From positions 4,898,042 through 4,962,041 of the forward strand of contig NC_087377.1 in assembly GCF_963675165.1 (NCBI RefSeq): a DNA stretch of 64,000 nucleotides. The letters are read 5' to 3'. Positions 1 to 64,000 of this stretch are shown here, in pieces (position 1 is the first letter of the stretch; the number at the start of each line of letters is the position of its first letter). Below the pieces are notes generated by a model. That model did not search any database, was not told the DNA's origin, and saw nothing but the letters and a program-made list of their open reading frames with translations. The translations under genes were made by a program, and so were the position numbers. Origin of the DNA: Halichondria panicea. Taxonomy: Eukaryota; Porifera; Demospongiae; Suberitida; Halichondriidae.

Positions 1-600
1 CCTCTGCTTTAATCTCTAGAAATGCCCCTGATTGTGTAGGTGAATGAATAAGCATTAAAAAATATTTTCCCAAAAAAGTGTTATTGTGGGAAATCCATTT
101 AGGTGAAAACGGGGATGATCGAAATAATTATTTGTGAAACATCGATCGGAACTAACGTATTTCTGGACAAATTTTTCTTATCTTTATTTAAGCTTAGCTA
201 CTCAGTGTAATTTTTGGACCTTATAGCCGTAAGGTCCTTCTTCAAATCTCTCCTTATAATCGAAACGGAACTAAAACGAGCACTGCGGAGGATGTGTATA
301 GATATTGTAAGCAATATATTATACCGTATAGCGGGAAGTTTGAAATTTTCACGGGTGCAAATTTTCGCTATTTGGCTCCAGAACCCTCAGCACAAAATAA
401 TGTCTGTGGGTTCTAATATTCGCATTTCAATTCCAGGAAACCACACCCACCAATAGCTTTGCATGTGAAATACCAGTGCGTCCATGGGAGTTTATCTGGG
501 TTTTAATTTTCGCGTTAAAGCTCTACCCTCGAAAAACGTATACCTATACATGGCCAGACAGCTTATACTAAAGCGTTTGATGTTTATACTATTAGCTCAC
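1..600. other. No gene recognised; A+T-rich, probably intron or 5' flank of the first kinase-type gene
   Basis: No exon with a coiled-coil match to the other copies is visible. Around 330-540 there are cgaaaattt/ttttcgc words similar to a dispersed repeat seen at 11300-11420, 14550-14760, 23040-23210 and 55690-55910. An 80-codon open stretch at 214-456 begins with TTG and has no recognisable domain. The upstream exons of the kinase gene, including any UBAN exon, would lie left of the window. Confidence 0.5.
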
Positions 601-3325
601 ATTGCCTAACGCATTAATTGTCCAGATGGCTAAATTAAGCGAAAATTTGACATTACTATCAGAAGAATTGTCGACTGCCAAGAAATCTCTTCAGAAAAGT
701 CTGACCTCCCACCAATTCAGGCAAAGAAAGAGAAAAGCAAAATTACGGAACCTACAAATAAATTTACCAGTGAACTTTGTTCAAGTTTTGAGCAGAAACT
801 GGCCATAGCTGAGAAACTCTGTGACGCTCTTCAAACTGATAATGAGGTTTGTAACTAAGTATATACGTATCTCATTCTGTTACAAGTTACAATTGTAAAA
901 CGTTCTTTTCATAGTGTCTACGTGAAGCTAAAAGGAAGTCTCAGCTTCTTGAAAAGGCATTGAAAGAGGCTAATGATGATCTAAATGACAAAGTAGTGAA
1001 CCTTGAGAGAAACTTGAAAGACTTACGAGCCTACATTAAAAGAAAGGAGTCAGAGGTACATGTACGTACGGGATTTGCTATAAGCAACGTTAGTACAAAA
1101 AGTAACGTACATGCATGTACATGAGTACTGTTCTGTGCATTCCAAGTATTTATAATATGCATGTATGAGTTTCTTTCCTGCATAGGCTGAGAAATTAGAA
1201 AAAAGATGCGACAAGACCCCTAGCGCTGTAGAAAATATGCACCTCGACTCCGTTCAACCTTTGAGAGCTAAAGACACGAACATTTCTGCAGTAAATAATA
1301 CCCTGGTGTCAACCCCTTTGTCTTATCCACCCTCTGTCCATGGCCAGCCATCCAGCATGCCCAGCCAGTCTCACACTACTCCCTGTGACATCAGTGAGCC
1401 AGGTCCTCCAAGTGACGGTATTGGAGAGAACAGTCAATCAAATGCACAATTTCAACACTTAAATGTACAAGGAACGTGTAGCAATGTTGACGAGCAAATG
1501 TATAGAGATGGAAACAATTACGTACCTCAAGCTCAAAGTCACGGTGCTGTTGCATCACGTGGGGCCAATGACCCGGTTGTCCCTCACCATCTTTCCAACT
1601 CGACTGTCAACCCCCAAAGCAATTATCGTGACCACAACTGGGCTCTCCAGCAACAGTACAACCAGGGTACCCACTATCCTTTCAATTATAGCGTACCACA
1701 GCTGTACCCTCAACAAAGGCAGCCTAATTATCAACAACAGCAGTGGCACGGTCAAAACCAACAACAGTACTATGATGGCCAATGTCCCGATGTATACAGT
1801 CAGCAACGTCAAGACCAATATCATAGTCAAGACCCACAGCAACAAATGTGGCAGACTAAAGGCCATCAGCAGTATCATGATCAACATTTTGACCAACAAC
1901 CCGATGTACACCACTACCAACAACAAAATCAGTATGATGCACAGTCAGCACGTAGGAATTTACCTATCGATTTGCAAGGTGATAGTCATTCTCAACGACC
2001 TATCTCACATGAAAACACATCAACACCAGTGACTCCGGAGAATGCCTCAACCTACAGCTCATACGGTAGCGCTCGAACTAGCAGTGATATTGGTGTGGAT
2101 GTACCACCCCCTACGGCTCAAGAAAAGCCCAAACCAAAGCCCCGAATGTTGAACCCTGCTCGACAATCTGATCGTAAACTAATTGAAGTGGGACGGCTTG
2201 AGAGGGTAAATGAATCAGAGGTATCATTATTTTTTTATACACTTTATAGTATTATAATGCAGTGTATACATTAATTTTGAGAGTATTGATTATTCACCAC
2301 AACATTATCAATGACAGCCACGGAATGTACCAGCGAATAACTACCCCTCCCAATGGCAAAGTTGTCAGCCTGGTCTTCCGTATGAACAGCCACAGTCTCC
2401 ACCACACAACAACCAACAACATGATTACCAGCAAACGCAGCAGAATTGCAGATACCAGAATATTCGTTTACAGCAACCCCAGTGGCAGAGCAAAAGCAAT
2501 GTCGGCCACTCCGATGGAATCATTCAAACCAACATGGAGAAATCTGCACAAGTTTGTGAGGCCCTTGAAGGAGGTCTAGCAGATTATCAATCGCTGATTA
2601 AGAGGTATAGTAACTATATAATTATACTGAACAACATGCTCCCACTAATCAAATACCATGTATACATATCGTTCACTTCTAAAGTGCTGTCTCCGCATAC
2701 CTCCTCTCATTCTACAGATTACAGGATGGATTGGCTGCATTTCAAAGTGATCACGAAGTCCTAAGGAAGGTAACTGAAGAGCGGGACCATCTCTTGAGGG
2801 AGATAGAATACATGACAAGTGATCGTGATAATCTCTTGCGGGAAACAGCTGGTCAGAGGGAAATCATCCAGCACGTAAGAATTGTGGCCAATTGCTAATG
2901 CTGACCCTAACATTTATTATATAGGAACAGAAAAGCAATGAAAAGAAGTGTACACATTTAACTGAAGAAATTGATAGGGTTAGGGGTGAGGTTAGTGAAG
3001 TATATTACTCCTATTTATGTGGTTTATCCTCATAATACAATATTTTTCTGATAGTGTACAAAGCTACTCACGTCTCTTAAGCAATGCCGAGAAGAATCAG
3101 AGCAGAGCATAGCTGAAGTGAGAGGTCGTTGTGAGCAAGAAACCAATAGAAGGATTCAACAAGAGGTAAATACGTGCACCTATATATTATATATAGGGGT
3201 ACGTTGTGGTCGTTGGATTAAGTCATCAAAATAATCGTATCTTTTCTTCCCCTGCAGAGACAGGCTCATAGGGTGTTTAAGCAACTGGACAGACGTGTGA
3301 AGGAGCTGATCATAGTATACCTTAA

Positions 3326-3959
3326 GGTGACACATTTTCACAGATTTGTTTGCGATTTTACTCATGTTGCTAAACAGGTATTAAATTCTGCCAAGTTGTG
3401 AAATTACTCATAATGTTTCTAATTACTCGTAAGTGGTTTTAATGAGGTTCATTCCAATTATATGCGAGTATACAGTAGACTCTCGCTATTCCGGCTCTCT
3501 GAAGTACGGCCACCTCGATATACCGGCCATTTGGCTTGGCACGGAATGCTAGCTATATGTTTACTGCACAAAACTCACCCTGAAGTACGGCCACTCGCTG
3601 TTCCGTATACCGGCCAGTGCTGGCTATCCCAAACAAGGTTTTCAATGTAATTTTATACGTGTATTACGGCCGAATATGACGTTTTGGGTGTGATTTAGCA
3701 AATAAAAACTTAAATAGAGAACAGAATGATTCATCATCCTTCATTATCCTCGAGACAAGAACCGCAAAATTAGTCATTAGATTCGAGGTAAGGTCGTTTA
3801 AGCTGCGGCTATTTCCCGAAATACAGCCACCTCGCTATTCCGGCCAAACTGCATGGTCCCAAGGGTGACCGGATTAATGAGAGTCTATACTACTGTATAC
3901 ACATTTTTGCGATTTTACTCTCGTTCGCAGAAATAGCATACTTGCGAAAATATGTCACC
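3326..3959. mobile_element. piggyBac-like MITE (TTAA target site)
   Basis: The termini are GGTGACACATTTTC on the left and GAAAATATGTCACC on the right, an imperfect terminal inverted repeat of about 14 bp. The element is flanked by TTAA at 3322-3325 and 3960-3963, the target duplication expected of piggyBac-type insertion. Subterminal gcgattttactc words occur at both ends. It encodes no transposase and is itself split by another element at 3473-3895. It sits exactly at the 3' edge of the exon before the kinase exon, so its left end supplies the GT that follows AAG. Confidence 0.75.
3473..3895. mobile_element. pogo/Tigger-like MITE nested in the piggyBac-like MITE
   Basis: It begins CAGTAGACTCTCGCTATTCC and ends in an inverted version (ggattaatgagagtctatactactg). 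It is flanked by TA at 3471-3472 and 3896-3897. The CAGTAGACTCTC end and repeated ccggcca words are typical of pogo/Tigger (Tc1-mariner superfamily) ends. No transposase ORF is present. Confidence 0.65.
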
Positions 3960-4899
3960 TTAAGGTATTCATTTGCAGGATATGATAGGGAGGTTGTCAG
4001 GCCCTCACGACCTTACAGCCAAGAGGTTAAGGCTTCTATAGTGAACTCAAAGAAATCCATCCAGTTTTCTGAGCAAAATCGAATTGGAAAAGGCAGTTTT
4101 GGATCTGTGTATGCAATCAAATTGAATGGGACTCCATGCATCGCTAAGCGTCTACACGACATACTTATGGGGCGTGGCAAACTAGAAGATGTTGCCCTTC
4201 AGGAAAAACGAGCGGTTCATGAAACTTTTTGCCGTGAGTGTATCTTAATGAGACAAGCAAAACATGCCAATGTTGTTAAATTCATTGGAGTACATCGGTA
4301 AAGATGAGTTTGATCTGACACTGTTTATGGAACGGCTTCACACTGACCTTGAGGTGTACCTCAGCAGTACCCCAGACGTACCTCTTCCCACTAAGATATC
4401 GATTCTTCACGATGTCTCCTGTGGACTACTCTATCTCCACGAGGAGTGCTCTATCATCCATCGTGATCTCACAGCTGCTAACATTCTCCTAACAGCCGAC
4501 AACCGAGCCAAGATAGCTGACCTTGGTGTCTCGAGAATTTTCGATAGAACTTTTTTACAACTCTCAAAGATTCCAGGCACTCTTCCATACATGCCTCCTG
4601 AAGCTCTCAAAGACAGTGCCAAATACGACGAAAGCCTTGACGTCTTTTCATTTGGCGTTCTCACTCTTTGTGTGGGGATTCAGATGTCACCTGATCTCTC
4701 CTGGGATCATGTGCCCGATGATGTCCATGCCAAGGGGGAACAGGAGATCTTTAAGAGAAAAATGTGGATTGAGATGATGGAACAAAAACAACCTGAACTA
4801 ATCTCGCTTGTCCTGTGGTGTTTGTCTGATGACCCCAAAAGCCGACCCAGCACTTATTGTATAAACGTTACCCTTCAAGAAATGAAACATGACCTTTAG

Positions 4900-5394
4900 C
4901 GCTCTATAATTATATAACATGTACTATAGTTAATTAAACTTAAATTTGCTTTTATGTTTCCTGTTAGTGCTTCGGAATCCCTGTATATGTATAACTATTC
5001 ATTGTGTGCGCATTTGTTGTTTCACCTATTATATACGTATCTATAATTATGATATTATTTGTGTGAAATGTTTTGGGTGGTTTTATTAGTGATATTGATT
5101 ATGTGATGAGAACATTAATGAAGAGATGGAATGCTATCATGATTCACAGTTGTAACATGGTATTGAATTGCATGGCAGCAACAATCAAAAATAATAATCA
5201 GCATGCATATAAATATATTATTTGCACGCATGCTGATTCCGTTGGCGGTAATTACTATCTCTTTTCTATTTAGCACGTCACCAAAAATAGCACCAATATT
5301 AATGTTTATAATTAGCTTGCAATAATTATAACACAAAATTAATTTTAACATGATAATTTATAATTTATCGTCAATGTAAAGATCGCCTAAAGGT
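4900..5394. other. Convergent intergenic spacer
   Basis: This A+T-rich spacer lies between the 3' ends of a plus-strand kinase gene and a minus-strand zinc-finger gene. It contains repeated ataattat and tatatacgt words and no supported exon or RNA gene. Confidence 0.6.
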
Positions 5395-6814
5395 TTAATT
5401 GCCTTCTATAATTATGCTAAATGAGATTAGACGCCAAAATTTACCCGTTATACGGTACCGTATTATACAAGCACATGTACAAGCAAGATAATAATTATTA
5501 TTATTATTATGTACATGATCCATGATTATAATTATTATAGCATTCAAACAACGTACAGTGTCTGTGCAGTTTTTAACATGTATCCTAAACTTCTGAATCT
5601 CTTCCAATCGATGCTGTTTATTGCACACGGGACACACAAGGTTAGGATTGTGGGGAACTTGCTCCATCGTTTTTTGTTCGGTTTTGTCTTGCATGATACC
5701 GTTGTATATAAGCTCACCAACTAATTGTACCTCGTCAAGAATATCTTGATTGTTCACTCGTCGTTCAGTATCTTCCATTCTTCCATCTTGGATGTTTGTG
5801 CGAGGATTTATGGACATGGTCGACATTGTGTCTACTACAGTATCTATAGAATTCTCCTGACTTCAGCATGAGTGTGTATGGCTCCATCTTCATATGCCTT
5901 TCTTGAATCGTGTGCACTTTCTAACAAAGGGATGTTTTGATAATGTGCTCCCGAAGAAATGTCTGGTGGGCTGAGAATTCCATCGATATTATGGTAGAGA
6001 TGATTTTGAATTCGAAGGTGGTTGGTTCACGTACACTTCCTTTGTGTCAATTTGTGGAATATCAGACAACCGACTGGAAGATTGAGCGTCAATGGCAGTC
6101 ACAATACCTGAGGGTGGGAATTGGACAATCTGCTGTGAAAGCGGAATTGGTGATCTTGATGTTTGGAATTTTGTTGGAGTTGATGCTTCTACATTGTGTA
6201 TACCGGTATAACAAATTTAGCTTCTTGCTTTGCTGGCGTATTTAGCACAGCGTTGCTTTCACTTTGGCGTCTGTCTTCGATTCGTGACTTGTCGAGGGCT
6301 TGTACTGCGATGCATGTTGTCGACCATCGCGAGAAGTTTGTTTAAATGTAGCAGCTTTTAGAGCCTGCAAAGATAGTAGCAGAGAAACGTTTGACAGGCA
6401 ATATATAATTATCTGCGCATATATAAACGATTGTGAAGCAAGTAGATCTCGATTGATAACACATATACCTTAATTTCAGCCATTTTCTTCTCTAGGTCAT
6501 TAAATTGCGTCTCTATTATTTTGCTTTGATTCACAAGGACTAGCTCAGCCTCTTTATACTGCAGTGTCAGCCCGTTTAGCTGGATCTTTATTTTATGTAG
6601 CTCTTCATGCAAGTCTTCGACCTCTTTAAACTTTTTGTTGACGAGAGAGATTGTTGGTGTTCTGGTGTCGATTCCTTTAATTGTGTTTGATACCAGTCAC
6701 ACTTGCAAATCATGGCGTCTCTTTCTTTAGCCAACTCAGCAAATTTATTTGATAAATCTACCATAGCAGTGTCCTTATCACGTAGAGTTGGTCGTTGAAA
6801 CGTTGTTTTTCTGA
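5395..6814 (-). pseudogene. Small zinc-finger type gene, copy 1; lacks exons 1-2 and is frameshifted
   Basis: Minus-strand exons equivalent to exon 3 (6814-6469, coiled coil) and exon 4 (about 6364 down to 5545, or 5395 if the frame reads on). The finger CPVCNKQHRLEEIQKFRIHV followed by KNC is intact (C-X2-C-X14-H-X3-C). Exon 3 has lost 7 nt near 6640 relative to the copy at 49440, which breaks the coil frame, and exon 4 has further indels. The first two exons are absent: sequence homologous to the intron at about 26780 runs directly into sequence homologous to the promoter side at about 27430, so one deletion removed exons 1-2 and the intergenic promoter. Confidence 0.7.
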
Positions 6815-6849
6815 CTGAAGATTTGCATGACTTATTATCTGTAGACTAT

Positions 6850-7330
6850 AACAATTGATTACTATAATAAATAGTATGGCTAAGAGATGGGATTAATGAG
6901 TAACAAGCAATGGCAAGGATACTAATTAACCTTGCCAGTGCTAGTGTATATGCACTTTCTATAGATTTTTTTATTTTTATTTAAATTGGCATTTCTATGG
7001 TTTCTTTATACCTTCATGAAATTTGTGTAATAATCTATTGGCACATGATCACTCTTAGCAGGTCACCCGCTCTATATATAGTATAATACACTTGATAAGA
7101 TGCATAGAACTAGGTCTATAGATCTAATTATATCTACAGCATGCAGTACTTTTACAGAAAAAGCACGGCGGGTGCTGATGCCTACTAGTATATAATTAAT
7201 GCAATTATGATGCAATCAACCAATAGTGGGTAATGATCAACCACGATTGTTGGTAAAAACGATCGATGCCAAAAGTTTAATCAGTCAGCAGAGCTGCTGC
7301 TCACTCTTGCAGCTACCGCGCCGTACCAAT
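6850..7330. other. Remnant of head-to-head promoter region with deletion
   Basis: It contains the intron-2 words of the small zinc-finger genes (ggcacatgatcactcttagcaggtcacccg..., atacacttgataag) followed by promoter-side words (cagtacttttaca). The conserved C-rich/G-rich box found upstream of the other plus-strand genes is missing. No exon is seen. Confidence 0.5.
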
Positions 7331-7332
7331 AG

Positions 7333-7470
7333 ATATAGCTAGCGTTCTAGTGCAGAGCTAACTACTAAGTAGAGTATAGTAACACTCGGTGAACAAGTTT
7401 TGCTACGGACACTTCTGAAAAGGCTGCAATGGCATTCCAAGTAAGCAAAACTAGGTGTATAAATTCGAGA
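7333..7470 (-). repeat. Dispersed repeat R1 (inverted copy)
   Basis: The reverse complement of this stretch matches 12372-12560, 21610-21800, 38200-38410, 51670-51840 and 62240-62410 (gttttgcttac...ggaat.ccattgcagccttttcag...gctctgcactagaacgct). The other copies are intronic. Here the repeat sits just upstream of a gene start and supplies an extra in-frame ATG at 7429. Confidence 0.7.
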
Positions 7471-10208
7471 ACGAGATCCCCAGCTAGAAAAATGGCCGAG
7501 AGTACGTGTTCTAGTTCTTTAGAGCTGAGCAAACTAGAACCCAGGAGCACTGATTGTGATTATGATAACTTTGAAGATCTACAGGGTGAAGAGGTTGAGC
7601 TAGCAAAGAGAGATGCTACTGCTGATAGTACTGGGTTAGGACGGCTCCTCTTTAGGGGAGTGACTGGAGCTGTTGGTGCTGTGGCTTCTCTTGGTGCGTT
7701 TGGACAGAAGAATGGACCAAAAGGCGCTACAAAAATTAAAGAACCTCAATCACACAGACAAACAACCGCGGAAAAGCGAACCGGACCTCAACTACACGTA
7801 CGTCATTTATTAGTAGCTAGATATAATAGTCGGCCACTAATACGCTACATGTATCTAGTTACCGGTTACGATTACGATAAAATTACTTTATGCTGCACTG
7901 ATTTTTTGCAGGGAGAAACTGACCTTTTGGATGTTGCCTTTCAGCATTCAGCAGAGCTATTACAGAAGAACGCTGAACTCACAAAGCGTTTGTCAAATTA
8001 TGAAACAAAGAAGAAGCAAGAAATTAATGATTTCACAGCACATTTGAAAGAGTTGAAACGTGCTGTGACAGTATTGAACAGAGATTGTGAGAAAAAGGAC
8101 AAAAAGATTGCAGAGATGAAAACGTTGGTTCAAAAACTCTCTGACAAGAAGCGAGATGGGTCATCAGAACTTGCAAGGGCTCTCCATGAAAAAGATACCC
8201 AAATTGAAGCGTTAGCACAATTACTTCAAACAGAAAAAGTCAAACTCAGGGTTACTTGTACCGAGGTAAAAGAAAAGCAAAAGGAATCTGAAGAGTACAA
8301 GAAACAAACTCAAGAACTTTCCAACGAACTAAAGAAATATAATCGTGTGGATATTACCTTTGATAAAGACATTATTAGCGATTCGGGTGCTACTCACGAC
8401 ACAATCCATACACCCCAAGATAAAGAGGTGCAAGAATTAAATGAAGCAATACAGTCAGAGCCAACAGAATCACCTGGTGAATCAGTTGCATTGGAGAAAG
8501 TAGACCAGTTACAAGAAGCACTTCGAGAGAAAGAAATGCAATTAGCCAATCCAGAAAATCAACTGAAAGAGTATGAAGCTAAGGTGCTTGAAATGGAGCA
8601 GGTCAGAGATCACTCAAAGAGTCAGAGCAAGGCTATGCTGGTAGTGAAACAAGAGCTGGATGCAACCAAGGTGAATGAATGGCAATGTTTGGTATACATT
8701 GTACGTGTATAAGAATCATTAGCACGGTAGTGGGGGTGGGGCACGATCTTTAACAGTTGGGTCCAGCACTACTTCGAGTTTTGGGTGGGCAGGGCTCATC
8801 TGTAGAGTCTCAAATTTAATATTAATTTTATACCATGTGTTTCGGTGCTGTAACAGAAAGAAACGTTAATTTGAAAAACCCTCATTCAAATGCGTTATTC
8901 TTATGTAGAAACACATGCAAGTTGATGGTCAAATAGGTGATCAAGCGTCTCAAATAAAGAAAGAGGTGTAACGAGAAGTAGTGCTGGACCCAACTGTTAA
9001 AAATCGTGCCCCACCCCCAATTAGTTGGAGCATGCAAGACTATACCAACCCACAATCTTGTTTTCTTACTTTAGTGCACATGCTCTTCCAACCCTACTCT
9101 TTCCCATTTTTTCACAAAATGTTTTTTGCACTTGTGTTGTTTAGGGATTTCACTAATAATTAACATGCCATAGATGTCGCCTGATGATCTTGTGCAATAC
9201 ATTGGCTCCATGGAATGTCAGGTGGCTGATACAGAGGTACGTACATTACGTTTAGGTGCTCAATTACATTGTACAGCAATGTAAAATTATTATATGTATA
9301 TTTTAGACCCACTGTCGTAAACTCGAGGCTCAACTCAATGGTGCCAGAGAAGATTACGACATTGCACAGCAAGCATTGAGGGACACTAGGGAAGGTTTAG
9401 AGGCTGAGCTTGAAAGTGTTAGAGTGAGTCGACTGTTAGTACGTGTGACACTTGACCATGACTCTGTTTGTAAGTAACATTATCATATTTCATGTATATA
9501 GGAGACCCACTGTAAGTTGTCGACTTCCAAGAGTTCAATGGAGGCTAAACTATTTCAGGCCCTAGACAATTTATCTGTCGAGAAAGAAGCATTCGTACAG
9601 GAGCGAGCAGTTCTGAAACAAGAGATTGTTGACCTTCACGATAAGCTGGCAATCACCACAGCAGAGGTAAGTATATAATTATGGTATTGTTCACTTCATG
9701 TACATGTTCACCATTACAGGCTGAGCTGTACAAAGAAGACTTTGAGAGTGAGCGGAAAGATAGGGAAAAAATCACGATCTTAGAGAAGAGATGAGATGTA
9801 TTTGTGATGAAAAGGTTCACGCAATGGCAAAGGAACGACATGCGTTTGAGGAATGTATACAAAATCTGACAAGAGAACTTCAAGGACTGTCTAATGAAAA
9901 AGAGGGCTTACTAGAAATAAGAGCATTTACTAGGCAGCACAAGCCTCAACAGAACGACAAACAGATCCATGAGCTTCAAGAGCAGCTCTACGTAGCACAT
10001 CAGAAGGCCATCACAGCTCAAGAGGAAGTCCAGGCAAAGACAGCTCAGGTCAAACAGTACAAGAAGAAAGATGACCAACGGGAGGAAAAAGTAAATAATT
10101 ATATCACAATTCATATTCCCAATGTTTCCCAATACATAGTTATATACATGTACAGTGTATTTGCACTCGACCCGACCCAATGTTGTGATACTTCCTGTTG
10201 AAATACTT

Positions 10209-10241
10209 GGGTTTGGGTTTTTTGGGGTTTGGGGGTTTGGG
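10209..10241 (+). repeat. G-run tract with quadruplex potential
   Basis: Five runs of three to five G separated by T3-T6 lie in intron 6 of the chimeric gene. The duplicate copy at 19471-19490 has only one GGG run, so the tract expanded or contracted after duplication. Confidence 0.6.
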
Positions 10242-10834
10242 TACGTCCCACAATTTTGCATTTTTCCTAATTTTTGTCTACAGCTCATCAGTCTGGATGT
10301 GAGGAACCAGGAACTGGTTCAGGAGATGGAGAGGGTCAGGAGTGAGCTGATAAAGGCGAAAACTGAGAGCGCAAATTTACTAAAGGAGGAGAAAAAATTG
10401 AATCAAAACGAAATGAAGAAAATTTGCCTGGAGCTGGAAAGAGCTCTCAAAAAGACGTCAAAATCTAAGGCCCATGATGAACTGCTGAAGGTGGAACTGG
10501 TCAATAATGTAAGTTAAATTTGGGCGTAAACTATTTATAAGAATTGTTTTTGCAGTCACTTCGTGTTGACAAAGAAAGATTAAGCGGATCTCTTCAAGAA
10601 GTACAGGAACAGTTTGCTCGTCTGAAGCTTGAGTTAAAGAAGGAGGTTACTAATACCATACCCACCACTCCTCCTACGTATACCGAATCTACAATACCAA
10701 TTCAACCCAACCAGGTACGAAATTTTTTGTTGCTAACCAGCATGTTACATTTTGAAGCCTGAACCTATCGTCATGTATATACATGTAAATGCACTACCAT
10801 TTTGAGGCCCGACATTTTTGAGGATTGACCTAGT

Positions 10835-11225
10835 TGGGCGTGGCCCATCTTGGACACTCACGTGGGGTTGGGCACCACTGCAATGCCTGGTTTTGTTCCG
10901 CTGGTACTTAGTCTTAGGTGTGGCTATAAGCATAAATAAATATCCCAAGTGGGCGGTAACCACCAAGCTCGGTTAGAATGCTATAATAGTCAATTGTGCA
11001 TACCACTAGCTCTAACTGACCTGGCGTGTTCCTGGATCAAGCTGGCCTGTCTACTATTGTTGCATTTTGATTTGACTATAAGAGAAGTGAGTCGTTCATT
11101 AATGAACCACGCCTTCAGCACTTGAACTCTGCAATCTGATTGGACTGCAAAATTTCTGCAGCAGGAACAAAACCTGACATTGCAGTGGTACCCAACCCTA
11201 TGTGAGTGTCCAGAGTGGGCCGATT
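10835..11225. mobile_element. Foldback MITE in intron 8
   Basis: The left arm (gggcgtggcccatcttggac...ctggttttgttcc) and the right arm (ggaacaaaacctgacattgcag...gtccagagtgggcc) are imperfect inverted repeats of about 60 bp. The same structure is carried at about 20082-20472 and, interrupted by another insertion, at about 36377-37060. No ORF is supported inside. TSDs were not defined. Confidence 0.55.
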
Positions 11226-13297
11226 GACCCAGAAATTTAGTGTGGGGAATGGACTGAATAAGTGTCATGAGTTGACTGCTTACAGAAAGCCACTCTTTAA
11301 TCTTTGCATATTATAGCACATAAAAGAACAATTTTCGTGCAATTAATTTTTGTGCAGAATTGCTAAGCAACGAAAACAGCGAAAATTAATCCCCTCTAAA
11401 ATTTCACGCTATACGGTATTTATACGAGTGACATGTATACGTGTATATTGCTCCTGCTTTTTCAGTTTTGTTTACAGGTCTCTGTCAAACACGATACTCC
11501 TCAAGCAAGGAGCTCACACCCCACCGCTATACCAAGACCCGATCCGAACAACGAGCACAGTATAGCTCAGCAACCACCAACCATGCCTAACGTGAACATT
11601 GTTCCTCAAGCAACGCAGGACAACTATAACCCACAACCCGAGGCTAGACTTGTACCCAACTCGCCAACTGAAGGTCGCTCGTCTATGAACTTTGACGACC
11701 CTAGGCCAGCTTATGATAGGGTAGAGGTAAATGGTTTTCGAAATGCTGCCGGGCAAAACGAACGGCAATCGTCTACTGGACCACAACCCGATAATAGCAT
11801 CCGCTATCCTCCGGGTTTGCAAGTAAAGCAAAGTCATAGTAGTGCCCCTAGCAGCACCAATTTAGCGCTATCGGAACAAGCGGCTAGCCCCACTGATGCC
11901 TTAAATAGAATGTCACTGGTTTTGGGCGATCAACAGTTGGAGAGACCCTCCAATATTCCTTCCGACTTCAGTCAAAGTCAGTACCCTGCTAACACTCACC
12001 AAGGAGGTGGCTATCAAGATCCAGTCAGTAACTATCAGGGTCAAAGTGGCTTTGATAACTTGCCACAAGATCAGTATCAGAATCAGTACATGCATCAGAA
12101 TCAGCCACGGCGAGAATCACCCAGTATGCACCGGCACCCCTCTCAATGGCCTAACCATGACCAGTTTCACCAGATGGAGGTTACTAATACCACCACTCAA
12201 CCTCCCATACCCATCCAGGTACATTCCCGTGATTCCAGTCATTATGCTAGTATATATGTATTGTGAATTAATGTTTTGTGCAGGAGTATACGTTATGTGA
12301 ATGCACATGTCCTCATACAATATACGTACATGTGCATGCGTGTGTGAGCTACATGCATGTATCCTAGGTTTCTAGTCAGGATTTGAGTTACAAAATAATG
12401 CTTCGTTTTCAATTAAGTTACCTAGTTTTGCTTACATGTACTTGGAATACCATTGCAGCCTTTTCAGAATAGTGCGTAGCAAAACTTGTCCATTGGAGTG
12501 AGTGTTGCTACTCTGCTTAGTAGTTATATAGCTCTGCACTAGAACGCTTGCTATTTGTTTCATGCAGCAGCAACTAATTTTATGGACTTCGAACATTTTG
12601 CATCCTTTTTAGCAACAATCATTCCTGTTTCTAATTATATCAGGGTCATTACCAAGATCGGTATCAGAATCAACCACAGCCACGGAATGTACCACCCAGT
12701 AACCACCCCTCTCAATGGCCAAACCAGCAACCATACCTACAAGACCACCTCTACCAGCAGCAGCCTGACGAACAGTATGAACATCCATTCAGTCAGCGAC
12801 AATCATTTCAGTGGGATAACACTTCCTCTCAAGAACGTATGGAGTCACAAAATTACCCAAACAGAAGGTCCCCCCACAATTATCCCCGAAGCTTGTCTTA
12901 TCCAGCCCACATCAGTTCACAAGAAGATTCTTCATTGTCGAGTACCTCTCTTTCAGAGAGCCCTAATCCATCGTACAGCCCTACCCAAGTAGCTATGCTC
13001 CCTCCCCCTCAGGCAAGACCTAGACCCAAACCACGAAAAGCTAATCGCAAGTTGTCGCAACAAAGAGAAGAGAATGAACTTGAAAAAGGCCTGTCAACTG
13101 AGATTAAAAAAATTGTGGGTGATTTATTTTATCAGCAATACGAGAGTGAGAAGCAACAAACTAACGAACAGGTTCCTCCCGATCCCAACCTGGTGTGTCA
13201 TGTGTGCTCCAAGCAACACAGACTGGGGGAGATTCAGAAGTATCGAAAACACGTGAAAGAGTGTGAGAGAGAGCAGGGAGTGAGAGCTGAGGAGGCG

Positions 13298-15950
13298 GTG
13301 AGTGAAGTATTATCAATACATTATAATGTTGAGAGTTATTATCATAAATTATAACCGCAACTATTTTTAGCGTCATGTTGTGGTGTTTGGTGGGTGCCAC
13401 AGTTTTTGCTGTGTGGTGGTATTTTGTCTATATGTAAATCAACTGTGATAACATTATATTTTTGCTCCCCTCATGTCATTTGAGGGTAGAAAATGTCTAT
13501 TTACCAAGACATACCTTATTTAGGCCGTGTATCCTATACAGAGATCAAACAGTGCATGTTCACTCAGCTAGTTCATCTATAGGGTGTTGCACCCTCGGAA
13601 TACATAAAACTGCCCTCGGGTACAAATCCAATACACAATTTTCTTTGTAACCTCCAATTCCTATAGTAAATGCACTAGAAGCTACAGAAGGATCCCTAAA
13701 CCGACCTAACCCGCTGAGTTAGCACTTTTATCTCGGTTAGGGGTTAGGGTTAGTAATTTGTATTACTGAGCATTTGTGTTACATCTCCTGTTATTCTATG
13801 AATCGTAGTAATTTAAACCATCATTGCTGGGAAGTGCAGCAACAACTGTGACTATTATATAAACTTAGTTTCTGGCTCATTACTTTGAGTATGACTATGC
13901 TACTCGCTTTCTAGTGTCACTGAGTATTGTTAGCATCATTTACTACTAGTAGAAGGCTACGATCGTTGGCTTAGCTAGAATAGCTATACGTTTCTCTGCA
14001 AGTTTCCATATATCTTTTATTTGTCTCCGTGCACGCACAATCCTCCGTAAAACATTTTAATCTAATTATGACCAACCTCCTTTGTCCATAGCAAGGCAGT
14101 AAAAAGCGATATTCAGGCTGGTAAGACTGACCATTTTTTGTAGCTAAGTATACATGTAGGTAATGGTCTTCAATATCGTAATCAATTAGTGAAATAGTTA
14201 GGCCTATATGAGATTTTCCATCTTATTGAATGACTAAAAAAATTGCCTAGCCATTAGTGGCCTGACCACTCGAAACTTGCTAGCTACATGTATGTACAAC
14301 TATCATGTACATGTATAGTACGGTTAAGGATATTATGTTTCACCCACGGGAAAACGATTTATCACTATCGTTACGTTTTTTAATGGACAATACAAGCCGC
14401 AATAAATTACTTTCTCAACTTTTTGGCAGTAAATTTTAACGTGGATAAACCTAAAAACGTTCAACTGAGAGATTAACGGCCAGACAGTTGATAAAAGCCA
14501 ACTTATTTCGAGCTACTCGCCTCTTAATTATGAAGTTGACAACGAACACAGTATAGCGCAACATTTTCACGGATTTCGTGGGTTAGCAATCCTACACGAA
14601 AATTAAGTCCACGAAAATTGTTCTATAACGTTGCAAAGATTAAAGGTGTGGCTTCTGGTAAGCAGTCATTCCACAAACATTGTGCAACGAAATGCTTTTA
14701 GAGGCCATTCCACGAAATATAAGTACCTCGAACAGTTCGCCCTATACGGTATCTCGTCGTCTGACCTTACGTATAATTATAGTAATACCAAAAAAGCCTA
14801 ATGCAAATTGACGTAAAAAATAGCAGTTTTGATGGACACTAACTTGTCTCATTCATGCATCTTCATAATCATAGCATTCTTACACAAAACAATAGCAATA
14901 TAAACACAGCAGACTTTGATCTTTGAACCTGCAAAATAGAAAAAGCTGACAGAAGGAAAGCGCCTCGCCTCGGTGCATGGAGGCACCAAACATGAAGTTC
15001 TACTAGATCAAGCAAGATTATAGATAAGTAATACTCCATATTCCAAGTAAGCAAACCTCGAACGAAACATTATTTTACATTGCAATCCAAGAAAACAAGT
15101 CTATAGAAATATACTCTTACTGCATGGCACTTCATTGATCCTTGAACCGCTGTAACACTAGTACTCTACCTACACACACACACATGCACAATCTACCGTA
15201 TACCACCTCATATGCACACTCTACCGCATTATGCCTCGCATTATGCCTCGCTTGCACATACGCAGACCAAGGCATAATAAAACTCATGAATATTCAGAGA
15301 GACCGCAATACAAGAATGCATATTACTTTGTTTCTATTCGTTTATCTATGGTTTATAGTACTGTTTTACATGTATATAATTATGTACATGTTATCTCTTA
15401 TATAATATTATGCAGGCCGCTAAACTTGCATCGGACACAAAACCATTCTCTATAAAACATTCTACTGATCCAAGGGATTGAACTGGAAAATTTATCTGAA
15501 AATTGTTCAAGTTTGCCACTTCTGTGCTGAAAGCTATTTGTAGCCTATAATTATAATATGTAAATTGAAAGCCTAATTCTACGTACATGCATGATTGCAG
15601 TATACAATTTTTACAAGCATAAAAAAAAAAACGGTGCTGTTTCTAGCGTACTTATACTTTTTATTACTTCAAAAATGATTTTATCTCAGACTTCATGATT
15701 ATTTTTAAAAACAAAAGTTGGTACATGCATGGATTGCTATATACACCTATGGAACACAGAATGTAACTGGTGTGTGCATCCAATATAATAGGAAAATTAA
15801 TTTTGACTATCGATTACGTACTGACGTGATACCGTTGTATAAAGCTCACCACCTCGTCAACAACGTCTTGATCTTTCACTCGTTGTTAAGATCATTCTTC
15901 CAGCTTGATTGTTTTATGGACATGGTCTAAATAGTTATTGGGTTGAATAA
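13298..15950. other. Duplicated spacer after zinc-finger gene (partner 54572-57040)
   Basis: After the zinc-finger exon comes a likely 73-nt intron (gtgagtgaag...ctatttttag) and a short hydrophobic stretch to about 13440, then roughly 2.5 kb with no supported gene. Most of it is conserved at 54572-57040, including a TTAGGG-like stretch at 13735-13753, a repeat with acgaaaattaag/cgctatacggt words at 14550-14760, and a CA-rich piece at 15173-15185. A minus-strand open stretch at 14869-15054 is not preserved as the same protein in the partner and is not called. Confidence 0.6.
13735..13753 (+). repeat. Short interstitial telomere-like repeat
   Basis: ggttaggggttagggttag gives about three TTAGGG-like units. 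The same motif recurs in the duplicated spacer at about 54989-55008, so it was copied with the spacer. Confidence 0.5.
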
Positions 15951-15956
15951 CGGCTA

Positions 15957-16480
15957 GACTATAAGTCATGAATTAGCTCAGTCTCCATCTGTGCAGTTTT
16001 GAACATGTATCCTAAACTTCTGAATCTTTCCCAATCGATGCTGTTTATTGCACACAGGACACACAAGGTTAGGATCGTGGGGAACTTATTTTGCTTCATG
16101 CATGGTTGGCTCTCTGGTTCTGTCTTTCATTATACCATTGTATAAATTATACCCTCACCAGTTTGTACCTCGTCTTGATCGTTCACTTAATTAAATGTAG
16201 CAGCTTTTAGAGCCTGCAAAGATAGTAGCAGAGAAACGGTAATAATAATTATAATTATTATGCGTATAAACGATTGTGAAGCTATGTACGTATCACATCA
16301 TGCAGGTAAGGATCTCGAACAGAACTATTGATAACATACCTTAATTTCAGCCATTTTCTTCTGTAGGTCATTAAATTCTGAGATCTATACATGTAAAATC
16401 TATACATGTAAAATGCATCCTTGTCATGACTCAAGGCTATCTTAGAGCCTCTATCATCATTATTCTCATTCATAAATTTG
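15957..16480 (-). pseudogene. Small zinc-finger type gene remnant
   Basis: The minus strand carries the finger-coding segment (about 16000-16070, CVLCNKQHR-like) and part of the linker. At 16195-16200 it jumps straight to the start of exon 4 (aaatgtagcagcttttagagcc) and then to the end of exon 3 (16340-16370). Most of exons 3 and 4 and all of exons 1-2 are gone. It is a clear decayed copy of the genes at 25288-27230 and 41678-50206. Confidence 0.65.
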
Positions 16481-16664
16481 TCAAAACTCTCTCAAATAAC
16501 GCTCTCAGTGCTGGAACAACTAGTGACTCTTTGAGTAGCCATTTTTATTTGGAATAATCGTATACTACACTGTATGCAATAAAAACACCGGAAACTACCG
16601 TCGTTTCATATCCAGTATCTATGGATGACGCGTGAGTATAGACAGAGGAGTGGCTATAATTATA

Positions 16665-16699
16665 GTGTCCAGCCCCACCCCAAATAAAGGGGAAGCACC
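16665..16699 (+). promoter_or_regulatory. Conserved upstream box of the kinase-type gene
   Basis: The sequence gtgtccagccccacc...aaataaaggggaagcacc lies about 60-95 bp before the MAEST start. Near-identical boxes occur at 27502-27538, 50484-50520 and 59298-59334, each just upstream of an MAES start. Conservation and fixed placement suggest a core promoter or factor site. The core CCCCAAATAAAGGGG resembles a CArg-like dyad with seven rather than six central A/T bases. Confidence 0.55.
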
Positions 16700-16760
16700 A
16701 CTCACGCGAGTGTCGTGTCAAGGGAGATCCCCAGCTAGCTAATTAAGCAGATACTGAAAA

Positions 16761-19700
16761 ATGGCCGAGAGTACAGAGCTAGAGCTGAGCAATCTACAAC
16801 ACAAGAGCACTGGTTGGGATAATCAAGGCTTTGAAGATCTACAGAGTGAAGAGGTTGAGCTAGCAAAGAGAGATGCTACTACTGCTGATAGTACTGGGTT
16901 AGGACGGCTCCTCTTTAGGGGAGTGACTGGAGCTGTTGATGCTGTGGCTTCTCTTGGTGCGTTTGGACAGAAGAATGGACCAAAAGGCGCTACAAAAATT
17001 AAAGAACCTCAATCACACAGGCAAACAACCGCGGAAAAGCGAACCGGACCTCAACTACACGTATGTCATTTATTAGTAGCTAGATATAATAGTCGGCCAC
17101 TAATACGCTATCTAGTTACCGGTTACGATTACGATAAAATTACTTTATGCTGCACTGATTTTTTGCAGGGAGAAACTGACCTTTTGGATGTTGCCTTTCA
17201 GCATTCAGCAGAGCTATTACAGAAGAACGCTGAACTCACAAAGCATTTGTCAAATTATGAAACAAAGAAGAAGCAAGAAATTAATGATCTCACAGCACAT
17301 TTGAAAGAGTTGAAACGTGCTGTGACAGTATTGAACAGAGATTGTGAGAAAAAAGACAAAAAGATTGCAGAGATGAAAACGTTGGTTCAAAAACTCTCTG
17401 ACAAGAAGCGAGATGGGTCATCAGAACTTGCAAGGGCTCTCCATGAAAAAGATACCCAAATTGAAGCGTTAGCACAATTACTTCAAACAGAAAAAGTCAA
17501 ACTCAGGGTTACTTGTACCGAGGTAAAAGAAAAGCAAAAGGAATCTGAAGAGTACAAGAAACAAACTCAAGAACTTTCCAACGAACTAAAGAAATATAAT
17601 CGTGTGGATATTACCTTTGATAAAGACATTATTAGCGATTCGGGTGCTACTCACGACACAATCCATACACCCCAAGATAAAGAGGTGCAAGAATTAAATG
17701 AAGCAATACAGTCAGAGCCAACAGAATCACCTGGTGAATCAGTTGCATTGGAGAAAGTAGACCAGTTACAAGAAGCACTTCGAGAGAAAGAAATGCAATT
17801 AGCCAATCCAGAAAATCAACTGAAAGAGTATGAAGCTAAAGTGCTTGAAATGGAGCAGGTCAGAGATCACTCAAAGAGTCAGAGCAAGGCTCTGCTGGTA
17901 GTGAAACAAGAGCTGGATGCAACCAAGGTGAATGAATGGCAATGTTTGGTATACATTGTACGTGTATAAGAATCATTAGCACGGTAGTGGGGGTGGGGCA
18001 CGATCTTTAACAGTTGGGTCCAGCACTACTTCGAGTTTTGGGTGGGCAGGGCTCATCTGTAGAGTCTCAAATTTAATATTAATTTTATACCATGTGTTTC
18101 GGTGCTGTAACAGAAAGAAACGTTAATTTGAAAAACCCTCATTCAAATGCGTTATTCTTATGTAGAAACACATGCAAGTTGATGGTCAAATAGGTGATCA
18201 AGCGTCTCAAATAAAGAAAGAGGTGTAACGAGAAGTAGTGCTGGACCCAACTGTTAAAAATCGTGCCCCACCCCCAACTAGTTGGAGCATGCAAGACTAT
18301 ACCAACCCACAATCTTGTTTTCTTACTTTAGTGCACATGCTCTTCCAACCCTACTCTTTCCCATTTTTTCACAAAACGTTTTTTGCACTTGTGTTGTTTA
18401 GGGATTTCACTAATAATTAACATGCCATAGATGTCACCTGATGATCTTGTGCAATACATTGGCTCCATGGAACGTCAGGTGGCTGATACAAAGGTACGTA
18501 CATTACGTTTAGGTACTCAATTACATTGTACAGCAATGTAAAATTATTATATGTATATTTTAGACCCACTGTCGTAAACTCGAGGCTCAACTCAATGGTG
18601 CCAGAGAAGATTACGACATTGCACAGCAAGCATTGAGGGACACTAGGGAAGGTTTAGAGGCTGAGCTTGAAAGTGTTAGAGTGAGTCGACTGTTTGTACG
18701 TGTGCATGACACTTGACCATGACTAGGTTATACTTATTTCCATGTATATAGGAGACCCACTCTAAGTTGTCGACCACCAACAGTTCACTGGAGGCTCAAC
18801 TATTTCAGGCCCAAGAAAAGATAGACAATTTATCTGTCGAGAAAGAAGCATTCGTACAGGAGCGAGCAGTTCTGAAACAAGAGATTTTTGACCTTCATGA
18901 CAAGCTGGCAATCGCCACAGCAGAGGTAAGCATATAATTATGGTATTGTTCACTTCATGTACATGTTCACCATTACAGGCTGAGCTGTACAAAGAAGACT
19001 TTGAGAGTGAGCGGAAAGATAGGGAAAAAGCTCACGATCTTAGAGAAGAGATGAGATGTATTTGTGATGAAAAGGTTCACGCAATGGCAAAGGAACGACA
19101 TGCGTTTGAGGAATGTATACAAAATCTGACAAGAGAACTTCAAGGGCTGTCTAATGAAAAAGAGGGCTTACTAGAAATAAGAGCATTTACTAGGCAGCAC
19201 AAGCCTCAACAGAACGACAAACAGATCCATGAGCTTCAAGAGCAGCTCTACGTAGCACATCAGAAGGCCATCACAGCTCAAGAGGAAGTCCAGGCAAAGA
19301 CAGCTCAGGTCAAACAGTACAAGAAGAAAGATGACCAACGGGAGGAAAAGGTAAATAATTATATCACAATTCATATTCCCAATGTTTCCCAATACATAGT
19401 TATATACATGTACAGTGTATTTGCACTCGACCCGACCCAATGTTGTGACACTTCGAATTCCTGTTGAAATACTTGGGTTTTTTGTGGTACGTCCCACAAT
19501 TTTGCATTTTTCCTAATTTTTGTCTACAGCTCATCAGTCTGGATGTGAGGAACCAGGAACTGGTTCAGGAGATGGAGAGGGTCAGGAGTGAGCTGATAAA
19601 GGCGAAAACTGAGAGCGCAAATTTACTAAAGGAGGAGAAAAAATTGAATCAAAACGAAATGAAGAAAATTTGCCTGGAGCTGGAAAGAGCTCTCAAAAAG

Positions 19701-22700
19701 ACGTCAAAATCTAAGGCCCATGATGAACTGCTGAAGGTGGAACTGGTCAATAATGTAAGTTAAATTTGGGCGTAAACTATTTATAAGAATTGTTTTTGCA
19801 GTCACTTCGTGTTGACAAAGAAAGATTAAGCGGATCTCTTCAAGAAGTACAGGAACAGTTTGCTCGTCTGAAGCTTGAGTTAAAGAAGGAGGTTACTAAT
19901 ACCATACCCACCACTCCTCCTACGTATACCGAATCTACAATACCAATTCAACCCAACCAGGTACGAAATTTTTTGTTGCTAACCAGCATGCTACATTTTG
20001 AAGCCTGAACCTATCGTCATGTATATACATGTAAATGCACTACCATTTTGAGGCCCGACATTTTTGAGGATTAACCTAGTTGGGCGTGGCCCATCTTGGA
20101 CACTCACGTGGGGTTGGGCACCACTGCAATGCCTGGTTTTGTTCTGCTGGTACTTAGTCTTAGGTGTGGCTATAAGCATAAATAAATATCCCAAGTGGGC
20201 GGTAACTGCCAAGCTCGGTTAGAGTGCTACTACTATAATAGTCAATTGTGCATACCACTAGCTCTAACTGACCTGGCGTGTTCCTGGATCAAGCTGGCCT
20301 GTCTACTATTGTTGCATTTTGATTTGACTATAAGAGAAGTGAGTCGTTCATTAATGAACCACGCCTTCAGCACTTGAACTCTGCAATCTGATTGGACTGC
20401 AAAATTTCTGCAGCAGGAACAAAACCTGACATTGCAGTGATACCCAACCCTACGTGAGCGTCCAGAGTGGGCCGATTGACCCAGAAATTTAGTGTGGGGA
20501 ATGGATTGAATAAGTGTCATGAGTTGACTGCTTACCGAAAGCCACTCTTTAATCTTTGCATATTATAGCACATAAAAGAACAATTTTCGTGCAATTAATT
20601 TTCGTGCAGAATTGCTAAGCAACGAAAACAGCGAAAATTAATCCCCTCTAAATTTCACGCTACACGGTATTTATACGAGTGACATGTATACGTGTATATT
20701 GCTCCTGCTTTTTCAGTTTTGTTTACAGGTCTCTGTCAAACACGATACTCCTCAAGCAAGGAGCTCACACCCCACCGCTATACCAAGACCCGATCCGAAC
20801 AACGAGCACAGTATAGCTCAGCAACCACCAACCATGCCTAACGTGAACATTGTTCCTCAAGCAACGCAGGACAACTATAACCCACAACCCGAGGCTAGAC
20901 TTGTACCCAACTCGCCAACTGAAGGTCGCTCGTCTATGAACTTTGACGACCCTAGGCCAGCTTATGATAGGGTAGAGGTAAATGGTTTTCGAAATGCTGC
21001 CGGGCAAAACGAACGGCAATCGTCTACTGGACCACAACCCGATAATAGCATCCGCTATCCTCCGGGCTTGCAAGTAAAGCAAAGTCATAGTAGTGCCCCT
21101 AGCAGCACCAATTTAGCGCTATCGGAACAAGCGGCTAGCCCCACTGATGCCTTAAATAGAATGTCACTGGTTTTGGGCGATCAACAGTTGGAGAGACCCT
21201 CCAATATTCCTTCCGACTTCAGTCAAAGTCAGTACCCTGCTAACACTCACCAAGGAGGTGGCTATCAAGATCCAGTTAGCAACTATCAGGGTCAAAGTGG
21301 CTTTGATAACTTGCCACAAGATCAGTATCAGAATCAGCCACGGCGAGAATCACCCAGTATGCACCGGCACCCCTCTCAATGGCCTAACCATGACCAGTTT
21401 CACCAGATGGAGGTTACTAATACCACCACTCAACCTCCCATACCCATCCAGGTACATTCCCGTGATTCCAGTCATTATGCTAGTATATATGTATTGTGAA
21501 TTAATGTTTTGTGCAGGAGTATACGTTATGTGAATGCACATGTCCTCATACAATATACGTACATGTGCATGCGTGTGTGAGCTACATGCATGTATCCTAG
21601 GTTTCTAGTCAGGATTTGAGTTACAAAATAATGCTTCGTTTTCAATTAAGTTACCTAGTTTTGCTTACATGTACTTGGAATACCATTGCAGCCTTTTCAG
21701 AATAGTGCGTAGCAAAACTTGTCCATTGGAGTGAGTGTTGCTACTCTGCTTAGTAGTTATATAGCTCTGCACTAGAACGCTTGCTATTTATTTCATGCAG
21801 CAGCAATTAATTTTATGGACTTTGAACATTTTGCATCCTTTTTAGCAACAATCATTCCTGTTTCTAATTATATATTCACTTCGTTCAGATCGATGAGTCT
21901 TTTGTTAGCATATAGCAGGCTAAGGATAGCTGTTTAGAATGCTATCATATATACGTACCTAACTTCTATCCTATACTGCTTCAATCCACTTCCGTTCGTT
22001 GTGACGTTATTGTTTTACTGAGCATATACGATGTTATCCAAAGTCCTCAGTTTCTTGGGATTAAGTGGCGCATGCGCAAACAGTCAATACCATGCAGCTA
22101 GGCCCATCTTCAGTGTGGCCTAGGATCGAGGCTAAATAATAGCATGATACCAAGTGTTTATGAGGACGAGTTGCCTGTATAATTATTTCACTCTCATGCT
22201 ATAATTATGTGTTTTATATCATGACAACCCTTACCAAATCATGCCTCGAGGCTATACACAATTGTGTAATAAAAAAATATTGAGGGGACTGTATGACTTT
22301 AATTTATTACACCCTTATAACCTTGACAACGTGATATGTGTAGTTAATAGCTAGTATAATTATAGCTGCATGTTGTAGCGCCTTCGCACCAATTAAGGCA
22401 TCATGCAGAAGTAGTATGTACCTGGGGTGCATGTTTTCATTCAGAATGTAGGCCACTCTGATGGAATTATTTACGCCAACATGGAGACATCTGCACAAGT
22501 TTGTGAGGCCCTTGAAGGAGGTGTAGCAGACTGTCATTCGTTGATTAAAAGGTAAATACCATTCCCAATACTAAATTGCTGTCTCAGCATAATTATATCC
22601 TCCACTCTACAGATTACAAGATGGATTGGCTTCATTTCAAACTAATCGCGAGGTCTTCATGAAGGTGACTGGGGAGCGGGACCGTCTCTCAATTGAAACA

Positions 22701-24713
22701 GCTGGTCAGAGGGAAATCATTGCTACCATCCAGCATGTAAGACCAAGAGAGAGAGTATCGGACGTAGGCATACTGTGTATCAGATGTATCTGGAGAGTAA
22801 CGTGACTGCTTGGAATTAGCACACTGACCCAAGCAATCCGAGTGTGAGTGATGATCCCTTTTTGATAGATTACGTCACCCATACTTGGATTGGTCGTGTG
22901 TAAATTCCAAACTTGTGACAGATACAGGAAGTCACGTTACTCTCCGCATACATCTGATGTACAGTTTGTCTACGTCTACATTCGAATCTCTCTCTATTAT
23001 ATACTCTTGGTATGACTGAAAGCCGTATATAACCCAAAATTTCAAGTGGCTTAATTTTTTCTGTTTTCGTGGGTAGTACATGTAATACCATAAAAACATT
23101 TATCTGTAATCTAGAAACGTGCAAAAATTTAAGGCGTGGGTATAAGCAAGTCAATCCACGATATTTATTCAACAAAATGCTTTTAGAGGTCTATACGGTA
23201 TAGTCCACACAGAACTGTTTTCCATTCAGCTGTATGAATAATATAATTTATGTATACACATAATTATTATATTACATGCATGAATGCCTATATATTATAT
23301 ACATAGGTTTACTGCACATGCATGCATGCACTGTGCTGTATACACTATTAATAGGAGTTGAAGATCAAAGAAAAGAAGAGTACAAGTTTGGCTGAGGAAA
23401 CTGAGAGGGTTAGGGTTGATCTCCAACTAGCCTTAAACAAAGTTAGTTTATAATTAAGGCGATGAATAGCACAATATTTTTCTGATAGTGTACAAAGTTA
23501 CTGACGTCTCTTAAGCAGTGCCGAGAAGAATCAGAGCAGAGCATAGCTGAAGTGAGAGGTCGTTGTGAGCAAGAAACCGATAGAAGGATTAAACAAGAGG
23601 TAAATACATGCACCTAGGGCTAATAAGGGGTTGCGGTTGTTAGTTTAAGCCATCTATAACTTGCTCATTCCTCTGCAGAGACAGGCTCGTAGGGTTTTTA
23701 AGCAACTGGACAGACGTGTGAAGGAGCCAGTCGTACTCTCACCATCAAAGGTACTGAAATAGTGTACACCATAACTAAATTCATTATAATTGCAGGGTAG
23801 GAAACGTGACGAGTCCCTACGAACTTACAGGCAGGAGGTTAAAGCGTTCACTGTGAATTTAGAGACACCTATCCAGTATTCCGATCGAAACCGGATCGGG
23901 AGTGGAAGTTTTGGATCTGTGTATGCAGTCAACTTGAATGGGGCTCCATGCATCGCTAAGCGTCTACACGACATACTTATGGGGCGTGGCAAACAAGAAA
24001 AAGTTGCACTGGACGAAAAGCAAGTATGCCATGAAAAGTTTTGTCGTGAGTGTGTTTTAATGAGCCAAGCAGAACACCCCAATGTTGTCAAATTCCTTGG
24101 AGTATATTTTGGTAAAGATGAGTTTGATCTGACACTGTTTATGGAACGGCTTCACACTGACCTTGAGGCGTACCTCAGCAGTACCCCAAACGTACCTCTT
24201 CCCACTAAGATATCGATTCTTCATGATGTCTCCTGTGGACTACTCTATCTCCACGAGGAGTGCTCTATCATCCATCGCGATCTCACAGCTGCTAACATTC
24301 TCCTAACAGCCGACAACCAAGCCAAGATAGCCGACCTTGGTGTGTCAAGAATTTTCGATAGAACTTTTTTACAACTCTCAAAGATTCCAGGCACTCTTGC
24401 ATACATGCCTCCTGAAGCTCTCAAAAATATTGCCAATTACGACGAAAGCCTTGACGTCTTTTCGTTTGGCGTTCTCACTCTTTGTGTTAGGATCCAAATG
24501 TCACCTGACCTCTCCTGGGATCATGTGCCCGATGATGTCCATGCCAAGGGGGAGCAAGAAATCTTCAAGAGAACATTTTGGATTGAGATAATGGAACAAA
24601 AACAACCTGAACTAATCTCGCTTGTCCTGTGGTGTTTGTCTGATGACCCTAAAAGCCGACCCAGCACTTATTGTATGAATGTTACCCTTCAAGAAATGAA
24701 ACACGACCTTTAG
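16761..24713 (+). CDS. UBAN coiled-coil protein kinase, intact 15-exon gene (kinase-type copy 2)
   Basis: Exons: 16761-17060, 17169-17927, 18431-18493, 18564-18680, 18752-18925, 18979-19350, 19530-19754, 19802-19960, 20729-21451, 22445-22551, 22613-22736, 23355-23441, 23489-23599, 23679-23750, 23796-24713. All have GT-AG borders and agreeing phases, giving about 1436 aa. Residues about 100-720 are coiled coil. Exon 6 starts AELYKEDFESERKDREK, matching the UBAN linear-ubiquitin-binding signature of NEMO, optineurin and ABIN. Residues about 724-964 form a disordered Gln/Pro/Asn-rich linker; exons 10-14 are a second coil. The last exon is a kinase: GSGSFGSV (exon residues 35-42), lysine 55, HRD at 160-162, DLG at 180, PPE at 205-207. 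No signal peptide or membrane segment is seen, so it is probably cytosolic. The HRDLTAAN loop lies between the tyrosine-kinase and TKL styles. Catalytic residues are present, so activity is likely. Its role as a ubiquitin-directed kinase is inferred from the domains. Confidence 0.8.
18979..19350 (+). other. Exon 6: UBAN (NEMO/optineurin/ABIN ubiquitin-binding) coil
   Basis: The exon opens with A-E-L-Y-K-E-D-F-x-x-E-R-K-D-R-E-K. Known UBAN coils share Y-x-x-D-F-x-x-E-R-x-x-R-E, which contacts Met1-linked diubiquitin. The same exon is found at 9720-10090 (frameshifted), 29827-30081 (fused to exon 7), 52238-52612 and 61619-62008, always with this opening and a following coil of about 100 residues. 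Confidence 0.75.
22746..22997. mobile_element. Small foldback element in the intron after exon 11
   Basis: The arms agagagagtatcgg...tatctggagagtaacgtgac and gtcacgttactctccgcatac...cgaatctctctct are imperfect inverted repeats. The duplicated kinase gene carries it at about 39106-39357. It has no coding capacity. Confidence 0.5.
23796..24713 (+). other. Kinase-domain exon (copy 2)
   Basis: A single 918-nt exon encodes 305 residues, beginning after the acceptor ttgcag at 23795. It carries a complete set of kinase motifs. It differs from the copy at 40139-41056 at a handful of residues, including R for G in CVRIQMSP and TFWIEI for KIWIEM in the C-lobe. The DLG in place of DFG occurs in active TKL-group kinases and does not by itself imply inactivity. 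Confidence 0.85.
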
Positions 24714-25287
24714 CAAAATAGTATTGAACTCAGGACTTTGATATAACTTGTTTCTATACAATCATGTATTATTTTATTCAGGCACGTATTTTGTTCCTAT
24801 ATAATTAGCTATATGTTTAGCGTTTCAGCATAATAAGAAATGAACATAATAATTATTAATTGTAAACTTGAAAATTGTTTTTATATACGTGAAAAATGTA
24901 TTGATTGTGCATGCACGCATGGCAATGTGACAGATAACAAAAATGTTGTCTTCAGTGCTTTAAACGTGTGCGGAGCTAGATTATTACGTAGCTATACGTG
25001 CAAACAACATTAACAGCATGCATGTATGCATGTATATTATACGTAAACTCTGCCCAGGGAAACTTTTTTAATTATACCTCCAATTATATCTGAATCTAGC
25101 TATAATTATATAACTATATAATTATATAACTATAATGAAATGCATGCGCATAATGCGCACAAAATCCTTCTGTATGAGATCCATGAATAATTTTAAAATA
25201 GTTGGTTCACTCCAAAAGATTAAGCTCGCGGTAATTATTATATACATGTATACAACCAAAGGAAATAATGATTGGGTTGAATAACGG
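24714..25287. other. Convergent spacer
   Basis: A+T-rich spacer between the 3' ends of the kinase gene and the small zinc-finger gene, with long taattata tracts at about 25080-25135. It is shared with 41057-41677. Nothing else is recognised. Confidence 0.6.
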
Positions 25288-27230
25288 CTAGACTAAGTCA
25301 TGAATTAGCTCACAGTCTCGATCTGTACAGTTTTTAACATGTATCCTAAACTTCTGAATCTCTCCCAATCGATGCTGTTTATTGCACACGGGACACACAA
25401 GGTTAGGATCGCAGGGAATTTGCTTCATGGTTGGCTCTCTGGTTCTGTCTTTCATTATACCATTGTATATACCCTCACCAGTTTGTACCTCATCAAGAAT
25501 ATCTTGATCATTCACTCGTCCTTTAGTGCCTTCCATTCTAAGACTTCGATCTTGAATGTTTGTGGGAGGATTTATGGACATGGTCGACATCATGTCTACT
25601 ACAGTAACTATGGAATTATCCTCCTTAACTTCAGCATGAGTGTGTATGGCTGGTGTACTTCCATCTTCATGTCTATTCTCGACTGTAAGTTCTTTTCTTG
25701 AATCGTGTACACTTTCTAACAAAGGGATGTTTTGATAATATGCTCCCGAAGAAATGTCTGGTGGGCTGTCTGGTGGGATGAGAATTCCATCGATATTATG
25801 GTAGAGATGATTTTGAGGTACTGAATTCGAAGGTGGTTGGTTCACGTACACTTTCTTTGTGTCGTTTTGAGGAATATCAGACAACTGATTGGAAGATTGA
25901 GGTATCCCTGCTTCAACGGCAGTCACAATACCTGAGGGTGGGAATTGGACAATCTGCTGTGATAGCGGAATTGGTGATCTTGATGTTTGGAAATTTGTTG
26001 GAGTTGATGCTTGTACATTGTGTACCGGTATACCAACTTTAGCTCCTTGCTCTGTTGGCGTATTTAGCACAGCGTTGTTTTCACTTTGGCGTCTTCGATT
26101 CGTGACTTGTCGAGGGCTTGTACTGCGATGTTGTCGACCATCGCGAGAAGTTTGTTTAAATGTAGCAGCTTTTAGAGCCTGCAAAGATAGTAGCAGAGAA
26201 ACGTTTGACAGGCAATATATAATTATCTGCGTATATATAAACAATTGTGAAGCTACACACATAAAGTAGATCTCGATTGATAACATACCTTAATTTCAGC
26301 CATTTTCTTCTCTAGGTCATTAAATTGCGTCTCTATTATCGCTTTGATTCACAAGGACCAGCTCAGCCTCTTTATACTGCAGTGTCAGCCCGTTTAACTG
26401 GATCTTTATTTTATGTAGCTCTTCATGCAAGTCTTCGACCTCTTTAAACTTTTTGTTGAGGAGACGTTTAAGAGATTGTTGGTGTTCTGGTGTCGATTCC
26501 TTTAATTGTGTTTGATACCAGTCACACTTACAAATCATGGCGTCTCTTTCTTTAGCCAACTCAGTAAATTTATTTGATAAATCTTCCATAGCAGTGTCCT
26601 TATCACGTAGTCGGTCGTTGAAATGCTGTTTTTCTGACTGAAGATTTGCATGACTTAATTATCTGTATAACAATTGATTACAACCGGTATAGTGTACATG
26701 CACTTTCTATTATGTGTAATCTATTGGCACATGATCACTCTTAGCAGGTCACCCAGCTATATATATAGTATAATACACTTGATAAGCTCCATGCATATAT
26801 ATATATAGCATATGCATATAGCTTGTGTTCGGACGTGTGACCTGTGTTAATAGGCCATCTCTCTAACACATCCACTGCACATTGGTGTACACAAGGGTGA
26901 CTGCTATGTACGACAGGTCTAGCTCACTGCACCGCTTTACTTTAACCACTTACCGAGAGGACATTTAGTTCACCTTCTAGCCTGTTCTTAGTGTCAGACA
27001 ATCCTTGTTCCAACACTTTCTTGTCATCGACAAGGCCCTTGAGTTTGGCCTCCAACTTTTGAGTATTTTCCTGCAAAGAAATGTAACTTGATCACAGATG
27101 TTTGTAATTGTATACTCAGACTCAGTCAGCTGCTTAGGTCAATTAAAAGGGCATTTAAAGAACGCACCTCTGATTCTCTCAGCAGGAATTCAAGGGATTT
27201 CACTTGTTGTACAAGCTCGTTTTGTGACAT
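25288..27230 (-). pseudogene. Small zinc-finger type gene, copy 2 (2-nt deletion in exon 3)
   Basis: Minus-strand exons: 27230-27168 (start MSQNELVQQV), 27070-26954, about 26637-26289, and 26178-25288 with the stop at its end. Without the lesion it would be about 473 aa: coil, then a Ser/Pro/Asn-rich linker and the C-terminal finger CPVCNKQHRLGEIQKFRIHV-KNC. At 26340, tt is missing relative to the copies at 6520, 49320 and 58050, so exon 3 reads NQSDNRDAI then stop. There is no UBAN-like sequence in its coil. The architecture (coil then finger of NEMO/TAX1BP1 style) resembles a short NEMO. A single 2-nt event could also be an assembly error. Confidence 0.7.
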
Positions 27231-27570
27231 CTGGAGGAATTAATGTTTAAAGTTAGCAAAACGTATAGATTTATTGTAAACTATAAAAAGAGTAGGCCTA
27301 AAGTAAAATTAATACCTGCCTAGGGTACGTAGGGAACTGAACATTTATATTCCTATAATTATAATTATCCAGGCTCTAGTTGGTAGTTTATCAGATAGAC
27401 TTGCCGTAGAAGTGTCCATTGTGCTGCAGCTACATCTATACAGTACTTTTACAAGTGCAACTCTTCCAAGAACTACATGTAGAAGTATAGGAGTGGCTAC
27501 AGTGTCCAGCCCCACCCCCAATTAAAGGGGAAGCACCGTCATGTCAGAGGAGATCTCCAGCTCTAGAAAA
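27231..27570. promoter_or_regulatory. Head-to-head (bidirectional) promoter region
   Basis: Only 340 bp separate the minus-strand start at 27230 from the plus-strand MAES start at 27571. The conserved box gtgtccagccccacc...ccaattaaaggggaagcacc lies at 27502-27538, directly before an in-frame upstream ATG at 27541. The same arrangement is kept at 50207-50563 and 58950-59404. Confidence 0.55.
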
Positions 27571-30500
27571 ATGGCCGAGAGTTCGAGTATGTGTTCTATT
27601 AAAAATTCCGTGGAGCTGAGCAAACTAGAACCCAAGAGCACTGGTTGTGATTATAATAACTTTGAAGAGATGCAGGGTGAAGAGGTTGAGCAAGCAAAGA
27701 GAGATGCTACTGCTGATAGTACTGGTATACTAATAGGACGGTTCCTCTTCAGGGGAGTGACTGGTGCTGTGGCTTCTCTTGGTGCGTTTGGACAGAAGAA
27801 TGGACCAAAAGGCGCTACAAAAATTAAAGAACCTCAATCACACAGGCAAACAACCGCGGAAAACCGAACCGGACCTCAACTACACGTATGTCATTATTAG
27901 TAGCTAGATATAGAGTAAACCACCGATTATCGAACACGTGCTATTTTCGAACGCTTGTTCTCGAGGACAGCGGCTCAGAGCACTATAAGCTGATAGTACC
28001 TAGGTATAGACAAGGTAAGGCTCTATTCAAGTCCAAACTCACGGCCAACAAAAATCTTCTTCGGCGGAGTTACAGGGCCAAATACTCAACTATTGGAACA
28101 GATTTAGTTCGAACATAGACACGATTCTTCGAACTCTCTCTCTCGTATAGACAGAAGGCTCTAAGCAGCTAGCTACAATGCATGACCGTAATCTACAACT
28201 AGTAAACTATGTACAGCTCTGGTTTCGAGGTCTGACTCCAAACGGTTAGACAATGGTGGCCTCTTGAAAAAGTTCAGTATTGCCATCAAAATCCGAACGA
28301 TTAATACCTTTTTATTCATAATTTCCTAAAGTTGCAGTATTACGTCATGGCTACACCGGAGATTATAAAGAAAAAGGCACTAATCGTTCGGATTTTGATG
28401 GCAATACTATCAGCTTAGTGCTCTGAGCCGCTGTCCTCGAGAACAAGCGTTCGAAAATAGCACGTGTTCGATAATCGGTTGTTTACTCTAATAGCCGGCC
28501 ACTAATACGCTATCTATAGTTACCGGTTACAATTACGATAAATTACTTTATGCTGCACTGATTTTTTGCAGGGAGAAGCTGACCCTTTGGATGTCGCCTT
28601 TCAGCATTCAGCAGAGCTACAACAGAAGAACGCTGAACTCACCAAGCGGTTGTCAACTTTGGAAAAAGAAAAGAAACTAGAAATTAATGATCTCACAACA
28701 CATTTGAAAGAGTTACAACGTGCTGTGACAGTATTGAACAGAGATGTTGAGAAAAAGGATAAAAAGATTGTCGAGATGAAAACATTGGTTCAAAAACTCT
28801 CTGACAAGAAGCGAGATGGGTCATTAGAACTTGCAAGGGCTCTCCATAAAAAAGATACTAAAATTGAAACGTTAACACAATTACTTCAAACAGAAAAAGG
28901 CAAACTCAGGGTTACTTCTACTGAGCTACAAGAAGCACTTCGAGAGAAAGAAACGCAAATAGCCGATCTAGAAAATCAACTGAAAGAGTATGAAGCTAAG
29001 GTGCTTGAAATGGAGCAAGTCAGAGACCACTCAAAGAGTCAGAGCAAGGCTATGCTGGTAGTGAAACAAGAGCTGGATGCAACCAAGGTGAATGAATGGT
29101 GATGTTTGGTGATTGTTTCACCAATAATTATAGCGCCAGAGTTTTAATGAACTCCTGATACATGTACGTGTATAAGAATGCTTTTAGGGCTTTACTAATA
29201 ATTATTTAACATACCACAGATGTCACATGATGATCTTGTGCAATACATTGGCTCCATGGAACGTCAAGTCGCTGATACAGAGGTACATAAATTACAGTGA
29301 TACGTTTCGGTGCTCAATTACATTCATTTGTTACATTGTACAGCAAGGTATATAATTATTACTGTATGTATATTTTAGACCCACTGTCGTAAACTCGAGG
29401 CTCAACTCAATGGTGCCAGAGAAGATTACAACATTGCACAGCAAGCATTTAGGGACACTAGGGAAGGTTTGGAGGCTGAGCTTGAAAGTGTTAGAGTGAG
29501 TCGACTGTTTGTACGTGTGACACTTTGACCATGACTCTCTTTGTAAGGTTATACTTAACATTATCATATTCCATGTATATAGGAGACCCACTCTAAGTTG
29601 TCGACCACCAACAGTTCACTGGAGGCTCAATTATTTCAGGCCCAAGAAAAGATAGACAATTTATCTGTCGAGAAAGAAGCATTCGTACAGGAGCGAGCAG
29701 TTCTGAAACAAGAGTTTGTTGAGCTTCACGATAAGCTGGGATTCGCTACAGCAGAGGTAAGCATATCAGTATAATTATGGTTACCGTATTGTTCACTTCA
29801 TGTACAGTACATGTTCACCATTGCAGGCTGAGCTGTACAAAGAAGACTTTGAGAATGAGCGGAAAGATAGGGAAAAAGCTCACGATCTTAAAGAAGAGAT
29901 GAGATTTGCTTGTGATGAAAAGGTTCACGCGATGGCAAAGGAACAACATGCTTTATTCGAAACTATACAAAATCTAACAAGAAAAATTAAAGAGATATCT
30001 AATAAAAAGAAACGCGTACAAACAAATATGTCAAAATCGGAGGCCCATGATGAACTGCTGAAGGTGCAACTGGATAATCATGTAAGTGTAATTCTGATGT
30101 GAAAAACTACTTTTATAGTTATTTTTGCAGTCACTTTGTGATGACAATGAAAAACTAAACAGATCTCTTCAAGAAGTACAGGAGCAGTTTGCTCGTCTGA
30201 AGGTACGTCACCTCGAGTTAAAGAAGGAGGTTACTATTGCCACACCCACCACTCCTTCTACTGAACCAATTCATCTCAACCAGGTACTTCATGGAAAATC
30301 TTCAGCTTAATTTGAAGCCTAAACCTGCTGTATAGCGCAACATTTTTGAGGCACTTACCTTTCGGGGAATGTCCTGAATAAATTTCATGAGTTGACTGCT
30401 TACCGAAATTCTAACAAAATGTTCATGGAATTAATTTTCATATATGCTAAGAGCGAAAATTTTGCGCTATACGATATTTGTACGAGTGATATGTATACGT

Positions 30501-31839
30501 GTATATTGCTCCTGCGTTCTGTTTACAGGTCTCTGTCATACAAGATACCCCTCAAGGAAGAAACTCGGACAGTAGCGACCCCACCGCTATACCAAGACCC
30601 GATCCGAGCAACAAGTATAGTATAGCTCAGCAACTACCAACCATGCCTAGCGTGAACATTGTTCCTCGAGAAACGCAGGACAACTATAACCCACAACCCG
30701 AGGCTAGACTTGTACCCAACTCGCCAACTGAAGGTCTCCCGTCTATGAACTTTGACGAACCTAGGTCAGCTCATGATAGGGTCGAGGTAAATGGTTTTCG
30801 AAATGCTGCCGAGCGAAACGAACGGCAATCATGTACTGGACCACAACCCGATAATAGCATCCGCTATCCTCCGGGCTTGAAAGTAAAGCAAAGTCGTAGT
30901 AGTGCCCCTAGTAGCACCAATCTAGCGCTACCGGAACAAGCGGCTAGCCCCACTGATGCCTTAAAAATGTCACTGGTTTTGGGCGATCAACAGTTGGAGA
31001 GACCCTCCAATATGCCTTCCGACTTCAATCAAAGCCATTACCCTGCTAACAACACTCACCAAGGAGGTGGCTATCAAGATCCAGTCAACAACTCTCAATG
31101 GCCAAACCAGCAACCATACCTGCAAGACCACTACTACCAGCAGCAGACAGTCCAGCCTGGTCCTCCTCAGTATGAACAGCCACGGTCACCACACTATAAC
31201 CCACAGCAACAGAATTATGGACCATCAAATGATCAGCAGCAAAGTCCTCACTGGTGTAACCATGGTCAGCAATATCCTAATTCTCAAAGGGAGAGCAACC
31301 AACAATACCAAGGTGCCAGACAACAAGCATACAACTATCCTAATGATGGACTGCAACCTCAGCAGTACAACACTATAACTCCGTCTTACCCAAGCAACTT
31401 CAGAGATGATGACGCCCATTCCCCTGTTTTAAATAACCATAACTCTTTGTCTGAAAACGCCTCTAATCCGATTCCATCAAACATTTCTTCACGGCCATCC
31501 ATTAACGGGTATGGTGTGGATATGAGCCCTGAAAAGCCAAAACCAAAACCACGAGCTCATTGTAAATCAGACACTCCCTCACCAGTTTCAAATCCACAAC
31601 AGCTCAATCCGAATCGTACCGAACTTCTTGTCAAACCCAACGGCCTGCAAGAAGGCATAGATCGAGAGATTAGCGAGGTAGCTGCTGCAGTGAGTCAGGT
31701 GACAAGGAAGGAAGGAGAAAGGGAGGGTGCTCCACTAGACCCCAACCTGGTCTGTCCAATGTGTATGAAGCAGTATCGCATCAGAGAAATACAACTGTAC
31801 AGAGCTCACGTCAACAAGTGCGATGGAACTAGACACTAA
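27571..31839 (+). CDS. Optineurin/NEMO-like UBAN coiled-coil zinc-finger protein, intact gene
   Basis: Exons: 27571-27885, 28572-29087, 29220-29282, 29379-29495, 29583-29756, 29827-30081, 30131-30283, 30529-31839. All phases agree, giving about 967 aa. An in-frame ATG at 27541 would add MSEEISSSRK. Exon 2 is shorter than in the kinase gene by 81 codons in frame. Exon 6 keeps AELYKEDFENERKDREK (UBAN) but is fused by deletion to the 3' part of exon 7. The last exon is a long Gln/Pro/Tyr-rich disordered region with EKPKPKPRAH, ending in CPMCMKQYRIREIQLYRAHV-NKC, a C-X2-C-X14-H-X3-C finger. UBAN plus a C-terminal finger is the NEMO/optineurin arrangement, so a cytosolic ubiquitin-reading adaptor is the best guess. 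Partners cannot be deduced. Confidence 0.78.
27913..28488. mobile_element. MITE with about 72-bp terminal inverted repeats, TA target site (intron 1)
   Basis: The left end GAGTAAACCACCGATTATCG and the right end (reverse complement GAGTAAACAACCGATTATCG) start nearly identical inverted repeats that run about 72 bp. TA flanks it at 27911-27912 and 28489-28490. The sister genes have the uninterrupted intron words gctagatataatag at this point. This indicates a Tc1/mariner-type non-autonomous element. A second internal inverted pair (ccatcaaaatccgaacgatta) is also present. Confidence 0.8.
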
Positions 31840-32414
31840 TGAACTCCCCAGTTTTTCTTTTGTTTTAGGTACAGTCGGAGTGCAGTACGTATAGCCATTT
31901 CTGCATTACCATGCCTAGGCTACTGTACCAGTTTTGTTTTGTATACTTGTCTCATGTATTCAAGGCTTTTTTCACTTCACTGTTGCTGTGATGTCATTAA
32001 TTGTGTGCATGGAATCAAGGGAAGTCCCAGGGGAAATCCCTCGCCCTTCCTGCCAAAAAGCAGCCACGCCCTTATAACTTTATATAGCTAGCTGGCCAGC
32101 CTAGCGCCTAGCTCGATCAGTTCTAGCCTCGATTCCAGGTAATTGTTTAGGCCTTGAGAAGGAGGCTAGATCAGTTCATGCTATAGCCTCGGTCCCAGGC
32201 CGATTTTTTTTTAATAGAACGAAGTTGAAAAATACGGCCTGGTATTGATTGTATCTGGGCGTGGCAGGAACAGGAAACAAAAGCAGAGATTCTTTACATT
32301 TTGTTTCCTGCTTTTTTTCTGTAATACTAAAGGTGTACGTAGAGGCATTTTACTCCCGTAAAAGTTACAGTAATTTAGCTCCGTGTCATGTTCTCAATTT
32401 ATAGCTAGCTAGCT
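31840..32414. other. Intergenic stretch with MITE-end fragments
   Basis: No gene is seen. Words of the family tagcctcgatcccaggccg appear at about 32125 and 32183, matching the termini of the palindromic MITE at 35217-35318 and fragments at 35787, 52101, 59953 and 63225. Confidence 0.5.
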
Positions 32415-32878
32415 ATGGCATGCAACGCGTTGTCTTGTTTGAAGCAAGATGGCCTCACTCTCATGGCAGAACAGGCCCAGGCTCTCAAGCTCCTGTTTGA
32501 GGGAAGGGACGTGTTTATCTGGTTCCCAACGGGGTATGGCAAGTCTCTCTGCTATATCAGTTGCTACCCTTTTTAATGGACTACAAGCTAGGTAGGACCA
32601 AGGCTCCTCCTGTTGACAGAAGTGTTGTTCTTGTTAATTGTCTCTTCCCTTGTATCTCTCATCATGAGACTCACGATTGACCAGATCAGGAGTCTAAACA
32701 ATAGAGGTGTTTCTGCTGCCATCCTCAGTAGCAATAAAGGAGTTGACAAAGATTTGGTTGCCACTGCCAAAGAAGTGTCTTCTGGGAAGTATTTCCTGCT
32801 GTATACTGCCCCAGAGGCTGTTGTTGAAGACCACTGTTGGAGAATTCATTTTTTGTTGTACCACGAGTCAATGTATTA
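32415..32878 (+). pseudogene. RecQ-like DEAD/DEAH helicase fragment
   Basis: From the ATG at 32415 the frame reads to a Walker A motif, FPTGYGKSLCY, then stops at about 32577. A second frame (about 32610-32878) continues with SSLVSLIMRLTIDQIRSL, corresponding to helicase motif Ia, and an FLLYTAPEAVVED segment. Only the N-terminal part of a RecQ-type helicase core is present, in two frames, with no motif II or later motifs. It is a broken fragment, probably dispersed with repeats. The LINE-like insertion begins 50 bp downstream. Confidence 0.65.
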
Positions 32879-32928
32879 AAAAACCACGCCCAGATCACGC
32901 CCAAATACAATCAATACCAGGCCTAGTA

Positions 32929-34785
32929 AAAAGTGACTACATGTAAGTGAAAAGAGTGACAAGGACTTGAGAGAGACCAATTTTTTATTTTCCTTTATTT
33001 CATTAGTATTATTATTTTATTTACTTATTTTTCTTTGGGGAACACTCAAAAGAGTGAATATACCCACTACTGACTAAAGTGACTAAGTGACAAGAGTGAC
33101 AAGGACTTGAGAGATGCCCTGTTGCAAGTGTAATAGAACAGGCTCGTGTAGAGGGTGCGTCTGTGTAAAGGCCAAAAGACCCTGTGCTAACTGTCTGCCA
33201 AGCAAGCTTGGCAACTGTTCGAACCCAAGTGCTACTGGGCCATCTTCTCTATCGTCCCAGAATCAACTATTGCAACCCTTGAGTCAGCTACCTGTAAACT
33301 TACCTGCAAACCAACCACCAAATCAACCACCTCCGAGTACATGGAGTCCTTTGCTGAGTCTAAAGTTGCCAGCTGGTCTGCACTCGTGACTAACCTTGCA
33401 GACATTGCCACCACCCAGCCACACGCCGCCTACTCTGCATTAAACCATGGATTATCAAGCAAATGGACCTATATGTGTCGCACAACACCAAGCAGGATCA
33501 TGAGTCAAAGACTGGCACCGCTGGACGAAGCTCTGCGTAAGAAACTAATTCCTTCCCTCACAGGTACTCCTCCACCAAACGACACTGAATATACACTCTT
33601 TGCCCTTCCAGCAAGGGAAGGTGGACTAGGTATCCGTATACCATCCAAACAGGCTACTCATGAATACAATGCCTCCCTATTCGTCACATCTGCCCTCTGT
33701 AATCACATCATCAAACAAGACACACACTATGGGCAGGAGATCATCTCGGAGTCACTAATGGCCAAATCTACCGTAGGCCAACAAAACAGAGATAGAACCA
33801 AGAACGACATCAACACACTGACGCCACTACTCTCTACCAACATGCAAAGATCTGTCAATCTGTCTAAAGAGAAGGGTGCATCGTCATGGCTAACCACCCT
33901 ACCGCTCAAAACCCATGGTTTCACCCTCCACAAACAAGCCTTTAGAGACGCCCTATCTCTGCGTTATGGTTGGACTCCAAACAAGCTACCCTCGAAATGT
34001 GCCTGTGGTTCTTCCTTCACAGTAGAACACGCTCTCTCTTGTGCGAAGGGTGGCTTTCCGTCCATTCGGCATAATGAGATCAGAGACTTGACTGCAGATC
34101 TTCTTAGTGAGGTCTGCAACAACGTGTGCACAGAACCAGAACTGTTACCGGTTACAGGGGAGAACCTAGCAGGAGCAAGTGCCAATATACAACCGGGTGC
34201 ACGCCTAGACATTGCAGCCAATGGAGTATGGGGTGGCTCCTTTGAAAGAACTTATTTTGATGTCAGGGTATTTAACCCACGCGCTGCATCCAACAGACAC
34301 ACCGACCCTCAAACAGTCTACCGCAAGCACGAGCAAATAAAGAAAAGGGCCTATGAACAAAGAATTCTAGACATCGAACAGGCATCCTTTTCCCCATTAG
34401 TCCTCTCTGCAACAGGAGGCTTAGCTCGTGAAGCAACCACCTTCTACAAGAGACTCGCTTCGATGTTAGCATCTAAATGGGACCAATCATACAGCAGCAC
34501 ACTATGCTGGCTCCGTTGCCGACTAACTTTTTCCCTCCTTCGCTCATCGATCCAAGCCATCAGAGGGTCCAGATCGTCAAGTGGACACCCCTTTAGATCT
34601 GGGGCCATAGACCTGGTGATCTCGGAGACCCACCTCCACCAATAAACTGAACCTTTGTATGTACCCTTAATCCTCTTTATTTTCTGTACCCTCCACCTTT
34701 CATTGTGTCTACATAGAAGCCCATTCCCCTGTATACACTACCTTACATGCTATTATTTCACCACAAAAAAAAAAAAAAAAAAAAA
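32929..34785 (+). mobile_element. LINE-like retroelement, internally deleted, with poly(A) and target duplication
   Basis: The element is bounded by the 16-bp direct repeat aataccaggcctagta at 32913-32928 and 34786-34801 and ends in an A tract, as expected for target-primed insertion. Its 5' leader repeats the words gagtgacaaggacttgagag at about 32954 and 33095. It then has a Cys-rich N-terminal reading frame and, after an internal deletion, the C-terminal part of the polymerase protein. No reverse transcriptase core motif remains, so it is non-autonomous. Confidence 0.75.
33112..34645 (+). pseudogene. LINE-like polyprotein remnant: Cys-rich N-terminus joined out of frame to C-terminal domain
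   Basis: The frame starting near 33114 encodes CCKCNRTGSCRGCVCVKAKR and further Cys-X2-Cys units, then a Pro/Gln-rich stretch to 33389. A second frame from about 33341 to the stop at 34645 (434 codons) encodes MESFAESKVASW..., LPAREGGLGIRIPS and CACGSSFTVEHALSCAKGG, which I recognise as the region C-terminal to the reverse transcriptase in invertebrate non-LTR-like elements. The two frames overlap around 33335-33389, consistent with loss of the whole polymerase core between them. Family assignment is from recalled similarity. Confidence 0.65.
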
Positions 34786-34889
34786 AATACCAGGCCTAGT
34801 AGGCGACCTAGCGTTCAATTGGAGACGGATCGGCCGGGGGTCGAGGCTATTCATGCTATAGCCTCCTTCAGCGGCCTTTGCCTAGCCCT

Positions 34890-35790
34890 AGTGGGTATGA
34901 GAGGTGAATAGTGCCAAAAGAAAATGAATTTGCTGTGTTAGGAGGCGGCGGTGTTTACTTGGTGGTGGCGGCTTAACCTCGAGGGTGGTGGCAGGTGTCA
35001 GTTGTTGGCGGCGGCTTAACCTCCAGGATGGCGGTGATGTGGTTGGTGGCAAACGAATTTGCTGTGTTAGGAGGCGGCGGTGTTTACTTGGTGGTGGCGG
35101 CTTAACCTCCAGGATGGCGGCGATGTGGTTGGCAAACGAATTTGCTGTGTTAGGAGGCGGCGGTGTTTACTTGGTGGTGGCGGCTTAACCTCGAGGGTGG
35201 TGGCAGGTGTCAGTTGTAGCCTCGATCCCAGGCCGAGTTTTCGCTTTTTTAACGGTTAGGCGAACAGTTGTTCGCCTAACCGTTATAAAAGCGAAAACTC
35301 GGCCTGGGATCGAGGCTAGTGTCAGTTGTTGGCGGCGGCTTAACCTCCAGGATGGCGGCGATGTGGTTGGTGGCGGCGGCTTAGCCTCGAAAATGTAAAG
35401 CCAGCCGTGAATATAGATGAGGTTAGAACCACTTGACCTTAGCTAATAGAGAAACAGAGGGTGCTCCTATGCTAGCCTCAAGACCATAAGCAGCCTGATA
35501 TCAGCCTCAGGTCAGCGCTAGAGCAACTGTCTGGACTGGTCTTGACCACTCCACAATCCCTCCCAGACACTAAAAACAAGCTTGAGAAGTAGTCTGCAAG
35601 ATAACTTTAATTAGTTAAAGGTCAAGTGGTCCTTATTCACATCTACATTAATATATTCGAGGCTAAGCCGCCTCCACCAAGTAAACACCCGCCGTCACCT
35701 CGAGGTTAAGCCGCCGCCAGCAAGTAAACACCCGCCTCCTAAAAACATCCTCCTTTTGGCACTACTCACCCCTCATAAGTGGGAAGTGCG
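34890..35790. mobile_element. Foldback element with G+C-rich minisatellite arms
   Basis: The left end (gtgggtatgagaggtgaatagtgccaaaag) is inverted at the right end (cttttggcactactcacccctcataagtggg). Inside the left arm, tandem units of about 70-85 bp rich in ggcggcggtgtttacttggtgg run from about 34935 to 35395. Their reverse complement recurs at 35660-35745. An inner inverted pair (accacttgacctt / aaggtcaagtggt) lies at 35427-35440 and 35619-35632. Tandem repeats within inverted arms are the hallmark of foldback transposons. No protein is supported. Confidence 0.6.
35217..35318. mobile_element. 102-bp palindromic MITE with 10-bp target duplication
   Basis: The two 51-nt halves are reverse complements with a single mismatched pair. 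Ends are TAGCCTCGATCCCAGGCCG. It is exactly bounded by gtgtcagttg at 35207-35216 and 35319-35328. A 9-10 bp duplication is typical of Mutator-like elements, though the palindrome is too short to assign a superfamily. Diverged ends of the same type are scattered through the window. Confidence 0.8.
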
Positions 35791-35815
35791 GCCTGGGATC
35801 GAGGCTATTCATGCT

Positions 35816-38800
35816 ATGGCTGGCTTTGCAGGGTATGGAGCTGGCCATGGCCCCCGGCGCCGGCCCCAGAAAAGAGATGATAGACCATTGTCCTTTTACA
35901 TATCTAGACCCATCAAAGACCTCAAAAGACTCTTCTTGCCTAGCCTTGCGCCTGGTGGTCGGAGGAAGGAGATGCCTCATGAGCATGACATATTAATTCA
36001 GGCACAGCCAAATGCTACTCTTACTCAGAGGGAAATCGACAAAGACTGGGAGAGTGTTCAGGTCCCAAAGGTAAATATCTAGTATTCCACACTTCACACT
36101 AACCTTCTAAACCAATTGCAAGCCTCCTAATCGATCGTAGAATGCAGAATCTGTGTTGGTCAATTGTCACATCATTGCAGGATAAAGATGAGTTGGAGAC
36201 CACTCCTCCTACGTATACCGAATCTACAATACCAATTCAACCCAACCAGGTACGAAATTTTTTGTTGCTAACCAGCATGTTACATTTTGAAGCCTGAACC
36301 GATCGTCATGTATATACATGTAAATGCACTACCATAGAGCTAGTTATTTTTGAGGCCCGACATTTTTGAGGATTGACCTAGTTGGGCGTGGCCCACCTTG
36401 GACGCTCATGTGGGGTTGGGCACCACTGCAATGCCTGGTTTTGTTCCACTGGTACTTAGTCTTAGGTGTGGCTATAAGCCAGGGTTTCATACAGAGGTAG
36501 GGGAACCCCGGGATTTCCCCCCCCTGACAATTCCCCAACTTATGATGTAATAAAATCATTAGTTAGGTGTAAAGTGGTTTTTACAGGTGAGAGTAGTAAA
36601 CACCAGCAAATGCCCACTAAAATCTACCAGAATGCACCACAGAGCACTGTTTTTTCAAATTTTCCCAGGGGAGGATGCCCCTGGATCCCCCTACGTTGTG
36701 CCGACCGAAACCTGCCGACCTTTCCCCCCCCTAGCAAAAAATCCTGTATGAAACCCTGTAAGCATAAATAAATATCCCAAGTGGGCGGTAACCACCAAGC
36801 TCGGTTAGAGTGCTACTACTATAATAGTCAATTTTGCATACCACTAGCTCTAACTGACCTGGCGTGTTCCTGGATCAAGCTGGCCTGTCTACTATTGTTG
36901 CATTTTGATTTGACTATAAGAGAAGTGAGTCGTTCATTAATGAACCACGCCTTCAGCACTTGAACTCTGCAATCTGATTGGACTGCAAAATTTCTGCAGC
37001 AGGAACAAAACCTGACATTGCAGTGATACCCAACCCTACGTGAGCGTCCAGAGTGGGCCGATTGACCCAGAAATTTAGTGTGGGGAATGGATTGAATAAG
37101 TGTCATGAGTTGACTGCTTACCGAAAGCCACTCTTTAATCTTTGCATATTATAGCACATAAAAGAACAATTTTCGTGCAATTAATTTTCGTGCAGAATTG
37201 CTAAGCAACGAAAACAGCGAAAATTAATCCCCTCTAAATTTCACGCTACACGGTATTTATACGAGTGACATGTATACGTGTATATTGCTCCTGCTTTTTC
37301 AGTTTTGTTTACAGGTCTCTGTCAAACACGATACTCCTCAAGCAAGGAGCTCACACCCCACCGCTATACCAAGACCCGATTCGAACAACGAGCACAGTAT
37401 AGCTCAGCAACCACCAACCATGCCTAACGTGAACATTGTTCCTCAAGCAACGCAGGACAACTATAACCCACAACCCGAGGCTAGACTTGTACCCAACTCG
37501 CCAACTGAAGGTCGCTCGTCTATGAACTTTGACGACCCTAGGCCAGCTTATGATAGGGTAGAGGTAAATGGTTTTCGAAATGCTGCCGGGCAAAATGAAC
37601 GGCAATCGTCTACTGGACCACAACCCGATAATAGCATCCGCTATCCTCCGGGCTTGCAAGTAAAGCAAAGTCATAGTAGTGCCCCTAGCAGCACCAATTT
37701 AGCGCTATCGGAACAAGCGGCTAGCCCCACTGATGCCTTAAATAGAATGTCACTGGTTTTGGGCGATCAACAGTTGGAGAGACCCTCCAATATTCCTTTC
37801 GACTTCAGTCAAAGTCAGTACCCTGCTAACACTCACCATCAAGATCCAGTTAGCAACTATCAGGGTCAAAGTGGCTTTGATAACTTGCCACAAGATCAGT
37901 ATCAGAATCAGTACATGCATCAGAATCAGCCACGGCGAGAATCACCCAGTATGCACCGGCACCCCTCTCAATGGCCTAACCATGACCAGTTTCACCAGAT
38001 GGAGGTTACTAATACCACCACTCAACCTCCCATACCCATCCAGGTACATTCCCGTGATTCCAGTCATTATGCTAGTATAATTATATGTATTGTGAATTAA
38101 TGTTTTGTGCAGGAGTATACGTTATGTGAATGCACATGTCCTAATACAATATACGTACATGTGCATGCGTGCGTGAGCTACATGCATGTATTCTAGGTTT
38201 CTAGTCAGGATTTGAGTTACAAAATAATGCTTCGTTTTCAATTAAGTTACCTAGTTTTGCTTACATGTACTTGGAATACCATTGCAGCCTTTTCAGAATA
38301 GTGCGTAGCAAAACTTGTCCATTGGAGTGAGTGTTGCTACTCTGCTTAGTAGTTATATAGCTCGATCTGCACTAGAACGCTTGCTATTTATTTCATGCAG
38401 CAGCAATTAATTTTATGGACTTTGAACATTTTGCATCCTTTTTAGCAACAATCATTCCTGTTTCTAATTATATATTCACTTCGTTCAGATCGATGAGTCT
38501 TTTGTTAGCATATAGCAGGCTAAGGATAGCTGTTTAGAATGCTATCATATATACGTACCTAACTTCTATCCTATACTGCTTCAATCCACTTCCGTTCGTT
38601 GTGACGTTATTGTTTTACTGAGCATGTAATAAAAAAATATTGAGGGGACTGTATGACTTTAATTTATTACACCCTTATAACCTTGACAACGTGATATGTG
38701 TAGTTAATAGCTAGTATAATTATAGCTGCATGTTGTAGCGCCTTCGCACCAATTAAGGCATCATGCAGAAGTAGTATGTACCTGGGGTGCATGTTTTCAT

Positions 38801-41056
38801 TCAGAATGTAGGCCACTCTGATGGAATTATTTACGCCAACATGGAGACATCTGCACAAGTTTGTGAGGCCCTTGAAGGAGGTGTAGCAGACTGTCATTCG
38901 TTGATTAAAAGGTAAATACCATTCCCAATACTAAATTGCTGTCTCAGCATAATTATATCCTCCACTCTACAGATTACAAGATGGATTGGCTTCATTTCAA
39001 ACTAATCGCGAGGTCTTCATGAAGGTGACTGGGGAGCGGGACCGTCTCTCAATTGAAACAGCTGGTCAGAGGGAAATCATTGCTACCATCCAGCATGTAA
39101 GACCAAGAGAGAGAGTATCGGACGTAGGCATACTGTGTATCAGATGTATCTGGAGAGTAACGTGACTGCTTGGAATTAGCACACTGACCCAAGCAATCCG
39201 AGTGTGAGTGATGATCCCTTTTTGATAGATTACGTCACCCATACTTGGATTGGTCGTGTGTAAATTCCAAACTTGTGTCAGATACAGGAAGTCACGTTAC
39301 TCTCCGCATACATCTGATGTACAGTTTGTCTACGTCTACATTCGAATCTCTCTCTATTATATACTCTTGGTATGACTGAAAGCCGTATATAACCCAAAAT
39401 TTCAAGTGGCTTAATTTTTTCTGTTTTCGTGGGTAGTACATGTAATACCACAAAAACATTTATCTGTAATCTAGAAACGTGCAAAAATTTAAGGCGTGGG
39501 TATAAGCAAGTCAATCCACGATATTTATTCAACAAAATGCTTTTAGAGGTCTATACGGTATAGTCCACACAGAATTGTTTTCCATTCAGCTGTATGAATA
39601 ATATGTATACACATTATAATTATTACATGCATGAATGCCTATATATTATATACATAGGTTTGCTGCACATGCACTGTGCTGTATACACTATTAATAGGAG
39701 TTGAAGGTCAAAGAAAAGAAGAGTACAAGTTTGGCTGAGGAAACTGAGAGGGTTAGGGTTGATCTCCAACTAGCCTTAAACAAAGTTAGTTTATAATTAA
39801 GGCGATGAATAGCACAATATTTTTCTGATGGTGTGCAAAGTTACTGACGTCTCTTAAGCAGTGCCGAGAAGAATCAGAGCAGAGCATAGCTGAAGTGAGA
39901 GGTCGTTGTGAGCAAGAAACCGATAGAAGGATTAAACAAGAGGTAAATACATGCACCTAGGGCTAATAAGGGGTTGCGGTTGTTAGTTTAAGCCATCTAT
40001 AACTTGCTCATTCCTCTGCAGAGACAGGCTCGTAGGGTTTTTAAGCAACTGGACAGACGTGTGAAGGAGCCAGTCGTACTCTCACCATCAAAGGTACTGA
40101 AATAGTGTACACCATAACTAAATTCATTATAATTGCAGGGTAGGAAACGTGACGAGTCCCTACGAACTTACAGGCAGGAGGTTAGAGCGTTCACTGTAAA
40201 TTCAAAGACACCCATCCAGTATTCCGATCGAAACCGGATCGGGAGTGGAAGTTTTGGATCTGTGTATGCAGTCAACTTGAATGGGGCTCCATGCATCGCT
40301 AAGCGTCTACACGACATACTTATGGGGCGTGGCAAACAAGAAAAAGTTGCACTGGACGAAAAGCAAGTATGCCATGAAAAGTTTTGTCGTGAGTGTGTTT
40401 TAATGAGCCAAGCAGAACACCCCAATGTTGTCAAATTCCTTGGAGTATATTTTGGTAAAGATGAGTTTGATCTGACACTGTTTATGGAACGGCTTCACAC
40501 TGACCTTGAGGCGTACCTCAGCAGCACCCCAAACGTACCTCTTCCCACTAAGATATCGATTCTTCACGATGTCTCCTGTGGACTACTCTATCTCCACGAG
40601 GAGTGCTCTATCATCCATCGCGATCTCACAGCTGCTAACATTCTCCTAACAGCCGACAACCAAGCCAAGATAGCCGACCTTGGTGTGTCAAGAATTTTCG
40701 ATAGAACTTTTTTACAGCTCTCAAAGATTCCAGGCACTCTTGCATACATGCCTCCTGAAGCTCTCAAAAATATTGCCAATTACGACGAAAGCCTTGACGT
40801 CTTTTCGTTTGGCGTTCTCACTCTTTGTGTTGGGATCCAAATGTCACCTGACCTCTCCTGGGATCATGTGCCCGATGATGTCCATGCCAAGGGGGAGCAA
40901 GAAATCTTCAAGAGAAAAATTTGGATTGAGATGATGGAACAAAAACAACCTGAACTAATCTCGCTTGTCCTGTGGTGTTTGTCTGATGACCCCAAAAGCC
41001 GACCTAGCACTTACTGTATGAACGTTACCCTTCAAGAAATGAAACACGACCTTTAG
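35816..41056 (+). CDS. Kinase-type gene, copy 3: truncated coil with a foreign 5' exon; UBAN absent
   Basis: Exons inferred: a novel first exon (about 35816 or 35831 to 36070, with PLSFYISRPIKDLKRLFLPS and TLTQREIDKDWESVQVPK), then 36181-36249, 37315-38043, 38805-38911, 38973-39096, 39698-39784, 39832-39942, 40022-40093, 40139-41056. The exon 36181-36249 begins DKDELE and joins in frame to TTPPTYTEST, the tail of exon 8 of the ancestral gene, so exons 1-7 including the UBAN are missing. The linker, second coil and kinase (GSGSFGSV, CIAKR, HRDLTAAN, DLG, PPEAL) are intact. The acceptor before 39832 reads gatgg where copy 2 has gatag; the next AG lies nine bases on and keeps the frame. Whether the new 5' exon is really spliced on is inference. 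Confidence 0.6.
36480..36758. mobile_element. MITE with CAGGGTTTCATACAG ends, 5-bp target duplication
   Basis: Perfect 15-bp terminal inverted repeats (CAGGGTTTCATACAG / CTGTATGAAACCCTG) are flanked by taagc at 36475-36479 and 36759-36763. The duplicate at about 20170-20176 has the empty site ctataagcataaat. The insertion therefore occurred after segmental duplication B. The CAGGG ends are hAT-like, but a 5-bp duplication is short for hAT. Confidence 0.75.
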
Positions 41057-41677
41057 CAAAATAGTACAGTGAACTCAGGACTTTGATATAACTTGTTTCT
41101 ATACAATCATGTATTTATTCAGGCACGTATTTTGTGCCTATAATTATAATTATGTTTAGCGTTTCAGCATAATTATAAGAAATGAACATAATAATTATTG
41201 TCAACCGGGCCTAGTAAACTTGAAAATTGTTTACTTTGTATACCTGAAAAATTTTGATTGTGCATGCACGCATGGCAATGTGATCGATATGACAGATAAC
41301 AAAAATGTTGTCTTCAGTGCTTTAAACGTGTGCGGATCGAGCTAGATTATTACGTAGCTATATATATACGTGCAAACAACATTAACAGCATGCATGCATG
41401 TGTACGTGCTCTAGCTGCCCAGGGAAACATAATTTTTAAAAAATCAATAATAATTTTATTATAATTATATATATAATTATCCTGCAGTATCTGAATCTAG
41501 CGCTATATATAATTATAATGTAATGCATGCACATAATGCGCACAAATCCTTCTGTATGAGATCCATGAATAATTTTAAAATAGTTGGTTCACTCCAAAAG
41601 ATTATTATAAGCTCGCGGTAATTATATATACATGTATATAAACAAAGGAAATAATTAATGATTGGGTTGAATAACGG
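41057..41677. other. Convergent spacer
   Basis: Copy of 24714-25287 with additional taattata insertions. No gene, RNA or strong structure is recognised. Confidence 0.6.
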
Positions 41678-42137
41678 CTAGACTAAGTCATGAATTAGCT
41701 CACAGTCTCGATCTGTACAGTTTTTAACATGTATCCTAAACTTCTGAATCTCTCCCAATCGATGCTGTTTATTGCACACGGGACACACCAAGTTAGGATC
41801 GTGGGGAACTTGTTTCTTGGTTGGCTCTCTGGTTCTGTCTTTCATTATACCATTGTATATACCCTCACCAATTTGTACCTCATCAAGAATATCTTGATCG
41901 TTCACTCGTATTGTAGTACCTTCCATTCTAAGACTTCGATCTTGAATGTTTGTGAGAGGATTTATGGACATGGTCGACATTGTGTCTACTACAGTAACTA
42001 TGGAATTGTCCTCCTTAACTTCAGCATGAGTGTGTATGGCTGGTGTACTTCCATCTTCATGTATATTCTCGACTGTAAGTTCTTTTCTTGAATCGTGTAC
42101 ACTTTCTAACAAAGGGATGTTTTGATAATATGCTCCC

Positions 42138-42481
42138 TGTTGATGTGTACAAGCTAGGTGTTTAATTACTTAATGTTATGCAATATTTACTAGGTTCATA
42201 GTTTAATGAGTTTGTGGTAAATGTGTTGTTTTGTTCAATTTTCTTTGTTGTGCGCAGGGCCCCTTGCTCTGGCCCTGCCCCCCTTTGTTTTTGTATTTGC
42301 CATCACCCACTATCTTCCTCAGTTGTTGTTGTTATTTGTCTAAACTCACTAAGAATTGTTGCAAAGGGTCAAGTCAACTTGTACTCTAGGATAGGTAGGA
42401 GCCTGTCTCCCAACAATAGCTAACTCTCAAACTAAACTAGCCTGTCTAGTTCTTAGTCTAGATACAAGAAAGAGCTCAACA
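42138..42481 (+). repeat. 5' LTR of BEL/Pao element
   Basis: 344 bp, TGTTGATGTG...GCTCAACA, identical by eye to 48379-48722. It contains a 7-bp inverted pair cagggcc/ggccctg, a possible hairpin in the transcript. The 69-codon open stretch inside it is present in both LTRs and is not considered a gene. Confidence 0.93.
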
Positions 42482-42486
42482 TTAAA

Positions 42487-42504
42487 TGGTCCTTCGAACC
42501 GGAT
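42487..42504 (+). promoter_or_regulatory. Primer binding site, probably tRNA-Tyr
   Basis: TGGTCCTTCGAACCGGAT starts 5 bp after the LTR. Metazoan tRNA-Tyr ends ...CCGGCTCGAAGGACCA, whose complement TGGTCCTTCGAGCCGGAT matches at 17 of 18 positions. Assignment rests on recalled tRNA sequence. Confidence 0.65.
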
Positions 42505-42586
42505 ATACGACTCCGAGCTCATTGGCATCCACGGCTCTCTCTTGTAGCCCTCTCTCACTCATACAGTCCACACTCGATCGTACGTC

Positions 42587-42758
42587 TGCACAAGAGTGCA
42601 CGAACTCTGTACAAAGGTGCACGACCCATCGTATCGCACGACCTGCACAACGGTGCACAACTCGACGGCTGCACAAGAGTGCATGTAAGTCTGCACAAAG
42701 GTGCAAAAATTGTTGCCCTGCACAAAGGTGCAAAATTGTTGCCCTGCACAAAGGTGCA
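42587..42758 (+). repeat. Seven hairpin iterons in the retrotransposon leader
   Basis: Units of the form TGCACAAAGGTGCA start at 42587, 42608, 42644, 42670, 42692, 42719 and 42745, 21-36 bp apart. Each is a short inverted repeat (TGCAC...GTGCA) with a four-base loop of A/G type, so each can form a stem-loop in RNA. They lie between the primer site and the start codon. Confidence 0.75.
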
Positions 42759-42800
42759 CGAACGAAACCAAACATTTAGTATACTTCATTCTTATCTCTT

Positions 42801-45800
42801 ATGATGTCTGAGCTCACTACTCTCAAAAGAAGGAGAGGCTCAGTAAAGGCCAGCATCACAAGGTTGACTTCCAAGCTAACAGAGCTCGAAGGCATGGACT
42901 TTGATCAATCTGTCTCAAGCCAAGCGCAACAGTTACTTAAGAGATTGGAATCACTTGATACTAGCTTCAAGACGCATAACATGGCAATTCTTGACGCTAT
43001 AGAAGAAAGCCAAGTCGAAGCTGAACAAGAGACACTTGATAAACATGACGACGATGTCATGAATATCTCACTCAGACTACAAGCCCTAACTACTCTTAAC
43101 ACTGACACTGACACTGTCGAGGCTAGACCTCTCCCTGATCGTACTCTCATTGGTCGCCGTCTGGCACAGTTGCAAGCGAGACTCTTGTCAGTCACAGAAG
43201 AAGCAAATACACTCTCTGGAGATCCTGCAGAAGTTCACTTAGCCCACACCTACCAAGAAATACTTGCAGACCTCAAGGCAGAACTCGCAGACATCAGGAA
43301 GGAAGCAGTAGTCATTGCCGCCGATTCATCTGATGATCTCAGCACGGCTGTTTGTAATCAAGACAAGGACATTTTCAATCTATCAGTAAAGATCAAAAAA
43401 ATCCTTTACAATCCTGGATACACTTTGGAATCGCTCACCACCACGACACCTGAACCGCATGGAGTTAGACTCCCAAGAATTGACATTGCTTCGTTCGACG
43501 GCGACCTGCTCAATTGGCAAACTTTCTGGGAGCAGTTTAACATTTCTGTCCACAGTCGCAAGAATGTTGCTAATGCGGAAAAGTTGGCTTATCTCCGACA
43601 CTCTCTGAAGGACGGCCAAGCCAAATCAGTGATTGAAGGACTCTCTCAATCTGGTGATCAATACGCGGAGGCTATTGAATCTCTCAAGGCACGATACGAC
43701 AGGCCACGCTTAATTCACCAAGCTCATGCTCGGAAAATCTACGAAGCTCCAAACCTAAAGGATGGCAGTGGCAAAGAGATCAGACGCCTGCATGACTCTG
43801 TACAACAGCACTTGCGTGCTCTCAAGGCAATGGGTGAAGAACCTTCTGGAGCATTTATAACTTCTATACTGGAACTGAAACTGGACCAAGCCACGATGTT
43901 TGAATGGCAAAGGGCCAGTCAGGACTCTACCAGTGTTCCACACTATCAAAAACTACTTGAGTTTCTCGATCTTAGAGCACAAGCCTCAGAGACGTGTTCG
44001 CTTACTCAAGAAAGGCGTAGCGGACGATTTGAGCACAAGAAACCCTACACCAATCCTCACAAGATTTCAGCTCACACTGGAAACGTTTTTGAATCAGCCG
44101 GAAACTGCGTCACTTGTAAAGTCGAGAAGCACCCACTGTATGCCTGCCCGAAGTTCAAGAGCTTACCCCACGACAAGATGTTGTCAACTGTTCGCTCTAA
44201 CAATCTATGCCTAAACTGTTTTAGGCCCGGACACATGGCCAGGAATTGCCCAAGTCTCCATCGTTGTAAACAATGCCAAAAACCCCATCATACCTTATTA
44301 CACATTGAAACCAAGGTATCTGGTCAAACTCCTTCTGAAACTCCAGAAACTCCAGAAAACGAACACTCATGCACTGCCAGCATCGTTTCAACCAATGCGC
44401 AGACAGGTACAAGTTCAAGGACTCTCATGATGACCTGTCAAGTATTAATTCATGCCCCCGATGGCTCTCAAATCAAGGCTCGTGGTCTACTCGATTCAGG
44501 TTCAACAACCTCGTTTGTATCTCAACGATTGGTACAGTCACTTGGGCTACCAAAGTCGTCGAAGAATCTTCAAATCACTGGAATAGCTGGAATCTCTCAC
44601 AACTCACCGTTGCATTCAATTTCCACATTCCACGTCTCGCCAACGTTTTCACCCGATGAAAGAATACCAGTCACTGCAGTTGTTGTCCCGAGGGTCACTT
44701 GTGATATGCCTGCACAGCCTGTGGGTTTCAATTCAAAATGGAATCATTTATCTGGCCTAGAGCTCTCTGACTCGGAATTTGGATGTCCTGGAAGGATTGA
44801 CATTTTGTTTGGCGTCGATGTCTGTGCATATTCACTATTGCAAGGCCGGCGGCAGGGACCAGCTGACTCGCCAGTAGCATTCGAGACCATCTTCGGCTGG
44901 GTGCTTGCTGGCAAAACGGACAAGCTACAAGTCCTCCACAGTCAAGTATCAACCCATCACGTCACTGTCACTTCTGGAGATGACATTTTGAGACAATTCT
45001 GGGAAATCGAAGAGAGCCCCAAGGCTGCATCCAATCTATCCCCTCAGGAGCGTACAGTCATACGTCATTTTGATGAGACTCACACTTTAAATAAAGATGG
45101 TAGATTTGTTGTGCCTCTCCCCAAGAACCTTGACTCCAAACCCCTTGGAGAATCCAGAATGCAAGCTGTGCGAAGATTCCTCTCTCTTGAACGATCCCTC
45201 CGTGCCAAGAACCAATTCAAAGATTTTGCCACAGTCATGGAGGAATACATGAAATTAGGACACGCTGAAGTGGTACCAGACACAGACAGTCGAAAATCAA
45301 GCAATTGTGTGTTCTATCTACCAATGCATGCTGTGCACAAAGAACATAGCACCACTACAAAGATTAGGGCCGTTTTTGATGCATCCGCCAAATCTAGTAC
45401 TGGAGTCTCCCTAAATGATACATTGTTAGTTGGACCAACTGTACATCCACCGTTGATTGATGTATTACTACAATTTCGCTTCCATAGAATTGCTCTCACG
45501 GCCGATGTGAGCAAAATGTACAGAGCGGTCGAGCTAACACAATCTGATCGTGACCTCCACCGATTTGTATGGCGAAGCACACCCACCGACAATTTGACAG
45601 ACTACAGAATGACAAGAGTCACGTTTGGTGTGTCTGCTTCATCCTTTGCTGCCAACATGTCCGTTAAGCAGAACGCTCTCAACCATGCTACAGAATACCC
45701 CCAGGCCGCAAGAATTGTTGAGACGTCTTTCTATGTAGACGACTGTCTCTCGGGAGCTGACTCTGCTGAGGAAGCAATTATTCTTCAGCGGCAACTACAC

Positions 45801-48323
45801 AATCTGTTTACCAAGGGAGGATTTCTTCTCAGAAAGTGGGACTCGAATGATGCAACGGTATTGGACAGTATATCTTCTGAGCTCAGGGATAGTCAATCAT
45901 CACACTTGCTTCCCACTGACGACGAGTACAAGAAGACCCTTGGTATCGAGTGGAATGCAAGTAAAGATCACTTTCGACTAACTGTGGCCGATCAACCTCC
46001 AATTGAGACTCTAACCAAACGGGGTCTAGCCTCTGATGTTGCTAAGACATATGACGTGCTCGGGTGGTTTTCTCCTGCTACCATCAAGATGAAGATCTTA
46101 CTCCAGAAGTTGTGGGAAGAAGGACTCGAATGGGATGATCCAGTTCCTTCAAGTATCAAGGATGTATGGTGCAAGTGGAGATCTGAACTACCTGAACTTT
46201 CCCACAAGTATATCCCTCGCTGCTACTTTGACGTAGCCTCTCACATCTCATCGATCCAACTTCACGGGTTCTCCGATGCCTCAGAATCCGCATATTCTGC
46301 TGTTGTGTACCTGCGTCTAACGAACACATCAAATTCCAATCAAATCTCACTAGTCATGTCTAAAACCAAAGTGGCACCAATCAAGCGTCTGTCGATTCCA
46401 CGGCTTGAATTGTGTGGTGCACACTTACTCTCTCAATTGCTGAGTCATGTGAAGAAGGTATTTGACATTCCCCTTTCCAGCATACATGCCTGGACAGATA
46501 GCACGGTGGTACTAAATTGGCTGGATGGAAGCCCAAAGCGTTTCAAAACATACGTGGGAAACCGAATCTCTGCAATTCTTGACCTGATTCCGCCAGACAA
46601 GTGGAGACATGTGAGTGGACTAGAGAATCCAGCCGACTGTGCCTCTAGAGGTCTCTATCCCACTGAGTTACTAGACTACGAGCTCTGGTGGAATGGTCCT
46701 GACTGGTTGAAGAAATCTTCCACCGAATGGCCTAAGAAAAATATGATCAAGCCCAATACCCCAGCTGACGAAGAAAAGGAGATTTCATTGCTGGTAGTGG
46801 CAGAGTCTGACCACTTGCCAGTAATCCCTTTGGAACGATTCTCGAATTTTAACCACTTCAAACGTGTCACTTGCTGGATCAATCGTCTTGTGTACAATTC
46901 CAAAAGGAAAAGGAAAGACAGGATCCTGTCTAGCTGTTTGACCACCCTTGAACTCCAGCAAGCGGAGAATTACTGGTACAAATTCGTTCAATTGATTCAC
47001 TTCAAATCCGAGATTGAAAACCTGAGCAGCAACCATCCACTGCCCAACTCAAGCTCACTCATCTCTCGAAACCCATTCCTTGATGATAACAAGTTGCTTC
47101 GAGTCGGAGGCAGACAGCAACTATCTCAATCGTCTTATGAATCCAAGCACCCTCTGATTCTGCATGGAAGTCACAAGCTGACACGTGTGATCATATTCAC
47201 AGAGCATATTCGATTGTTGCACGCTGGTCCAACACTGCTTGCCAGCTCTCTGAACAGACGGTATCATATAATTGGTGGATACAAGGTCATTCGCTCTGTC
47301 ACAAGGAAATGTGTCACTTGTCGAAATTATTCAGCCAAGCCCCTACCACAGATGTTGGGACAGCTGCCACCGGAAAGAATCACTCCTGGATCTGTTTTCG
47401 ACAAAGTAGGCATCGACTATGCCGGTCCAGTGCTGATCAAGTATGGTTATGTCCGGAAACCAACTATCGTAAAGGCATACATTTGTGTTTTTGTATCGCT
47501 ATCGGTAAAGGCAGTTCACTTGGAGTTGGTGACCGATCTGACAACGGACGCGTTCATCGCTTGCCTAAGAAGGTTCATCGCTAGACGTGGTCTACCTACA
47601 CTCATTTGGAGCGACAATGGCACCAACTTTGTTGGCGCATCTAGGCAGCTATCAGATGTCTACAAATTCCTTGAAACGCAAGCGAATCACCAAACCATCA
47701 GTGGTCATCTTGCTAGTCAAAATATAGAATGGCGGTTCATACCGCAACGTGCTCCACACTTTGGAGGTTTATGGGAAGCTGCAGTAAAGAGTGTCAAGAC
47801 CCACCTGCGCAAGATCTTAGGCGAAGTCAAGATGACGTATGAGGAAATGTCCACAGTCCTGTACCAGATTGAATCTACCCTCAATAGTCGACCGCTGACA
47901 CCCCTGCACAACGATGATGATGGCATTGAGGCTCTCACCCCGGGACACTTCCTCATCAATAGACCACTCAAGGCACTACCTGATGTCTCATCTATAGCTC
48001 CTCGTCCACTCTCACTCTTGAAGCGATGGCAATGTTGTCAATCATTGGTACAGCATTTTTGGAAGAGATTCTCGACAGAATACCTTTCTCATATAGGAAA
48101 GTTCTACAAATGGCAACACCCAACAAGAAACATTCGCATTGGTGACCTTGTGGTCATTAAAGAAGATGCTCCCATACGCAATCGATGGCCATTGGCTAAA
48201 GTATTGAACGTTCATCCAGGCAAGGATGGTTTAGTGCGAGTGGCTCAGATCAAGACGGCCGATGGAACCTACACTCGTCCCATTACCAAGCTCGCGGTAA
48301 TACTACCGATTGACGAACAATAA
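42801..48323 (+). CDS. BEL/Pao Gag-Pol polyprotein
   Basis: One frame of 1840 codons with no stop. Approximate domains: N-terminal coil (1-190); Gag region with IDIASFDGDLLNWQTFWEQF (about 227-390, DUF1759-like); Cys/His segment and a zinc knuckle CLNCFRPGHMARNC (about 435-484); aspartic protease with LLDSGSTTSF (about 563-572, DUF1758/A17 type); reverse transcriptase from about 850 with YVDD at 978-981; RNase H with FSDASESAYSAV (about 1155) and WTDSTVVLNW; integrase zinc region (about 1453-1513); integrase core with IDYAGP, SDNGTNF and GGLWEAAVKS (about 1535-1660); C-terminal DUF5641-like region (1715-1838). This order is standard for BEL/Pao. All catalytic motifs seem present, so it could be active. 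Gag and Pol share one frame, so no frameshift signal is needed. Confidence 0.93.
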   Translation: MMSELTTLKRRRGSVKASITRLTSKLTELEGMDFDQSVSSQAQQLLKRLESLDTSFKTHNMAILDAIEESQVEAEQETLDKHDDDVMNISLRLQALTTLNTDTDTVEARPLPDRTLIGRRLAQLQARLLSVTEEANTLSGDPAEVHLAHTYQEILADLKAELADIRKEAVVIAADSSDDLSTAVCNQDKDIFNLSVKIKKILYNPGYTLESLTTTTPEPHGVRLPRIDIASFDGDLLNWQTFWEQFNISVHSRKNVANAEKLAYLRHSLKDGQAKSVIEGLSQSGDQYAEAIESLKARYDRPRLIHQAHARKIYEAPNLKDGSGKEIRRLHDSVQQHLRALKAMGEEPSGAFITSILELKLDQATMFEWQRASQDSTSVPHYQKLLEFLDLRAQASETCSLTQERRSGRFEHKKPYTNPHKISAHTGNVFESAGNCVTCKVEKHPLYACPKFKSLPHDKMLSTVRSNNLCLNCFRPGHMARNCPSLHRCKQCQKPHHTLLHIETKVSGQTPSETPETPENEHSCTASIVSTNAQTGTSSRTLMMTCQVLIHAPDGSQIKARGLLDSGSTTSFVSQRLVQSLGLPKSSKNLQITGIAGISHNSPLHSISTFHVSPTFSPDERIPVTAVVVPRVTCDMPAQPVGFNSKWNHLSGLELSDSEFGCPGRIDILFGVDVCAYSLLQGRRQGPADSPVAFETIFGWVLAGKTDKLQVLHSQVSTHHVTVTSGDDILRQFWEIEESPKAASNLSPQERTVIRHFDETHTLNKDGRFVVPLPKNLDSKPLGESRMQAVRRFLSLERSLRAKNQFKDFATVMEEYMKLGHAEVVPDTDSRKSSNCVFYLPMHAVHKEHSTTTKIRAVFDASAKSSTGVSLNDTLLVGPTVHPPLIDVLLQFRFHRIALTADVSKMYRAVELTQSDRDLHRFVWRSTPTDNLTDYRMTRVTFGVSASSFAANMSVKQNALNHATEYPQAARIVETSFYVDDCLSGADSAEEAIILQRQLHNLFTKGGFLLRKWDSNDATVLDSISSELRDSQSSHLLPTDDEYKKTLGIEWNASKDHFRLTVADQPPIETLTKRGLASDVAKTYDVLGWFSPATIKMKILLQKLWEEGLEWDDPVPSSIKDVWCKWRSELPELSHKYIPRCYFDVASHISSIQLHGFSDASESAYSAVVYLRLTNTSNSNQISLVMSKTKVAPIKRLSIPRLELCGAHLLSQLLSHVKKVFDIPLSSIHAWTDSTVVLNWLDGSPKRFKTYVGNRISAILDLIPPDKWRHVSGLENPADCASRGLYPTELLDYELWWNGPDWLKKSSTEWPKKNMIKPNTPADEEKEISLLVVAESDHLPVIPLERFSNFNHFKRVTCWINRLVYNSKRKRKDRILSSCLTTLELQQAENYWYKFVQLIHFKSEIENLSSNHPLPNSSSLISRNPFLDDNKLLRVGGRQQLSQSSYESKHPLILHGSHKLTRVIIFTEHIRLLHAGPTLLASSLNRRYHIIGGYKVIRSVTRKCVTCRNYSAKPLPQMLGQLPPERITPGSVFDKVGIDYAGPVLIKYGYVRKPTIVKAYICVFVSLSVKAVHLELVTDLTTDAFIACLRRFIARRGLPTLIWSDNGTNFVGASRQLSDVYKFLETQANHQTISGHLASQNIEWRFIPQRAPHFGGLWEAAVKSVKTHLRKILGEVKMTYEEMSTVLYQIESTLNSRPLTPLHNDDDGIEALTPGHFLINRPLKALPDVSSIAPRPLSLLKRWQCCQSLVQHFWKRFSTEYLSHIGKFYKWQHPTRNIRIGDLVVIKEDAPIRNRWPLAKVLNVHPGKDGLVRVAQIKTADGTYTRPITKLAVILPIDEQ

Positions 48324-48378
48324 GTAACTGTTGAACAATGGCAATGTACCTAAGACCATCCGGTCTTGGCCGGCGGTA

Positions 48379-48722
48379 TGTTGATGTGTACAAGCTAGGT
48401 GTTTAATTACTTAATGTTATGCAATATTTACTAGGTTCATAGTTTAATGAGTTTGTGGTAAATGTGTTGTTTTGTTCAATTTTCTTTGTTGTGCGCAGGG
48501 CCCCTTGCTCTGGCCCTGCCCCCCTTTGTTTTTGTATTTGCCATCACCCACTATCTTCCTCAGTTGTTGTTGTTATTTGTCTAAACTCACTAAGAATTGT
48601 TGCAAAGGGTCAAGTCAACTTGTACTCTAGGATAGGTAGGAGCCTGTCTCCCAACAATAGCTAACTCTCAAACTAAACTAGCCTGTCTAGTTCTTAGTCT
48701 AGATACAAGAAAGAGCTCAACA
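48379..48722 (+). repeat. 3' LTR of BEL/Pao element
   Basis: 344 bp, identical by eye to the 5' LTR. The 55 bp between the stop codon and this LTR hold small inverted repeats (agacc atcc ggtct; ccgg...ccgg) but no clear purine tract. Confidence 0.93.
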
Positions 48723-50206
48723 CTCCCGAAGAAATGTCTGGTGGGCTGTCTGGTGGGATGAGAATTCCATCGATATTATGGTAGAGATGATTTTGAGGCA
48801 CTGAATTCGAAGGTGGTTGGTTCACGTACACTTTCTTTGTGTCGTTTTGAGGAATATCAGACAACTGATTGGAAGATTGAGGTATCCCTGCTTCAACGGC
48901 AGTCACAATACCTGAGGGTGGGAATTGGACAATCTGCTGTGATAGCGGAATTGGTGATCTTGATGTTTGGAAATTTGTTGGAGTTGATGCTTGTACATTG
49001 TGTACCGGTATACCAAATTTAGCTGCTTCCTCTGTTGACGTATTTAGCACAGCGTTGCTTTCACTTTGGCGTCTTCGATTCGTGACTTGTCGAGGGCTTG
49101 TACTGCGATGTTGTCGACCATCGCGAGAAGTTTGTTTAAATGTAGCAGCTTTTAGAGCCTGCAAAGATAGTAGCAGAGAAACGTTTGACAGGCAATATAT
49201 AATTATCTGCGTATATATAAACGATTGTGAAGCTACACACATAAAGTAGATCTCGATTGATAACATACCTTAATTTCAGCCATTTTCTTCTCTAGGTCAT
49301 TAAATTGCGTCTCTATTATCTTACTTTGATTCACAAGGACCAGCTCAGCCTCTTTATACTGCAGTGTCAGCCCGTTTAACTGGATCTTTATTTTATGTAG
49401 CTCTTCATGCAAGTCTTCGACCTCTTTAAACTTTTTGTTGAGGAGACGTTTAAGAGATTGTTGGTGTTCCGGTGTCGATTCCTTTAATTGTGTTTGATAC
49501 CAGTCACACTTACAAATCATGGCGTCTCTTTCTTTAGCCAACTCAGTAAATTTATTTGATAAATCTTCCATAGCAGTGTCCTTATCACGTAGTCGGTCGT
49601 TGAAATGCTGTTTTTCTGACTGAAGATTTGCATGACTTAATTATCTGTATAACAATTGATTACAACCGGTATAGTGTACATGCACTTTCTATTATGTGTA
49701 ATCTATTGGCACATGATCACTCTTAGCAGGTCACCCGACTATATATATAGTATAATACACTTGATAAGCTCCATGCATATATATATATAGCATATGCATA
49801 TAGCTTGTGTTCGGACGTGTGACCTGTGTTAATAGGCCATCTCTCTAACACATCCACTGCACGTTGGTGTACACAAGGGTGACTGCTACGTACGACAGGT
49901 CTAGCTCACTGCACCGCTTTACTTTAACCACTTACCGAGAGGACATTTAGTTCACCTTCTAGCCTGTTCTTAGTGTCAGACAATCCTTGTTCCAACACTT
50001 TCTTGTCATCGACAAGCCCCTTGAGTTTGGCCTCCAACTTTTGAGTATTTTCCTGCAAAGAAATGTAACTCAATCACAGATATTTGTATACCCAAGACTC
50101 AGTCAGCTGCTTAGGTCAATTAAAGGGCATTTAAAGAACGCACCTCTGATTCTCTCAGCAGGAATTCAAGGGATTTCACTTGTTGTACGAGCTCGTTTTG
50201 TGACAT

Positions 50207-50563
50207 CTGGAGGAATTAATGTTTAAAGTTAGCAAAACGTATAGATCTACAATATAATTATTGTAAACTATAAAAAGAGTAGGCCTAAAGTAAAATTAAT
50301 ACCTGCCTAGGGTACTTAGGGAACTGAACATTTATATTCCTATAATTATAATTATCCAGGCTCTAGTTGGTAGTTTATCAGATAGACTTGCCGTAGAAGT
50401 GTCCATTGTGCTGCAGCTACAGTACTTTTACAAGTGCTACTCTTCCTTTTCTACATGTAGAAGTATAGGAGCTAGTGGCTACAGTGTCCAGCCCCACCCC
50501 CAATTAAAGGGGAAGCACCGTATAATAATTATGTCATGTCAGGAGATCTCCAGCTCTAGAAAA
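50207..50563. promoter_or_regulatory. Head-to-head promoter region, copy 3
   Basis: About 357 bp lie between the minus-strand start at 50206 and the plus-strand MAES start at 50564. The conserved box lies at 50484-50520 (gtgtccagccccacc...ccaattaaaggggaagcacc). It is colinear with 27231-27570, with a few small indels. Confidence 0.55.
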
Positions 50564-51519
50564 ATGGCCGAGAGTTCGAGTACGCGTACGTGTTCTATTA
50601 AAAATTCTGTAGAGCTGAGCAAACTAGTGCTCTTTGTGATTATGATAACTTTGAAGAGCTGCAGGGTGAAGAGGTTGAGCAAGCAAAGAGAGATGCTACT
50701 GCTGATAGTACTGGGTTTGGACGGTTGTTCATCAGGGGAGTGACTGGAGGTGTTGGTGCTGTGGCTTCTCTTGGTGGAATTGGACAGAAGAGTGGACCAG
50801 AAGGCACTGCAGGCCCGGGCAAGAAGGAGGCTACGAAAATTGTCGTTAAAGAACCTCTACTACAAGTATGTTAGCATCTAGATATATCTAGCCACGTACC
50901 ACTTAATAAGCTATCTAGTTTAATACCGGTTACAATTACTTTATGCTGCACACATTTTTTGCAGGGAGAAACTGACCCTTTGGACGCTGCCTTTCAGCAT
51001 TCAGCAGAGCTACAACAGATAAACACTGAACTCACAAAGCGTTTGTTAAATTATGAAACAAAGAAGAAGCAAGAAATCAATGACCTCACAATGCATTTGA
51101 AAGAGTTGCAACGTGCTGTGACAGTATTAGGCAGAGATCTTGAGAAAAAGGATAAGAAGATTGCCGAGATGAAAACGTTGGTTCAAAAACTCTCTGACAA
51201 GAAGCGAGATTGGTCATCAGAACTTGCAAGGGCTCTCCATGAAAAAGATACTAAAATTGAAACGTTAACACAAGAGAGTGTTTACCTTCAGGACAAGCTA
51301 GCGATTGCCACAGCAGAGGTAAGCATAATTATCAATATGGTACATGTATATTGTTTATATACCACCTATAAGGCCACACAAACTTACTGACTTGTTTCTC
51401 AGGCCCTCGCGTTCGATTTTTTAACCCTTCTTGGATCCTTTTATTTAGTCTGCTACTTTAATAATTGTTATGGTAATGATGGCCAGGTTTAAATTATCAT
51501 CACACCTCGTGCCTTTCTT

Positions 51520-51930
51520 GACTTCGGTGCGCATGCGCAAGCGAGGTATATACGGTAGTGTGTTTGTGTGTCTGTGTTTGTGTGTCTGTGTGTGTGTAGA
51601 CTATTTCAACTGCTCAAGGATCAATGAAGTGCAAGAAAGAGTTTCTATAGACTTCTAGTCATGTTTTCTTGGCATGCTATTTATGGATTTGCAAAATAAA
51701 GCTTTGTTCTTGAGTTATGCCTACTTGGAATGCCATTGCAGCCTTTTCAGAAGAGTCCGTAACAAAACTTGTTCACCGCGTGTTGCTACTCTACTTAGTA
51801 GTTAGCTCTGCACTAGAACGCTAGCTATTGGTAGCTGCAAAGTGAGAAGAGAGCTGCAAGGCTCTGCTGACTTGCAGCCATTAATTTTAGACTTGAACTT
51901 TTGGCATCGATCGTTTTTAACAACAATCAT
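51520..51930. repeat. Composite repeat block in intron
   Basis: It begins with cggtgcgcatgcgcaagcgagg and a TG-rich microsatellite (51556-51600), followed by repeat R1 (51670-51840). The same order recurs at 62107-62500 in the next gene, so the block predates the duplication of these two genes or moved as a unit. Confidence 0.6.
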
Positions 51931-53077
51931 GGTCGATCATTACCCACTATTTGAGTTTCCCAGTGAGCAGCAAAATTGTATTCTTCCTTTTTGTATATAT
52001 ATAACGTTGTCTGTTTTTTCAATTTGTATGATGAAATTGCTGTTAATTATTTCGCGCATGCGCATACAAAGTATACGAGGCCACCTTTCTCTTCACGACC
52101 TGGAATCGAGGCTAACATCACTACATGCACTCACTGCATTATATCACTCTTCTGGTTTTTTTATAATCATGTCACCAGCCGAGGGTTTGCACTTTAGTGC
52201 TCTATAGTTCACTTCATGTACATGTTCACCATTGCAGGCTGAGTTGTACAAAGAAGACTTTGAGAATGAGCGGAAAGATAGGGAAAAAGCTCACGATCTT
52301 AAAGAAGAGATGAGATGTATTTGTGATGAAAAGGTTCACGCAATGGCAATGGAGCAACATGCGTTTGAGGAATGTATACAAAATCTGACAAGAGAACTTC
52401 AAGGGCTGTCTAATGAAAAAGAGGGCTTACAAAAAAAGCTAGAAATAAGAGCCAGGCAGCACAAGCCTCAACAGAACGACAAAGAGATCCATGAGCTTCA
52501 AGAGCAGCTCTACAAAGCACGTCAGAAGGCCATCACAGCTCAAGAGGAGGTCCAGGCAAAGACAGCTCAGGTCAAACAGTACAAGAAGAAAGATGACCAA
52601 CGTGAGGAAAAGGTATATAAAATAGTTGTTCCATTCGTCCCTACGTTCCCCAGGCCAGGGTGTAATGCATAGTTATAATACATGTTAACCCAATGTTGTG
52701 ACACTTCCTGTTGATTGAAATACTCTGTGTCCCTATTTTGTGTCTACAGCTCATCAGCCTAGAAGCGAAGAACCAGGGACTATTTCAGGAGATGGAGAGG
52801 GTCAGGAGTGAGCTGATAAAGGCGAAAACTGAGAGCGCAAATTTACTAAATGAAGAGAAAAAAGCAAATCAAAACGAAATGCAAAAGGTTCGCCTGGAGC
52901 TGGAAAGAGCTCTCAAAAAGATGTCAAAATCTGAGGCCCATGATGAACTGCTGAAGGTGCAACTGGACAATAATGTAAGTGTAATTCTGATGTGAACTAT
53001 TCATACTTACATGCTACATGCACTGTATTTTTTATAATCATGTCACCAGCTGAGGGTTTGCACTTTAGTGCTCAATA

Positions 53078-53222
53078 ATAATAATAATTTTCACAAATTT
53101 CCTTTATAGCGCATGTATTGCAGAGGCTGCAAAACGCAATGTAAAAGGGTGTGCCAGCTCAGCACAATTTTACTGCGGAAGTTATACAGGAAGTAATTAG
53201 TGGGTGTTCAAAGAGCAATCAA
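53078..53222. repeat. Dispersed repeat, inverted partner at 63545-63745
   Basis: The stretch cagaggctgcaaaacgcaatg...gtgtgccagctcagcacaattttactgcgg...gaagtaattag is found in reverse complement at 63570-63690. Both copies follow the same exon (exon 7) of two sister genes but in opposite orientation. Confidence 0.6.
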
Positions 53223-54571
53223 AATTCCAAGCTCTTAACGAATAGTTTTGTTATGATTTATTTTGCAGTTACTTCGTGTTGACAAAGAAAGATTAAACGG
53301 ATCTCTTAAAGAAGTACAGGAACAGTTTGCTCGTCTGAAGCTCGAGTTTAAGAAGGAGGTTGCTAATGCCACACCTACCACTCCTCCTACTGAACCTCCG
53401 ATGCCCAACCAGGTACCTCGTTTTTTCACCCATAAGTATTATCGTGCACACACACACACATTGACAAAATTTCTCTTTTAAAAACTTCACCAAAACTAAA
53501 ATGTTGCCTTGTCACAAAGTACGTCTTTCTTTGTGTGCACAGCTCGCCAAACTAGTTGCAAGGAACCAGGAACTAGTTCAGGAGATGGAGAGGGTCAGAA
53601 GTGAGCTGGAAAAGACAAAGTTTGAACTTGAGGAGAAGGACCGGAAATTGAGTACTGAGAGAGACAGTGATGTATGTAAGCGAAGTTTTGAGGTTTTGGT
53701 GTTTTAACATAGTGATGTTTTTGTGCAGACATTTAGAGACGAATTCAAGAAAATTCAAGAAAAAGTTGACCGCTTAGAGAAGAAAGCTACCAGCGGTGGA
53801 TCTGATTATCAATATTCTCCCTTTGTACCTGTACCTGTACCCCAAACAAACCCTATCAACTTTCAACAAATCGATAGTCAAGGTCAAAGTGTTTATCATG
53901 ATAACTCCCCTCAGGGTCATTACCAAGATTGGTATCAGAATCAACCACAGCCACGGAATGTACCACCCAGTAACCACCCCTCTCAATGGCCGAACCAGCA
54001 ACCATACCTGCAAGACCACCTCTACCAACAACAGCCTGATGAACAGTATGAACATCCATTCAGTCAGCGACGATCATTTCAGTGGGATAAAACACCTTCC
54101 TCTCAGGAACATATGGAGTCACAACATTACCCAAACAGAAGGTCCCCCCACAATTACACCCGAAGCTTGTCTTATCCAGCCCACATCAGTTCACAAGAAG
54201 ATTCTTCATTGTCGAGTACCTCTCTTTCAGAGAGCCCTAATCCATCGTACAGCCCTACCCAAGTAGCTATGCTCCCTCCCCCTCAGGCAAGACCTAGACC
54301 CAAACCACGAAAAGCTAATCGCAAGTTGTCGCAACAAAAAGAAGAGAATGAACTTGAAAAAGGCCTGTCAACTGAGATTAAAAAAATTGTGGGTGATTTA
54401 TTTTATCAGCAATATGAGAGTGAGAAGCAGCAAACTAACGAACAGGTTCCTTTTGATCCCAACCTGGTGTGTCGAGTGTGCTCCAAGCAACACAGACTGG
54501 GGGAGATTCAAAAGTACCGGAAACACGTGAAAGAGTGTGAGAGAGAACAGGGAGTGAGAGCTGAGGAGGCG

Positions 54572-57040
54572 GTGAGTGAAGTATTATCAATACATATAAT
54601 GTTGAGAGTTATTATCATAATAACCGCAACTATTTTTAGTGTCATGTTGTGGTGTTTGGTGGGTGCCACAGTTTTTACTGTGTGGTGGTATTTTGTCTAT
54701 ATAATTTTAAATCAACTGTGATAACATTATTTTTGCTCCCCTCATGTCTATTTACCAAGACATGCATGCCTCGTTTAGGCCGTGTATCCTATACAGAGAT
54801 CAAACAGTGCATGTTCACTCAGCTAGTTCATCTAGGGTGTTGCACCCTCGGAATACATAAAACTGCCCTCGGGTACAAATCCAATACACAATTTTCTTTG
54901 TAACCTCCAATTCCTATAGTAAATGCACTAGAAGCTACAGAAGGATCCCTAAACCGACCTAACCCGCTGAGTCAGCACTTTTATCTCAGTTAGGGGTTAG
55001 GGTTAGTAATTTTTGTATTACTGAGCATTTGTGTTACATCTCCTGTTATTCTATGAATCGTAGTAGTTTAAACCACCATTGCTGGGAAGTGCAGCAACAA
55101 CTGGCTATAAACTTAGTTTCTGGCTCATTGCTTCGAGTATGACTATGCTACTCACTTTCTAGTGTCACTGAGTATTGTTTGCATCATTTACTACGATTGT
55201 TGGCTTAGCTAGGATAGCTATACGTTTCTCTGCAAGTTTCCATATATCTTTCATTTGTCTCCGTGCACGCACAATCCTCCGTAAAACATTTTAATATAAT
55301 TATGACCAACTTCCTTTACCCATGGCAAGGCAGTAAAAAGCGATATTCAGGCTGGTAAGACTGACCATTTTTTGTAGCTAAGTATACATGTAAGTAATGG
55401 TCTTCAATATCGATTAAAGATTAACAATCCAGACAAGGAGAAATATAGTACGGTTAAGGTTAGGATATTGTGTTTCACCCACGGGAAAAAGATGTATCAC
55501 TATCGTTACTTTTTTTAATGGACAATACAAGCCGCAATAAATTACTTTCTCAACTTTTTGGCAGTAAATTTTAGCGTGGATAAACCCGAAAAACTTTCAA
55601 CTGAGAGATTAACAGCCAGACAAGGAGAAATGTTGATGAAAGCCAAGCTATTTCGAGCTACTCGCCTCTTAATTATGAAGTTGACAACGAATACAGTATA
55701 GCGCACATTTTTTGCGGATTTCGTGGGTTAGCAATCCTACACGAAAATTAAGTCTACGAAAATTGTTATAACGTTGCAAAGATTAAAGGTGTGGCTTCAG
55801 GTAAGCAGTCATTCCACGAACATTGTGCAACGAAATGCTTTTAGGGGCCATTCCACGAAATATAAGTGCCTTGAACAGTTCGCGCTATACGGTATCTCGT
55901 CGTCCGACCCTACGTATAATTATAGTAATACCAAAAAGCCTATAATACAGTAAAAAATAGCAGTTTTGATGGACACTAACTTGTCTCATTCATGCATCTT
56001 CATAATCATAGTATTCTTACACAAAACAATAGCAATATAAACACAGCAGACTTTGATCATTGAACCTGCAAAATAGAAAAAGCTGACAGAAAGAAAGCGC
56101 CTCGCCTCGGTGCATGGAGGCACCAAACATGAAGCTCTACTAGATCTAGCAAGATTATAGATAACTATAATAGAGTAATACTCATATTCCAAGTAAGCAA
56201 ACCTCGAGAACGAAACATTATTTTACATTGCAATCCAAGAAAACAAGTCTATAGAAATATATTCTAACTTGCACTTCATTGATCCTTGAACCGCTGTAAC
56301 ACTAGTACTCTACCTACACACACACACATGCATGCACACTCTAGCATATACCACCTCATTTGCACACTCTACCGCATTATGCCTCGCTTGCACATACGCA
56401 GACCCCGGCATAATAAAACTCATGAATATTCAGAGAGGCCGCAATACAAGAATGCATATCATGTTACTTTGTTTCTGTTCATTTATCTATGGTTTATAGT
56501 GCTGTTTTACATCTATATACAAGTCATGTTATCTCTTATATTATGCAGGCCGCTAAACTTGCATCGGACACAAAACCATTCTCTATAAAACATTCTACGG
56601 ATTGAATTGGAAAATGTATCGTTCAAGTTTGCCACTTCTGTGCTGAAAGCTAATTTGTAGCCTATAATTATATGTAAATTGAAAGCCTAATTGTACATGA
56701 TTGCAATTTTTACAAGCATCAAACAAAAAACGGTGCTGTTTCTAGCGTACGAATACTTTTTATTACTTCAAAAATGATTTCATCTCAGACTTCATGATTA
56801 TTTTTAAAAACAAAAGTTGGTACATGCATGGATTTCTATATACGTTAGAGGCCCACACCTATGGAACACACAATGTAACTGTGTATCCAATATAATAGGA
56901 AATTAATTTTGACAATTGATTACGTACTGACATAAGTCAACAACGTCTTGATCTTTCACTCGTTGTTAGAGTACTTTTCATTCTTCCATGCAGCTTGATT
57001 GTTTTATGGACATGGTCTAAATAGTTATTGGGTTGAATAA
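54572..57040. other. Duplicated spacer (partner 13298-15950)
   Basis: Colinear with the spacer after the chimeric zinc-finger gene, including a possible hydrophobic tail-coding stretch (54636-54720), the TTAGGG-like piece (about 54989-55008) and the cgaaaattaag repeat (55690-55910). No protein frame is conserved between the two copies beyond about 54720, so no gene is called. Confidence 0.6.
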
Positions 57041-57079
57041 CAGCTAGTCATGAATTAGCTCAGTCTCCATCTGTGCAGT

Positions 57080-58949
57080 TTTTAACATGTATATCCTAAA
57101 CTTCTGAATCTTTCCCAATCGATGCTGTTTATTGCACACAGGACACACAAGGTTAGGATCGTGGGGAACTTATTTTGCTTCATGGTTGGCTTTCTGGTTC
57201 TATCTTTCATATTGTATAAATTATACCCTCACCAGTTTGTACCTCGTCAAGAATATCTTGATCGTTCACTTGTCCTTTAAGTACATGTACCTTCCATTCT
57301 TCCATCGTTTGTGGGAGGATTTATGGACATGGTCGACATTTTGTCTACTAGATTTGTCCTTAACTTCAGCATGAGTTAGTTTGTATGGCTCCATTTCATA
57401 TGCCTTTCTTGAATCGTGTGCACTTTCTACAAAGGGACATTTTGATAATGTACTCCCAAAGAATTGTCTGGTGGGCTGAGAATTCCATCGATATCGTGGT
57501 AGAGATTATTATTTTTCGGCACTGAATTCGAAGGTGGCTGGTTCATGTAAACTTTCTTTGTGCTGGTTTGGGGAATATCAGACAACCGACTGGAAGATTG
57601 AGGTATCCCTGCGGCAGTCACAATACCTGGAGGGTGGGAATTGCTGTAATAGCAGAATTGGTGATCTTGATGTTTGGAATTTGTTGGAGTTGATGCTTGT
57701 ATACATTGTGTACCGGTATACCAAATTTAGCTCCTTGCTCTGTTGGCGTATTTAGCACAACATTGCTTTCACTTAGGCGTCTTCGATTTGTGAGTTGTCA
57801 AGGGCTTGTACTGCGATGTTGTCGACCATCGCTAGAAGTTCGTTTAAATGTAGCAGCTTTTAGAGTGCCTGCAAAGGTATAGTAGCGAACAATCGGCAAT
57901 AATTTATATAATAATTATATTATGCGTATACGCGATTGTGAAGCTATATATGCATCACATCATGCAGGTAAGGATCTCGAACAGAACTATTGATAACATA
58001 CCTTAATTTCAGCCATTTTCTTCTCTAGGTCATTAAATTGCGTCTCTATTATCTTGCTTTGATTCACAAGGACCATGCAGCTCAGCCTCTTAATTTATAC
58101 TGCAGTGTCAGCCCGTTTAACTGAATCTTTATTTTATGTAGCTCTTCATGCATGCAAGTCTTCGACCTCTTTAAATTTTTTGTTGAGGAGATGTTTATGG
58201 TGTTCTGGTGTCGATTCCTTTAATTGTGTTTGATACCAGTCACACTTACAAATCATGGCGTCTCTTTCTTTAGCCAACTCTCAGTAAATTTATTTGATAA
58301 ATCTTCCATAGCAGTGTCCTTATCACGTAGTCGGTCATTGAAATGCTGTTTTTCTGACTGAAGATTTGCATGACTTAATTATCTGTATAACAATTGATTA
58401 CAACCGGTATAGTGTACATGCACTTTCTATACACAATATTTGTGTAATCTATTGGCACATGATCACTCTTGGCAGGTCACCCGGCTCTATATATAGTATA
58501 ATACACTTGATAAGCTCCACGCATATATAATTATAGCATATGCATATAGCTTGTGTTCGGACGTGTGACCTGTGTTAATAGGCCATCTCTCTAACATCCA
58601 CTGCATGTTGGTGTACCCAAGGGTGACTGCTACGTACAGACAGGTCTAGCTCACTGCACCGCTTTACTTTAACCACTTACCGAGAGGATATTTAGTTCAC
58701 CTTCTAGCCTGTTCTTAGTGTCAGACAATCCTTGTTCCAACACTTTCCTGTCATCGACAAGGCCCTTGAGTTTGGCCTCCAACTTTTGAGTATTTTCCTG
58801 CGAAGAAATGTAACTTGATCACAGATATTTGTACTCAAGACTCAGTCAGCTGCTTAGGTCAATTAAAGGGCATTTAAAGAACGTACCTCTGATTCTCTCA
58901 GCAGGAATTCAAGGGATTTCACTTGTTGTACGAGCTCATTTTGTGACAT
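57080..58949 (-). pseudogene. Small zinc-finger type gene, copy 4, multiply frameshifted
   Basis: Minus-strand exons match the others: 58949-58887 and 58797-58681 (open), exon 3 about 58357-58002, and exon 4 about 57868-57080. Exon 3 carries insertions at about 58076 (atgc), 58094 (aattt region) and 58150 (atgc), and a deletion near 58195. The linker in exon 4 has several further indels, leaving only short open pieces. The finger-coding words are still readable at about 57095-57165. It is more decayed than copies 2 and 3. Confidence 0.7.
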
Positions 58950-59404
58950 CTGGAGGAATTGATATTTATTATATTATATTGTTTATTATTATTATTATAG
59001 CAAAATTCTTTGGTTAGATCAGATCTAGTTATCAAAATGTATAGATCTACATTACATTGTATTAAAGAGTAGGCCTAAAGTAAAATTAATACTGGGGAAC
59101 TGGACATTTATATTCCTATAGGCTATACATCCAGGCTCTAGTTGGTGTTTATTAGATAAACTTGCCGTAAAAGTGTCCATTGTGCTGCATAGAACTATAT
59201 CCACAGTACTTTTACAATGCTTTCAGTACAGTGCAACTTCCAGAAGAACAGGAGTACGAGTATGAGTGCTAAACTGAGCATGAGGGGAGTGGTTACAGTG
59301 TCCAGCCCCACCTCCAATTGAAGGGGAAGCACCGTATCTACTCACACGGGTGTCACACGAGTGTCATGTCAAGGGAGATCCCCAGCTAAAGCTGATACTG
59401 AGAA
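58950..59404. promoter_or_regulatory. Head-to-head promoter region, copy 4
   Basis: 455 bp separate the minus-strand start at 58949 from the plus-strand start at 59405. The conserved box is at 59298-59334 with two changes (cctccaattgaagggg). The extra length comes from small insertions near 58975-59000 and 59220-59290. Confidence 0.5.
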
Positions 59405-62400
59405 ATGGCCGAGAGTACAGAGCTGAGCTATCTAAAACCCAAGAGCACTGGTTGTGATAATAATGACTTTGAAGAGCTGCAGGATGAAGAGGTTGAGCAA
59501 GCAAAGAGAGATACTACTGCTGATAGTACTGGGTTGGGACGGTTCCTCTTCAGGGGAGTGACTGGAGCTGTTGATGCCGCTGTGGCTTCTTTTGGTGGAT
59601 TTGGAAGGAAGAATGGCCCAGATGGCACTGCAGGCCCAGGCAAGAAGGAGACTACAACAATTGTCGTTAAAGAACCTCAATCACACAAGCAAACAACCGC
59701 GGAAAAGCGAACCGGACCTCAATTACAAGTATGTTTAATAGTAGCTAGATATATCTAGCTACTAATATTAAAGCTATCTACCGTACTTAAAGCGACACTT
59801 CTAAATAATTACGACGCCAGGGGTTGTTTCTTTTGGAGGTTGAACAATTATTATATTGAAGCTAGTCCTGGTGTCGCATCTAATTGGAGGTTATTCTACT
59901 ATCCTCGATTATAGGCCTCTTAAATTACATTGTTTCTTGCGTCCTGGAATCGAGGCTGTGGTTTGACCTCTATTTAGGACACGACATAAAAAAATAATTG
60001 TCAACACAGCAGTTGCTACTTTTAAAGGTTAGAAAATTGAAAAAGATCAAGGGTGTCGCATAGTTGGAGGGTCGCTTTAAATCGAATAAGTACGGTAGTT
60101 ACCGGTTACAATAAAATTACTTTATGCTGCACTGATTTTTTGCAGGGAGAAGCTGACCCTTTGGACGTTGCCTTTCAGCATTCAGCAGAGCTACAACAGA
60201 AGAACGCTGAACTCACAAAGCATTTGTCAAATTATGAAATACAGAAGAAGCAAGAAATCAATGATCTCAAAGCAGATTTGAAAGAGTTGCAAAATGCTGT
60301 GACTGTTTTGAGCAGAGACCTTGAGAAAAAGGACAAGAAGATTGTCGAGATGAAAACGTTAGTTCAAAAACTCTCTGACAAGAAGCGAGATGGGTCATCA
60401 GAACTTGCAAGGGCTCTCCATAAAAAAGATACTAAAATTGAAACGCTAACACAATTACTTCAAACAGAAAAAGGCAAACTCAAGGTTACCTCTACTGAGG
60501 TAAAAGAAAAGCAAAAAGAATCTGAAGAGTACAAGAAACAAACTCAAGAACTTTCCAACGAGCTAAAGAAAACTAAATGTGAACTGGGCGATGCTTTTGT
60601 AGATATCACCTTTGAGAAAGACAGTATTAGCCATTCGGGTGCTACTCACGACACAACCCATACACAAAATAAAGAGGTGCAAGAATTAAGTGAAGCGATG
60701 CAGTCAGAGCCAACAGAATCGCCTGGTGAATCAGTTGCATTGGAGAAAGTAGACAAGTTACAAGAAGCACTTCATGAGAAAGAAACGCAATTAGCCGATC
60801 TAGAAAATCGATTGAAAGAGTATGAAGCTAAGGTGCTTGAAATGGAGCAAGTCAGAGATCACTCAAAGAGTCAGAGCAAGGCTATGCTGGTAGTGAAACA
60901 AGAGCTGGATGCAACCAAGGTGAATGAATGGTAATGTTTGGTATACATTGTTACGTGTATAAGAATGTTGTTTAGGGATTTCACTAATATTTATTAACAT
61001 GCCACAGATGTCACATGATGATCTTGTGCAATACATTGGCTCCATGGAACGTCAGGTTGCTGATACAGAGGTACGTACATTACTGTAGTACGTTTAGGTG
61101 CTCAATAACATTGTACAGCAAGGTGATAATTATTACTTCATGTATATACACCACTAGACACACTGTCGTAAACTCGAGGCTCAACTCAATGGTGCCGAAG
61201 AAAATTACAACATTGCACAGCAAGCATTGAGGGACACTAATGAAGGTTTGAAGGCTGAGCTTGAAAGTGTTAGAGTGAGTCGACTGTTTGTACGTGTGAC
61301 ACTTGACCATGACTAGGTTATACTTATTTCCATGTATATAGGAGACCCACTCTAAGTTGTCGACCACCAACAGTTCACTGGAGGCTCAACTATTTCAGGC
61401 CCAAGAAAAGATAGATAATTTATCTGTCGAGAAAGAAGCATTCGTACAGGAGCGAGCAGTTCTGAAACAAGAGATTGTTGACCTTCACGACAAGCTGGCA
61501 ATCGCCACAGCAGAGGTAAGCATATCGGTATATATAATTACGGTTACTGTATTGTTCACTTTATGTACATGAATGTACATTAGTGCTCTATAGTTCACTT
61601 TATGTACATGTTCACCAGGCTGAGCTGTACAAAGAAGACTTTGAGAATGAGAGGAAAGATAGGGAAAAAGCTCACGATCTTAAAGAAGAGATGAGATTTG
61701 CTTGTGATGAGAAGGTTCACGCAATGGCAAAGGAACGACGTGTGTTTGAGGAAAGTATACAAAATCTGACAAGAAAACTTGAAGGGATGTCTAATGAAAA
61801 GGAAGACTTACAAAAAAAGCGAGAAATGAGAGCAACGAGAACATCTACTAGGCAGCACGAGCTTCAACAGAACGACAAACAGATCCATGAGCTTCAAGAG
61901 CAGCTCTACGAAGCACGCCAGAAGGCCATCACAGCTCAAGAAGAAGTTCAGGCAAAGACAGCTCAGGTCAAACAGTACAAGAAGAAAGATGACCAACGGG
62001 AGGAAAAGGTAATTGATATTCCCAATGTTCCCCAGGGTGTAATACATGTACATACATGTAGTTATATACATGTACCCACTTCTGTTGAAATACTTGCGTT
62101 TCTGTTATTATGCCTCGGTGCGCATGCACAAGCGAGGTATACGGTAGTGTGTTTGTGTGTCTGAGTAGACTGCTACAGCTGCTTAAGGATGAAGCAAGTG
62201 CAAGTAAGAGTTTCTATAGGCTTCTAGTCATTATTACTTGGATTTTAATTCGTGGATTTGCAAAATAATGCTTCGTTCTCGAGTTATGCCTAGTTTTGCT
62301 TACTTGGAATGCCATTGCAGCCTTTTCAGAAGAGTACGTAGCCAAACTTGTTCACTGAGTGTTGCTACTCTACTTAGTAGCTCTGCACTAGAACGCTAGC

Positions 62401-63515
62401 TATTGGTAGCTGCAAGAGTGAGGAAGAGACTGCAAGGCTCTGCTGATGGCAGCCATTAATTTTAGACTTGAACTTTTGGTATCGATCGTCTTTAACAACA
62501 ATCATGGTCGATCATTACCCACTCTTTGAGTTTTTGCATGCAGCAAAATAATTATTGCAAAAATTTTCACAGTATAAAAGCTATTAGTAGCTTTATGTTA
62601 TGTAGCTTTGGCATCTCCACCGAGGCATCAGCACCTGCGTAGCCTCCTTCACCGGCCTTCATAGAAAAGAAGGCCTGCTATCGACTGCTTGCACATGCGC
62701 AAAATTATTGGATATTTTTTCCCGTAACATTTCCTATAATACAGAATTCATCAGAGACTAAAAGTCATACACACAGCTATATAGCTAGCTACATGTAGCT
62801 GAAGACAGAGCTGTGTAGGTTTGTTGTACAGCTATTTTCTTCTGATGGAATCAGTAGCAGTAGTATAGTAGATTTTCACCAAAGTTAGTGTTAAATGGGC
62901 GTGACCTGTCCATATAGGCTCTTGTCAGCTTTCACTCCGTTTAGACAATCGTCATCCACACTGTTGTATGCTGTGAGCCTTTTGTTAACATAGCAGGCTA
63001 AGGGTAGCTATCAGAGAATGCTATCCGATGGGCTAGAAACCTTCAATCGAACTTTCTATCTACTTTCTTCAATCCACTTTCGTTCGTTGTGATGTCATAG
63101 TTTTACTGAGCATATGCGATGTTATCCAAAGCCCCCAGATACCGGGGGGATATTAGCGCATGCGCAAGCAGTCGATACCAGGCCCACTTACCTAAATGAA
63201 GTGGGAAGTGCGGCCTGGTATCGAGGCTAGCACCTGCGGTGCTTTCATCCCAACATTGTTTTTATGTTTTTCATAATTTTGTGTGTACAGCTCACCAGTC
63301 TAGATTCGAGGAACCAGGAACTACGTCAGGAGATGGAGAGGGTCAGGGGTGAACTGGTAAAGGCGAAAACTGAGAGCGCAAATTTACTAAAGGAAGAGAA
63401 AAAATCAAATCAAAACGAAATGGAGAAAGTTCGCCTGGAGCTGGAAAGAGCTCTCAAAAAGACGTCAAAATCTGACGCCCATGATGAACTGCTGAAGGTG
63501 CAACTGGACAATAAT
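59405..63515 (+). CDS. UBAN coiled-coil family gene, 3' end outside the window
   Basis: Exons: 59405-59728, 60146-60919, 61008-61070, 61158-61274, 61342-61515, 61619-62008, 63291-63515; all phases agree (108, 258, 21, 39, 58, 130 and 75 codons). The start is the ATG of MAESTELSYL. Exon 1 has CDNNDFEELQDEEVE, a candidate LC3-interacting motif, and a GLGRFLFRGVTGAVD segment. Exon 2 is the full-length coil; exon 6 starts AELYKEDFENERKDREK (UBAN). Exon 7 ends in DNN followed by GTAAGT. Whether the gene ends in a finger or a kinase cannot be seen. Array order (after a minus-strand gene, like 27571-31839) suggests a finger, but 16761-24713 shows either is possible. No lesion is seen in the visible exons. 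Confidence 0.75.
59781..60095. mobile_element. TA-target MITE in intron 1
   Basis: Ends CCGTACTTAAAGCGACAC (left) and, in reverse complement, CCGTACTTATTCGATTTAAA (right), flanked by TA at 59779-59780 and 60096-60097. The empty-site words gctatctagttaccgg are present in sister genes (for example 17108-17123). A cctggaatcgaggct fragment is nested at about 59943-59957. Confidence 0.65.
62107..63235. repeat. Composite repeat block in intron 6
   Basis: In order: the cggtgcgcatgc...aagcgagg unit with a TG tract, repeat R1 (62240-62410), a stretch shared with 51840-51970, a tagcctccttcaccggcc fragment (62640), and a segment shared with 21885-22135 (ttttgttaacatagcaggctaag...) ending in gcggcctggtatcgaggcta. 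No coding exon is supported in these 1.1 kb. Confidence 0.55.
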
Positions 63516-64000
63516 GTAAGTGTAATAGTCCTATCGTTTAAGAGTTAGTGAGCTTTTCCAATGCTCACCAATGCTCACTAATTACTTCCAGTATAGCTTC
63601 CGCAATAAAGTTGTGCTGAGCTGGCACACCCTTTTGCATTGATGCATTGAAGCCATTGTAAAATCAATGCGCTTTGCAGCCTCTGCATTCTGTGATACAA
63701 GCGCTACTATTCCAAAGAAAGGAAGTTTGTGAAATAGTGAAATATTGAAATAATTAGCAATAGTTTTTGTCCCAGAGAGTATTTGTTGTCAACTGCTAGC
63801 TGGTCTTGAAGACACCTAAGCTACTATACACACAGTAAGTGCAGTAGTAGTAGATCTAAGAGGTAAACTAATGCTCAAGAATGGTGAAACATCTTATTAA
63901 CCCTTGGCGCGTGGGCGGCCACGGGTTATAGTAATCATTTGGGTTGCCTGTTTGTCTGTTTGTAATTTGTTAGTCTGTTTACCTGGATGCCATAACACTG
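63516..64000. other. Intron 7 of the partial gene; repeat-derived
   Basis: It holds the inverted partner of the 53078-53222 repeat and, from about 63900, a cgcgtgggcggccacggg stretch of unknown type. No exon is visible up to the window end. Confidence 0.5.

Follow-up and report, generated by a model that had tools for sequence, protein, structure and literature searches.

The gene at positions 16761 to 24713 of the window, by which we mean the whole 64,000-nucleotide stretch of Halichondria panicea DNA analysed here, is on balance best explained as a recombinant between a gene of the NEMO/optineurin/ABIN kind and a kinase-bearing 3' module, the product of which would be a kinase gathered on ubiquitin chains and activated in trans. 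Like NEMO, optineurin and the ABIN proteins (TNIP1-3), it has a long coiled coil that includes a UBAN motif with its ubiquitin-contacting residues. Tandem paralogues of the sponge gene terminate in a CCHC zinc finger, and a finger of some kind also closes NEMO and optineurin, whereas this gene has a kinase domain where the finger would be. The human members of the family, NEMO, optineurin, ABIN1-3 and CEP55, are presented in the available part of one account as receptors working with separate kinases (PMC11854354). The first-pass annotation knew of no described family that unites UBAN and kinase, and none came up among the papers listed in our literature search.

Gene structure and public gene models

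The fifteen exons (Table 1) splice into a frame that is open for 1436 codons of predicted protein, and all 14 introns have GT-AG ends. The first-pass annotation had also relied on their matching phases, and here the exons stand while the phases lose their weight: 13 of the 14 introns are in phase 0, as are all those of two paralogue models (3/3 and 5/5), so that almost any join would fit and phase agreement is weak evidence for any one of them.

Table 1. Features of the gene and of its tandem copies, in positions of the window.
Feature	Position	Strand	Basis
Exon 1, start codon, without known domain	16761..17060	+	exact in NCBI model P0001
Exon 2, coiled coil	17169..17927	+	splice frame, P0001
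Exon 3	18431..18493	+	splice frame, P0001
Exon 4, coil	18564..18680	+	splice frame, P0001
Exon 5, coil before UBAN core, first half of CC2-LZ match	18752..18925	+	splice frame, Pfam, P0001
Exon 6, UBAN core AELYKEDFESERKDREK at start (18979-19029), then coil	18979..19350	+	Pfam and PDB searches, P0001
Exon 7, coil	19530..19754	+	splice frame, P0001
Exon 8	19802..19960	+	splice frame, P0001
Exon 9, Pro/Gln-rich linker; alternative acceptor 20717 adds FCLQ	20729..21451	+	splice frame, P0001
Intron 9, site of recombination join	21452..22444	+	DNA comparison with copy B
Exon 10, opens the kinase-side module; its 3' end is in phase 2	22445..22551	+	splice frame, P0001
Exon 11	22613..22736	+	splice frame, P0001
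Exon 12	23355..23441	+	splice frame, P0001
Exon 13	23489..23599	+	splice frame, P0001
Exon 14	23679..23750	+	splice frame, P0001
Exon 15, stop codon and, at about 23877-24668, complete predicted kinase domain of TKL type	23796..24713	+	splice frame, Pkinase match
Copy 0, 3' part; UBAN-like, linker, kinase; older gene starting upstream of the window (L027:7397)	1..4899	+	
Copy B, exons 1-9 as in the gene, then zinc-finger ending, no kinase	7492..15469	+	
Copy C, encodes a UBAN protein ending in a zinc finger	27571..31839	+	
Copy T, truncated; from the end of exon 8 through exon 15, kinase intact	36193..41053	+	
Copy D, encodes a UBAN and a zinc finger; from exon 7 on, present in NCBI model P0002	50638..56602	+	
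Copy E, another UBAN paralogue, with exons 1-7 here and continuing past the window	59405..63515	+	

The only public model found for this gene, P0001 ('myosin-1-like isoform X4'), reproduces exons 1-14, starting exon 9 four codons earlier (20717 rather than 20729), and includes the join of exon 9 to exon 10 that the first-pass annotation had singled out. At exon 15, P0001 takes an acceptor at 23801, 5 nt into the exon, and reads Glu-Thr and then a stop; because the exon is entered out of frame, the model has no kinase and gives no support for joining exon 14 to exon 15 in the frame that encodes the kinase. The earlier claim that coil and kinase belong to one polypeptide is therefore borne out by P0001 at the first of these joins and not at the second, and none of the 76 proteins matched in the protein search is a kinase-bearing product of this gene. 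In a second model, P0002, exons 1-6 of this gene are followed, after a splice of 33 kb from 19350 to 52750, by the zinc-finger end of copy D. Given this long-range splice, public models of the region may be chimeras, or there may be alternative ends for the 5' half. The kinase-removing acceptor had gone unnoticed in the first-pass annotation, as had the tandem copies that combine the same UBAN half with a zinc finger.

Intron 9 measures about 1 kb and exon 10 contains a plausible start codon, features that would suit two adjoining genes, one with the UBAN that stops after exon 9 and one with the kinase that begins at the methionine of exon 10. We reject this arrangement as highly improbable: P0001 joins exons 9 and 10; in copy 0 a single exon (2318-2604) runs directly and in frame from the Pro/Gln linker into exon-10 sequence, which cannot then be a first exon in that copy; and at C1:3226221-3228096, where a similar pairing occurs, the UBAN-like and kinase exons are parted only by introns of 52-95 nt.

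The UBAN coil and the kinase exon

Searched with the full protein, the Pfam CC2-LZ profile matches over positions 13-88 of 100 (E 5.9e-5) at 23.9 bits, below the curated cut-off of 35.3 bits, as are its scores wherever it was run, paralogue loci included. Against the PDB, exons 5-6 gave eight matches, weak (best E 0.0042) and every one to optineurin or NEMO, and the UBAN of the paralogue at 5.03 Mb gave 21, of which 20 fall in the NEMO/optineurin/ABIN family. That family also supplied the top 20 of 23 matches, with a best E of 1.3e-7, when a profile of 13 sponge UBAN exon rows was used, and the reading of the opening of exon 6 as UBAN-like in the first-pass annotation is upheld. A chance match between coils is ruled out by two control exons of the same gene, since coil exon 2 had no match at E<=1 and none of the 19 matches of coil exon 7 came from NEMO, optineurin or ABIN. 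Exon 6 possesses the residues aligned to optineurin Asp474, Glu478, Arg479 and Arg482, which the accessible part of PMC4999505 gives as ubiquitin contacts. By sequence, then, the coil of exon 6 is a UBAN, and its binding of ubiquitin is putative.

It is quite unlikely, in our estimate, that the coil serves as a dimerisation scaffold only, its UBAN-like motif being past ubiquitin binding and the product an ordinary coil-dimerised TKL kinase. The sub-threshold CC2-LZ scores would be expected on that account, as would the moderate constraint on the UBAN exon among paralogues (dN/dS 0.37 against copy D, 0.67 against E and 0.51 against C), which is weaker than that on the kinase exon. Yet the 13-row profile matches almost exclusively UBAN chains, and Tyr, Asp-Phe and Glu-Arg, the only invariant columns, are kept in all 13 rows; since the motifs that retrieved 11 of these rows fixed Phe and Arg and limited a further two columns, only Tyr and the preference for Asp and Glu count as independent.

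The kinase domain of exon 15 is complete (Pkinase E 1.9e-36), with a glycine loop, Ala-Lys, HRD, D-L-G and P-P-E, just as the first-pass annotation had it. The nearest solved kinases by sequence, among the best 60 of 1077 matches, are plant CTR1, IRAK4, LIMK2 and TNNI3K, which we take to be of the TKL group, and a TKL-type kinase is predicted accordingly for this exon. Likeness to these four is limited to the kinase domain, whereas the N-terminus of the sponge product is a UBAN coil; that part of the product, where NEMO has its IKK-binding region, had no Pfam match at E<=0.1. Values of dN/dS for the kinase exon are 0.23 against copy T (only 16 differences), 0.25 against the C16 copy and 0.35 against C1:3.27 Mb, and that for exon 10 against the C16 copy is 1.06.

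These values bear on whether the kinase exon is normally used. Were transcripts usually to take the acceptor at 23801 or to end in a zinc finger, the kinase would be a remnant of recombination within the tandem array, and the alternative acceptor of P0001, the avoidance of the kinase by P0002 and the frame breaks or stops at three loci of this kind (copy 0, 5.117 Mb and 5.145 Mb) would all agree with that. We nevertheless think it unlikely: the kinase frame is intact in both the gene and copy T, with the low ratio between them given above; the CAG acceptor comes first at exon 15, and the 40 bases around are identical in T; and NCBI model P0196, from another locus, has a coil like that of the gene, followed by a kinase.

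Recombination among tandem copies and other loci

Over exons 1-9 the gene and copy B are 98.6% identical in DNA, and where the gene continues to its kinase, B instead has an exon that encodes a zinc finger (12644-13297), followed by its last exon at about 15416-15469. Homology between the two stops at 21873 in intron 9, four bases before the zinc-finger exon of B begins, and for this reason the recombination join is placed in that intron. Over 36759-41141, copy T is 99.2% identical in DNA to the 3' part of the gene, and no UBAN exon was found in it. A CCHC finger is encoded by paralogues B, C and D and is absent from the 1436-aa product; its best PDB match is weak (DNA polymerase kappa, E 0.035; TAX1BP1, 0.71). 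Frames are broken in exon 6 of copy B and in both the coil exon (626-846) and the kinase of copy 0.

Identities of 98.6-99.2% across 4-5 kb might also arise if near-identical haplotype copies had been assembled in tandem, creating a false join. This seems extremely improbable, because the join in intron 9 occurs twice, with 0.8% divergence, and because similar architecture is seen in diverged loci at distances of about 0.1 to 1.7 Mb.

In the genome as a whole, a UBAN-like exon is accompanied by a kinase exon at seven loci, and both parts are open at four, in only two of which, this gene and the 5.03 Mb locus (C1:5025910-5031190), does Pfam detect the UBAN at E<0.01. At the latter a single model carries both CC2-LZ (1.6e-7) and Pkinase (3.8e-35); a search for its protein gave only P0196, which belongs elsewhere. 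CC2-LZ is not significant at 3.226 Mb (E 0.37) or in a similar pairing from C1:5019592 to about 5021.8 kb (E 1.23), and the UBAN core of copy 0 is absent from the genome-wide profile match list, so at these three the UBAN call rests on the motif; a 516-aa model had no CC2-LZ match at E<=0.1. At C1:5145316-5150022, P0196 links the coil of the UBAN exon to a kinase, its start methionine falling after the UBAN core. Among the 18 protein matches examined (12 of 76, 5 among the best 120 of 4586, and 1 of 1), a UBAN-family coil was seen in H. panicea proteins only, and the ENA proteins P0003, P0004 and P0006-P0010 match in the kinase only.

On a kinase tree the UBAN label is scattered, requiring at least six changes, against a mean of 6.2 for shuffled labels (285 of 500 as low), with 'no UBAN' assigned mostly from a scan of 1.5 kb of upstream DNA together with the genome-wide profile list. 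A single origin of the pairing is thus unsupported.

Proposed mechanism and its implications

We propose that recombination in intron 9 brought together a UBAN gene, consisting of coil, UBAN, linker and zinc finger, and a 3' module bearing the kinase. The product would be a long coiled-coil protein that has the UBAN roughly halfway along and ends in a kinase of TKL type. Its coil would dimerise, as UBAN coils do, and the dimer would recognise Met1- or Lys63-linked ubiquitin chains attached to an activated receptor or cargo. Where a chain carries several dimers, their kinase domains would be brought together, leading to mutual phosphorylation and then to phosphorylation of nearby substrates. 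Such a protein would do within one chain what NEMO does with its kinase, or ABIN with a kinase like RIPK or IRAK. By use of the acceptor that lies 5 nt into the last exon, the gene could be switched to a product with the UBAN alone, which could escape nonsense-mediated decay because its stop lies in that exon.

Kinases that carry a ubiquitin-type module in the same chain have precedents in MAP3K1 and in the MARK/SIK kinases (UBA). Their modules differ from UBAN, and to our knowledge none of them contains one. IKK, for its part, is not a TKL kinase. The logic proposed here is that of the IKK complex, in which reader and kinase are separate subunits, NEMO and IKK2; there, according to the part of the source available, linear ubiquitin on NEMO primes trans-phosphorylation of IKK2 (PMC9035715).

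More tentatively, the gene may belong to an expanded and recombining Halichondria family in which UBAN halves are combined with TKL kinase or zinc-finger output halves, this member being a one-chain, ubiquitin-gated kinase that the 5-nt acceptor turns off. On that reading, the NEMO-kinase relay would exist in the sponge in several self-contained versions of its own making. In the described human family the readers of linear and Lys63 chains are adaptors that act with a separate kinase. If reader and kinase do share one chain here, the relay between them can collapse into a single protein, which would offer a minimal system for asking if binding to chains is by itself enough to activate a kinase through proximity. 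The combination bears on how ubiquitin-dependent innate signalling was wired in early animals, for which the accessible part of a survey, mainly of cnidarians, reports NEMO to be missing in the majority of its species (PMC8260672).

Gene structure and database models

The gene under study, which we call the window gene, lies in a 131 Mb, 39-contig genome assembly of the sponge Halichondria panicea (window, G000:C1:4898042-4962041) and was rebuilt as 15 exons with GT-AG at 14/14 introns and a spliced open frame of 1436 residues. The first-pass annotation had proposed that fifteen exons with matching phases join a UBAN coil to a kinase in one polypeptide; the exons, splice sites and open frame stand, but the matching phases are little proof, since 13/14 introns are phase 0. 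NCBI model P0001 ('myosin-1-like isoform X4', 1137 aa, in a cluster of 13 sequences) has the same exons 1-14, except for an exon 9 acceptor 12 bases upstream that inserts Phe-Cys-Leu-Gln, and it contains the exon 9-10 junction on which that proposal had been staked. In P0001 exon 14 is spliced to an AG at 23801, 5 bases into exon 15, giving Glu-Thr-stop; because this stop falls in the last exon, the product would probably be spared nonsense-mediated decay. P0001 supports one gene from the UBAN through exon 14, but not the kinase. Among 76 database proteins retrieved we found no kinase-bearing protein of the window gene, an absence that says little, since H. panicea entries in the retrieved lists are isoforms X2 to X5, never X1, and the database may miss isoforms.

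In a second NCBI model, P0002, entered as 'cingulin-like protein 1 isoform X5', window gene exons 1-6 (16761-19350) are spliced to the zinc-finger terminus of copy D (52750-56602), 33 kb downstream. The model reflects either alternative splicing over a long range, by which a zinc finger takes the place of the kinase, or a chimera of near-identical paralogues; as P0002 is possibly chimeric, P0001 is weakened somewhat too. Exon 1 (16761-17060) includes GFEDLQSEEVE, which we take to be similar to an LC3-interacting motif and which, together with a UBAN, would suit an autophagy receptor.

The UBAN coil and the kinase domain

The Pfam CC2-LZ profile for the UBAN coil matches residues 420-499 of the full 1436-residue protein (E 5.9e-5), so that the proposed UBAN gains a profile match by E value but, at 23.9 bits, falls under the curated cut-off of 35.3. 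Among PDB sequences, 8/8 matches to exons 5-6 are optineurin or NEMO (best E 0.0042), and NEMO, TNIP or optineurin make up 20/21 matches to the UBAN region of the related gene at 5.03 Mb. A 13-exon sponge UBAN profile places the NEMO/optineurin/TNIP family in its top 20 of 23 matches (TNIP2 E 1.3e-7), the first non-family match being tropomyosin (E 0.32), and by this ranking the exon 6 coil is a UBAN by sequence, as first suggested. As controls, the window gene's exon 2 coil gave no PDB match and its exon 7 coil gave 19, all unrelated to the UBAN family.

In the 13-row UBAN alignment Tyr, Asp, Phe, Glu and Arg are invariant and a second Arg occurs in at least 90% of rows; as a caution, 11/13 rows came from motifs that fixed Phe and Arg and constrained other columns, and the alignment leaves out copies B, D and E, the core of copy 0, which begins at Asp, and a large share of the genome's CC2-LZ matches. 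The conserved columns include the positions of optineurin's ubiquitin contacts, given as Asp474, Glu478, Arg479 and Arg482 (PMC4999505). Phosphorylation of optineurin Ser473 reportedly favours ubiquitin binding (PMC4999505); this position is Glu in the window gene and likewise in optineurin chain 9b0b.

The kinase exon proved complete, as claimed (Pkinase E 1.9e-36 in exon 15). Its closest solved chains, in the best 60 of 1077 matches, are CTR1, IRAK4, LIMK2 and TNNI3K, presumably all of the TKL group, to which we assume it belongs. Between the window gene and copy T the kinase differs by 9 synonymous and 7 nonsynonymous changes (dS 0.044, dN 0.010), and dN/dS is 0.25 against the C16 copy, 0.35 against the C1:3.27 Mb copy and 0.18, at dS 1.7, against the 5.03 Mb gene. 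These values fit a kinase under constraint, which may be older than the fusion. The UBAN exon is looser (0.37 against copy D, 0.67 against E, 0.51 against C) and for exon 10 the ratio is 0.31 relative to copy 0 but 1.06 relative to C16; comparisons with copy B involve only 0 to 5 changes per exon.

Tandem array and genomic distribution of the pairing

The window holds a tandem array of copies. DNA identity between copy B and the window gene (16756-21873) is 98.6% and ends within intron 9, 4 bases ahead of B's CCHC finger exon; copies C and D likewise have a terminal finger. Copy T has the intron-9 join and kinase module in common with the window gene (99.2% identical), with no UBAN exon detected alongside. 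The simplest history would be that recombination in intron 9 exchanged a finger end for a kinase end. Helicase-like, Cys-rich and 484-aa frames at ~32400-34650, between copies C and T, resemble a mobile element, which may account for T's missing 5' half. In copy 0, exon 2318-2604 carries the linker on into exon-10 sequence, and exon 10 is therefore internal there; another contig record (P0078) carries an intact kinase exon closely related to that of copy 0. The paralogue finger (12644-13297; 30490-31839) has only a weak likeness to the fingers of DNA polymerase kappa (E 0.035) and TAX1BP1 (E 0.71), and two frames checked in the minus-strand gene with an exon 4-like exon gave no CC2-LZ match.

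Copies, neighbouring genes and UBAN-kinase loci (window positions unless C1 is named)
Feature	Position	Strand	Content	CC2-LZ
Window gene (locus 1)	16761-24713	+	both parts open	E<0.01
Copy 0 (locus 2)	partly left of window		more diverged UBAN-like core (DFDEERKDQAEAH) with coil repeats, Pro/Gln linker, kinase module; one frame break in coil exon, one in kinase	absent from list
Copy B	7487-12640 (stretch matching the window gene)
Copy T	36193-41053		truncated
Minus-strand gene	5395-6845	-	between copies; same kind of terminal CCHC finger
Minus-strand gene	25288-27100	-	between copies; same kind of terminal CCHC finger; exon resembling exon 4
Locus 3	C1:3226221-3228096		516 aa from six exons; introns of 52-95 nt, each in phase 0; both parts open	E 0.37
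Locus 4	C1:5019592 to ~5021.8 kb		both parts open	E 1.23
Locus 5 (5.03 Mb gene)	C1:5025910-5031190		678 aa; both parts open; Pkinase 3.8e-35	1.6e-7
Locus 6	~C1:5116.7-5127.6 kb		frame break in coil, long intron	E<0.01
Locus 7	C1:5145316-5150022		stop near kinase end	E<0.01

Searching the genome with CC2-LZ listed 38 matches, 25 with E<0.01 and none above the curated cut-off; at an equally loose threshold, 2/14 control genomes had matches, again none above it. Contig C1 carries 24/25: 22 fall within 3.13-3.83 and 4.85-5.19 Mb, regions also bearing related kinase exons, and two lie near 1.06 Mb, where no such exons are listed. Same-strand pairs of UBAN-like and kinase exons occur at seven loci, three of them damaged; 5' ends were assigned at two, the window gene and copy 0. 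CC2-LZ detects the UBAN at E<0.01 in 4/7 (window gene, 5.026, 5.117 and 5.145 Mb); as it is non-significant at 3.226 and 5.02 Mb and unlisted for copy 0, the call there is motif-based, joined for copy 0 (E 1.6e-9) and 5.02 Mb (E 7.6e-9) by similarity to exon 6. At locus 7, P0196, an NCBI model titled 'aurora kinase A-like isoform X3', runs from the UBAN exon's coil through small exons to the kinase, its start Met sitting downstream of the UBAN core; for the 5.03 Mb gene the database search yielded no protein.

Some related kinases appear to lack a UBAN: stretches upstream of those at C16:4.33 Mb and C1:3.273 Mb did not show the motif, and neither P0011 nor P0082, both kinase models, matches CC2-LZ at E<=0.01. 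In a 24-kinase tree at least 6 changes are needed to explain the UBAN label, carried by 7 rows, so the pairing would reflect either several gains, or a gain with repeated loss and exchange. Related kinase exons also form a very large tandem cluster on contig C3 (~0.87-1.71 Mb; dozens of matches, ~40% identity).

A putative ubiquitin-reading kinase

The UBAN family comprises NEMO, optineurin, ABIN1-3 and CEP55 in one review, whose main text, as far as consulted, has zero occurrences of 'kinase domain' (PMC11854354). The first-pass annotation knew of no described UBAN-kinase family, and we found none in open-licence UBAN/NEMO literature (sponge, cnidarian, kinase fusion, domain architecture), a scope of mostly titles and abstract openings that makes this absence no proof. 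The parts are known, and we could not find their combination described; comparable pairings appear at other loci of the H. panicea genome.

Most likely, the window-gene protein would dimerise via its coil and the UBAN dimer would hold Met1- or Lys63-linked chains, and such binding would cluster the kinase domains, leading to trans-phosphorylation. This proposed mechanism would parallel the reported priming of IKK2 by NEMO and linear polyubiquitin (PMC9035715).
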